A stretch of 64,000 nt of DNA from Panopea generosa (lineage: Eukaryota; Mollusca; Bivalvia; Adapedonta; Hiatellidae): contig CM055903.1 in assembly GCA_029582155.1 (NCBI GenBank), positions 36,560,353 through 36,624,352 on the forward strand. The letters are read 5' to 3'. How positions within the stretch are numbered: the first letter of the stretch is position 1; each line of letters begins with the position of its first letter. Both the position numbers and the translations under genes were made by a program. The notes under the pieces were generated by a model that did no database searches, had not been told where the DNA came from, and saw only the letters and a list, made by a program, of their open reading frames with translations. Below, piece by piece: positions 1 to 64,000 of the stretch.

Positions 1-1490
1 GAAGACCACTTGCTACAGAATTATTATATAGAATTCACCAAGCATCTGAATGACAAGACTCATCAAGCATTGGAGTGACAATGAAAACAAATAACTTGTA
101 GTCTTTGTGTGTCGTTAAAATGAATTTCTTAATCAATCTGAATGGATTACTGATTTATTATGATGTAACAAGGGTGAGGTATAGAAACTGTAATATTCTG
201 AACAAACCAATCTGCCTGACATAATTACAGAATTCAAGACCAAATTGAAAAAAAAAAATGGATAATGTCAAAATCTTATGATCTATTTTATGAGAAAGAT
301 CTAAATTTCCTGGAGGAATTATTGCCATGGATCTTAACATTCTCTGTGTTTTGATGTCATAAATCTGTTTTTGATTATTAAATATTTGTCATTATGGCAA
401 TTGTAGTACATTGATATGTTGTGTTTCATATTGTCAGAGGAGACAGTGGAATTAAGAAGAGAACAGTTTTGTCATTTTATCATTCAAAATGAAAATAAAA
501 TTAATTAGAAGTTTTCCTTTGATTGTTATAAAGGGACAGAAAGTGTGTCGAAATAAGAAAACACGGACATAATACACCCATTAACAACTATGGTTTCATC
601 TCAGATGGATTAAAGTTTCCATTTATTTCTTATTTCTGAACTGTAAAAAAAAAGAGAATTATTGATACTGGTTGCTTATGGTATAAGAGTTACGAATAAC
701 ATGTCATTGACAGATAGAATAGAAATTACATCTAGTTATCTGAATTCAGCTTTTACATAAAATTCACATCATGTGATGTTCTTGAAACCAGAAAATATGC
801 TTTACAATGGCAATGCATGCATTTTAATTGCTTTTTACAGAGAACATTGTATTTAAATGTTAACTTGCTGTTCACAACAAAGAAAGATTTGCAGGCTGAT
901 CACAGGCCTTGGAAAAAACCTTGAAAATGGTGTATTATCTTGGATTTGAGTAGTCAAAGGTGATAAACATTCAGTAAATTGTTCGTTCTTTGCAGCATTG
1001 ACTTGAAGCAAATTTAAGGTGACAGTTGGTATTAAACTAAAATATGTGTAAACCAATAGAGGAAACTAAGTCTTTGAATTTAATATTCAGAAGTCTTGAG
1101 AACCTCTAAAATTTACTCTTAGAAATGTGGGCAAACCATGATTTGTAACCAATGTCAAGCCAGATCAATTACAGTAACTGGAAGTCTTCAGTTGGGCTTA
1201 TATTGGTGTCTGATATCAGTCAGTTGTAATAACACGACATTCGACAGCAGATTCATCACGCAGAATGGTGATTTGTGGGGCATGTCAGTGTTCACAGACC
1301 AGCTCCAGAATTTGTGGCTCTAAAAGCGTGAGAAACAAGAGATAAGAACCCATTTAACTTCACAATGTTTTGATTAAAAAGAATTTAATTGTAAAACATT
1401 GCATGCTTAAATCTTACAAGGCTTTACTTTCAGTAGAATGTATTTGAAATGTGCTTCCCTATAGGATTATTTTGATATTGTATGACTTTT
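1..1490. other. AT-rich DNA with no recognised gene
   Basis: Only short spurious ORFs are seen here. I recognise no coding pattern, RNA gene or mobile element. Confidence 0.5.
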
Positions 1491-1493
1491 GTT

Positions 1494-2190
1494 GAAGAAA
1501 ACTGATTTATACATAACACATAGTATTGCAGGATAATTGCTGAAGAAGTACTGATCTGTACATAACACATAGTGTTACAGGATAATTACTGAAGAAATAC
1601 TGATCTGTACATAACACATAGTGTTACAGGATAATTGCTGAAGAAGTACTGATCTGTACATAACACATAGTAGTACAGGATAATTGTTGAAGAAGTACTG
1701 ATCTGTACATAACACATAGTATTACAGGATAATTGCTGAAGAAGTACTGATCTGTACATTACACATAGTATTGCAGGATAATTGTTGAAGAAGTACTGAT
1801 CTGTACATTACACATATTATTGCAGGATAATTGTTGAAGAAGCTCTGACCTGTACATAACACATAGTATGCAAGATAATTGCTGAAGAAGTACTGATCTG
1901 TACATTACACATAGTATTGCAGGATAATTGTTGAAGAAGAACTGATTTATACATAACACATAGTATTACAGGATACTTGCTGAAGAAGTACTGATCTGTA
2001 CATAACACATAGTATTGCAGGATAATTGCTGAAGAAGTACTGATCTGTACATAACACATAGTATTGCAGGATAATTGCTGAAGAAGTACTGATCTGTACA
2101 TAACACATAGTATTGCAGGATAATTGCTGAAGAAGTACTGATCTGTACATAACACATAGTATTGCAGGATAATTGCTGAAGAAGTACTTA
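1494..2190. repeat. 49-bp tandem array
   Basis: About 14 units with a 49-bp period; each contains CTGATCTGTACATAACACAT and AGGATAATTGCTGAAGAA. Point differences are scattered and the last four units are almost identical. Short minus-strand ORFs are by-products of the repeat. Confidence 0.95.
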
Positions 2191-2749
2191 AGTTTTTGCA
2201 GCAACTGTCACCTTATGTTTTATGGGTAAATTATTTCTTTGTATTTTTTATGAAAAGTTTGTCTCAAAATATGTCTGATTAAATAAATAACGGCAACATA
2301 TTATAAAGTATTACATATATTTCATTAAGTTTTTTTTTATTTATTTAAAATGAAAGAAATGTTTTGATGAATGGTCTGTCCACACTCAGCTTTGATTTTA
2401 AATATGTGATAGCCTCGTGGTAGAATCACTTTATTCAAATCAGCTCTGTCATTAATAGATGTCTTTATATTATATAAATGAAAATTATAACTTATCAATG
2501 GGAATCCTGGATACCATATCTACTTACTTTGAGAAAGAAACAAGTAACTGACTGTATTAAAAGTAAAATATCCTGTAATAAATTTCAAGGTTTTGGCCAT
2601 CATTTTGGAAATTTGTAATGAGTATTATTTGGTGAATGTGACGTATGCTGAAAACTGTGTACCCGTATGTATTTTGTTATAAAAAAAAAAGTCTGAACGT
2701 AATGTAGATATACATGTATTTTTGTTCCCACAATATGTATAGTGTGTTT

Positions 2750-3362
2750 GTAAACATAACCTGGGATATTGTTGGTCTATCTACATAACCTGGGATACTG
2801 TTGGTCTATCTACATAACCCGGGATCCTGTTGGTCTATCTCCATGACCTGGGATACTGTTGGTCTATCTCCATAACCTGGGATACTGTTGGTCTATCTCC
2901 ATAACCTTGGATACTGTTGGTCTATCTACATAACCTGGGATACTGTTGGTCTATCTCCATAACCTGGGATACTGTTGGTCCATCTCCATAACCTGGGATA
3001 CTGTTGGTCCATCTCCATAACCTGGGATCCTGTTGGTTTATCTCCATAACCTGGGATCCTGTTGGTCTATCTCCATAACCTGGGATACTGTTGGTCTATC
3101 TTCATAACCTTGGATACTGTTGGTCTATCTCCATAACCTGGGATACTGTTGGTCCATCTCCATAACCTGGGATACTGTTGGTCTATCTCCATAACCTGGG
3201 ATCCTGTTGGTCTATCTCCATAACCTGGGATACTGTTGGTCTATCTACATAACCTGGGATACTGTTGATCTATCTCCATAACCTGGGATCCTGTTGGTCA
3301 ATCTCCATAACCTGGGATACTGTTTGTCTATCTCCATAACCTGGGATATTGTTGGTCTATTG
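2750..3362. repeat. 29-bp tandem array
   Basis: About 21 units of a 29-bp motif containing ATAACCTGGGATACTGTTGG. Variation is concentrated at two sites (ATACTG/ATCCTG and CTATCTC/CTATCTA). The flanks are AT-rich. Confidence 0.95.
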
Positions 3363-3364
3363 TC

Positions 3365-4560
3365 ATAAAAAAATTACAATAATTATACTCTAGCTTTTTT
3401 TCAGGCTGCAGAATTTAATTTTGGTTCATTGTTATAAAATGTGTTCTTAAGAAATGTTACAATTGCCAAATAAATCTTTAACAATGTTAAAATATTTTGA
3501 AAATTTAACTTTTTTAAATCTTTTGTCATGCCCAAATAATATTGTTTGATAGTTTTCTGCTAATATGTTGTTATTTTGCTGCGTTTGAAGCACTGTAATG
3601 GCCACTGTAATAATTGTTGTCTTGAATTGTGGAAATGGATCATTTATCTGAAATGTTTTTTTTACAGATTAAGTAGTTTTCCAGAATATAGACTGGTATT
3701 TAAGGTGTGATTTTTAGACAGATACCAGTGTTTCTATATGATATAGGTGTAATATTCTGTGGTTAATCATAATGCTATATACAGCTTGATGTCTTGTGTC
3801 ACACTATTACCCAGATACCAATGCTGTACTGTTTTATGTAAAATGATAGTTTATAGGCATATTTATATAAATGAATATTATTTGAAATGATACAGGGGTG
3901 ATGTGTTACTTATTTTTACTGTGGCAAAAGGTAATTTACATATACTGTTAACAGATATAGAATTTTAACATAGCTCAAATATATTTTTGAACAAGAACTT
4001 ATTTTTATCATTGCTTAAAGCTGGTATTGATAGAAGTAATGTACACATTTGAAAAACATTTGGTATAATCAGAAAATGTAACCAAGAAGATGAAATTGTA
4101 TGAGATAAGATTTTTATATTTTAGATTATTTGATGTAATGTTTTTAATTTGATTAAACGTTGTTTCAACATAATGAGAATAATACATATCAGTTTTTTTT
4201 ACAATTAAGCAGGCCTTAATTGGAAAGGAGTGCAAATATAAAACTTAAAAATGAAGAAATGCACTTTAATTGTTTGCAATTGAATTGCTGATATATTAGT
4301 TTATATAAAGATGATTTACATAACAATAGCCCTTTATTATTAGAATAAAACTAGATATATATAAAATGACTCATTAGGCCCCAATTATTATATAAGTCAT
4401 GGACATCTATATACCGAAACGGGTTATAATTACTATATGGACCAAGTTTTATGCTTATACAGGCCTTAATTGATGTGTAAAATGTTTTAGCTTAAAGAAA
4501 GTTGTGGTGAACTCAACATAGTCATCACAATGGAGATTCAGTGTATGTGGGTGATTCTAT
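3365..4560. other. AT-rich DNA without a recognised feature
   Basis: Short AT-rich ORFs only; no conserved motif or repeat recognised. Confidence 0.4.
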
Positions 4561-4860
4561 CCAGTCATGTCCGGCTAAGAAAAAGCATGGCACAAATGTT
4601 CACTATAATGAGCCAAAGTGTTGCCCAATAAGACCGTGGTAGCTCAAAGTTCAAGGTCACACTTAGATGTTCAAGTTCAGAAATAGGTAAAAAAATTTGT
4701 GTTGCTCCATATCTTGTAAGCCACATGAAAACTTTTGAAATCACATGACATAAATGTTCACCATTATGAGACTATGTGTTGCATGCTTAATTCAGGTCTG
4801 TAGCTAAAAGGTCAAATTCACACTTTGGGGCAAAGGTAAAAAAATATACATATCTTACAA
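4560..4860 (+). repeat. Degenerate repeat rich in AGGTCA half-sites
   Basis: Two diverged units about 158 bp apart share CATGrCAyAAATGTTCAC..ATrAG near 4587 and 4743, and GTAGCTmAAAGkTCAAG followed by CACACTT near 4640 and 4800. A fragment of a third unit sits at about 5388-5445, beyond two inserted SINEs. Several TCAAGGTCA-like nuclear-receptor half-sites occur, but function is not shown. Confidence 0.55.
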
Positions 4861-4877
4861 TTGGGCTTGCACAGCCT

Positions 4878-5164
4878 GGCCCGATTACTGCAGTTGGTAG
4901 CACATCTGACTATCAATCCAGGGGTCGTGAGTTTGAATTCCCACAGCGCCTCATTGTCTGATAATTGATATACGACAATGTGTCTGATTATCATTTGTCT
5001 CATCGCTGATTCAAGCAGGAAAGTTATCAGTTACTTGTGAAGATGGGGTGTGCTTGAGTACTGGTTAACCTTCCAGGATCCCAGGAAACAGCGATTCGGT
5101 TAACTGATTGTCTGTTAGCCCAGGATGGCATAGACGAAATGAAGCTAAATATTCAATCAATCAC
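4878..5164 (+). mobile_element. SINE family A, full-length copy
   Basis: The tRNA-derived head starts GGCCCGATTA and has a diverged B box (GAGTTTGAATTCCC). The body contains TCCAGGATCCCAGGAAACAG and TCTGTTAGCCC, and the tail is ATTCAATCAATCA. Other copies in the window are at 7681-8064, 37828-38103, 38255-38400 and 63333-63600. Confidence 0.85.
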
Positions 5165-5184
5165 TATATCAGGCCTTGAATGTA

Positions 5185-5385
5185 ACATCATGGTCTAAGA
5201 CGCTGTCATCTCACCAGATGAGGTCATGGTTTCGAGCCCAGCTCGGTCCATAACTTTGTAAGAGAAGGTTGTCAGTTACTTGTTGAAGGCAGTTAGTTCT
5301 AATTAAATTCATTTCGAGGTTTTCCTCCACCAAGTAGACTGGATATGCCATATGTAGCCTGTCAGGTGTTAAACCGTGCTTCCTG
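5185..5385 (+). mobile_element. SINE family D copy
   Basis: Starts at ATGGTCTAAGACGCTG with the internal promoter remnant GGTTTCGAGCCCAGCTCGG, then GTCAGTTACTTG, TTTTCCTCCACCAA and a degraded GTGTTAAAC end. This layout is known from tRNA-derived SINEs of bivalves. It lies just after a family A SINE and interrupts the AGGTCA-rich repeat. Confidence 0.75.
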
Positions 5386-5447
5386 GTAACATGGCACAAA
5401 TATTCATCTTAATCAGACAATGTGTTGTGCACAACTTCTTATCTTAA

Positions 5448-5937
5448 AGAAACACATCAACGTTTGAACTTTTAAAAAAAAAAATTAATTGAGTTATGAG
5501 CACATTTCCCAAACACACATATGATCAATTAGCTGTATATGAGCATATAAACACAATCCGGAACAAAATGATGCCCAAATTATAATGCGTGACTAACACT
5601 TTATAAAACAAGCGTGTAACTCACCCGAGTAAAAAAAAATTGTCAAAATGACTTTCAAGGCAGGTAAAGTACACTACGCACTAAAACGTGAAGTTTTTTA
5701 ATACGACTCGCATAATTCAATTTGAGTCCAAGTTGGAATCCTCGGCAATTTAAAAATAATTTATAAAGCGTTTGTCACGCTTTATAATTTAGACATCTTT
5801 TTTATAATTCTAAAGCGTTCTGGATAGTGTTTGTTAGCACATATACAGCTCACTGACCATATATTTATGTATGGGAAATGTGCTCACAACTCAATTGAAA
5901 AACTTTTGAAAAAAAGTTTAAACGTGGATGTGTTGCT
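5448..5937. mobile_element. MITE with long TIRs and TTAA target duplication
   Basis: A 490-bp element with TTAA at 5444-5447 and 5938-5941. The outer 18 bp are AGAAACACATCAACGTTT on the left and, reversed, AGCAACACATCCACGTTT on the right; inverted similarity extends inward about 100 bp (GAGCACATTTCCC, AGCTGTATATG). There is no coding capacity. TTAA duplication points to a piggyBac or Kolobok-type mobiliser; which one is not decided. Confidence 0.85.
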
Positions 5938-5944
5938 TTAAACA

Positions 5945-6531
5945 TAATAAAACAATAAAGGTAACATGCAAACTTTTATTTTGTGTACAAGAAAGTAGTT
6001 GCCTTTGAATGATTCTTTTGCCAACTTAATACTTCACAACGTCATGCTATTTTATCAACATGTGGTCTGAAGATGCAAGTTTCCGACTCTTCTGTTTGGA
6101 AGTCCTTTTTTTCATATATTTAGAAAAGTTTTATTGTCAAACCAATTATGAAGCTTTCATATTAAATAAAATTTAACTGAATGGTTGTATACAGGTTTAC
6201 TCTGTCATACACGAAATTTTTTTAAAATCATTTTATGTTCACAGATTGGTGTTTTCCGCGCAGTTTTGAAGTGTGTGAGTGCTGTTTTGTGGAGGAAATG
6301 AAGATAAAATTATAAACAAGTTATGGTTGTTATATTTGAACCTCCATTATATTATACATTCAGAATCCCTTAAAGGCACAGAATTTATCCTTTTCTGATA
6401 TTTTCTAGGTTTACCATGATAATTATTAATTTAAGACATCAGTATTCTTATAAACATCCATCCTTTATTGCTATGGATGTTGCTGAAAACTATGTCTCGT
6501 AAACGTCCACTTCAACTTTTTTAGAAAAAAA
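5945..6531. other. Unassigned AT-rich stretch
   Basis: No gene, RNA or repeat recognised. Confidence 0.4.
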
Positions 6532-6545
6532 TACTTTTCATGTAA

Positions 6546-6968
6546 TGAATGAATGAATAGGGTTTTACGGCATACCAACACATAGGTTATTCGACGCCAA
6601 CAGGAAGGAAGATTCGAGGTTCACTCTACATGTACAAAAACAACAAATTAACATACAGTTTAAAAAAAATAAATCAACAAATGAATATGCAGAATGAACC
6701 TAGAACCTTAATACCTGCAAAACTGCAGAGTTTCAGCAAATTCTATCGTATTACTCAATTTGTCGCTTCTTACGACATGCATAAGCCACAGTGATCCTAT
6801 TCTTGCCATCACTCATATGGCTCCCTGGAACCACACAGGGGTTGACAATTTAACCACAATAGTGAACATGACAAAAAATGATAAAATGAACATGACACCC
6901 ATTCGGAGGATTCCTACCCCTCTGCAGAGATCGACAGTGATTCTATTCTTAGCCGGAACCACAAGGGC
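6546..6968 (-). mobile_element. Dimeric retroposon X, copy 1
   Basis: Flanked by a 14-bp direct repeat TACTTTTCATGTAA at 6532-6545 and 6969-6982, read as a target-site duplication. On the minus strand it starts near AGCCCTTGTGGTTCCGG and ends CGTAAAACCC followed by an (ATTC)n tail. The body has two related halves, each with GTGTGGTTCC followed by AAGAATAGrATCACTG. Relative to copy 2 it carries about 60 extra bases near 6690-6750. Confidence 0.85.
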
Positions 6969-6984
6969 TACTTTTCATGTAAAA

Positions 6985-7680
6985 AAGCTTTCTGAATTTG
7001 CTTCTAAAATATAAATCCGCAAGCGATAATCCAATTTTTTTATTTATATATATTTTCATGTGCCAATCGTTCTGCAAGCACATGTTTGTAATAAAGGATC
7101 ATTTAACACATTCTCATGAGTAGGTACTTTGTACCACCATTGGCTGAAAAAACAGCTGTATTTATTACAGCTCAACTTTATATCATTTTTCTGGACTGTG
7201 GCTCAACTTTTAATTAGCACACATTATACAATATAATTAAAGTACCTGGTATCAATTTTATTGTCTGGATCCCTAGATATATTGTGTAATGTGGTTTAGC
7301 CAGTGTCCCTGAAAATAAATGTTGCTGTCAGGTACCCTAAATACGTCATGTAATGCATGCTAATTTGAGTGAGTCAGTGTCCAGGAAAATATTTTTGATA
7401 ATATTAACAAACTTTTGCCATTGCTAACCAACCTGTTTAAATTTAGTCAATATAGAATCCCAACATTGTTATACTTTCAGAACATAAAGCTGCCTCTGTC
7501 TGTTCATGTGCTCGTATTTCTGTTGGAAATCATTTCCGAAACATAACTCCAAAAGTACTGAAGGAAACCCAATGACACCTGGAATGTGGAAGTCCAGAGT
7601 GAAAGTACATAACTCTATCTTGAATAATGACAGAATTCTCCCCTTTTGTATTTATTTTTTGTTACAGAGCATGATAAGGG
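6985..7680. other. Unassigned stretch
   Basis: No gene is seen. The segment near 7500-7570 (AATCATTTCCGAAACATAACTCC) resembles dispersed repeats known in bivalves, but I could not delimit an element. Confidence 0.35.
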
Positions 7681-8064
7681 ATTGATTGATTGATTGATTG
7701 AATATTTAGCGTCATTTTTAAGCCATCGAGGGCTAACAGACGATCAGTTAACCTAACCACTGTTTCCTGGGATTAACCAGTACTCTAGCACACCCCATCT
7801 CCGCAAATAACTGATAACTGATCGAGGGCTAACAGACGATCAGTTAACCTAACCACTGTTTCCTGGGATTAACCAGTACTCGAGCACACCCAATCTCCGC
7901 AAGTAACTGATAACTTTCCCACTTGAATCAGTGGTGGGAGACAAATGATAATGAGACACAATGTCGTATATCAATCATCACGGAGATTGTTGCTGGGCGG
8001 GAATTCTAACTCACTACCCCTGGATTGATAGTCAGACGCGTAATCAACTGAGCTAATCGGGCCC
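7681..8064 (-). mobile_element. SINE family A with internal 96-bp duplication
   Basis: A minus-strand family A copy: its (ATTG)n tail is at 7681 and its tRNA-like head ends GGGCCC at 8064. The segment 7725-7820 is repeated directly at 7821-7916, so the copy is 96 bp longer than normal. The two halves differ at only a few bases. Confidence 0.9.
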
Positions 8065-9045
8065 AGCATATGATGATAAAGTAATCTAACAAGACTTGGG
8101 CAGTGGATAGAGGGCATTACATGTGGGGGTTGCAGTGTGCAAAACCCTATGAATAAAAAAATATGTGAATACTATCATCTTTTATTGTCATCTTCCCATT
8201 ACATCCGCTTTCCCTTAACAAGCACAACGTACTACTACTCAATAAAGCATTTGTCCACTGAGTATCCATTGGTTCTAAACCGTTAAATTGAAAATTTGTT
8301 GACACGAGAACCTCAGGTCCACTTGAGTCTTAATGTTGTATTCAATGCAGGATAACAATAAACGCTGATTTCATTGTTTCAACATATTTTATTACGTATC
8401 TTACAATATAGATATATACAAATGAACATGCGAATGGATATGACAACATCATATACATAAACTAAGCTACCATACCCAACTTTCATCTATAATTTATTAA
8501 AAATCAGGGGACACAATTCAATTTAAGGACATGTTTATTGTATTTTTCAAAGTTACACTCCTTAATGTAAGCAATATTGTACTGGGTACTCTCGGTGTCT
8601 GTCTTTGGGTAATATGCAGTCAAATGTAAATTTGGTCAGGTGTAGCAGAATTATTCTATTTTATTGCCCCGACTGGAGGCATAAACATTTGGAACACAAG
8701 TTTACGCTTCAGGACCATTTTATAGTGTTTGGTTATTATAGTGTCACCACTATTGAAAGGACCAGTCACAATGGGCTTATGAGACACCTTTATGTTATAC
8801 ACAGTTACGTATTGTTTATATACTATGCATACATTTGTTCATTCACTTGGCCATTCAATGAAATAAAGCAGTTAGATGGTTACCAAAAACTATTGCCATA
8901 TTGGGTTGTATAATATTTGTACCCTTATTTAACTTGTAGAGGTCTCATGGAAGATTTATCTATCATTCCTTCAGTGAAATAATCAGTTGACTAGTTTAAT
9001 AATGGATTTCGATTTTGAAACAAGTTCTTTCAACTTAGGCTAATC
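8065..9045. other. Stretch with a weak ORF only
   Basis: A plus-strand ORF of about 100 codons (8605-8913) begins with a non-ATG codon and has no recognisable domain. AATAAA occurs inside it near 8862. It could be transcribed UTR sequence, but nothing proves it. Confidence 0.3.
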
Positions 9046-9193
9046 ACGCTCGAAGACTTCCTGGTTAGAACCAGTACTAAGCATATGCGGAAAAGTGTCT
9101 TGCTCAAGGACACCACACGTAGCCTTGGCGGAGGATCAAACCCACGGCCCTCCGATCATGGGTTCGGTGCTCTACCACTGGACCATGCTCTCC
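9046..9193 (-). mobile_element. SINE family E copy
   Basis: The minus strand shows a tRNA-like head (GGTCCAGTGGTAGAGCACC) and B box (GTGGGTTTGATCC), then GTGTCCTTGAGCAAGACACT, a sequence common in tRNA-SINE bodies, and AGTACTGGTTCTAACCAGG. A shorter relative lies at 29787-29905. Confidence 0.65.
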
Positions 9194-9310
9194 ACACTAA
9201 GTTGAGTTGGTTGATGGTATAATCTTATGTCATTGGTTTGCATTGTAGCTAGGCGCACTCGCCGTAGTCTGGTCTGTAGATTTATGTCTGTTTGTTCCAA
9301 ATAATTATCT

Positions 9311-9311
<1 letters not shown>

Positions 9312-9351
<40 letters not shown>

Positions 9352-9362
9352 TGTCTGTCTGG
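9312..9362. repeat. (GCCT)n/(GTCT)n microsatellite
   Basis: About 50 bp of tetranucleotide repeat changing from GCCT to GTCT units. Confidence 0.9.
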
Positions 9363-9710
9363 GTCAAACATTGTTAACCGGTTTCTGAAAAGATAGGAAA
9401 TATCGTTGTTGTAAATGCAATAAGTTCTTTTTATTATTAAGCATTTCCTTCTGAATTAAAACTACAAAGAGTTAAAAATGAAAAATGTTGGAATTTTTCC
9501 CGAAACACATTTTTTAACCAAAAATATTGTGTACAAGTTTGAACATATATATATATATGTGTGTAAAGGAGAATAGAAATACACCAAATGGGATCCTTTC
9601 AATAGTATTTGACCGCGGAGTGATAAGGGTGTAAAGGTAATGGTGTGTGATAATAAATAAATTAATTAATTAATACATCCAAACAATACTGAATTCTTTA
9701 AAATTATTTA

Positions 9711-9916
9711 AAATTATTATATGCTACCTTACAATTATAAAATTATCCAGCCTAAGTTTATTTCATTAACTTATGTAAATGAAACAATTGAAACTTGAGC
9801 CCGTTATTAGAAGCAGTTAAAAACCAACTCAAGTTTCAATTATTTCATTTACATAAGTTAATGAAATAAACTTAGGCTGGATAATTTTATAATTGTAAGG
9901 TAGCATATAATAATTT
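9711..9916. repeat. 89-bp-arm near-perfect palindrome
   Basis: The left arm 9711-9799 and right arm 9828-9916 are inverted copies with one mismatch that I could see. The 28-bp spacer (9800-9827) carries TTAGAAGCAGTTAA, also found at the adjacent retroposon target site. It would form a long hairpin. Confidence 0.9.
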
Positions 9917-9926
9917 AGAAGCAGTT

Positions 9927-10284
9927 GAAGCCCGTGTGGTTCCGGCTAAGAATAGAATCACTGTCGATCTCTGCAGAGGGGTAGGAATCCTCCGAATGGG
10001 TGTCATGTTCGTTTTATCATTTTTTGTCATGTTCACTATTGTGATTAAATTGTCAACCCCTGTGTGGTTCCAGGGAGCCATGAGTGATGGCAAGAATAGG
10101 ATCACTGTGGCTTATTCATGTTGTAAGAAGTGACAAAAGTGGCATATTCATTTGTTGATGTATTTTTTTAATCTGTATGTTAATTTGTTGTTTTTGTACA
10201 TGTAGAGAGAATCTGGAATCTTCCTTCCTGTTGGCGTCAAATAACCTATAATGTGTTGGTACGCCGTAAAACCCTATTCATTCA
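9927..10284 (+). mobile_element. Dimeric retroposon X, copy 2
   Basis: A full-length 358-bp copy flanked by TTAGAAGCAGTT at 9915-9926 and 10285-10296. It begins GAAGCCCGTGTGGTTCCGGC and ends GGTACGCCGTAAAACCC plus ATTCATTCA. Variable 12-14 bp target duplications and a short-repeat tail mark it as LINE-mobilised. It is closely similar to copy 1. Confidence 0.9.
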
Positions 10285-10420
10285 TTAGAAGCAGTTAATC
10301 AATAAAATTGTCATTAATTCAGTGATTTCATTTATGGCCCAGTAATTGGACAAATAACTCGGCCAATATGCAATGGCTTAATCGATGACATTATGATATC
10401 AGTGTATTATTGGCACTTAA

Positions 10421-10750
10421 TTTAATTATGCCCCGAGGCATTGGTGTATACTGAAAACTATAATACACATTGACTTTATAACTTAATTATGCCCCAAGGC
10501 ATTGGTGTATACCGAGGCATTGGTGTATACTGAAAACTAGAATACACATTGACTTATTTTAATTATGCCCCGAGGCATTGGTGTATACTGTAAACTAGAA
10601 TACACATTAACTTAACTTAATTACGCCCCGAGGCATTGGTGTATACCGAGGCATTGGTGTATACTGAAAACTAGAATACACATTCATTTAACTTAATTAT
10701 GCCCCGAGGCATTGGTGTATACTGAAAACTAGAATACACATTCACTTAAC
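10421..10750. repeat. 61-bp tandem array
   Basis: About five units containing GCCCCGAGGCATTGGTGTAT and ACTAGAATACACATT. Two units carry an extra partial copy of the CCGAGGCATTGG segment. Confidence 0.9.
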
Positions 10751-11134
10751 TTTATATACAAGATATTACCTTCGAAATGCAGGGCAAAAAAAACACCCGA
10801 ACAAAAACCACCCCTCTCAAAATTGTGTAGGTGGACAAAAAAAAAAACACCTCATGTTTTTTACAATGTTGGCAAAGTCCACCTCATCAAATCGGCATCT
10901 AGGACAAAAAACACAGCACAAGTGTTGTTAGTAGGACAAAAAACACCATGTTTAGTTACTGTTATACATATTATACTATTTGTGCCTTTTTAGATTATAA
11001 ATTTTGTCCTAGTTTCATTTTATTTTTACAGTGGTTAACAGTGGAATTGGGTCAAACTATTAAATCAGTTAAAGGTGTTTCTCAGATTAAGGTCCTCACT
11101 TAATGACAATTAAATGTCTAATATATAGTCAGCT

Positions 11135-11400
11135 GGGTTATCTGAGTAGGTAGAGCCCCATACTCTAGTCTCGGGGTTGCCGGTTCAATCCCGGGGTAAC
11201 CCAATTAAAAATATTAACAGTTGTTCAGAGCGGACTTTGGACCGAGGGTCCATGTGATGATGCTATACACCGAGAACGATAAAGAACCAGAAGAAACTTA
11301 CGATGTGTTTCAATCTGTATCCTGCACTTTACCCAAATGACCTAAAAAGACTGACACTCGTCTGGGGTATCGCCCATATCAGAATGTAAAATAAGCTTAC
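11135..11400 (+). mobile_element. SINE family C copy
   Basis: The tRNA-like head GGGTTATCTGAGTAGGTAGA has an A box, and the B box GCCGGTTCAATCCCGGGG is followed by TAACCC closing the acceptor stem. The body is unrelated to families A, D and E. The 3' end is not sharp. Confidence 0.7.
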
Positions 11401-13049
11401 GTACACACAAATATGTTATTCTCTAATTCGAAAAGGTGAAAATCTCACTCTCGTGCGTGACGAGATCTTTGCGTGACTTAAGCTCAGGGGAATCGCGTCA
11501 CACCATAACAAACCGCAGTGGTGTTTCTGACAGTAGTTAATTACAACAAAGTAACATAAAACAGCCATGAAAAGAAAGAAAACAATACAAGATATGAAAG
11601 AAAATAAAAAAATAAGTTTCTCATGATAATTGTTTTAATCATTTTTTATCGTTTTGTGCGTGTTTGTATACTTTGTTCGTATATTATTTGGGGTTGAAAC
11701 GTAACTAAAATACATTTTATTTTGTTTTTACATTTATTGTATTAACAAGAAATTTGATATATTTATTATAAATTTACTTCATATACTATATTTACAACAT
11801 TTACGTGTATCACATTGTAATGCATGACCACGAGGAGATATATTTGCTTTAATAATAGTATATTTGTTAAATAATACATAAAATCAGAAAATTTCAAATT
11901 ACAAAAAACTGTAACGTCTGCATCCCTGGTATATATTCTTCCAAGAAGATAAATAGAAAGTTACACATTCACCTGCTGTATACCGAGGAACTATATAAAA
12001 TGTAAAAAAATTGGTAATTTTGGAAAGATATACACGGAAATGGAACGTCCGTTTCCGTAACGTCCCCCCCCCTGCATATATATTCTTCTTATTTTTTAAT
12101 TAAAGAATCAATTTCGCTTTTTTTTCAATGTATTAAGTATTTTATGTTTGCAGAGTGCAACTAAGATATGAATAATTTATCAAAAAGAAAATGAACAAAA
12201 ATTTAGAGGTTGTGTTTAATGTAACTCTAATATGGGGGATGAATGGTACAAAAAGGGGACAGACGTTACAAAATTTCTTACCGTTGGCACTGATCTCCTA
12301 AATAACTGAAAATGTTTAAATCAAGTAATTGTCCATAATACTATGCAATATAACATACATCCTATCTTAAACCCTGGGGGTCATAAAACCTGTGGTGAAT
12401 TATGCAAATTGGGGTACAATATGCATGTTTTTTTCTCATTACCACATGGTGTGACTGTAGTGTTGGTGAATTATGAAAGCTCAGCAGGATGCCAGTAACT
12501 GGACAGTAGCATACATTTTGTGCAATATGCCTGTAGGCAAATATATTCCATATGACACTATCCATCAAAGGTTAAACCATCATATTTGTCCATTTTAATC
12601 CTTATAACTCCGTTTGATACTAGACTGCCACTGTCCGGCGGCATTTTAATTGAACTGAAATAAAATTCATATAACAATAAACTTAAGTCACTTATAAATA
12701 GTTGATGAGTAAAAAAATAAAATTAAAAATATATATTATGAAACATGTGCAGTTTAATTACACGGGAATGTTCGTTTCTGTGTTGAAACTAGGCTACTAC
12801 AACTGGTACAAAACAGCCTCAGAGACGGGGTTTTAAACTTCTAACTCGTCTTTATATATCTGTAATATATTATGTTCTTGAAACAAATTAATTAATTTCT
12901 TCTGCAAGAATAACTTTTCTAAATAATTTACACTTATATACCAGCAGCGACCGCGGTGAAACGAATTCCCCAGAGCTCAAAGTCTCGCGCGAAATCTCGC
13001 TGTCGCACGCGACGAGAATTCGGGATTTCGAAGAGGTCAGTAGTTTTCT

Positions 13050-13499
13050 GGCATAGTGCCACGATTGCAAAAGGAAGTGCTTCCGTGGGGTAGTCGCTTA
13101 ATGGTGGTTATAAATAATCCTCAATTCTTCTTCGCTAAAAATGCATTTTCCTTATTTTAATGCTCATTTTTTTATTTGTATTTTGTACATTTTGATAGCA
13201 TTGTCATGTTTGAATTGTGAATTTAGAAAAAAAATGATGCTTGGAAATTGGGGTATGAATTCATGATTTCGGAAATCTACTTTCACTTTGTCACCAGTGT
13301 ACACACTGAGCAGAAAAAAAATCTCTTATATGACACATGACCCCTACTTTTCTCATCATATTTTGACAGTGCAGAGGTTGACAAACAGTAAAATGTAGGT
13401 TTCACTTCTTTCATTTGGGACTCTCTATGAATGACAAGCCTTCAAACTTTTATTATTTACTATAGAATAAAGAACAAAAATCAATGGTGGGGTTACACC
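13050..13499. mobile_element. MITE M4, copy A (4-bp target duplication)
   Basis: Its termini are GGCATAGTGCCACsATTG and, reversed, GGTGTAACCCCACCATTG (about 13 of 18 match). TTCT is duplicated at 13046-13049 and 13500-13503. It is almost identical to copy B at 42425-42892, so the family moved recently. Short ORFs inside have no recognisable domain. The superfamily is unassigned; 4-bp duplications occur in Sola1, Academ and Ginger-type elements. Confidence 0.88.
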
Positions 13500-13644
13500 T
13501 TCTGCTAAATATATAAACCGGGTGGTTTTTGTCCTAGTTGCAAAATCGATTGGGTGGTATTTGTCCTAGTCGAAAATGGATGGGGTGATTTTTTTGTTCG
13601 CGGTGTTATTTGTAATAACGGTGTTCTTCTTCCCTATAAATCTC

Positions 13645-13701
13645 GAAATAGTACTGAATGAAACTTCATATTTTAGAAAGTATCAACAGCTTTTATAAAA
13701 C
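13645..13701. repeat. Left copy of a 57-bp direct repeat bracketing a short-unit array
   Basis: Contains GAAATAGTACTGaATGAAAC and TTTTATAAAAC. A close copy is at 15133-15191, at the far end of the array that begins at 14380. Confidence 0.75.
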
Positions 13702-13910
13702 AAAAACGGTGACAGTGTGTGTGAAAAATTGTAAAAAGGACCAACGTCTTCCAGAAATATCATGTGCTGCGTTTTCAAACGCCCACATGCAATCAATTTA
13801 CAGACTTTAGCAGACAATATATACATAACGTAGCAGAACTGCTCACAGTGCAAATATTCTAGCATTTGTGTATATGTGTTTTAATTGTTTATTGGCATAT
13901 TTGATAACCA

Positions 13911-14148
13911 GACGGGGTCCTCCACGGTCAAATGGTCTAAGGTCCATGAGGCGCTGTCGGCTAATGACCACTTACCGCCCAGCTCGGTCCAAAACATTTA
14001 CTGTGATAAAGTTTGCCAGTTACTTGCGGAAGGACGGTGGGTCTACTCACATTCATTCTGAGGTCTTCCTCTATCAATAAAACTGGACGTGCCATACATA
14101 ACCTGGCGTGTATTAGGAATGGCGTTAAACACCATTCACAACATAGAT
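13911..14148 (+). mobile_element. SINE family D copy
   Basis: Contains GGTCAAATGGTCTAAGG, CCCAGCTCGGTCC, GCCAGTTACTTGCGGAAGG, CTTCCTCTATCAATAAAACT and the end GGCGTTAAACACC. It is better preserved at its 3' end than the 5185 copy. The anticodon region is degraded. Confidence 0.8.
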
Positions 14149-14379
14149 TGATAAGACTGCTATAAGCTAGCCTGTGTACATAGCGCTCTACCCTCCACCA
14201 GATGCATGCTATCAGGTAAAGTCATTTACGTTGCTTTGAGTATAATACTTGATTACCCATAATTCCATGGATACATTTAACATGAACATCTTATATTATA
14301 TAGTACAAGACAGAAGTCGAATTTTACTCATTTTCTCGAACCAAACAAATTTTTACAGGCCTTCTATGAACGTGTATGA

Positions 14380-15150
14380 AATATTAGCCCACTGTATGAA
14401 ATAGTACTGTATGAAATAGTAGCCTACTGTACGAAATAAAAGCCTGCTTATGAAATAGTTACTGTATGAAATAGTACTGTATGAAATACTACTGTATAAA
14501 ATAGTAGCCAATTGTATGAAATATTAGCCTACTGTATGATATAGTACTGTATGAAATAGTACTGTATCAAATAGTAGCCTGCTGTATGAAATAGTAGCCC
14601 ACTGTATGGAATAGTACTGTATGAAATAGTAGCTTGCTATATGAAATAGTAGCCTACTGTACGAAATAGTACTGTATGAAACAGAAGCCTACTGTATGAA
14701 ATAGTAGCCTACTGTATGAAATAGTAACTAGCTGTATGAAATAGTAGCCTACTGTATGGAATAGTACTGTATGAAATAGTACTGTATGAAATAGTATTGA
14801 ATGAAATAGTAGCCTACTGTATGAAAAAGTACTGTATGAAATTGTAACCTACTGTATGTAATAGTACTGTATGAAATAGTACTGTAAGAATTTGTTTTGC
14901 ATGAAATAATACTGTTTGAAATAGTACTGTATGAAATAGTACTGTATGAAATAGTTTTGCATGAAATAATACTGTTTGAAATAGTACTGTATGAAATAGT
15001 TTTGCATGAAATAATACTGTATGAAATAGTACTGTATGAAATAGTACTGTATGAAATAGTTGTGCATGAAATAATACTGTTTGAAATAGTACTGTATGAA
15101 ATAGTAGCCTACTGTATTTAATAATACTGTAAGAAATAGTACTGTACGAA
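14380..15150. repeat. 15-bp/composite array of TACTGTATGAAATAG
   Basis: Units of TACTGTATGAAATAG alternate irregularly with longer units carrying GTAGCC. The right part (14880-15110) is a regular mix of TGTATGAAATAGT and TTGCATGAAATAA types. Open frames on both strands are by-products. Confidence 0.92.
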
Positions 15151-15199
15151 ACTTCATGGTTTAGAAAGTATTGACAGCGTTTTTATAAAACTAGTGAAG

Positions 15200-16085
15200 T
15201 CAGGCCAGATTTGTAAATATGAGTAAAAAATCATAAAAACACAAATGGATATTTCCTAGGTTATAAGTTCTAACGTACCGGCGAAAATAGAAGAGAACAA
15301 CTCATAAGTTAAACGATTTGTCATGTATGACCGTGAAAATGAGAAAAATATTATGGAAACCATCCATTTACAAGAATTATGTCCCTTACCGAAATATAAA
15401 CAAAATTAAGGTCCTGCAGTTTCGTATCATATTTGCATCAAGTAGACAAGGGCTTTTATAAGTCTTTGATGTGGATAGATAAGTTTTAGCATTTTTTTAA
15501 TGAAAATTGCAGTTAACTTTACATTACCTTAACATTTATACTACGATTAGATAAAGTAACATTAAAAGAGAGCACCCAAAATAATAGTAAAAATTGAATT
15601 TAGCATAAATTAACTTCACGTTTTAGAACATCCATTTCAACAACCCAGGTATAAATAGCATAGCAAATCTACATTTATAGGAAGTTCGATGTGTAGCGAA
15701 ATGAAAACACCGCAATTTTATGTATGTAAACACACGATTTCTTTTATCCGAACTCTTTTGAAAAGACCCAACATAATAAAGTCGCTGCTATAATATCTAA
15801 ATATAGCAAACATACCGACACCTATATACCGGGTAGTACACATTACTACAGCTTATAACGTGACCAGTGTAATTTACTTTATAGTTATAATTATACACCT
15901 GTTTATAACGGATACTTGTGAATTGCTAAAATGTACTTCACTTGAAGAATGTGAAAAGGTAAATCAATCATACATTCTTTGTTTATCTCAGTACTCAAGA
16001 CTATGATTTGGGTGATATAATTTTATTCTATTCTCTTCTATTCTATTTAACATTGAGTGTAACTTTCCTTTAGTCATATTATGAC
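15200..16085. other. AT-rich stretch without a recognised feature
   Basis: No coding pattern or repeat was recognised. Confidence 0.4.
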
Positions 16086-16097
16086 AGAATGAAGTCT

Positions 16098-16240
16098 ATG
16101 CTATGCTATGCTATGCTATGCTATGCTATGCTATGCTATGCTATGCTATGTTATGCTATGCTATGTTATGCTATGCTATGCTATGCTATGCTATGCTATG
16201 CTATACTATGTTATGCTATTCTCACTATGCTATGCTACGA
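16098..16240. repeat. (CTATG)n pentanucleotide array
   Basis: About 28 units of CTATG, mostly perfect, with a few TTATG and CTATA units. A 5-bp unit lacking stops reads through in several frames, giving false ORFs. Confidence 0.97.
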
Positions 16241-16896
16241 TATACTTTGCAATTTAACATCGAGTGTGTTACAATGGTCATATCACGGCGGTATCCTCTT
16301 GAGACATGTATAGACAGACTATACTATATTGAGACGCACAGACGGACGATCACTACTAACAGCAATCATGGCATCTATATATTTGTAAGCACATCGGTAA
16401 ACATTCTCCCAAAACTTACATGCACATCGCATAATATCATACGGTGTATAACAAGCTGTCCTGGATAACAACATTTACAGATTTTTTGAAACTGTAATAT
16501 TATCATTTTGTTTTATGCCATTGCTACATTTCACTCATTCGTCAAAAAATGGCATACTCACTTTTGGTGCGACGCTTCATAATGTCAGTTTAAACACACA
16601 CATCGTTGTAACAAACAATTGCAATGATCTTTTAAATAGGTGGCAGTATTTAAAAAATTATCACCCGTATACAGTCTCTGGGACCACCAGTTAACACCGT
16701 AACACATATCGTTTTTATTCTTCTTTTCACTTTTTAGGTCAGTTTAATCAAAGCATATGCGTTTCGTTACTTTAAAATTGTCATAATGTTACAAATATTG
16801 GAAATTAACACTTTTATTCTTAGAATATATTAAACTTTATGCCACATAAATTGTGAAACTGTATGTTAAAGTATATTCTTAAACATGTGTATCGTG

Positions 16897-16900
<4 letters not shown>
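16241..16900. other. Unassigned stretch downstream of the HtrL-like gene
   Basis: No gene, RNA or repeat was recognised between the pentanucleotide array and the (GA)n tract. Confidence 0.35.
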
Positions 16901-16945
<45 letters not shown>

Positions 16946-16946
16946 A

Positions 16947-16989
<43 letters not shown>

Positions 16990-17015
16990 CAGAGAGAGAC
17001 GAGACAGAGACAGAA
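16901..17015. repeat. (GA)n microsatellite
   Basis: About 115 bp of GA dinucleotide with occasional GACA interruptions, lying past the 3' end of the HtrL-like gene. Confidence 0.95.
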
Positions 17016-17150
17016 AGAGTTTAATTACTGAAATGCCATACTAGTTATCATCATCCAAATCTATCATTTTAACATCAAATGTATAAAATATATTTATAAG
17101 CAACGCATCCCAAGATAAGGAAAACATGAAAAAAGAACGGATGTGGGGAT

Positions 17151-17156
17151 TTTATT
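17151..17156 (-). promoter_or_regulatory. Candidate poly(A) signal
   Basis: AATAAA on the minus strand, about 190 bp past the stop codon of the HtrL-like gene. Another AATAAA overlaps the stop codon itself but would leave almost no 3' UTR. This is motif-only evidence. Confidence 0.35.
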
Positions 17157-17341
17157 ACAATGTGTCATTGTTTTGTTTGAAGGCTTAGTTATTTTGCATA
17201 AGAACCATTTTGAAGCTGCAGCCGTAATATCTGCAGTCTTTTTTAGTTTTAATAACTTGCATCACGTTCGCCATTTTGTATAACAATCAGCTTGGCATTG
17301 TCTAAATACGGGACGGCTTAGTTTAAAAAAACGAAAGCCGT

Positions 17342-18262
17342 TTATTTTGCACCATGGCCGGCGATCATGCTCTCGCCAAGGTAAAACCAACTGACTCCTC
17401 CCGGTGACTTGTACGTTTGTAGCTGTATCTTTGGTTTAATTACTTGCCGCCCCTCATCGGAAAACATGGCAAACGTGACTTGTTGATCTGTATTCATCAA
17501 GTTCTGTGACAGGAAGTAGTTCACTGCCCTTTTAAACTGTCGCTCATACTGTACTATTAGCTCTCTGCATCCTAAAAATAGCCCACCACCTACCCATACA
17601 ATGTTCTTCTTGAAAATATCGTCTGGTTTCGATGACATTGGGCGTCTCCACACCAAGTTCATTGCAAGTCGAGAATCATCCATAGCACGTGGTGTTGTTA
17701 AACGGAAGTGCTTGAATGCATCCACCTTATCACGAAAATAGCCGACATCAAGCCAAGATATGTATTTAGTTTTAAAGAAGTTTGCTTTTGCCGCTCTAGC
17801 CGTAACATCATATTTCGCATGTTGTGCGCATGCGTATGCTGGTACAACGGTATTTGGGTAGTGCTTAGGATACCGGGCTGTAGAATATATTTCTGCAATT
17901 CTTTTTTCGTTTTGAAAGGCCCAAGACGAGGTTCTCTCGATCATAATTATCTTGGTTTTATTCAAAATTTCGCTTCTTAACAATTGCATTAAATCCCAGA
18001 ATTGTAAAGAGTCGGTATAAACAACAAGGGGGTTGTCCAGATATTGAAACACGTTTGCCCATTTTAGGTAGGTGGCCGTCGCGAAGTAGGTGTTGCCATA
18101 TCCCTTTTTGAATCTGCCCAAGTCAAAGTAAGCCGATACAATAGTTATCTCTTCTGAAAGATGTTCTTCTGAGCAGTCCACCAGATGTTCATTTGGGTTT
18201 CTATCAATTTGTATAGATCCAGGTTGACCGTGAAGGATAGGATGGTCATCGTTGTTAAAACT
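17342..18262 (-). CDS. Terminal exon of a HtrL/YibB-domain protein
   Basis: This exon encodes 306 residues and a TAA stop. It carries a whole HtrL/YibB-type domain, a family named from a bacterial protein of unknown function whose E. coli gene lies near LPS-core genes. With exon 1 added, the domain covers about residues 123-385. Visible landmarks are ITIVSAYFDLGRF at its start (residue 123), WLDVGYFRD (254-262), VGGGLFLG (308-315) and TDQQ (342-345). There is an N-glycosylation sequon NKT near residue 185. The exon start is set by a TTTCAG acceptor whose last base is at 18263; the first full codon is AGT, so phase is 0. There is no in-frame ATG upstream of the domain within the exon, so an earlier exon is required. 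Domain identity is by pattern recognition. Enzymatic activity (a glycosyltransferase-like role) is inference only. Confidence 0.9.
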   Translation of the reverse strand, partial: SFNNDDHPILHGQPGSIQIDRNPNEHLVDCSEEHLSEEITIVSAYFDLGRFKKGYGNTYFATATYLKWANVFQYLDNPLVVYTDSLQFWDLMQLLRSEILNKTKIIMIERTSSWAFQNEKRIAEIYSTARYPKHYPNTVVPAYACAQHAKYDVTARAAKANFFKTKYISWLDVGYFRDKVDAFKHFRLTTPRAMDDSRLAMNLVWRRPMSSKPDDIFKKNIVWVGGGLFLGCRELIVQYERQFKRAVNYFLSQNLMNTDQQVTFAMFSDEGRQVIKPKIQLQTYKSPGGVSWFYLGESMIAGHGAK

Positions 18263-18570
18263 CTGAAAGATTTATTGATATAGTAAGAAGGCTATACATG
18301 ATTATGACAAGGGCATGAAGTATCCTTACCAACTGAATTAATATAGATTTTTTTGAAAAAAAAAATTGTTAATAATAGGTAATAAAGCATTTAATAAAAT
18401 CGAAAACCAGCTGCTGATTTTACCTCATATGTGAAGGTAAAGGTCATTGCAAAGGTTAGTGCAAAGGTCATTGCATGCAAATTGAAAAATAAAGTAAACA
18501 TAGCTTATAATTTTATTTCTGATATTCCTATTGATAAATGACTTTCACTACTCGGTTAAGTTATACTTTA

Positions 18571-18962
18571 TTGTATATTAACCCGAATAAGCTATGGTAC
18601 AACTTGTTAGTTGGCTGACCATTTATAAACGACCACCATGCTTTTCTTTAATTGTATTATAACCCGAATAAGTTATGGTACAACTTGTTAGTTGACTGAC
18701 CATTTATAAACGACCACCACGATTTTCTGTTTAATTGTATTATAACCTGAATGAGCTATGGTACAAATTGTTAGTTAGCTGACCATTTATAAATGGCCAC
18801 CACGCTTTTCTCTTTAATTGTATTATAACCTAAATAAGCAATGGTACAAATTGTTAGTTGGCTGACCATTAAAAAACGACCACCATGTATTTCTCTTAAA
18901 TTGTATTATAACCTGAAGAAGCTACGGCACAACTTGTTAGTTGACTGACCATCTATAAACGA
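18571..18962. repeat. 82-bp tandem array in the intron
   Basis: Five units of 81-83 bp containing TTGTATTATAACCyGAATAA, GGTACAAcTTGTTAGTTGrC and AAACGACCACCA. It lies 300 bp from the terminal exon. Confidence 0.9.
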
Positions 18963-20502
18963 CGTCTACATTCTACTTCTCGCTAGCTTATATATTTAAA
19001 TAGACATGCTGCAATGTTGGTATCAGTTATGCTCATATTCACATACTAACTTAAATTTTGAAACTATGATCACATAACCACAGTATAAAAATAAATCTCG
19101 ATGTGTTACCACTAGTATCTGAATCTCCAAGTGTTACCACTAGTACATAAATACCCAAGTGTTACCATGGTACATGAATACCCAAGTGCTACTAATGGTA
19201 TATGAATACTATGTGTTTCCACTGGTATCTGAATCTTCAAGTGTTACCACTAGTATATGAATCTCCAAGCGTTACCACTAGTATCTGAATCTCCAAGTGT
19301 TACCACTAGTATCTGAATCTCCAAGTGTTTCCACTGGTATCTGAATCTCAAAGTGTTACCACTAGTATCTGAATCTCCAAGTGTTACCACTCACTAGTAC
19401 ATGAATACCCAAGTGTTTCCATGGTACATGAATGCCCATGTGTTACTAATGGTATATGAATACCTATGTGTTTCCACTGGTATCTGAATTTTCAAGTGCT
19501 ACCACTAGTATATGAATCTCCAAGTGTTACCACTAGTATCTGAATCTCTAAGTGTTTCAACTAGTGTCTGAATCTCAAAGTGTTACCATTAGTATATGAG
19601 TAACCAAATGTTACCACTAGTATCTGAATACCCAAGTGTTACCACTAGTATATGAATACCCAAGTTATACCACTAGTATCTGAATCTCCAAGTGTTATCA
19701 CTAGTATATGAATACCCAAGTGTTTCCACTAGTATCTGAATCTCCAGATGTTACCACTAGTATCTGAATACCCAAGTCTTACCACTAGTATATAAATACC
19801 CAAGTGATACCACTAGTATATGAGTACCCAAGTGTAACAACTAGTATCTGAATCTCCACGTATTGCCACTAGTGTATGAATACCCAAGTGTTACCACTAG
19901 TATCTAAATCTCCAAGTGTTACCACTAGTATCTGAATCTCAAAGTGTTACCACTAGTATCTGAATTTCCACGTATTGCCACTAGTGTATGAATACCCAAG
20001 TGTTACCACTAGTATCTAAATCTCCAAGTGTTACCACTAGTATCTGAATCTCAAAGTGTTACCACTAGTATCTGAATCTCCAAGTGTTATCACTAGTATC
20101 TGCATCTCGAAGTTTTACCACTAGTATCTGAATCCCCAAGTGTTACCAGTAGTATCTGAATCTCCAAATGTTATCACAAGTATCTGAATTTCCAAGTGTT
20201 ACCACTAGTATATAAATCTTCAAATATTACCCCTAGTATCTGGATCTCCAAGTGTTACAACTTGTATTAGAATATCCAAGTGTTACCACAAGTATCTGAA
20301 TCTCTGAGTGTTACCACTAGTATCTGAAACTCCAAGTGTTCCCACTGGTATCTGAATCTCCAAGTGTTACCACTAGTATCTGAATCACCAAGTGCTACCA
20401 CTAGTACATGAATACCCAAGTGTTACCACTAGTATATGAATACCCATGTGTTACCACTAGTATATGAATCTCCAAGTGTTACCACCAGTATATGAATCTT
20501 CA

Positions 20503-20615
20503 TACCTTTGAAGTTCTCAGCATCCTCCAAAGAATTGTGGAGTCATGCTACATGCACAAGTAGTTTTGAAATAGGTGTAATCGTTACAATACAATTTGAT
20601 ATTTTCTTAAAATCT
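20503..20615. repeat. Array-flank repeat, copy 1
   Basis: Contains TTTGAAGTTCTCAGCAT, GGAGTCATGCTACATG and ACAATTTGATATTTTCTT. The same segment recurs at 28098-28222 and 28609-28735. Confidence 0.85.
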
Positions 20616-20790
20616 GAATCTCCAAGTGTTACCACTAGTATCTGAATCTGCAAGTGTTACCACTAGTATCTAAATCTCCAAGTGTTACCTCTATTATCTG
20701 AATCTACAAGTGGTACCACTAGTATTTGAATCTCCAAGTGATATTACTATTATATGAATATCCAAGTGTTACCACTAGTATCTGAATCTC

Positions 20791-21109
20791 CAGGGGCGTA
20801 GCTTCGCTGAAAACGATGTTTAGACACAGGTCCGGGGGCATGCTCCTCCGAAAAAAAATGTAGGTGAGCTTTGACATAAATTTAATATTATTTTAGAGGC
20901 CTTGCTGTCCTTATTATTTACTTTGAATTCACTGTTTTATAACCAAATAAATGTAATGTTTTAAGGTTTGTTCATTTCAAAAAAGGGATAAATGAAGAAG
21001 CATAGGGGTCAAATTTTATTGCATTTTTTCGCATATTTATTATTTTCGATTTTCTGACAAAAAAAGTGTAGACACGTGTCTACAGAGCCTATAGGAAGCT
21101 ACGCTACTG
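20791..21109. mobile_element. hAT-like MITE inserted in the satellite
   Basis: A 319-bp segment starting CAGGGGCGTAGCTTC and ending GAAGCTACGCTACTG, imperfect inverted termini with the CAG...CTG ends common in hAT elements. Inner inverted pairs TTTAGACAC and GTGTCTAC are also seen. ATCTC is repeated at both junctions, but the satellite context makes the duplication length (5 or 8 bp) uncertain. Confidence 0.65.
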
Positions 21110-24100
21110 ATCTCCAGGTGTTACCACTAGTATCTGAATCTCCAAGTGTTACCACTAGTATCTGAATTTCCAAGTGTTACCACTAGTATCTGAATCTCCG
21201 AATGTTACCACTAGTATCTGAATCTCCAAGTGTTATCACAAGTAACTGAACATCCGAGTGTTACCACTAGTATCTGAATATCCGAGTGTTACCACTAGTG
21301 TCTGAATCTTCAAGTGTTACCATTAGTATCTGAACTTCCAAGTGTTACCACTAGTATATGAATATCCAAGTATTACCACTAGTATCTGAATCTCCAAGTG
21401 TTACCACTAGTATATGAGTACCAAAGTTTTACAACCAGTATATGAATACCTAAGTGTTTTCACTAGTATATGAATACCAAAGTGTTACCACTAGTATATG
21501 AATACCAAAGTGTTACCACCAGTATATGAATACTAAAGTGTTACCACTAGTATATGAATACCAAAGTGTTACTACCAGTATATGAATACCAAAGTGTTAC
21601 CACTAGTAAATGAATACCTAAGTGTTACCACTAGTATATGATTAACAAGGTGTTACCACTAGTATATGAATACCCAAGTCTTACCACTAATATCTGAATC
21701 ACCAAGTGTTACCATTAGTATCTGTAACCCGAAGTTTTACCATCAGTATCCGAATACCCAAGTGTTATCACAAGTATCTGAATCTCCAAGTGTTATCACT
21801 AGTATATGAATCTCCAAGCGTTACCACAAGTATCTGAATCTCCAAGCGTTACCACTAGTATCTGAATCTCCAAGTGTTACCACTAGTATCTGAATGTCCA
21901 AGTGTTACTATTAGTATCTGAATCTCCAAGTGTTACTTTTAGTATCTGAATCTTTAAGTATTTACCACTAATATAACAATACCCAAGTCTTACCACTAAT
22001 ATCTGAATCACCAAGTGTTACAACCAGTATCTGAATATCCAAGTGTTATCACAAGTATCTGAATCTCCAAGTGTAACCATTAGTATCTGAATCTCCAAGT
22101 GTTATCACTAGTATCTGAATCTCCAAATGTTACCACTAGTATCTGAATGTCCAAGTGTGACCACTAGTATATGAATCTCCAAATGTTACCCCTAGTATCT
22201 GAATCCCCAAGTGTTATCACTAGTATCTGAATCTCCAAGTTAAACACTTGTATCTGTAACACCAAGTGTTACCATCAGTATCCGAATCCCCAAGTGTTAT
22301 CACAAGTATCTGAATCTCCAAGTGTTACCACTAGTATCTGAATGTCCAAGTGTTACCACTAATATCTGAATCACCAAGAGTTAACATTAGTATCTGAATC
22401 TCCAAGTGTTATCACTAGTATCCAAATCTCCAAGTGTTACCACTAGTATCTGAATGTCCAAGTGTGACCACTAGTATATGAATCTCCAAATGTTACCCCT
22501 AGTATCTGAATCCCCAAGTGTTATCACTAGTATCTGAATCACCAATTACTACCACAAGTATCTGAATGTCCAAATGTGATCACTAGTATATGAATCTCCA
22601 AATGTTACCCCTAGTATCTGAATCTCCAAGTCTTACCACTAGTATATGAATACTCAAGTTATACCAGTTGTATCTGAATCTCCAAGTCTTACCACTAGTA
22701 TCTGAATTTCCAAATGTTCCCACTGTTATCTGAATCTCCAAGTGTTATCACAAGTATAATGAATCTCCAAGTATTACCACTAGTATCTGAACCTCCAAGT
22801 GATATCACAAGTATATGAATCTCCAAGTGTTACCACTAGTATCTGAATCTCCAAGCGTTACCACTAGTATCTGAATCTCCAAGTGTTACCACTAGTATCT
22901 GAATCTCCAAGTGATATCACAAGTATATGAATCTCCAAGTGTTACCACTAGTATCTGAATCTCCAAGCGTTACCACTAGTATCTGAATCTCCAAGTGTTA
23001 CCACTAGTATCTGAATGCCCAAGTGTTATCATTAATATCTGAATCTCCAAGTTTTACCACTAGTATATTAATACCCAAGTCTTACCACTAATATCTGAAT
23101 CACCAAGTCTTACCACTGGTATCTGTATACCAAAGTGTTACTACCAGTATCTGATTCTCCAAGTGCTATCACTAGTATCAGAATCTCCAAGTGTCACCAC
23201 TATCATCTGAATCTCCAAGTGTTATCACAAGTACATGAATCTCCAAATGTTACCACTAGTATCTGAATCTCCAAGTGTTACCACTAGTATCTGAATCTCC
23301 AAGGGTAACCATTTGTATCTTAATTTCAAAGTGTTACCACTAGTATCTGAATCTCAAAGTGTTATCACTAGTATCTGAATATCCAAGTGTAACAACTAGT
23401 ATATAAATATCCAAGTGTTATAACTAGTTTCTGAATGTCCAAGTGTAACCACTAGTATCTGAATCTCCAAGTGTTACCACTAGTATCTGAGTGTCCAAGG
23501 GTTACCACTAGTATCTTAATTTCCAAGTGTTACCACTAGTATCTGAATCTCCAAGTGTTATCACTAGTATCTGAATCTCCATCTGTTACCACTAGTATCT
23601 GAATGTCCAAGGGTTACCACTAGTATATGAATCTCCAAATTTTACCACTAGTATCTGAATCTCCAAGTGTTACCTCTAGTATATGAATACCCAAGTTATA
23701 CCAGTAGTATCTGGGTCTCCAAATGTTACCACTAGTATCTGAATCTCTTAGTACTACCAGTAATATCTGAATCTCCAAGTGTTCCAACTGCTGTCTGAAT
23801 CTCCAAGTGTTACAACTAGTATCTGAATCTCCAAGTGTTATTACTAGTATCGGAATGTCTAAGTGTAACCATTAGTATCTAAATCTCCAAGTGTTACTAT
23901 TAGTATCTGAATCTTTAAGTATTTACCACTAATATAACAAAACCCAAGTCTTACCACTAATATCTGAATCACCAAGTGTTACCATCAGTATCTGAATCTC
24001 CAAGTGTTATCACAAGTATCTGAATCTCCAAGTGTTACCATTAGTATCTGAATCTCCAAGTGTTATCACTAGTATTCGAATCTCAAAGTGTTTCCACTAG

Positions 24101-27100
24101 TATCTGAATGTCGAAGTGTGACCACTAGTATATGAATCTCCAAATGTTACCACTAGTATCTGAATCCCCAAGTGTTACCACTAGTATCTGAATCTCCAAG
24201 TGTTACCACTAGTATCTGAATGTCCAAGTGTGATCACTAGTATATGAATCACCAAATGTTACCCCTAGTATCTGAATCTCCAAGTGTTACCACTAGTATA
24301 TGAATACCCAAGTTACACCAGTTGTACCTGAATCTCCAAGTGTTACCACTAGTATCTGAATTTTCAAGTGTAACCACTGTTATCTGAATCTCCAAGTGTG
24401 ACCATTACTATCTTAATCTCCAAGTGTTATCACAAGTATAATGAATCTCCAAGTGTTACCACTAGTATCTGAATCTCCAAGTGATATCACAAGTATATGA
24501 ATCTCCAAGTGTTATCACTATTATCTGAATCTCCAAGCGTTACCACTAGTATCTGAATGTTCAAGTGTTACCATTAGTATCTGAATCTCCAAGTTTTACC
24601 ACTAGTATATGAATACCCAAGTCTTACCACTAGTATCTGAATCACCAAGTGTTACCACTAGTATCTGTATACCAAAGTGTGTTACTACCAGTATCTGATT
24701 CTCCAAGTGCTATCACTAGTATCTGAATCTCCAAGTGTCACCACTATCATATGAATCTCCAAGTGTTATCACTAGTACCTGAATCACCAAGTGTTACCAC
24801 AAGTATCTGAATCTCTAAGTGTTACCACTAGTATCTGAATGTCCACTTGGGTAACCACTAGTATCTTAATTTCAAAGTGTTACCACTAGTATCTGAATCT
24901 CCAAGTGTTACCTCTAGTATATGAATGCCCAAGTTATACCAGTAGTATCTGGGTCTTCAAATGTCACCACTAGTATCTGAATCTCTAAGTACTACTACTA
25001 GTATGTGAATCTCCAAGTGTTCCCACTGCTATCTGAATCTCCAAGCGTTACCACTAGTATCTGAATCTCCAAGTGTTACCACTAGTATCTGAATGTCCAA
25101 GTGTTACCACTAGTATCTGAATCTCCTAGTGTTACTATTAGTATCTGAATCTCCAAGTGTTATCACTAGTATCCGAATCTCCAAGTGTTACCACTAGTAT
25201 CTGAATCTCCAAGTGTTACCACTAGTATATGAATGTCCAAGTGTTATCACTAGTATCTAAATGTCCAAGTGTTATCACTAGTATCTGAATCTCCAAGTGT
25301 TACCACTAGTATCTGAATGTCGAAGTGTGATCACTAGTATATGAATCTCCAAATGTTACCCCTAGTATCTGAATTTCCAAGTGTTCCTACTGTTATCTGA
25401 ATCTCCAAGTGTTACCACTACTATCTGAATCTCCAAGTGTTATCACAAGTATAATGAATCTCCAAGTGTTATCGCTAGTATCCGAATCTCCAAGTGATAT
25501 CACAAGTATAGGAATCTCAAAGTGTCACAACTAGTATCTGAATCTCCAAGCGTTACGACTAGTATCTGAATCTCCAAGTGTTACCACTAGTATCTGAATG
25601 TCCAAGTGTTACCATTAGTATCTGAATCTCCAAGTTTTACCACTAGTATATGAATACCCAAGTCTTACCACTAATATCTGAATCACCAAGTGTTACCACT
25701 AGTATCTGTTTACCAAAGTGTTACTACTAGTATCTGATTCTCCAAGTGCTATCACTAGTATCTGAATCTCCAAGTGTCACCACTATCATCTGAATCTCCA
25801 AGTGATATCGCTAGTACCTGAATCTCCAAGTGATACCACTAGTATCTGAATCTCCAAGTGTTACCACTATTATATGATTGTCCAAGGATAACCACTGGTA
25901 TCTTAATTTCAAAGTGTTACCACTAGTATCTGAATCTCCAAGTGTTATCACTAGTATCTGAATCTCCAAGTGTTACCACTAGTATCTGAATGTCCAATGG
26001 TTACCACTAGTATATAAATCTCCAAATGTTACCACTAGTATCTGAATCTCCAAGTGTTACCTCTAGTATATGAATACCCAAGTAATACCAGTATTATCTG
26101 GGTCTCCAAATGTTACCAGTAGTATCTGCATCTCTAAATACTACCACTCATATCTGAATCTCTAAGTTTTCCCACTGCTATCTGAATCTCCAAGCATTAA
26201 CACTTGTATCTGAATCTCAAAGTGTTACCACTAGTATCTGAATGTCCAAGTGTTACCACTAGTATCTGAATCTCCAAGTGTTACTATAAGTATCTGAATC
26301 TTTAAGTATTTACCACTAATATAACAATACCCAAGTCTTACCACTAATATCTGAATCACCAAGTGTTACCACCAGAATCTGAATCTCCAAGTGTTATCAC
26401 AAGTATCTGAATCTCAGTGTTATCACTAGTATATAAATCTCCAAGAGTTACCACTAGTATCTGAATCTCCAAGCGTTACCACTAGTATCTGAATCTTCAA
26501 GTGTTACCAATAGTATCTGAATGTCCAAGTGTTACCAGTAGTATCTGAATCTCCAAGTGTTACTTTTAGTATCTGAATCTTTAAGTATTTACCACTAATT
26601 TAACAATACCCAAATCTTACCACTAATATCTGAATCACCAAGTGTTACCACCAGTATCTGAATCTCCAAGTGTTATCACAAGTATCTGAATCTACAAGTG
26701 TTACCATTAGTATCTGAATCTCCAAGTGTTATCACTAGTATCCGAATCTCCAAGAGTTATCACTGGTATCCGAATCTCAAAGTGTTACCACTAGTATCTG
26801 AATCTCCAAGCGTTACCACTAGTATCTGAATCTCCAAGTGTTACCACTAGTATCTTAATGTCCAAATGCTACCATTAGTATCTGAATCTCCAAGTTTTAC
26901 CACTAGTATATGAATACCCAAGTGTTACCACTAGTATCTGAATCTCCAAGTGTTATCACTAGTAACTGAATGTCCAAGTGTTACCATTAGTATCTGAATC
27001 TCCAAGTTTTACCACTAGTATATGAATACCCAAGTCTTACCACTAATATCTGAATCACCAAGTGTTACCATTAGTATCTGTATACCAATGTGTTACTACC

Positions 27101-28097
27101 AGTATCTGATTCTCCAAGTGCTATCACTATTATCTGAATATCCAAGTGTCACCACCATCATCTGAATCTCCAAGTGTTATCACTAGTACCTGAATCTCCA
27201 AGTGATACCACTAGTATCTGAATCTCCAAGTGTTACCACTAGTATCTGAATGTCCAAGGGTTACCACTGGTATCTGAATTTCCAAGTGTTACAACTAGTA
27301 TCTGAATCTCCAAGTGTTATCACTAGTATCTGAATATCCAAGTGTTACCACTAGTATATGAATGTCCAAGTGTTATCACTAGTATCTGAATGTCCAAGTG
27401 TTACCACTAGTATCTGAATCTCCAAGTGTTACCACTAGTATCTGAATGTCCAAGGGTTACCACTGGTATCTTAATTTCCAAGTGTTACCATTAGTATCTG
27501 AATCTCCAAGTGTTATCACTAGTATCTGAATATCCAAGTGTTACCACTAGTATATGAATGTCCAAGTGTTATCACTATTATCTGAATGTCCAAGTGTTAC
27601 CACTTGTATATGAATCTCCAAGTGTTACCACTAGTATCTGAATGTCCAAGGGTTACCACTAGTATCTTCTTTTCCAAGTGTTACCACTAGTATCTTAATC
27701 TCCAAGTGTTATCACTAGTATCTGAATCTCCAAGTGTTACCACTAGTATCTGAATGTCCAAGGGTTACCACTAGTATATGAATCACCAAATGTTACCACT
27801 ACTATCTGAATCCACAGGTGTTACCTCTAGTATACGAATACTCAAGTTATACCAGTAGTATCTGGGTCTCCAAATGTTACCACTAGTATCTGAATCTCTA
27901 CGTTCGTACCACTAGTATCTGAATCTCCAAGTGTTCACAGTAGTATCTGAATCTTAAAGTGTTACCACTAGTATCTGAATCTTCAAGTGTTACCACTTGT
28001 ACATGCATACCCAAGAGTTACCACTACTATATGAATACCCATGTGTTACATGTACCACTAGTATATGAATCTCCAAGTGTTTACACTAGAATCTGAA

Positions 28098-28222
28098 TAT
28101 TTATACCTTCATACCTATTCAGCATTTTTAAAAAAATGTGGAATCATGCTACATGTACATGTAGTTCTGAAATAGGTGTAAAAATCGTTACAATACAATT
28201 TGATATTTTCTTCAAATCTGAA
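28098..28222. repeat. Array-flank repeat, copy 2
   Basis: A diverged copy of the 28609-28735 flank, followed again by 28-bp units. Confidence 0.85.
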
Positions 28223-28608
28223 ACTCCAAGTGTTACCACTAGTATATGAATACCTAAGTATTACCACTTGTATTTGAATTTCCAAGTGTTATCAGTATTA
28301 TCTGAATCTCCAAGTGTTACCACTAGTATCTGAATGTCCAAGGGTTACCACTAGTATCTTAATTTCCAAGTGTTACCAATAGTATCTGTATCTCCAAGTG
28401 TTACCACTAGTATCTGAATCTCCAAGAGTTACCACTAGTATATCAATATCCCAGTGTTACCACTAGTTTATGAATCTCCAAGTGTTACCACTAGTATATG
28501 AATCTCCCAGTGTTACCATTAGTATATGAATCTCCAAGTGTTGCCACTAATATATGAATCTCCCATTGTTACCACTAGTATATGAATATTTAAGTGTTAC
28601 CACTAGTA

Positions 28609-28735
28609 TCTGAATCCTCATTCCTTTGAAGTTCTCAGCATTTTCAAAAAACTTGTGGAGTCATGCTACATGAACATGTAGTTTTGAAATTGGTGTGAAA
28701 TTCGTTACAATACAATTTGATATTTTCTTAAAATT
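28609..28735. repeat. Array-flank repeat, copy 3 (true array edge)
   Basis: Marks the right edge of the satellite; unique AT-rich sequence follows. The same edge sequence was copied into the array twice. Confidence 0.8.
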
Positions 28736-29310
28736 GTTTTAGTAAACTAATTAAATTAAAATATTTTAGCACTCGTCATAAAACGGCATAAATCTGCAAA
28801 AAGGTAGCAGATAAAACAGCTGCCAGAAATGTATATCGTGTCCCCAAATAAAATCGAAATGAAGTGTCTGAACGTTTGCGACTCTTTTAAACAGAAAGAT
28901 AGATTTTTGCCATGACTTTATTTATAGCTAAACATCAGTTCAGGATAAATGATGGACGACAACATGAACTGCGATGTAAAATTTCAACCATATGATATAT
29001 TCAGCTTTACAGGACCAAGCCTTTCTGTGATAAAAAATAACAACCATAAACGGACTTATCCTGCATATAAGTTATAACTTGAAGTCACAGTACGATTAAC
29101 AGCCAGCTGCCACCTTTTCCATGAAACTATGTGTGAGACGGTCGCTGGATCAGGGTCCAATTAATTTGTTACAAATAAAGACATAATTATATAAAGTAAG
29201 CAATGGTGAAACCTGTACATAATTCCAAACTCGCAGCTGGCACAGTAGGAGAAACCATTACTATATGTCAGAATACAAAAAAGACGACAGAATAGTTTAA
29301 TTCATTAGCT
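28736..29310. other. Unassigned intron stretch
   Basis: No repeat or coding pattern was recognised; one of the few non-repetitive parts of the inferred intron. Confidence 0.4.
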
Positions 29311-29313
29311 AAT

Positions 29314-29655
29314 TGAGGTTTTAATGCGTACAATCATATTATAGAGTATATGTCTACAGCATATACTCGGACAATTCCATGTTCACTCTTGTTGCACAAA
29401 ACAACAGATACAAATACAAATTCTATCCAAATATTAAAACTGTCGCATCTTAGAACCTGCTGCATGAGTTACAATGGTATCATTCTTACCATCACTTATT
29501 TGGCACCCTGGAATTACACAGTGGTTAGTAACTAACACTAATATTGTAAATGACAACATTTTCTTGTATAAAATGTACACGAGCCACATTCGGAGGGTTC
29601 CTACCCCTCTGCAGAGATCGACAGTATTCTTACTGGAATATAAGGAGACAGCTGG
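29314..29655 (-). mobile_element. Dimeric retroposon X, copy 3 (degraded)
   Basis: Retains CATTCGGAGGrTTCCTACCC and CTCTGCAGAGATCGACAGT (plus-strand view), the CTGGAATTACACAG segment and a weak GAGGTTTTAATGCGTAC match to the 3' end. It is clearly older than copies 1 and 2. No target duplication was found. Confidence 0.75.
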
Positions 29656-29786
29656 GCCAGTACAGTTGAACGATACCAACGTATATAGTCACATTTTACA
29701 AACATATAGTTGTAAGTTTAACTTACACATTTTTAAAGAGAGGTAAGGTGTATTATATGTGGGATGCTGCTGAAGTTGACTGTTTA

Positions 29787-29905
29787 TGCCAGAGGTTGCG
29801 GGTTCAATCCCAGGACCGGTCAAGTACTGGTTCTACCCAGGAAACAGAATTGACGGGAAATACCTGACCTTAGTCAATAAATCAGTATAAAGTAAATGTA
29901 TACAT
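29787..29905 (+). mobile_element. SINE family E fragment
   Basis: The B box GCGGGTTCAATCCCAGG is followed shortly by AAGTACTGGTTCTACCCAGG, which matches the 3' part of the 9046-9193 copy. The middle is deleted. Confidence 0.5.
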
Positions 29906-30089
29906 TATTATTGCAGCTAATATGATGTTACCGAAATCTCCTTAGGGAAACATATTCTTGCAAATTAGCTGGTTTATACTGTATCGATGGAAACGCAGAA
30001 TTGAGAATAACATGTTTGAACTTACTGCTGAACATTACTTTAAAGTTTTAGTGATAGGAAGCTTATTCACTGTATGTATTTATTATTTA

Positions 30090-33055
30090 TGTTAATCAGA
30101 AACAGTAGATATCCGTTACTTTAGATAGTTATATACACGTATAGTGTTAATCAGAAACAGTAGATATCCGTTATTTTAGATAGTTACATGTATATACGGG
30201 TATAGTGTCAGTTAGGAACAGTAGATATCCGTTATTTTAGATAGTATTATACGCGAATAGTGTAAATCAGAAACAGTAGATATCCGTTACTTAAGATAGT
30301 TATAAACGCATATAGTGTTAGTCAGAAAGAGTAGATATCCTTTACTTTAGATAGTTATATACGCGTATAGTGTTAGTACGAAACAGTAAATATCCGTTAC
30401 TTTAGATAGTTATATAAACTTATAGTGTTAATCACAAACAGTAGATATCCGTTACTTTAGATAGTTATATACACTTATAGTGTTAATTACAAGCAGTAGA
30501 TATCCGTTACTTTAGATAGTTATAAACACGTAAAGTGTCAGTCGGAAGGGTATATATCCGTTACTTTAAATAGTTATATACACTTAGAGTGCTAGTAATT
30601 AACAGTAAATATCCGTTACTTTAGATAGTTATATACACTTATAGTGCTAGTCATTAACAGAAAATATCCGTTACTTTAGATAGTTATATATATACGTATA
30701 GTGTTAGTCAGAAACAGAAAATATCCGTTACTTTAGATAGTCATATTTTTTTTCATGGTTAGTTGCTCGTTGGCTTAACACTGAGGGACCTTCATAAATA
30801 GAGCCTTAGGTAGTTAGTCCAGTATATAACAACCTTATCAAACATGGGGTCAGAGACGGTTGTTATATACTGGACTAACTACCTAAGGCTCTATATGGTT
30901 ATATAAGTTTACGTAAACACTTATAGTGTTAATTACAAGCAGTAAATATCCATTACTTTAGATAGTTATATACACTTATAGTGTTAATTACAAGCAGTAG
31001 ATATCCGTTACTTTAGATAGTTATAAACACGTAAAGTGTCAGTCGGAAGGGTATATATCCGTTACTTTAAATAGTTATATACACGTATAGTGCTAGTCAT
31101 TAACAGTAAATATCCGTTACTTTAGATAGTTATATACACGTATAGTGTTAATCACAAACAGTAGATATCCGTTACTTTAGATAGTTATATATATACGTAT
31201 AGTGTTAGTCAGAAACAGAAAATATCCGTTACTTTAGACAGTTACATACACATATAGTGTTATTCCGTAACAATAAATATCCGTTACTTTAGATAGTTAT
31301 ATACACGTATAGTGTCAGTCAGAAGGTAGATATCCGTTACTTTAGATAGTAATATACACATATAGTGTCAGTCAGAAATAGTAGATATCCGTTACTTTAG
31401 ATAGTTATATACACGTATAGTGTCAGTCAGAAACAGTAAATCTGTTACTTTATACAGTTATATACACGTATAGTGTTAATTACAAACAGTAGATATCCGT
31501 TACTTTTGATTGTTATATACACGTAAAATGTTAGTCAGAAACAGTAAAACTGTTACTTTAGACAGTTATATACACGTATAGTGTTGATCAGAAACAGTAG
31601 ATGTGCGTTACTTTAGATAGTTATATACACGTATAGTGTTAATTACAAACAGTAGATTTCCGTTACTATACACGTATAGTGTTAATCACAAACAGTATAT
31701 ATCCGTTACTTAAGGTAGTTATATACACGTATAGTGTTGATCAGAAACAGTAAATATCCATTACTTTAGATAGTTATATACACGTATAGTGTCAGTCAGA
31801 AACAGTAAATATCCGTTACTTAAGGTAGTTATATACACGTATAGTGTTGATCAGAAACAGTAAATATCCGTTACTTTAGATAGTTATATACACGTATAGT
31901 GTCAGTCAGAAGGTAGATATCCGTTATTTTAGATAGTTATATACACATTTAGTGTCAGTCAGAAATAGTAAATATCCGTTACTTTAGATAGTTATATACA
32001 CGTATAGTGTCAGTCAGAAGGTAGATATCCGTTACTTTAGACAGTTATATACACGTAAAGTGTTACTCAGAAACAGTAGATATCCGTTACATTAGACAGT
32101 AATATACACGTATAGTGTTAGTCAGAAACAGTAAATCTGTTACTTTAGATAGTTATATGCACGTATATTGTTGATCAGAAACAGTAGATGTGCGTTACTT
32201 TATACAGTTATATACACGTATAGTGTTTATCACAAACAGTAGATATCCGTTACTTTTGATTGTTATATACACGTATAGTGTTATTCAGAAACAGTAAAAC
32301 TGTTACTTTAGACAGTTATATACACGTATAGTGTTGATCAGAAACAGTAGATGTGCGTTACTTTAGATAGTTATATACACGTATAGTGTTAGTCAGAAAC
32401 AGTAGATATCCATTACTTAAGATAGTTATATACACGTATAGTGTTAGTCAGAAACAATAGATATCCGTTACTTTATATAGTTATTTAAACTTATAGTTTC
32501 AGTCAGAAACAGTAGATATCCTTTACTTTAGATATATAAACGTATATAGTGTTAATCAGAAAGAGTAAATATCTGATACTTTAGAGGTTTATATACACGT
32601 ATAGTGTTAGTCAGAAACAGTAGCTATCCGTTATTTTAGATAGTTATACATATTGTGTTAATCAGAAACAATAGATATCCGTTACTTTAGACAGTTACAT
32701 GTATAAACGGGTATAGTGTCAATTAGAAACAGTAGATATTCGTTATTTAAGATAGTATTATACGCGAATAATGTCAATCAGAAACAGTAGATATCCGTTA
32801 CTTTAGATAGTTTTATACTTGTATAGTGTTAGTCATAAACAGTAAATAGCGGTTACTTAAGATAGTTATGTACACGTTTAGTTGTGATCAGAAACAGTAG
32901 ATATCCGTTACTTTAGATAGTTATATACTCGTATAGTGTTAGTCATAAACAGTAAATAGCGGTTACTTAAGATAGTTATGTACACGTTTAGTTATGATCA
33001 GAAACAGTAGATATCCGTTACTTTAGATAGTTATATACACGTTAAGTGTTAATTG
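30090..33055. repeat. 55-bp satellite, about 50 units
   Basis: The unit contains AGATATCCGTTACTTTAGAT, AGTTATATACACGTATAGTG and CAGAAACAG. A block of about 110 bp (TATAGTGTTAATTACAAGCAG onward) occurs near 30478 and again near 30975, a 495-bp higher-order step. It is interrupted at about 30745-30905 by a segment carrying a perfect hairpin. Confidence 0.95.
30798..30894. repeat. Perfect 37-bp-arm hairpin inside the 55-bp satellite
   Basis: Arms 30798-30834 and 30858-30894 are exact inverted copies separated by 23 bp. Each arm has CCTTAGGTAGTTAGTCCAG or its complement. The sequence is unrelated to the surrounding satellite. Confidence 0.93.
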
Positions 33056-33299
33056 AAAACGCTAGGAGTATTTACTTTGGACTAATATTTAGTCATAAGA
33101 ATACTTCGCATTCTCTATACGACAGCCGTTTATATTTGTGATCAATACAATATAAGGAAACCAGTGATGACAATGGTTTTATAAATACTTGTAAGTTTAG
33201 GTACCAAATTTACATATGATCGTTGACATTGCATAACTTTTGAATTTACCCTGGTGTTTTTTGTTTGTATGGGGGTTTACATAGCGCATCTTATCATCA

Positions 33300-33475
33300 T
33301 TTCTGGGATCAGCGTGGTGGTTAACCAGTAGTTGATATACTTTATCGCTGCACATTAGCGGCTACTTCCCCATATGGTCAGATGTGGGGGACCCATTGGT
33401 CGGATGGGGTTTCGAACCCCTTGACTGACAGCCGGCGTCATTGCATAAGTGTTTAACTTGTCCCGGCTGTTCAGA
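33300..33475 (-). mobile_element. Possible tRNA-derived SINE (family F)
   Basis: The minus strand has GCCGGGACAAGTTAAACAC and a B-box-like GGGGTTCGAAACCCC in tRNA-like spacing. Only one copy was seen in the window, so the assignment is weak. Confidence 0.4.
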
Positions 33476-33487
33476 TGTTCAAGTTTT

Positions 33488-33572
<85 letters not shown>

Positions 33573-33660
33573 CCACCTATACCATCATTATTATCATTAT
33601 CATTATCATCATCACCAACAACAACTTCATCATCATCAATATCTTCATCATTATATTAAT
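33488..33660. repeat. (ATC)n microsatellite
   Basis: About 29 perfect ATC units to 33573, then an imperfect ATC/ATT tail. It sits about 100-270 bp inside the donor end of the inferred intron. Confidence 0.96.
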
Positions 33661-33756
33661 ATTACCTTAACATCGTAAGAACAGTCAACATAATCGCTTG
33701 TACAGCAGCAAAATCAAAATCTCAGAGTAAATCTGCAAACATTTGTGAGTACGTAC

Positions 33757-34008
33757 CTGATTTGATGTCAGAAGCTGCAGACTTTTGGCAACAAGCTTTG
33801 TAGTTTTGAGAAAACTGATTTTGAGTACAAAAACAATTAAAAAACTGAGAAGTACCAAAACGAGAAATCTAAAAAATCTCTTTTTTGCGTTGAGACACAT
33901 TATGAAGAAAACATCAGAATAACTCCAAATGATACAGAGACAGTGTCCACAGACGGTGATATATGTGGCCAAACTCATAATCAAATTAACGACCGTGTCA
34001 CTGTCCAT
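33757..34008 (-). CDS. First coding exon: membrane anchor of the HtrL/YibB-domain protein
   Basis: These 84 codons end at a consensus donor, CAG|GTACGT, at 33757/33756, in phase 0, matching the phase of the acceptor at 18263. The first ATG has A at -3 and G at +4. Residues 42-44 are KKR, followed by a strong hydrophobic segment at about 45-64 and a basic stem, the layout of a type II signal anchor. An internal Met at residue 37 would give a shorter, more typical cytosolic tail, so the start is uncertain; residues 10-36 are also rather hydrophobic. A further donor-like AAAAG|GTAAGT lies upstream at 34091/34090, with a possible acceptor at 34044. That would be a 47-bp intron, very short, or it marks an alternative first exon. 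Linking this exon to the terminal exon is inference from strand, phase and topology; small extra exons between them are not excluded. Confidence 0.68.
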
Positions 34009-34985
34009 GATTAATATTTATTGCCAACGCTTAGTGTTACAGCCTGTATCAATAATTTATTTTGCCTATGATATTTCATGACTAACTTACCTTTTACGTT
34101 CTTTGATAATGTGTTGGAGGACAAAAACGACGTCCAGTGCCAGTCTCTGTCAGAGTTATCGTTCTTAATCTCTACCAGTCGCCAGCCACTCTTGTCAAGG
34201 TCTCAAATAACAACATTTCTTAGAAGCAACAGAACAACGACGGAGTGGTTAGATTAGTTTGGTCTTATCTATATGTAAATTTTGGGCGATAATACTTGAA
34301 AGTTTAATCAGTTCATTCGATAGAGATATATTACTTGGTTAAATGTTAATATTTCATATATCAAAAGTATCATCCCGGAAATATATAAAAGACGAAGGAG
34401 GTGATACAGGAGAACTACTTTTAAGTTTGGAAGAACTAGTTCTTAACTGTGCACCTGCACATACTTGGATATATGAAAAGTTAATCTTATATGTCAGAGT
34501 TATAAACATGTAATTAAATCACTGCCAAAGCTTAATTGTTTGACTGTGATTTCCGGAGACGGAAGTGTTCAAGTCATAAATTGAGTGTACATAATTTGTG
34601 ACGGGATTTTTTGTCCGTTCAGAGATTTCTGTACGTTCAGCACGTTGTAAGTTTTAGAAAAAAAATGAATTCAGTCATAGCTTTTCTTAACCCCTAACCC
34701 GGGTAGGCTGGTTCCCCAGCATCATTATACATACATACAGTACAAACAGGGATCCAGCCATAATGCATGTTGTCGTGTTATTGGTGCTTGGGTAACAAAC
34801 GAACTGGGAGAACATCACCTCTCAGGCTACCTTTGATTATTTTAACATTTTTATTTCTAATATATACATAGGTACGAGTACATATATGACAAGTGGGAAA
34901 GCATTAAAGTGATTTTAATTTATTTTCAAACCAGGAAAAGAATATTTCAAAATATTATGTTGATTGTTATTAATTTTTAATATAA
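34009..34985. promoter_or_regulatory. Upstream region of the HtrL-like gene
   Basis: This should hold the 5' UTR and promoter. The splice-donor-like AAAAG|GTAAGT (minus strand) is at 34091/34090. A plus-strand TATA-like ATATATAAAA lies at 34381-34390, which would serve a transcript in the other direction. No clear minus-strand TATA box is seen. Confidence 0.3.
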
Positions 34986-35208
34986 AACAACATTTTGTCG
35001 AAAGTTGGCGGTGTCGTGTTCGGCGCTCTGCAACAAGACATGGCAGAAATCAGTCACCATACACGGTTTTAATGACACTTATAAATATATGGAACGAAAA
35101 TGTTGTGTATGTTGCACTTTAAAAAAAATAAACATGTTTTACTGCAAACTTTGTAGCAAGGACTTATATAGAAGGACAGGAAACTTGCATCTCCTGACTA
35201 AATGTTGA
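34985..35208 (+). CDS. Small cysteine-rich ORF, unassigned
   Basis: The frame is open through about 67 codons to a TGA at 35206-35208. The only clear ATG (near 35088) leaves about 40 residues. The C-terminal part RKCCVCC and YCKLCSKDLYRRTGNL is cysteine-rich; the CKLC...TGNL spacing loosely resembles a BED zinc finger as in hAT transposases, but the closing His pattern is lacking. It may be a transposon scrap or chance. No neighbour supports it as a host gene. Confidence 0.25.
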
Positions 35209-35249
35209 TAAAATAGCACTAAGAGTTAATTATTTGGTAAATATTCATT

Positions 35250-35565
35250 CGTAATTTACAGGCATCTTATTTTCGTGTACATAAAATGTAAGTTGTAAGT
35301 AAACTTAGATTATTTAAAATGTTTCGATTTGAATTAAAGATACTGAGGTTTGAATAAACTTTCTCGTAATTTGTTGTTATTTTAGCTGAGTATTCGAATT
35401 TTGAAATCATAAGTACTTCAACAATTTTGAACACAAATTGGAAGTGGTATTATTTTGATGAAAATTTCATTCTGCAATGTAAGAATTTTAATCTAAGATG
35501 AATTGAAGTTAAGATAATTGAAAACGAGATCTTGCGAGATCTTACGTGAATACGCGTGCGTTCAC
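35250..35565 (-). repeat. Dispersed repeat G, copy 1
   Basis: Read on the minus strand it matches 44575-44800: both have CGCGTATTCAC, ATCTCG..A.ATCTCGTTT, then AATGAAAT, TTTATGTTCC-like and CTTATGmTTTCAAAAT blocks in order. It is diverged; the boundaries are not sharp and the family is unknown. Confidence 0.55.
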
Positions 35566-35689
35566 ATAATATCAATTAGTTGCGTTTCCTTCTTTTTATG
35601 ATTCCTTGGTTGTGATAATTAAATATATGGGTTCTCAGTTAATAAAGGGAGATAAATCTGCATGATCAGTTATAGGGGTTATTTCCCGT

Positions 35690-35998
35690 GTGAACGGCAA
35701 TGTTGACAATTATGTTTATCTATATAAATATCTGGCCGAATTTACGTGTGATTATGATATTTTAAATAACTTTATACAGGATATGAATTTAAGAATTGTT
35801 TGTCAGTTATGTATTTTGAAAAAAGTATCGAACAATATACTCATATTAAGTGAACAGAGAAAAATATACCAAAAGCTATTAGATAAATTTTATAGACTTT
35901 TTCACAGATTTTTTGTCACTACTGCTAAGGAGGTATACTTTGAGCGTGTTAACATATGTTCTGTACAAGCTTCTAATATAACAGCTCGCATTAACTAG
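35690..35998 (+). CDS. Hypothetical ORF, 102 codons
   Basis: An open frame starting at a non-ATG codon; the first in-frame ATG is far inside. It is rich in I, L, K, F and N with several Cys, consistent with AT-rich random sequence or an exon. No domain recognised. Kept only because it exceeds chance length modestly in this AT-rich region. Confidence 0.15.
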   Translation: MNGNVDNYVYLYKYLAEFTCDYDILNNFIQDMNLRIVCQLCILKKVSNNILILSEQRKIYQKLLDKFYRLFHRFFVTTAKEVYFERVNICSVQASNITARIN

Positions 35999-36208
35999 TT
36001 TGTCATTCTCGTACCATTCCCATGGAGTATTGATTACGGTTAATTGTTCATCAATTATGTGAAAGCTACTAAATATTTATAGCACTATTCTTTGGGGACT
36101 ACACTTCCACAACCAGGCTGCCATGTGTATTATTTATCTGGTTTCCAGATTTGTGATGTTCTATAAATTGCACACCGGACGTTTTTCAGTTCAAGTACTT
36201 AAGTATTT

Positions 36209-37478
36209 GTTGGCCATATACTACTATATTGGTCAGCTACCTGCTACAGTATTGGTCAACTACACGCTACAGTATTGATCAGCTACACGCTACAGTATTG
36301 GTCAGCTACATGGTACAGTGTTGGTCAGCTTAACGCTACTGTATTGGTCAGTTACACGCTACAGTATTTGTCAGCTACACGCTACAGTATTGGTCAGCTA
36401 CACTGTACAGTACTGGTCAGCTACAAGCTACAGTATTTGTCAGCTACACGCTACAGTATTGATCAGCTACACGCTACAGTATTGGTCAGCTACATGGTAC
36501 AGTGTTGGTCAGCTTAACGCTACTGTATTGGTCAGTTACACGCTACAGTATTTGTCAGCTACACGCTACAGTATTGGTCAGCTACACTGTACAGTACTGG
36601 TCAGCTACAAGCTACAGTATTTGTCAGCTACACGCTACAGAATTGGTCAGCTACATGGTACAGTATTGATCAGCTATATGGTACAGTACTGGTCAACTTT
36701 ATACTATAATATTGGTCAGCTATATATTATAGTACTGGTCAGCTTCATGGTACAGCATTTGTCAGCTATATACTATAGTTTTTGTCAGGTACATGGTACA
36801 GTATTGGTCAGCTACATGGTACAGTATTGGTCAACTTTATACTATAATATTGGTCAGCTATATATTATAGTACTGGTCAGCTTCATGGTACAGTATTGGT
36901 CAGCTATATACTATAGTATTGGTCAGCTACATGGTACAGTATTGGACAGCTATATACTATAGAATTGGTCACCTATATACTTTAGTATTTGGTCAGCTTT
37001 ATGTTATAGTATTGGTCAGCTATATACTAAAGTATTGGTCAGCTACATGATACAGTATTGGTCAGCTTTATACTATAGTATTGGTCAGCTACATAGTACA
37101 GTATTGGTCAGCTTTATACTATAGTATTTATCAGCTATATACTATAGTATTGGCCAGTTATATCCTATAGTATTGGTCAGCTACATGATACAGTATTGGT
37201 CAGCTACATGGTACAGTATCGGTCAGCTTTATACTATAGTATTAATCAGCTATATACTATAGTATTGGTCAGTTATATACTATAGTATTGGTCAGCTACA
37301 GTAGTGGTCAGCTATATACTATAGTATTGATCAGCTATATACTAAAGTATTTGTCAGCCACACGCTACAGTAGGGGTCAGCTATATACTATAGTATTGGT
37401 CAGCTACATGGTACAGTATTGGTCAGCTTTATACTATATCATTGGTCAGCTATATACTATAGTATTGGTCAGCTACCA
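36209..37478. repeat. 23-bp tandem array with 184-bp higher-order unit
   Basis: Units contain CTACAGTATTGGTCAGCTAC. The left part (36275-36640) repeats as two near-identical blocks 184 bp apart, that is eight units. To the right the units shift to TATACTATAGTATTGGTCAGC. Since 3 x 23 is 69, long false ORFs result. Confidence 0.95.
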
Positions 37479-37508
37479 CTTCTAATATTTACTTTTGTTT
37501 TATCGAAA

Positions 37509-37825
37509 CCACAGCGATAGTCTAGGGGTAGAGCGTCCGCCTCGCATTAGGAAGATCGTGAGTTCGATCCCTGGTCGGGTCATACGAAAGACTTGACAAA
37601 TGGTTATTGAAGCTTCCTCACTTAACACTCAGTATTTAGAATATAGTTCTAGGTCTGGTTGACCCCAGTCAGTATAATATGACCGTGTGGGTGAATATGA
37701 TACCGTGTGTATGCGGCAGGATGCTACTCCAGTGTGGTTGCACTTTGAATATTGTCTCAATTAGACACCGCGATATAACTTAAAGCTTGTTAAAAGCAAC
37801 GCTCGGTACTATACAACCAACCAAC
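37509..37825 (+). mobile_element. SINE family B copy
   Basis: The head CGATAGTCTAGGGGTAGAGC carries an A box, and the B box GTGAGTTCGATCCC is followed by TGGTCGGGTC. The body has GTTGACCCCAGTCAGTATAA and GCAGGATGCTACTCCAGTG, a body type I associate with bivalve SINEs. The tail is (CCAA)n, directly abutting a family A SINE. Confidence 0.75.
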
Positions 37826-37827
37826 AT

Positions 37828-38103
37828 AATTGAATATTAGCGTCATTTTTATTCCAACGAGTGGTAACAGACGATCAGTTAACATAACCACTGTTTCCTG
37901 GGATCCTGAAAGGTAAACCAGTACTCAAGCATATCCCATCTCCGCAAGTAACTAATATATTTCCCACTTGAATCAGTAGTGAGAGACGAATGACATTGAG
38001 ACACAATGACGTATATCAATCATCACGGAGACTGTTGCCGGGCGGGGATTCGAACGCACGACCCCTGAATTGATAATCAGACGCGTAACCGACTGAGCTA
38101 GTT
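37828..38103 (-). mobile_element. SINE family A copy
   Basis: The tail (ATTGAATATTAG) is on the left and the head (TAACCGACTGAGCTAG, B box GGGGATTCGAACGC in plus-strand view) on the right. Nearly full length. Confidence 0.88.
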
Positions 38104-38109
38104 CACACT

Positions 38110-38236
38110 GGAAAGAAAAAAAAACTGGAAAAAAAACAAGATCCCTACTTTTCGGGTAGCACAGAAGTTAGATCTCTCTCTATGAACGACAATCATGCAA
38201 ACGTTTTATATTTACTATACAATAAAGAACACAACT
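38110..38236. mobile_element. Decayed fragment of MITE M4
   Basis: Matches the right half of copies A and B: CCCTACTTTTC, CTCTCTATGAAyGACAA and TTTACTATAsAATAAAGAACA, with many substitutions and a missing left half. It shows the family also has an old layer. Confidence 0.65.
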
Positions 38237-38254
38237 CAATATTGGGCTAACAAC

Positions 38255-38400
38255 TTGGCATAAGACTTTGCGTCTCATTATCATTCATTTCTCGCCGCTG
38301 ATTCAAATGGGACAGTTAGTTGCGGAAGTACTCGAGCTCTGGTCAATCTTCCAGGATCCCAGGAAATAGTGGTTCGGTTACATGACCATCTCTAAGCATT
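38255..38400 (+). mobile_element. SINE family A body fragment
   Basis: Retains GCGTCTCATTATCATTC, GCTGATTCAAATGGGA, TCCAGGATCCCAGGAAATAG and GGTTCGGTTACATGACC; the tRNA head is missing. Confidence 0.7.
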
Positions 38401-38404
38401 TATA

Positions 38405-40013
38405 GACATGTGTAGTTATCTTCCTTGGCACTCGACCTTTGAGTGACTAAATGTGTGTAATTAATTGGTGAATGAAAATCACATTAAATATTCAAATTAT
38501 CTGTACACAATGTGTTGAAAATTAAACTTGATGCTGTCTCGTCGACGCAATGAAAGCCAATCACTTTAACTAACATATTAAATCAGAGGGTTTGTGTTAT
38601 GTAAACAAATGACACTTTTTGTGCAAACATCTGATACCAAATATGTAGACAAACCAGTTTAGTGTCTAAATCTGCATTGAAATAGTAGGGACACATGACA
38701 CACTATATTCATAAACCGTCAATCTTTGGGATGCGAATTTTATAAATATATATAAACTGAGCTCACTTAGCATAGTTTCTTGAGCATAAAACTTAATTCA
38801 TTTTTATGCTCAGAAAACAATGCTTAATACAAAAATTTAAAACAATGTCAAAATATGTTATTAGAGCAGGTTTTCTTGGAGAACGGCCAATATGTACACA
38901 CACGTTAATATATCAGATTTTCATCCTGCAGATGTATTATTTTCAAATATGGTAGAAGAAAATGTTTAGTCATTACGTATACTTGTCCATGAGGTATGTT
39001 ATGAACATAACAAACAAATGGAAAAATAATTTACCTAAACGTTCACTTAATATACATGCACAAGAAAATTTCAACCGAAAATATTGATTGATTCAAATAA
39101 ATCCAATTGATTTTCTAAAATCAGTGTCAAAATCAAAATTCCTGCCTAAGTCAGTTCAGCATCTAATAACCTCATAGCAACATATGGCACTTGGACGACG
39201 TGCCGAGATGTTTGTCCTGATTATAAATGGATCACAATACTATAGAATTGCAACATTTTCCGTAGGACTGACCGTACCAATTGATCCAGCACGTGCAATG
39301 CGTGCATTTCGTAAAGTCGATAAAACCAGTTTATGTGAAGGATTAGGCGTGAATTGACGAGTGTGCGATAAGATACGTTTATCACTTTTAGTCTATTTCC
39401 TTTCGTATATACAGATTGTATTTTACATGTCTGTTATGTTCATACATACACTGTAGCACTACAAAGTTTGTATAAGGATTAATATTACAGATTGTGATGA
39501 ACACACAACTTGATGAGTTTCTGAAACTTAATTAAAATATCGAAATTTTATAACTCTAATGTTCGTCACTACATAAAAGAATGATCTAGACTTACTTCTG
39601 TAACTATATCAGCTTGGTATTCGCACTGAGAATAATCAAAACAAAACAGTACAATACAAACGTGTGCAATGGCGCCGCAAGTTTGATTTGAAGAAACAAT
39701 AATGAGTTTGCTTTGTATGTATATTTTATAAATATGTACCAACAAAGAATGACCGTTTAGTGTAAAATGTTATCAAGAGACAAAACAATCATTTTGAACA
39801 TGTAGAGTTAGCTTGATCTGGGTAAAATCGATTAGATGTAGGAAAGCCAAAAATATAAAATCGAAAGATAAACGAGTTCTATTGTTTTACCAGAGTTAAA
39901 AAAATAGAAAAAAATCACCACTTCAAGGATTGTGTGATGTTTGATACATTTTTCAAACACGAATAAATAACAAGGTGAACACACATAACAAGGCATTTCC
40001 AAAGCCACATTTA
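38405..40013. other. AT-rich stretch without a recognised gene
   Basis: No coding pattern, RNA gene or tandem repeat was recognised. Confidence 0.4.
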
Positions 40014-40508
40014 TTACAGAAATATTTGTCGAACGGAGAACTTTAACCTGGTTTGGATATAAAAACCGTTCGCATGAATGACAAAAGCTGCTGGTTTGCT
40101 CCGTATACTATTTTGATAATCATGTAAATGGTTTTGGTCACTTGTGCAATTGATGATATTTAGATCATTGGATGTGAATAAATCACAGACTAAACCAACA
40201 TCGAAAATGGTTTCATCGGTCGTCATATTCATTGTTGCATGTGAACTTTCACTTGTAAAAATAATAAGTATAAACTAACGTTCACTTGGTGACTCGATTT
40301 CACGTGTCAATGCAGGAAATTTACTTCTATTTGCACCTTTTTGCTTTTTTTAATTTTGTCCAAAGTAAGAATGATTTGAATGGCCAACTTTATCTCGACC
40401 ATTTGCTCTACTAGCAACATTTTCAGGTAAAACATGTCTATCACCTATTTCAGTCCCATTTTCAGGTAAAATCACATTCCTGTGATATTGACCACTAGCT
40501 TCATTCAT
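40014..40508 (-). pseudogene. Protein-like minus-strand region, unassigned
   Basis: Two open stretches lie in one frame, separated by in-frame stops. The first, 53 codons from an ATG at 40508, reads MNEASGQYHRNV... and ends FGQN. The second, ending at 40014, contains MNMTTDETIFDVG and SKPAAFVIHANGFY. Both are hydrophilic and lack the K/N/I/F bias of the random ORFs nearby. A TTTTGTAG acceptor-like site abuts the first ATG, a CAG|GTTAAA donor-like site lies near the end of the second, and AATAAA overlaps the final stop. This could be the last exons of a gene, or a pseudogene. I do not recognise a family. Confidence 0.3.
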
Positions 40509-40599
40509 ACTACAAAATTACGTCTCAATCTGCCTAGTCTGCATTGAATGGCGGATCTGCTATATCGACATTACCGCGCTGAAAAAGGCAAGCAACGCA

Positions 40600-40710
40600 A
40601 TTAACGACAGTTGTACATTGCAAACCAATTGGTGGAGATTGCCTCAAACCATCTTTGCTTTCTTTCCACGCGTCTTCCTGCTAGCGTGTATAAAAGAATA
40701 CAAAGCATAC
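40600..40710 (+). promoter_or_regulatory. Candidate CCAAT/TATA promoter
   Basis: AACCAATTGG at about 40622-40631 and GTGTATAAAAG at about 40686-40696 are spaced as in a core promoter. No plus-strand gene is recognised downstream, so this may be chance. Confidence 0.2.
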
Positions 40711-40899
40711 AAATAATGTAACCATCACTTGACAAGATTAGCACATTTGACTGGCTGATTGAAATATCGATGTTTGGTACCTTGCTCAACTTCATTCCGT
40801 TACTGAATGAGTATGGGTAGGGTACCAGACTATGAATATAAACATCACGTGATGAGGTCAGCACCTTTGAATGGTTACTTAAAATTCCATCAAACATGT

Positions 40900-41600
40900 C
40901 TTGGGACTAGCTAGTGTAATGACTTTTCAGATATGCGGAACAAATATAAAATACGTGCGTTTTTTTAATACAACTACAATATGTAGTAAGAATTAACGTA
41001 CTGTGTTCTAACCTGTAATAATGGCAATAAAATAAGTATTTGAAGCCCTAATTTTAATTTTTGATTTCTTGATTATTCAATTTACGATACTTTGATTTGT
41101 CTAAGGGACAAAAATGTATTCTACTTTCAAAATAAACTATAAAAAAATAGGTTTCCTACATGCCACTGAAAATACAAAATATACCGTAAATGTACTTGGA
41201 TATTTTTTCAACATATTTATAATACTATATTTTTTATATCCTAGTTAAAAAATTCTTACAAATATCTCCAAAATACGGTTATGCAACCACATTTTCAATA
41301 AACGGATACAGATTCTTTTGGATCTTGTTTCGAAGTATTTCAGATGGTGAGCCTGATGTTATGTATTCATTAGGATTCCTGTCGATTGGCAATGTGGTCA
41401 CACTGGTAGATAGAATTACCCTTCACAGCGCAGTATCTCCTTTCAGACGTTTTTGATAAATTGACTTTGAAGGACACTGGGCTTCAGAACAGATAATTCT
41501 TTTCAGTTCAAACTTTATCTCATAAAGATATATTTGATATCATTGTATCATCGATACACCATAGCCTTCTAAATTGCATTACTGTCCATTCATTAAGAAA
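40900..41600. other. AT-rich stretch without a recognised feature
   Basis: No coding pattern or repeat was recognised. Confidence 0.35.
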
Positions 41601-41605
41601 AATGA

Positions 41606-41738
41606 TACAGTCAAACCTGTCTTAAGCAGCCAGTCAAGGGAAAAATCAAAAGTGGTCTTTTAAGACAGTTTGCTGTTTTAAACAGGTTAAGACAAGTGAC
41701 TGCTTAATAAGGTGACCGCTTTCACAGGATTTACTGTA
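41606..41738. mobile_element. Short foldback MITE
   Basis: A 133-bp element with imperfect termini TACAGTCAAACCTGT and, reversed, TACAGTAAATCCTGT (13 of 15). The interior has TTAAGCAGCCA and related TTAAGACA repeats in both orientations. Elements with CAGTsAAACCTGT-type ends are widespread in invertebrates. Confidence 0.65.
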
Positions 41739-41739
41739 T

Positions 41740-42420
41740 TTAAAAAAAGTACATGGCGCAGCATTGTTGAATTAAATGACACATACTGCAGTTTGAATTA
41801 CTTTTGTCAATGTTTGAGCAATCTATTTCGTGGCTGATTTAGGTAATGCTACATGCATTTTGAATGAGGCATTAACAGTTTTATTCCTGATGGAGATTGT
41901 TCCATTGCACTGCCTGTTATTTCACGTCAGAACCAGATATACTGCAACACACCACTAACGCTTCATCCAACAGAAAACGGCTACTTTTTGCGACCAAACT
42001 AAAAACAGGTCATATAAAGGGACAAGACTTGATAATATTCTCTTATCAGAAGACAAAAGTCCCGTATCAAAAGTGGCTAGCGTCAAAACCCAGACTAAAA
42101 CGTTTATTCGATGGAGAGGAAATGTTAACTAAAATGTCCTCCAAGATGAGGGACACGTGTAGCCAATCATCTACCTGACGGTAGTTACGATCGATTATTG
42201 ATCATTGTATATACATGTATATATATATACACAAAAATGTTCATTCACAAACAAGTTGTTAATTTCTTTGTAAAAACGTGTTTAGTTACTTACTGGTTAT
42301 GCCACTTTAAAGATTCACATTAACATCCACTCTCTCTGGTTGTTCACAAAAGATTACCTTCATACATTATATGTATGCATCATACATTGCGAATGTGCCA
42401 CATTTTGAAAATACCGTTGT
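41740..42420. other. Stretch with one unassigned ORF
   Basis: A plus-strand ORF of about 93 codons (41897-42178, non-ATG start) has no recognised domain. A small (TA)n/(CA) tract lies at 42210-42235. No other feature was recognised. Confidence 0.25.
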
Positions 42421-42424
42421 TATA

Positions 42425-42892
42425 GGCATAGTGCCACCATTGCAAAAAGGAAGTGCTTCCGTGGGGTAGTCGCATAATGGCGGTTATAAATAATCATCAA
42501 TTCTTCTTCTTTAAAAATGTATTTTTCTTATTTTAATGCTCATTTTTTTATTTGAATGGCATTATTGATGTATTTTGAACATTTTGATAGCATTGTCATG
42601 TTTGAATTGTGAATTTAGAAAAAAAAAATGATGCTTGGAAATTGGGGTATGAATTCATGATTTCGGAAGTCTACTTTCACTTTGTCACCAGTGTACACAC
42701 TGAGCAGAAAAAAATCTCTTATATGACACATGACCCCTACTTTTCTCATCATATTTTGATAGTGCAGAGGTTGACAAACAGTAAAATGTAGGTTTCACTT
42801 CTTTCATTTGGGACTCTCTATGAATGACAAGCTTTCAAACTTTTATTATTTACTATAGAATAAAGAACAAAAATCAATGGTGGGGTTACACC
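42425..42892. mobile_element. MITE M4, copy B (4-bp target duplication)
   Basis: The target duplication TATA is at 42421-42424 and 42893-42896. Termini are the same as copy A, and the body is nearly identical apart from a short insertion around 42555 and scattered changes. Confidence 0.88.
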
Positions 42893-42937
42893 TATAATTT
42901 CAATTATCCCCCTTTGTGTGCACGTCATCGAAGTAAA

Positions 42938-43070
42938 ACGACCTTGTTTCCGCAAGTAGCTGGCAACTTTCTCGCATGGATATTTTAGACCTAGTTGGAG
43001 TCGAACCCAAAACCCAGCGATGAGAGATTCGTAGTAATTAGATCGCCGTATATTACTTGGCCACGGAGGA
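42938..43070 (-). mobile_element. SINE family D-like fragment
   Basis: The minus strand reads TCCTCCGTGGCCAAGTAATA, B box GGGTTCGACTCCAAC and GCCAGCTACTTGCGGAAAC. The head differs from the other D copies (GTGGCCAAG instead of TGGTCTAAG), suggesting a subfamily. Confidence 0.65.
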
Positions 43071-43089
43071 TCATTTGCCACGTACAAAA

Positions 43090-44570
43090 ATGACTTTTAC
43101 AAGTTAGAAAACACGATCACATAAATGGTCGCTAGGCCAGACGGCTTGGCTTCCCTCGGTTTTACTCTGGTACACCACAGATATGTTTTTATTTGATTAT
43201 GCAATATATTGGAAAATGAAGAAAATGCATTTCTTCTAAATTAACCAAACACTTATCCCAGAATTGTCATGTTGGTCATTTGATCAGATATTTGAATAAA
43301 CAACTGTCACAAGTACATCACAGCATGCAATAGCATATTTCAATATGCGTATAGTTTACAGTTGAAACATTTTTTATTACAAATATATTGAAATACCGAT
43401 GACCACACGTAATACCAGCATAACGTTTGGTCCTTTGTTCAAAACAATATAGATATACATCGATTCTCTGCGAACTACTGTTCGACTTATATATACACAC
43501 TCGTTCATATTTCTTTTAACATTTTCTTTCATAACATTTTTATTCTTTTCCATCTTTTTCTTCTGATTTTCCTACTGTATGCCGACCAAATGTATTACAC
43601 TGATGCTTTATATTACCAGACAAACGGTAATAGGATTTTAAATTATTTAATTCTTTGCATGTGTTTCGCGATTAATTTTGATTACTAGTTGTCACCGAAG
43701 CATATATCCGGGTACTGGTCCAGATTGGTAATCAGATTATATAGTTTAATACATCGTTCAGTACGCTGTGATATATATATAACACGTCACCAGCTATGGT
43801 TTACACGCATAACGTCCGCTCATTTATTTCCCATTGGCTTCTGTAAAAATATAACAGCCGCTCTATATATACATATATACTTAGCGCAATTACTTACAGT
43901 GCTGCTTCCTTTGGTGCATATTTTTCATCTTTGCAGCTCTGAATGATAATTGTTTTTTCAACATTGTCTTAAAAACTTGTTTGTGCAATATGATAGCAAT
44001 AGCCAAAGAACACAAGCACGCAACAACGCAGTCAATAGATGAAATAACTATAGACCTGCAGAACAAGTGACCATGGTAGCTGTTCGGGAGCGGTTCTAAA
44101 ATTTAAACCTGGTTATAACTTATGTAGTCCAATCAAGTTACCCCAGGACCCGAAACTAAAAGTAACATTTGGATCTATACAATAAAAATAGTTTAGGAAA
44201 ATCGAAGGATATGAAAGTTGTTTTTTTCCCTGTTTTTATTCTAATGGTTTTCATAATATACTATCATCAAAGAAGTGGATAGTACAAATGATAAATATAT
44301 TTTTCTATACCTCAGTTTCGACTTGCTAAACAGAACTAAATGTTTAAACGAGTAAACAACATAGCATTACACAATTGTATGACAGAATGTGTTTTTGAAT
44401 TTTGATTAAAACAACATAAAAAAGATTAACAAATTACCTCACCCACTTATTTTATTTAAGAAGTATGAACCGATAATGAGTTTCAAATAGTAGATGTGTA
44501 TAATTTAAATGAAAGCTAGCAGACCATCTCTACTTTGCACCAAGGAAATATATATAGAGAAGTGTAAGCA
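43090..44570. other. Stretch without a recognised feature
   Basis: Short ORFs only, none with a recognisable domain. Confidence 0.4.
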
Positions 44571-44574
44571 ACTG

Positions 44575-44800
44575 ATCGAGATTTAGAAATACTCGCGTAT
44601 TCACAGAAAATCTCGCGAAATCTCGTTTCAAATTATTTATATTTTCATTCATCTCAGGAATTCAAACCAACATTTTTGCTTTGTAAATGAAATTCTGTAC
44701 AAAACGGTATTTTCCCCGGCAATTTATGTTCCAAGTTGAAGGGCTTATGCTTTCAAAATATGTATACCGTAATTTAAAATGTACTTGAAATCTTACTTCA
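44575..44800 (+). repeat. Dispersed repeat G, copy 2
   Basis: Matches the reverse of 35250-35565, starting at CTCGCGTATTCAC and AAAATCTCGCGAAATCTCG. Both copies carry paired CG-rich TCTCG motifs, unusual in this CpG-poor DNA. Confidence 0.55.
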
Positions 44801-45159
44801 AACTACAATTCGTTTTATTTATGATCATTTTGCGGGGTCAAAACATCACAAAATATTCAAGGTTACATATGACTTTCATTCTGTGTCTAATAAATCAGAT
44901 GTCTGTGAATTGTGAAAGATAAGTTTACCAAAATAAATAATTGTTGGTGCGCTATTTGATTAACAAAAACATTCTGGTAACTTAAACCGCATATGACCCA
45001 TGCCCATAATTATCACGAAACAAGTATTATTTTAAAGATGAACTTTGTAAGCGAGCAGGCTATATGTTACGTTTATACTTGATTTTGACCAACTTTAATG
45101 AAGAAAAACATTAAATAACTATAGAATGAGCCAGTGAATAGTAAAACATTAATATACTA

Positions 45160-48100
45160 AGATTCGAAGACATCAGATGCAAAGTTGAAATGAGCTGTTT
45201 GGGGAGCATTGGTCATCTGCTTGGGAGTTCAGAGATACACGCATTTTTTGGAGATCATTTATGCCGATACAACTGAAGGGCATATGCTAATAAGTACTTA
45301 CAATCGCAAAGAAGCAGCTCTTAGCAGATTTACATGTATGTAATCAAAGGTTTAAAATACAACCTTTGAATTTCGAAACACAGACAATACATTGGCACTG
45401 TCAAAAGAGTATTTGAGACATTTCAAGGAGTCACTCAACTGAGGTAATATAGGAGACATTAACCCCGAAGAACGCCAATGTTAATAATCTGTGGAAAAAC
45501 ACACTGTAAACGTGTTAATTAACTTAGAATGCGAAACACACACTGATATAAAAGTTGCAAATTGAAGCATAAACCATTCGCGAAACAAGAAACCAGATGC
45601 CTAAAAAATGATGGTTAATAGAAGAACGAAACTATTATGGATGCAATATTAAGAGATGTTTGAACTTTTTGAGACTTTGAACATCAAACTCAGACGTAAA
45701 GGTTATTCGGCTCTTTGTCTGCACACTTATTCAGAAATGTTACCATATTTTGCTATATCAAGGCAAACACCTTATGTGAAACAATGGTATATGTACTTGT
45801 ACGATATTATAGAGCAAATGTTAATTCAGGGTACTGGAACAACCAGTGGTCTCATTTGTAGGGACAATAGTATGACTGAAATACAAGGAATAGTTAGCCT
45901 GTTACCTACACCGACATGTTCTGGGTAAATCAGTGTATGCAAAAGTTATGTATACATCTAGATAGCATCTCAAACAGAATAGCAAAACAATACAGTCACA
46001 GGATGAAATAAATTGCAAGCTTTGTCAAATTATAAAATCTAGTCAGTGACGATCCATTGCTAAAAAGTATTGATGTTATGGAAGATAAAACTGTTAATAT
46101 TGATAACTCCAGGGATACTGGTAGTGATATTATTGATAACTCCAGGGATACTGGTAGTGATAATATTGATAACTCCAGTGATACGGGTAGTGATAGTATT
46201 GTTAACTCCAGGGAAACTGGTAGTGATAATATTGATAACTCCAGGGATACTGGTAGTGATATTATTGATAACTCCAGGGATACTGGTAGTGATAATATTG
46301 ATAACTCCAGGGATAATGGTAGTGATATTATTGATAACTCCAGAGATACTGGTAGTGATAATATTGATAACTCCAGGGATACTGGTAGTGATATTATTGA
46401 TAACTCCAGGGATACTGGAAGTGATATTATTGATAACTCCAGGGAAACTGGTAGTGATATTATTGATAACTCCAGGGATACTGGTAGTGATATTATTGAT
46501 AATTCCAGGGATACTAGTAGTGATAATATTGGTAATTCCATGGATACTGGTAGTGATAATATTGATAACTCCAGGGAAACTGGTAATGATAATATTGATA
46601 ACTCCAGGGATACTGGTAGAGATAATATTGATAACTCCAGGGAAACTGGTAGTGATATTATTGATAACTCAAAGGATACTGGTAGTGATATTATTGATAA
46701 CTCCAAGGGAACTGGTAGTGATATTATTGATAACTCCAGGGATACTGGTAGAGATATTATTGATAACTCCAGGGAAACTGGTAGTGATATTATTGATAAC
46801 TCAAGGGATACTGGTAGTGATATTATTGATAACTCCAGGGGAACTGGTAGTGATATTATTGATAACTCCAGGGATACTGGTAGTGATATTATTGATAACT
46901 CCAGTGATACTAGTAGTGATAATATTGATAACTCCAGGGCTACTGGTAGTGATAATATTGATAACTCCAGGGTTACTGGTAGTTATATTATTGATAACTC
47001 CAGGGGAACTGGTAGTGATATTATTGATAACTCCAGGGATACTGGTAGTGATATTATTGATAACTCCAGTGATACTAGTAGTGATAATATTGATAACTCC
47101 AGGGCTACTGGTAGTGATAATATTGATAACTCCAGGGATACTGGTAGTGATATTATTATATCCATGGAAGAAAGAACACCATTGGGTATTCTTTTAAAAA
47201 GAAAATAAGACTGCTCTACTGAGTTTTATAGTTTTGATAAATTATAAAATAATACGTCGATATTCAGCTTTGTTTTTCAGCGGTGGAATTCTGCTGCTGC
47301 AGTTACGATGACCAGAGAGGAACTGACTTCATTGTTCACTTATCAATTATATACCTACATCGGTTCTCTTTGACTCAAATTGCTTGCTTGGGGGAAGTAA
47401 AAAAAAAAGTAGCTGAACCTGTAGTAATAAAAATTATGTTGTTGCAGAACCACAAACTATGGTGTATGTCACTGACGGAGGCTTTTTAACACAGCAACTT
47501 CCCAGGCCAAGAGATTATACATATACCTGGATACTTTTTTATAATAAGACTTGTACGTGCGATATAGTGTCGGAAGTATGGAAAGGGATCAGTGATCGTA
47601 TTTGACTGGATATTCAGAGGACCCATCTACGAAAGATACTGCATACCTTAGATATAATGCTAGACATATAAACACAAAAAAAGATGCGTTCCTTGCTTAC
47701 ACAAAAATAAGCAAGGCTTAATAAACATGCTAATGGCCGCTTAGATGCAAATGATTTTAAATCACGACAAGCAATAAGAGATACGACTGTCGTAATCATA
47801 AATACATCTGTGGAACATGCAGTTAGTCAATCAAAGTTTTTAATGGTGACGATACGAACATTGCTCCTTATCTATTACGCCAACATGAACTCATATGAAA
47901 CAAACTTTAAACCTGGACCAATAATATGAGTTTAAAGCACAAAGTTCACAAAAATAAAGCTAGGCAAAGAAATATGCAAACATATATTATCCATAAATGC
48001 TTTTCTTTGATGTGGCACAACCTCTCGTCGGTTTGGTACAGGAACAGGATTATCACTTCAGAAGTTTTAAATAAATCAGAAATTCCGTAAATGCGCTTTT

Positions 48101-48540
48101 GTTTTTGATGACGAAACTTCCACAAAAGGTACAGTTGCAAAATCAGGAGAGGAGGCATTAGTTATTATGTACAATGATAAAACCGGGATAAACTATTGAT
48201 ACTCTAATGAGTACAAGTTCTTCTAGAAAGTTTCCTTGCAAGCATTACATTTGTGACACCTATGCGAATGCCATCAACGTCTGCATCAGCAATGCATCAT
48301 AACATCAGAATGTTCCATCAAATTCAAATATGGAAGGATAAAGATGGCATTTATCAGAGGCATTGGACTGGAGAGTAGTACAAAGTAAGATGGTGAAAAC
48401 ACGGAAAGTCCCACCACTGGACAGTATATTAGTTTAATGAAAGTAGTTAGAGTAAGTGTAAAGTCAGATTGTCGCATGACTCGATGCACATGTAAGAAGC
48501 ACAGGCTGGAGTGCTCCCCAATGTCTGAATACTATTACAG
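45160..48540 (+). pseudogene. Fossil of a multicopy, multi-domain invertebrate ORF family
   Basis: Conserved blocks occur in order on one strand: EMSCLGSIGHLLG (45181-45237), LHTYSEMLPYF (45719-45751), IEQM...TTSGL...MTE (45805-45900), MEERTPLG (47164-47187), TREELTSLF (near 47310), VYVTDGGFL (47462-47488), GDDTNI (47845-47862), CGTTSRRFGTGTG (48011-48049), AKSGEEALVIMY (48137-48172), MPSTSASAMHHN (48268-48303) and a cysteine cluster CRMTRCTCKKH...CSPM (48470-48523). I recognise this order from long uncharacterised proteins present in many copies in corals, molluscs and other invertebrates. It is multiply broken and not functional. It appears intronless. A 33-bp tandem array expands its interior. 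Whether the family is a mobile element or a host family is unknown to me. Confidence 0.75.
46085..47160 (+). repeat. 33-bp tandem array inside the fossil ORF
   Basis: About 32 units of 33 bp containing TTGATAACTCCAGGGATACT and GGTAGTGAT. In the frame of the adjoining MEERTPLG block each unit reads DNSRDTGSDII-like. No unit-length change is seen, so the frame stays open throughout; other frames and one minus frame are open too because 33 is a multiple of 3. Confidence 0.95.
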
Positions 48541-48544
48541 TCAA

Positions 48545-50735
48545 AGAAGGGCGCGCTTTGAAGGCGTCCACGTGTACGTGACAAAGTTTTAAGACAGTAA
48601 ATATAAACCAATAATATAACAAGTGCGACGCAAATGATTAATATTGGAAGTACCATTTGTTCACGTTATAATAGAGTTGGGTGGGGGTTACTTAAACTGT
48701 TGTTATCACATATCAAGAAAATGTCAACAAAACATCAAAATTTCGTATAGAGGTATACGTGAACAATAATAACACATTTTATCATTTAATATAAATATGA
48801 AAAATATCAAACATTCACAGTCTTCGATTTACTAAACTTTTAGTATGTTAACAAGGAATATATAATTATATACTTGTTAAAATCGAAAAGAAATCTTCTG
48901 TTCTGTGTTTTATCGGCCATTTTTATAGCCGTTATTTGGTCATATTCCCAATGTCAAATAGTATATTTTTTCCCAGTTGAGCGGTAAATATTCCAAATTA
49001 GAAGATTCAATAATTGTAAATTGAAACTTGTCATAATTCATTGATAAAATAAACAAAGTTTTCCCCATTCTGAATGTAGTATGACATTGATTCTTTAATT
49101 AATCGGCCAGAGAAGCAAGTGTTCAAGCAAGTTGAACAAATATATTTAACGCAAAAGTTTTCCCAATGTTAATGAAAACGCCGCTAAAATTTACATTTCC
49201 AAGGGTATGTGTCTTCTTCCAAAAATGGTGAAAAAACACTTCAGTTACTTTTAGTTTCGGGTTTAGCTCAAAATGTTGTATTTCTACTGGACTGATAGCC
49301 CTTTCAGACTTTGTCTCATTATACAACGAGAATATTTAGAATCTCGAATCAGTAAGAGCGACTACAGTAAAGGTGTGCAATACCACACCATATTTAACAG
49401 CTTACTACAAGGGTTTCTCCACAATACAAATCGAATCAGCTCAGATATATTTATACATGTCAGAATACAGCTAAAAGAATACCGATACTATACGAAAACA
49501 TAATAGATAGCACTGTTCTTGTTATTCCCTGATACTAATTGTGTCCCGTATCACCATATAAGCTTTTACTAGCTACTGGATGTTATCAATCATCGGTATA
49601 CGTTTATCAGTATCAGACAAAACCACAAGGACGTCAACGTCATAGATATCTGGAACTACATACATTGCAGAAGTAATAAAAGAATACGTACAACTACCCA
49701 AATGTGCTACCTGAACCAACGTGTATACCAGCTCTTATCTCAATGATGTTAATGTATCTGATTCTGTTTTGATACTAAAGGCGTAATATTAAAATGATTG
49801 CTATCTGCATTATACATTACATATTGGTAATACGTACACGCAAGATTTGGTTTTCAGCTGACACCGAGTATCGGGCGTTGACAACGCTATCTCTTATTAT
49901 AGCACACATCCAGTACTACCAATCAATATCATTATGCCTGGTTTCTGTTAATATTTAATGATCTCCTCGCTGCTGTATATTAATTAAGCACAAACAAAAT
50001 TAGATTATAACATTTCTTCCACGAGCATGCATAGAACTAGCCACCAAGTGTGTGAATAAATGCATGCACATAGCAGTAGCTTACTGGTCAAAGAGAGATA
50101 GTCTGTACTTTATACTTGCAGTGCCAACTTTGCTATTTCCCCTGGGATGTTTGGGAAAACCGTTGGATATAGAAATAAATACTAGCATAGTATTAACTTG
50201 TGTTATTACAATATATAACCTAGTTAAAATTTGATTAATTTCGTTTAATAATTGGCTGCTTATTTTTGGTACGATCAGCCTGTGCCGTGATTAATACACT
50301 ATCACAATTTGAATGGAACTTTGGACAAGCTGACTGATAATCCGTTATAAAATTGTGTTACACACAAACAACCGTTATACGATCTCAGGGGACAAACGGG
50401 ATATAAAATGTTGATGCAATTGATACTTAAAAGCATCCAATAACATGCACTCGGAGAATCTCATAAATCAAGTAGGAAACTTACTCTAGAGAGTAAGATT
50501 GTAATGCCACAAATCAGGTAAAATTGAATTGTACAAATATTGTTGCTTAATAGGATAGTATAAACATGTCTCACAGTCCACATTTGTCCTCCACCTTATT
50601 TAAAAATGTTAGTGTGCAAGCATCTATTAGATTAGTTACAGACCCATGTTCCGGTGTATAGTCTTTGCATGTATACAAAGTACTACCACTATTTTTATTA
50701 GTATAATATATATAACTGTATATATATTTCTTCTT
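48545..50735. other. AT-rich stretch without a recognised gene
   Basis: Short ORFs on both strands around 49123-49503 overlap each other and show no domain. No RNA gene or tandem repeat was recognised. Confidence 0.4.
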
Positions 50736-50739
50736 TCTT

Positions 50740-51050
50740 TATTGTTATGATGCGAAGGTTCAGACAAACCGTGGAATTAATGCACTTAGCCCACCGCTTC
50801 TCAATGTGATCCATACCACTTTTGTAGAAGTTAATTCCCCAAACCACATTTAAACGGCACGAGTCAGATCATCATCTTCATCTCTTGTCTTCACAAGCAT
50901 TTCTTCAGGTTTGACAAGTGATAAACACTGAGGGTAAGCTATGGTGAATACTGCGGGTGCGGCAGAAGTTCATAGCCACATTCACTTATACAGCAGCCAT
51001 AGCTATATGACGAGAGAAAGGTTGTATTGTGTGTGTTTTGGAGAGAAAAT
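50740..51050 (-). pseudogene. Mariner/Tc1-type transposase C-terminal remnant
   Basis: The minus strand encodes GYELLPHPQYSP (about 50941-50978), the usual 'LPHPPYSPDLAP' box before the third catalytic acid, then YHLSNLKKCL, then DEDDDLTRAV and MWFGEL in a neighbouring frame, then FYKSGMDHIEKRWAKCIN (50776-50829), the typical C-terminal 'FY..G...L..RW.KCI' motif. Stops and frameshifts interrupt it, so it is an old, inactive DNA transposon copy. The N-terminal half was not found upstream, and no terminal inverted repeats were identified. Confidence 0.8.
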
Positions 51051-52135
51051 GTTCATAAGTAAAGTGTTAGAATTCAAATATATATCTGTGAACATTGTTG
51101 ATAACAACAATTTGTTGTTTTTTTATAATTCTTAAGTGCGATACAGACTTTCAATAAAGAACATGATTTAATGATATAAAATCTCTTAACGTTCGTTTGC
51201 AGAATGATTTATTAACTTGGTAAACTTGGTAAACGTATCCAGAAAGTTTACTTCTGGACTCATGAAACACCGATATTGATGAATAAATTGTTAAAGCTTT
51301 AATTTATACGCGAAAAAGTAGCTTAATTGCCATTTTGTTCCCCCCTGATAGTTAAATCACGAGACAGACAACTTTCACATCTGCTGTCGCGTTCTGACTA
51401 TACAGGCGAGGAACAGCAACCTGTCGGATCCTGTCATAGATGCAGTCTGCAGCGTATAGCGCCTGGATTTATGGCAGAGTCGCGGAATCCGATTGTGCCG
51501 CTAGCGACATGACAGGGTACACCAGCTGTGGAGCATTTAATATACTTCGCTAAAATGGCTAGAGAAACAAATTGAGAGATATTGAGCTTTCGCATTCAGT
51601 CATAGCTATATCGTGTGAGTAATAAATAGGGATAACGACAATATGTGATGTTTGTTAGGAGACTTAGAGTGTATCCTGTATAAATGCATACTTTATTGGT
51701 ACGGCGCTTCACATAGACATACCTAGGTTAGGATTATATTTCATTTATAACTATGTGTGTTTTATTATAAAGTCACAGATTGCAAATTGTTATATTGTAA
51801 GTTGGCTGATTTTACGTGTAGATTTTGCTTTTCATTTGTGTAAAAAACATGTACAAAATGTATGTGTAAATGTGTAAGGTCAAAACAGTGGCGATTGCGA
51901 AGTTGGTCTTTTTTTGCATGTTGCGTTGTGAATGTATTAAATGGATTATTTATTTGTGTGCAATAATGAGAGATCATACATATGATATATACTTGTATTG
52001 TACACGCACGCTCGTTATAGGTAGCATGAATTTTTTATGGACGTTTGTAAGTATCTATTTGAGTTATTACATTGAGTTGTTGTTTTCGGACCAATTTGTT
52101 AAGGGATTAAATGAACTGATAAATAAATGAGAAAA
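51050..52135. other. Stretch without a recognised gene
   Basis: A short GC-richer patch at 51350-51520 has an open frame of 61 codons with no known domain. Otherwise nothing was recognised. Confidence 0.35.
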
Positions 52136-52139
52136 ATCA

Positions 52140-52696
52140 TTCATGCATTTATCCGTATATGAATAAATTAATTAATAAACGAACAAGAATCAATCAATCA
52201 ATAAATCAATTAATAACACACATAACTCTTACGAACTAATTACTTAACATGAAACACGATTCATTCACTCTCTCATCCATTCACTCATTAATCACTGTCT
52301 CTATCAGTCACCCATCAAATCCTCATCCATATACTATTATTTCAACCATATACTCATTCCTTCCTTCCTTCTTTCTTTTTTTTAAATTTTCCTGATTCCA
52401 TCGTTAATCCAATCCTTGCTTCCTTCGTTCCTACCTTGCATTTTTCATTTCTTTCTTCATTCATTCATTCCTTCCTTCGTTCGTATGTTCCTTGCTTTCT
52501 TCATTCCTCCGTTAATTCCTTTCTTCATACATTCATTCATTCGTTCGTTTGATCGTTCTTTTGTTCGTTCGTTACTTCGTGTCTTCCTTTTGTCCTTCCT
52601 CCCTATCTGTCTGCCTGCCTGTCTGTCTGTCTTCACTATCTGTCTCCTGCGTTTGTCCCCACCTTCCCTCCGATTTACCTACTGTCTCATTATATA

Positions 52697-52702
<6 letters not shown>
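52140..52702. repeat. Composite low-complexity tract
   Basis: Runs in order of ATCA/AATA-type, CATT/CTTC/GTTC-type pyrimidine-rich, and CTGC/CTGT-type tetranucleotides, ending in (TA)n. It leads directly into the (TGTA)n tract. Confidence 0.85.
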
Positions 52703-52732
<30 letters not shown>

Positions 52733-52989
52733 TGTATGTATGTATGTATGTATGTATGTATGTATGTATGTATGTATGTATGTATGTATGTATGTATGTA
52801 TGTATGTATGTATGTATGTATGTATGTATGTATGTATGTATGTATGTATGTATGTATGTATGTATGTATGTATGTATGTATGTATGTATGTATGTATGTA
52901 TGTATGTATGTATGTATGTATGTATGTATGTATGTATGTATGTATGTATGTATGTATGTATGTATGTATGTATGTATGTATGTATGTAT
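52703..52989. repeat. Perfect (TATG)n microsatellite, about 71 units
   Basis: 287 bp of uninterrupted TATG as printed. Reads as MYVC on one strand and TYIH on the other. Confidence 0.98.
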
Positions 52990-53099
52990 TATGATGTGTT
53001 TGTTTGTATGAGTGTTACTATAATTCACATCGTTTAGTTCTCCCTTCCACACCCCACCCCACCCCAACAAATCAAAACAAACAAACAAAAACACAAAGT

Positions 53100-53480
53100 A
53101 GGGACTATACTAACATAATAGCTTCTCGCCATATACATAATTATGAAATATACGTTTGAACTTTAAGGTTCTTTTCTATGTTGATATTTCGTTTCACGCA
53201 GCCTTATTTATTACTAACAGTAATTCAATATTGATAAAACTACAAACAATTATATGGACAAGGGATACAATCGATTATTTGTGTTATTGGTACTATAAAT
53301 AAATGAGTCACAACAGGTACAGTTCTATAAGGTAATTATAGATTGCCGTTGAACAGGTGGGCAACAACATAACGCAAACTGAATGTAGACTCTTTAATTC
53401 AGCAATCTTGTTACATGTATTCGCGTACTGCATGTGTATATATCGTTTTCAATTTTCACCAAGGTAAATCTTAAATGTGA
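53100..53480. other. Unassigned stretch between arrays
   Basis: No feature was recognised. Confidence 0.4.
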
Positions 53481-56400
53481 CTAGTCGGTCCGGTAGCAGT
53501 GGCTGATGTGATGGATCGAGCCGTTATCAATATAATGTGACTGTTCGGTCCGGTGTCAGTATGATGTGACTGTTCGGTCTGGTGTCAATACGATTTCACT
53601 GTTCGGTCCGGTGTCAGTATGCTATGACTGATCGAGCCGTTGTCAGTATGATGTGACTGTTCGGTCTGGTGTCAGTACGATTTCACTGTTCGGTCCGGAG
53701 TCAGTATGATGTGACTGATCGAGCTGTTGTCAGTATGATGTGACTGTTCGGTCTGGTGTCAGTACGATTTCACTGTTCGGTCCGGTGTCAGTATGATGTG
53801 ACTGATCGAGCCGTTGTCAGTATGATGTGACTGTTCGGTCCGGTGTCAGTACGATTTCACTGTTCGGTCCGGTGTCTGTATGATATGACTGTTCGGTCCA
53901 GTGTCAGTACAATTTCACTGTTCGGTCCGGTGTCAGTATGATGTGACTGATCGAGCCGTTGTCAGTATGATGTGACTGTTCGGTCTTGTGTCAGTATGAT
54001 GTGACTGTTCGGTCCGGTGTCAGTACAATTTCACTGTTCGGTCCGGTGTCAGTATGATGTGACTGTTCGGTCCGGTGTCAGTACGATTTCACTGTTCGGT
54101 CCGGTGTCAGTATGATATGACTGATCGAGCCGTTGTCAGTTTGATGTGACTGTTCGATCTGGTGTCAGTACGATTTCACTGTTCGGTCCGGTGTCAGTAT
54201 GATATGACAGATCGAGCAGATGTCAGTTTGATGTGACTGTTCGGTCAAGTGTCAGTACGATTTCACTGCTCGGTCCGATGTCAGTATGATGTGACTGATC
54301 GAGCCGTTGTCAGTATGATGTGACTGTTCAGTCTGGTGTAAGTACGATTTCACTGCTCGGTCCGGTGTCAGTATGATGTGACTGTTCGGTCTGGTGTCAG
54401 TACGATTTCACTGTTCAGTCCGGTGTCAGTATGATATGACTGATCGGGCCGTTGTCAGTATGATGTGACTGTTCGGTCTGGTGTCAGTACGATTTCACTG
54501 TTCGGTCCGGTGTCAGTATGATATGACTGTTCGGTCCGGTGTCAGTATGATGTGACTGTTCGGTCCGGTGTCAGTACGATTTCACTGTTTGGTCCGGTGT
54601 CAGTATGATGTGACTGATCGAGCTGTTGTCAGTATGATGTGACTGTTAGGTCCGGTGTCAGTACGATGTGACTGTTCGGTCCGGTGTCAGTATGATGTGA
54701 CTGCTCGGTCCGGTGTAAGTATGATGTGACTGTTCGGTCCAGTATCAGTATGATGTGACTGATTGATCCGATGTCAGTATGGTGTGACTGTTAGGTCCGG
54801 TGCAAGCATGATGAGACTTTCCGGTCCGGTGTCAGTATGTTGTGACTGGTCGGTCCGGTATCAGTATGATGTGACTGATCGATCCGATGTCAGTATGATG
54901 TGACTGTTAGGTCCGGTGCAAGCATGATGTGACTGGTCGGTCCAGTGTCAGTATGTTGTGACTGGTCGGTCCGGTATCAGTATGATGTGACTGTTCGGTC
55001 TGATGCCAATATGATGAGACTGGCCGGTCCGGTGTCAGTATATTGTGACTAGTCGGTCCGGTGGCAGTATGATGTGACTGGTCGGTCCTGTGATAGTATG
55101 GTGTCTCTGGTCGGTTCAGTGTCAGTATGATGTGACTGTTCGGTCTGGTGCCAATATGATGAGACTGGCCGGTCCAGTGTCAGTATGTTGTGTCTAGTCG
55201 GTCCGGTGGCAGTATGATTTGACTGGTCCGTCCGGTGTCAGTATGGTGTCTCTGGTCGGTCCAGTGTGATGTGACTGTTCGGTCCGGTGTCAGTATGATG
55301 TCTCTGGTCGGTCCAGTGTCAGTGTGATGTGACTGGTCGCTCTGGAGTCAATATGATGTGAATGTTCGGTCTGTTGTCAGTATTATTTCACTCTGTTCGG
55401 TCCGGTGCAAGCATGATGTGACTGGTCTTTCCGGTACCAATATGATGTGACTGTTAGGTCCGGTGTCAGTATGATGTGACAGTTCGGTTTGGTGTCAGTA
55501 TGATGTGATTGGTCTTTCATGTACCTGTATGATGTGATGCTATGTTTGGTGTCAGTATGATGTGACTGTTTGGTCCGGTGTCAGTATGATGTCAATGGCC
55601 GATCCGGTGTCAGTATGATATGACTGCTTGGTCGAGTGTTAGTATGATGTGACTGATTGGTCTGGTGACAGTTTGATGTGACTGTTCGGTCCGGTGCAAA
55701 TATGATGTGACTGGTCGGTCCAGTGTCAGTATGATGTGACTGTTCGGTCTGGTGCCAATATGTTGAGACTGGTCGTTCCAGCGTCAGTATGTTTAGACTG
55801 GTCGGTCCGGTAGTAGTATGATGTGACTGGTCGGTCCGGTGTCAGAATGGTGAAAATGTTCAGTCCAGTGTCCGTATAATGTGACTGGTCGGTCCGGTGT
55901 CAGTATGATGTCTCTGGTCTGTCCAGTGTCATCGGATTTGGATGGTCGGTCCGGTGTCAGTATGATGTGTCTGGTCGGTCCGGTGTCAGTATAATGTGAC
56001 TGGTCGGTCCGGTGTCAGTATGATGTGACTGGTCGGTCCGGTGTCAGTGTGATGTGACTGGTCGGTCCGGTGTCATTATGGTGATACTGTTCAGTCCGGT
56101 GTCAGTATGATGTGACTGGTCGGTCCGATGTCAGTTTGATGTTAATTTTAGGTCCGGTGCCAGTATCATGTGATGGTTTGGTTCGGTGCTATTATGATGT
56201 CTCTGTTCGGTCCGGTGTCAGTATGATGTCACTGTTCGGTTCTGTGACAGTGTGATATGACTGGTCGGTCCGTTGCAGGTATGATTCAACTGGTCAGTCC
56301 GGTGCTAGTATGATGTGACTGGTCGGTCCGGTGCCAGTATGGTGTGACTGTTCGGTCCGGTGCCAGTATGGTGTGTCTGGTCTGTCCGGTGCCAGCATGA

Positions 56401-56585
56401 TGTGACTGTTCGGTCCGGTGTCAGTATGATGTGACTGATCGGTCCGGTGCCAGTACGATGTGACTGTTCGGTCCGGTGCCAGTATGGTGTGTCTGGTCTG
56501 TCCGGTGCCAGCATGATGTGACTGATCGGTCCGGTGTCAGTATGATATGACTATTCGGGTCTATGCCAGTGTGATGTGGTAGTTT
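53480..56585. repeat. 29-bp tandem array, about 105 units
   Basis: The unit contains GTTCGGTCCGGTGTCAGTAT and GATGTGACT. The left third alternates three variant types (GATCGAGCCGTTGTCAG, GTTCGGTCTGG and CAGTACGATTTCACT) in a higher-order pattern. The right part is dominated by GGTCGGTCCGG types. The array ends abruptly at TGGTAGTTTGCCGAAAG. Confidence 0.96.
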
Positions 56586-56589
56586 GCCG

Positions 56590-57070
56590 AAAGGGAGGCT
56601 GATAACCGTACACCAAAATCCTATAAACCTATACGGAAGTTAATAACATTGACACAGACGTGATAATATACTATGTATTTATAACGTAATTGACAAGGAT
56701 TACGTAGTAACTGAAAATTGCACTAAGTCTTGTTATAGGATGCCGGTAATAGCCCATGAGCCAAGGTTTATTCAGCGAACATGTATACGACTGTAGAACA
56801 TAGACTAAACATAAACAATGTGGTGTATGGATCAATACGACATTCATTAACAATCTGGAGTTGCAGGGGTCGCAACATAAAGTGTTTGATGGTTGAGCTG
56901 TGGTATTTGTCTAGGTAGGAACAATGCATTTTGATGGTGTCATTTCCATACTATTTTATAACCGAAGTTATTCGTTGCATGTTATAACAGGAACATCGTA
57001 GCTAATGTATGCCGGGAAAGGGTGACAAATTGAGTATTGGATTGGGTTTGTTTTAACCCTTCAGTTCTGC
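56590..57070. other. Unassigned stretch
   Basis: No feature was recognised. Confidence 0.4.
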
Positions 57071-57075
57071 AGGTG

Positions 57076-57245
57076 TCAACGTTCTGGGTTCATTATGCAT
57101 ATCCATTTGTTGATGTTTTGTTTTATTCGTTCTATTGTGTATGGGTGTGTAGGTTAATTTGGTTTTGTACATGGAGAGTGAGTCCGGAATCTTCCTTCTT
57201 GTTGGCATCATATAACGGTATGTGTTGGCCCGCGGTAAAACCCAA
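57076..57245 (+). mobile_element. Dimeric retroposon X, copy 4 (3' part)
   Basis: Contains CATATCCATTTGTTGATGTT, TTTTGTACATGGAGAG, GGAATCTTCCTTCTTGTTGG and CGCGGTAAAACCC, the 3' half of the family. The CGGTAAAACCC end is reiterated (GATAAAACCCGATTTGG). Confidence 0.75.
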
Positions 57246-57329
57246 TTTGGCCCACGATAAAACCCGATTTGGGCCGCCGAAACCCCCGATTCTTTCTCTC
57301 ATTCCTTGCATGTACACTGCAATTCTATA

Positions 57330-58220
57330 ATGTTTTAAGTATCAGTATTTCTTAAAAGTTACTACATGGTGCGTATATGAAATTATAGTACTATTTAAAG
57401 TATGCAGATCCTTAATTCCCGTGTGTTTTTTTGGAAAATTGCATAACTCTGACGGAGAGTTTAAGGACGTTCTATTTCGTATACGACTAAACAGTAATAT
57501 GAGTATTACAAATTCGAAATAGTTATCAGCCTAATGGAAACTGTTTAGAAATATCAATTTGAATATAAAGACTGTTTTATTGTCATGTTAAAAGCTGACG
57601 TCAGATAACTAACTTTTAAAAACATTAATGTATCTATATTATTATACAATTACAAGTGTAAAACTGATTGAATACGCGCTTCCGTGTGACATTTTTAAAC
57701 GTACTCATACGTCGTATTACCTCCCTTTTATTACTTACTGCATGCGTTGTGTACTTTATGTCCTTACTAGAACTAATATGCAAGTGCGGTTTAATCAGAG
57801 TTGGCATCGTGGTGGGACAATATGCAGACATTCTTCAACCTTTAACAGCCTTTCTAACGTATTGATTTTGAACAGTTCTTTAAGTATTTACTCAGTTGAC
57901 ATGTGCTTAATCAAACTATTGCTAAATTCTACATGTCTTGGTTTGAGACCACCTAGTCTGTGTTTTCATCAGTTACAATGTCCGTTCAGATGATTATATT
58001 TGGATATCAGTGGCGGACCCTTGGTTTTGTATATAGTGAATCTGTAAACAATAAAATATTTACATTGATTGCAACTTATATATCCGGTTCCAACTTGTGA
58101 CTTGACAATCACTTAGCTTAAAAAGCATTTGGTTTAAATATATTTATCTTCCATCGAATGTCAAACATGTTTAACAAAGAAAACTCGTTCAATATCTCAA
58201 TACGGACATAACGTTATGTT
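57330..58220. other. AT-rich stretch without a recognised gene
   Basis: Overlapping ORFs on both strands near 57630-57990 show no domain. CAGTGGCGGACC at 58009 resembles a hAT terminus, but no partner end was found. Confidence 0.35.
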
Positions 58221-59110
58221 CTCAAATCAAAGTCACATCATGTGGTATTTGTCCAAGGCAAAATACCAATATTCACACGACCTACACATGTACATATACG
58301 ACCTTTAATCAGAGACACACTGTGACCAATGCCCAAAGACACAGCATAATTATAGTCCTTACACAACATACCATACATGACCATTGTTTAACGACACATA
58401 ATAACCTATCCATGTTCAATGACACAGCAAATTAGTCTTGATCACGAAAACAACATGATTGTGACAACTGCCCAAGGATGCATCACAGAACTCTTGAACA
58501 GCGTTTAACTCATGCTAACGCATGACCCTTGATGAACGATAAGATGGATGACCTTTAATCAATAAATCAAATCCTAACTTTTGCCAAGGGGCAGTTAATG
58601 ACTCTTCCTGGAAGAAGCAATACATGACCCTTTTCAAGGAGCATGGCTCTTGATAAAGAAAGGCCGCAATACATGAAATTCGATAAATGAATCAAAACCT
58701 GACCTTTGTCACTGAAACGACAGTAAATTACTCTAGCTGGACGACGCAATACATGACCCTTGTTCTAGGAACATGACCATTGATAAAGAAATGCCGTAAT
58801 ACATGACATTTAATCGATGAATCAAAACCTGACCTTTGCCACTGAGACGACGTAAAGTACTCTTGCTCAAGGAAATACCAGTGATCAAAAACAAAGCACT
58901 AACCTTGTACAAAGACGCATTGCATAACGCTTGCTGAAAATTCCGCCAAAACGTAACCCTTGTTGAGGGAAACAACTCATGAGCCTTGCTAAAGCACACA
59001 ATACATGGCCATTTGTCAATTGTTATGCTCAACGAAACAAACATTACCCCGTTCAATGGCGTAATACATAATCTTTCAGACAGCAAACAACGTACATAAC
59101 TCGAGAATAC
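58220..59110. repeat. Degenerate tandem array
   Basis: Irregular reiteration of CAATACATGACCCTTG-like and ATGACCATTG-like motifs. A larger unit of about 128 bp is seen twice: GATAAAGAAAGGCCGCAATA near 58652 and GATAAAGAAATGCCGTAATA near 58780, each followed by AATCAAAACCTGACCTTTG. The 150-codon minus ORF across it is a by-product. Confidence 0.75.
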
Positions 59111-59725
59111 GATATATGCTGAAAGTTTTAGACAAAACATACGATCTTGGACATCTCTTGAATGAGGACTATTCCAAGCTACCACTGAGTTGAATGACTT
59201 CGCTTGGTTGTACTATAAGTCATACAGTCAATACACCAGATGTCACAAGATGGACTGTTAATATTCTGGCATTCTGTCAGAATGACAAAACAAGTTGTCA
59301 TGAAACAGTAAAAAATTTATGTCATGTGCGAAGTTTGGTGTAACATGTTTAACCAAACATCAAGCTCTGCCTACACCCACATATATTTACTACAACACCG
59401 TTAACTGAGACTAAACTATTGTCCATGTAGAAAATCGTTTTCATCACGTCTCTTATAAAGTTGCGCCCCTTAGGTGACGGTTACACGATTCCTGCGTAAT
59501 TTGGTTCGAAATAATCCCAAAATAATTCACAGGGACTGTGATTTCATACTGCAGATGAGTAGGACAACATCTGCTTAGCAACAGCTCTGGTGTTAGGAAA
59601 TGGCTGTATTATAAAGGAGCATAAATACGAAGTTCTGTTATCTAGAGGCTTAACAATGTCTTTGAAAAAAATGGTCAACAGCCCAGTTATTTTGAATTTT
59701 TATTTATATAAAAAAATACTTTAAA
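59110..59725. other. Unassigned stretch
   Basis: No feature was recognised. Confidence 0.4.
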
Positions 59726-62445
59726 AAATGTAATAGATAGTTATACATCTCCATATGTCGAGACCTTCCTGTGTGTACAGATTGATGTTTTAGATAGTTA
59801 TACATCTCCATATGTCGACACCTTCCTGTGTGTACAGATTGATGTTTTAGATAGTTATACATCTTTATATGTTGCGGCCTTCCTGTGTGTACAGATTGAT
59901 GTTTAAGATAGTTATACATCTCCATATGTCGAGACCTTCTTGTGTGTACAGATTGATGTTTTAGATAGTTATACATCTCCATATGTCGAGACCTTCCTGT
60001 GTGTACAGATTGATGTTTTAGATAGTTATACATCTCCATATGTTGAGGCCTTCCTGTGTGTACAGATTGATGTTTTAGATAGTTATACATCTCCATATGT
60101 CGAGACCTTCTTGTTTGTACAGATTGATGTTTTAGATAGTTATACATCTCCATATGTCGAGACCTTCCTGTGTGTACAGATTGATGTTTTAGATAGTTAT
60201 AAATCTCCATATGTCGAGACCTTCCTGTGTGTACAGATTGATGTTTTAGATAGTTATACATCTCCATATGTCGAGACCTTCCTGTGTGTACAGATTGATG
60301 TTTTAGATAGTTATACATCTCCATATGTCGAGACCTTCCTGTTTGTACAGAATGATGTTTTAGATAGTTATACATCTCCATATGTCGAGGCCTTCCTGTT
60401 TGTACAGAATGATGTTTTAGATAGTTATACATCTCCATATGTTGAGGCCTTCCTGTTTGTACAGAATGATGTTTTAGATAGTTATACATCTCCAGATGTT
60501 GAGGCCTTCCTGTTTGTATAGAATGATGTTTTAGATAGTTATACATCTCCATATGTCGAGACCTTCTTGTGTGTACAGATTGATGTTTTAGATAGTTATA
60601 CATCTCCATATGTCGAGACCTTCATGTGTGTACATATTGATGTTTTACATAGTTATACATCTCCATATGTCGAGACCTTCCTGTGTGTACAGATTGATGT
60701 TTTAGATAGTTATACATCTCCATATGTCGAGACCTTCCTGTGTGTACAGATTGATGTTTTAGATAGTTATACATCTCCATATGTTGAGTCCTTCCTGTTT
60801 GTACAGAATGATGTTTTAGATAGTTATACATCTCCATATGTCGAAACCTTCCTGTGTGTACAGATTGATGTTTTAAATAGTTATACATCTCCATATGTCG
60901 AGACCTTCCTGTGTGTACAGATTGATGTTTTAGATAGTTATACATCTCCATATGTTGAGACCTTCCTGTGTGTACAGATTGATGTTTTAGATAGTTATAC
61001 ATCTCCATATGTCGAGACCTTCCTGTGTGTACAGATTGATGTTTTAGATAGTTATACATCTCCATATGTCGAGACCATCCTGTGTGTACAGATTGATGTT
61101 TTAGATAGTTATACATCTCCATATGTCGAGACCTTCATGTGTGTACAGATTGATGTTTTAGATAGTTATACATCTCCATATGTCGAGACCTTCATGTGTG
61201 TACAGATTGATGTTTTAGATAGTTATACATCTCCATATGTCGAGGCCTTCCTGTTTGTACAGAATGATGTTTTAGATAGTTATACATCTCCTTATGTTGA
61301 GGCCTTCCTGTGTGTACAGATTGATGTTTTAGATAGTTATATATCTTTATATGTCGAGACCTTCCTGTGTGTACAGATTGATGTTTTAGATAGTTATACA
61401 TCTCCATATGTCGAGACCTTCATGTGTGTACAGATTGATGTTTTAGATAGTTATACATCTCCATATGTCGAGACCTTCCTGTTTGTACAGAATGATGTTT
61501 TAGATAGTTATAAATCTCCATATGTCGAGACCTTACTGTGTGTACAGATTGATGTTTTAGATAGTTATACATCTCCATATGTTGAGGCCTTCCTGTTTGT
61601 ACAGAATGATGTTTTAGATAGTTATACATCTCCATATGTTGAGGCCTTCCTGTGTGTACAGATTGATGTTTTAGATAGTTATTCATCTCCATATGTCGAG
61701 ACCTTCTTGTGTGTACAGATTGATGTTTTAGATAGTTATACATCTTCATATGTTGAGGCCTTCCTGTTTGTACAGATTGATGTTTTAGATAGTTATACAT
61801 CTCCATATGTTGAGACCTTCCTATGTGTAAAGATTGATGTTTTAGATAGTTATACATCTCCATATGTCGAGACCTTCCTTTGTGTACAGATTGATGTTTT
61901 AGATAGTTATACATCTCCATACGTTGAGGCCTTCCTGTGTGTACAGATTGATGTTTTAGATTGTTATACATCTCCATATGTCGAGACCTTCCTGTGTGTA
62001 CAGATTGATGTTTTACATAGTTATACATCTCCATTTGTTGAGGCCTTCCTGTGTGTACAGATTGATGTTTTAGATAGTTATACATCTCCATATGTTGAGG
62101 CCTTCCTGTGTGTACAGATTGATGTTTTAGATAGTTATACATCCCCATTTGTTGAGGCCTTCCTGTGTGTACAGATTGATGTTTTAGATAGTTATACATC
62201 TCCATATGTTGAGGCCTTCCTGTATGTACAGATTGATGTTTTAGATAGTTATACATCTCCATATGTTAAGCTTTCTTATGTATACAGATTGCTGTTTTAG
62301 AAAGTAATACATCTCTATAAGTTGAGACCTTCCTATGTGAACAGATTGCTGTTTTAGATAGTTATACACCTCCATATGTTGAGGCCTTCTTATGTGTACA
62401 GATTGCTGTTTTAGGCAGTTATACATCTCCATATGCTTCTTTTTT
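59726..62445. repeat. 57-bp tandem array, about 47 units
   Basis: The unit contains TTTTAGATAGTTATACATCT, CCATATGTCGAGACCTTCCT and GTGTACAGATTGATG. The period is 57 bp (19 codons) with almost no length change, so frames stay open for up to 577 codons on the plus strand and about 300 on the minus. The last units (after 62270) are more diverged. The long ORFs lack proper ATG starts and flanking gene structure. Confidence 0.96.
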
Positions 62446-63060
62446 CTTATATGATTGAACTTACTTTGCCATTAATATGTTCTGACGTACTAAAATCTTG
62501 TTCAAGTTTCAAGTGATCTGCCGAGAGGTCTGTGGTGCCGTCACAAGATTACTAATCTCGCAAGCTGATGTCGAGTCTATGTCGTTCGGTTAAAGTACTT
62601 TGATTAAGGAAGGCTGCTTGCTATTTGCGGTACGGGTTGGTTCTACTCTGTTGTCAGAATATACATCTGAAATCGCCATCCACCAATGAACATGCATATT
62701 ACATATATCTATAACCTGTTATGTGCTATAATTGGCGTTAATCCTCATCCAAAACTAACAACTGAACCATCGTGTCACCAAAGCCATGCCCACTTAATCG
62801 CGATCCTCCAATAAGCGGTTGCTTACGACTGAAAACACGTTCTTAATCATGAGCGACATCGTTATTATCGGGTGTAATTCCGAGTGCTACACCGACATTA
62901 TGCAATCTTTGAAAACAGTTTAACGTCGTTTTTATTTCTTCAGCAATCAATACCTCTTTAAAGATATTGTCACTGCTATTATGTAATAAAAATGGCGTAT
63001 AATTACACAGGAACAGTGCTGATGCATTGATTACCATACACCTGGAGAAATGCTGGGTTT
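62446..63060. other. Unassigned stretch
   Basis: No feature was recognised apart from short ORFs. Confidence 0.4.
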
Positions 63061-63270
63061 TGTGGTATGTTGTTGTTATTGATATTGTTGCTGCACTCCT
63101 ATAGGCTGTTGCTGATGTTACTGCAATTGCCGTTGTTACTGCCGTTAACACTGCTGCTGTTGTTCTAACGTTTCTCTTCTTGGCACTGCTGGTAATTTGC
63201 TCATTATGTCTTTGTATTGTTGCGATCGTTGTTACGGCTGTTATTGTTATTGTTGCTTTTGTAATAAATG
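63060..63270. repeat. Imperfect (GTT/GCT)n tract
   Basis: Degenerate trinucleotide-like sequence (TTGTTGTTATTG, GCTGCTGTTGTT), with no exact unit. Confidence 0.6.
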
Positions 63271-63332
63271 TTGTTTCTGATAGTGTTATAATTCGTATTG
63301 TATATTTTTATGATTATTCCTTCATTTATTTT

Positions 63333-63600
63333 CCCCGGTTAGCTCAGATGTGGATCTGACTATCAATCCAGGGGTTGTGAGTTCGAATCCCCACCCGGCC
63401 ATAGTCTCAATGATTATTTATACACGGCATTATGTCTCATTGTCATTCGACTATCACCAATGACTTAAGTGGTGAAGTTATCACGTCTTGCGAAGAGTGT
63501 ATGTGCTTGAGTTAACTTTTTAGGATGCGGGGAAAGAGTGGTTATGTTAAATGATCGTATGTTAGCCCTCGATGGCATAAAATGGCATACAAATTACGCA
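63333..63600 (+). mobile_element. SINE family A copy
   Basis: The head CCCCGGTTAGCTCAGATGTG and B box GTGAGTTCGAATCCCC are well kept. The body has TATGTCTCATTGTCATTCG and GTTAGCCCTCGATGGCATAA. The (ATCA)n tail is degraded. Confidence 0.85.
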
Positions 63601-64000
63601 TACTATTCAAACAAATACACAAACTTACAAAAGTCGTTCAATCTCTATCAGTCCTTATAATTGTGGAAAATGAAATCAAGGCATTAATTCTATTTTCCTG
63701 CTACAACTATTGTAAGTGTATTTATTGTTGATATTTAAGACCTGGTTGTATTTTAATCTATTAATCCTTTATTTTTAACCGTAGCTTGTTTTCCAAGTCT
63801 CTTTTACTTCTTTTTTTTTGAAAGATCAGGTGTACATTTCATGATGAATGTATACAATAAGTCATGCACGACATGCAGAAAGTCGGAGGATACACTAAAC
63901 ATTTCTTGATATATTGTATAAATGTTTAAGTATTATTTTAAACATGTATATACCAGGCATTTGGGGACATGCACTTATTGTTAGATCCCTTTAACATCAT

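Follow-up and report, generated by a model that had tools for sequence, protein, structure and literature searches.

The window, the whole 64,000-nt stretch of Panopea generosa DNA analyzed here, probably carries a minus-strand gene of two coding exons whose product would be anchored in the secretory pathway as a type II membrane protein; its lumenal HtrL_YibB domain would be a sugar transferase of the GT-A fold. Exon 1, translated probably from Met37, would supply a single membrane anchor preceded by a short, basic tail in the cytosol, a stem of about 55 residues would run across the exon junction, and exon 2 would supply the lumenal HtrL_YibB domain with its predicted GT-A fold. On the predicted structure, this domain would most likely move a sugar from a nucleotide sugar onto a glycan, probably with retention of stereochemistry, since the nearest folds (GT6, GT8/LARGE1 and GT24) belong to retaining families. 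We infer the splice, the Golgi or ER residence, the enzymatic activity and its stereochemistry. The analysis gives a domain without an assigned function a gene structure, a predicted fold and a few key residues, and makes it a glycosyltransferase candidate that can be put to the test.

Two proposed coding exons and the start codon

The terminal coding exon, exon 2, occupies 17342..18262 on the minus strand (306 codons plus stop, 921 nt) behind a phase-0 acceptor, TTTCAG/AGT. It is a single uninterrupted open frame with a stop just 5' of the acceptor, and its first in-frame methionine falls within the domain, so that no start codon is available to the exon ahead of the domain. The Pfam HtrL_YibB model, against which the earlier note had proposed a search, matches exon 2 over most of its length (PF09612, E 7.9e-17, 62.2 bits against a gathering cut-off of 24.1, profile positions 2-240 of 267) and places the domain at exon-2 residues 38-263 (17474..18151, minus strand), bearing out that note's description of an HtrL/YibB domain in a terminal exon lacking a start. 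Judged by the YibB equivalog model TIGR02192, for which exon 2 scores 63.7 bits, below the cut-off of 264.9, the encoded protein would belong to the same family as YibB and is not the same protein. Exon 2 contains one N-x-S/T site, at residue 101, and a possible polyadenylation signal, AATAAA, lies 186 nt beyond the end of the stop codon (17151..17156, minus strand).

Coding exon 1, counted from Met1, occupies 33757..34008 on the minus strand (84 codons, 252 nt) and ends in phase 0 at the donor CAG/GTACGT. Coordinates, phases and lengths are thus as first claimed, with 252 nt and 921 nt meeting at two phase-0 junctions (84 + 306 = 390 residues), and so is the account of an ATG frame with a KKR tract and a hydrophobic anchor ending at this donor. 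With a generic matrix, the donor at 33757 scores 10.6, a value matched or exceeded by 2 of the 3789 upstream same-strand GT/GC sites of the window, itself included, and by no other donor in the 15.5 kb before exon 2. The earlier note had called exon 1 the nearest candidate, which is inexact because five closer ATG frames exist (18424-29705, donor scores 4.1-7.2, among frames with a donor score of at least 4 and at least 15 codons); what stands is that these are weaker and that exon 1 has the strongest donor in the 15.5 kb. The inferred intron spans 18263..33756 on the minus strand (15,494 nt), of which 12,487 nt are occupied by two tandem-repeat arrays, at 19094-28616 (unit 28) and 30090-33053 (unit 55). 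The intron contains no minus-strand frame of at least 120 codons, and scans of the window with Rfam at the gathering threshold and for tRNAs are both empty.

A PF09612 search of the window's assembly (1.474 Gb in 39 contigs) finds four intact loci, namely the window gene, one locus on contig C2 and two on contig C19, spread over three large contigs (70.8, 100.3 and 42.2 Mb); a protein search adds a fifth, broken copy on contig C9 beside a run of N. HtrL_YibB was found by PF09612 search in none of 14 control genomes. The three other intact copies are 50-53% identical to the window gene, and each has its domain in one uninterrupted exon with an apparent phase-0 acceptor, read by eye, shortly before the domain. 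The 50 kb upstream of each was then searched for frames that open with ATG and run to a phase-0 donor. On C2 the candidate first exon has 44 codons, lies 5.5 kb away and encodes a single hydrophobic segment behind a short basic tail; on C19 the candidates have 29 codons, likewise with a basic tail and a hydrophobic segment, at 18.8 kb from one copy and 21.8 kb from the other, the latter copy having a second, identical version of this exon 31.7 kb away. Since the two C19 copies are near-identical, we count them as a single observation. Between them, exon 2 has a modest dN/dS of 0.35 (11 synonymous and 15 nonsynonymous changes), and purifying selection is not seen in exon 1, where 1 synonymous and 3 nonsynonymous changes are uninformative.

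The copies bear directly on the start codon. The predicted membrane anchor of the window gene covers residues 49-67 (33808..33864, minus strand; mean hydropathy 2.91). Translation from Met37 (33757..33900, minus strand; 48 codons) would give a 12-residue KKR tail, the single anchor, a stem and then the domain, in a protein of 354 rather than 390 residues. With Met1 as the start, the anchor would instead be preceded by another hydrophobic stretch, a borderline one at residues 9-27 (mean hydropathy 1.98), and the protein could span the membrane twice or have its domain facing another compartment. Met1 does have A at -3 and G at +4. The candidate starts of the other copies, however, lie 9-15 residues ahead of their anchors, close to the 12 residues from Met37, and their first exons have 44 and 29 codons. 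Because the short-tail type II form resembles the genome's other copies, Met37 is the likelier start, and we regard a correctly spliced protein begun at Met1 as unlikely. The 390-residue type II protein proposed earlier holds up in part: a short basic tail and single anchor fit the composition of Golgi and ER type II membrane proteins, and the start that gives 390 residues is doubtful.

Predicted fold and candidate active site

The family alignment comprises 48 rows, drawn from 12 of 33 viral-contig loci, 35 of 46 genome loci and the window. A structure of exon 2 predicted on the basis of the 47 relatives reaches a pLDDT of 80.8, and AlphaFold2 applied to the single sequence just 31.4. The best fold matches of the former model are GT6, LARGE1 and UGGT enzymes, at Foldseek TM-scores of about 0.4, and the domain is therefore predicted to have a GT-A glycosyltransferase fold. 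The Pfam scan of exon 2 at E <= 1 returns nothing beyond HtrL_YibB, with no match to a GT6 or GT8 model; hhalign profile-profile comparison with four GT8 enzymes indicates no relation (probability 3%); and the PDB searched by sequence and by profile yields unrelated chains only (best E 0.74 and 0.1), none of them a glycosyltransferase. The GT-A assignment thus comes from the predicted fold, sequence and profile comparisons having given no glycosyltransferase relation. That the reaction is not known, as the earlier note put it, stands, with the qualification that the predicted fold now points to a GT-A glycosyltransferase.

In GT-A enzymes, the strand that follows the nucleotide-binding half of the fold ends in a metal-binding D-x-D. 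An exact D-x-D motif is absent from exon 2, and a D-x-G at residues 172-174 follows a predicted strand at 167-171. It forms part of W-L-D-V-G (residues 170-174; 17741..17755, minus strand), in which W, D and G are invariant in the family, and on the model W-x-D-x-G is probably the counterpart of the GT-A DxD site. A conserved D-Q motif (residues 259-260; 17483..17488, minus strand) lies toward the domain's C-terminus. Eight residues (A44, R50, Y65, Y143, K150, W170, D172 and G174) are identical in 48 of 48 alignment rows. Nine positions are invariant in the other 47 rows, and the window copy matches them at 8; it departs at position 43, where it has Ser and 47 of 47 have Thr.

These residues also bear on whether the GT-A fold might be kept in a protein that is no working transferase, for instance a lectin-like or regulatory relative. 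The replacement of D-x-D by D-x-G is compatible with such a loss, as are the Ser at position 43 and the absence from three of the genome's four copies of D47 and R50, which are present in 46 of 47 and 47 of 47 other alignment rows, respectively. Yet the window copy alone among the four retains both D47 and R50, all four retain Y65, Y143, K150, W170, D172, G174 and Q260, and the bacterial homologues are located among transferase genes. We consider an inactive relative rather improbable and favor a working sugar transferase.

Strength of the proposed two-exon join

Exon 1 was further assessed by a combined criterion (phase 0, donor of at least 7.5, 19-residue hydropathy of at least 2.2, net charge of at least +2 before the segment and 20-120 codons from the ATG). 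With these thresholds, which were chosen after the candidates had been seen, the 45.7 kb upstream in the window contains one match, which is exon 1; the C2 stretch matches once, and those of the C19 copies once and twice. Within these 195 kb of upstream sequence, neither the antisense strand nor phase 1 or 2 gives a match, and shuffles of all four stretches give 1 match in 2.93 Mb. Under a looser ranking, another candidate takes the lead in two of the four: on C2 a frame that resembles a signal peptide, 41 kb upstream, and for one C19 copy (C19a) a frame 40 kb upstream with a stronger donor and weaker hydropathy. The exon 1 protein, searched in its own genome, matches only itself (next E 2.2), so that support for the join is architectural rather than by homology. 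It comes from three further intact copies, each with a one-exon domain, an apparent phase-0 acceptor and its own upstream phase-0 candidate anchor exon. Taken together, these analyses support the two-exon model and the splice 33757/18262 that would join exon 1 to exon 2.

A different first exon would change the protein's fate. The frame at 18424-18501, which runs for 26 codons from its ATG to a phase-0 donor GAG/GTAAAA only 161 nt upstream of exon 2, is hydrophobic; as a signal peptide, it would make the product secreted, as its nematode relative HTRL-1 is described in the accessible text of PMC8989417. Its donor, however, scores 5.9 against 10.6, its hydropathy is 1.46, one His is its sole basic residue, part of it lies in a 12-bp tandem repeat (18439-18475), and the other three intact copies all have a basic, anchor-bearing first-exon candidate. 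Splicing of exon 2 to this or another first exon thus appears to have little probability beside the join to exon 1. The alternatives weighed in this study are partly compatible with one another.

Relatives and known systems

Close-relative scans with exon 2 alone find no match in genome contigs, viral contigs or plasmids and one weak match among phages, and a PHROGs search gives no convincing match. Alignment-based searches reach 26 viral-contig loci and 46 bacterial genome loci. In a 54-row tree, the genome's four copies group together (clade support 100/100), their stem measures 3.0 changes per site, and no bacterial or viral sequence is a near neighbor; recent horizontal transfer was rejected on this ground. 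A recent bacterial transfer, a contaminant or a decaying copy, suggested by a family named after bacterial proteins and by the broken copy on C9, is thus highly improbable, given that four intact copies, spread over three large contigs, have their phase-0 acceptor in a common position and that their clade has a long stem.

Around 11 bacterial loci, 18 of the 20 nearby ORFs scanned (at least 150 codons) match glycan-assembly families, namely glycosyltransferases, capsule synthesis proteins, O-antigen ligase, a polysaccharide flippase family, a Wzt-type transporter and pyruvyl transferase; E. coli htrL itself adjoins rfaD, in the waa region. Tentatively, and with somewhat less than even confidence, we propose that HtrL_YibB may be an unrecognized GT-A family, with W-x-D-x-G for D-x-D, common to bacterial surface-glycan loci, phages and animals. 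The few Panopea generosa members would be type II enzymes of the Golgi that build an uncharted glycan linkage, the window copy being the one nearest to the bacterial active site.

Among known enzymes, the exon-2 model resembles in fold the GT8 xylosyltransferase domain of LARGE1 and the GT6 alpha-1,3-galactosyl and GalNAc transferases. No sequence relation of exon 2 to these enzymes was detected, and it has D-x-G where they have D-x-D. E. coli HtrL (b3618; PF09612/TIGR02192) shares with exon 2 the HtrL_YibB domain, matched across most of the profile, and the common invariant residues, but is about 20% identical, begins at the domain and has no N-terminal anchor.

Open-access literature searches on HtrL and animals found no paper assigning HtrL_YibB a fold or reaction in its accessible text; in that of two Acinetobacter papers the family is listed with neither clan nor function (PMC4172580, PMC10327509). 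In the text available, a land-snail protein from Candidula, CAG5121511.1, is named as an HtrL_YibB protein (PMC11206429), and HtrL_YibB also appears by name in a table of coral domains (PMC6214176); both sources name the domain, with gene structure, anchor and fold absent from that text. C. elegans HTRL-1 (T11F9.12) is described in the accessible part of PMC8989417 as a 736-aa, nematode-specific PF09612 protein with a saposin-related pattern, the domain being stated there to be bacterial only outside nematodes. The Panopea generosa genome contradicts that statement, and the HtrL_YibB domain is not restricted to bacteria and nematodes. Because HtrL_YibB proteins are already on record in nematode and snail, the window gene does not found a new family and is a further member of a recorded one, to which the fold assignment and the gene model are what is added. 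HTRL-1 and the window gene are both animal PF09612 proteins, the former described as secreted, whereas the latter is predicted to be anchored in the membrane.

Features of the window around the HtrL_YibB gene

On the minus strand of the window, about 80 nt upstream of Met1, the first ATG of exon 1, lies a consensus-like donor, AAG|GTAAGT (34085-34093, with the last exon base at 34091), a possible sign of an untranslated first exon or of an alternative promoter. The window also carries long minisatellite arrays at 59734-62435, 53475-56558, 46098-47157, 36227-37476, 2755-3360, and 1489-2188. Several of these contain long open frames, which look like repeat artefacts rather than genes.

Further copies in the same assembly

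In G000, the window's own assembly, two near-identical HtrL_YibB genes lie on contig C19 (32338141 and 32405821) in convergent orientation, separated by approximately 67 kb, and their adjoining intron sequence is 95.3% identical over 595 aligned bases. For one of these two genes the candidate first exon, an 87-nt upstream ATG frame with a phase-0 donor, is present as two identical copies 9.9 kb apart within C19 32406400-32456399 (loci L047-L051), suggesting that this first exon was recently duplicated. A fifth HtrL_YibB copy, on contig C9 (9087589-9088306; loci L107 and L108), is split across two frames, contains stops, and is immediately adjoined by a long run of N.

HtrL-like genes in phage and viral records

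A protein that matches E. coli K-12 HtrL from end to end at 100% identity is encoded in two Campylobacter phage records, MG065686.1 and MG065691.1; these assemblies appear to contain E. coli DNA. On a 316.8-kb viral contig (L015, 2001-3653), a 551-residue frame begins with an HtrL_YibB match, and Pfam gives nothing further at E ≤ 0.01 in roughly its remaining half. Finally, in the cyanophage Synechococcus phage B23 (L002, 5995-8538), the HtrL-like gene lies beside an annotated GT25 gene and a gene whose GT4-like matches are weak and fall below the cut-off; together, these perhaps constitute a small glycan cassette.
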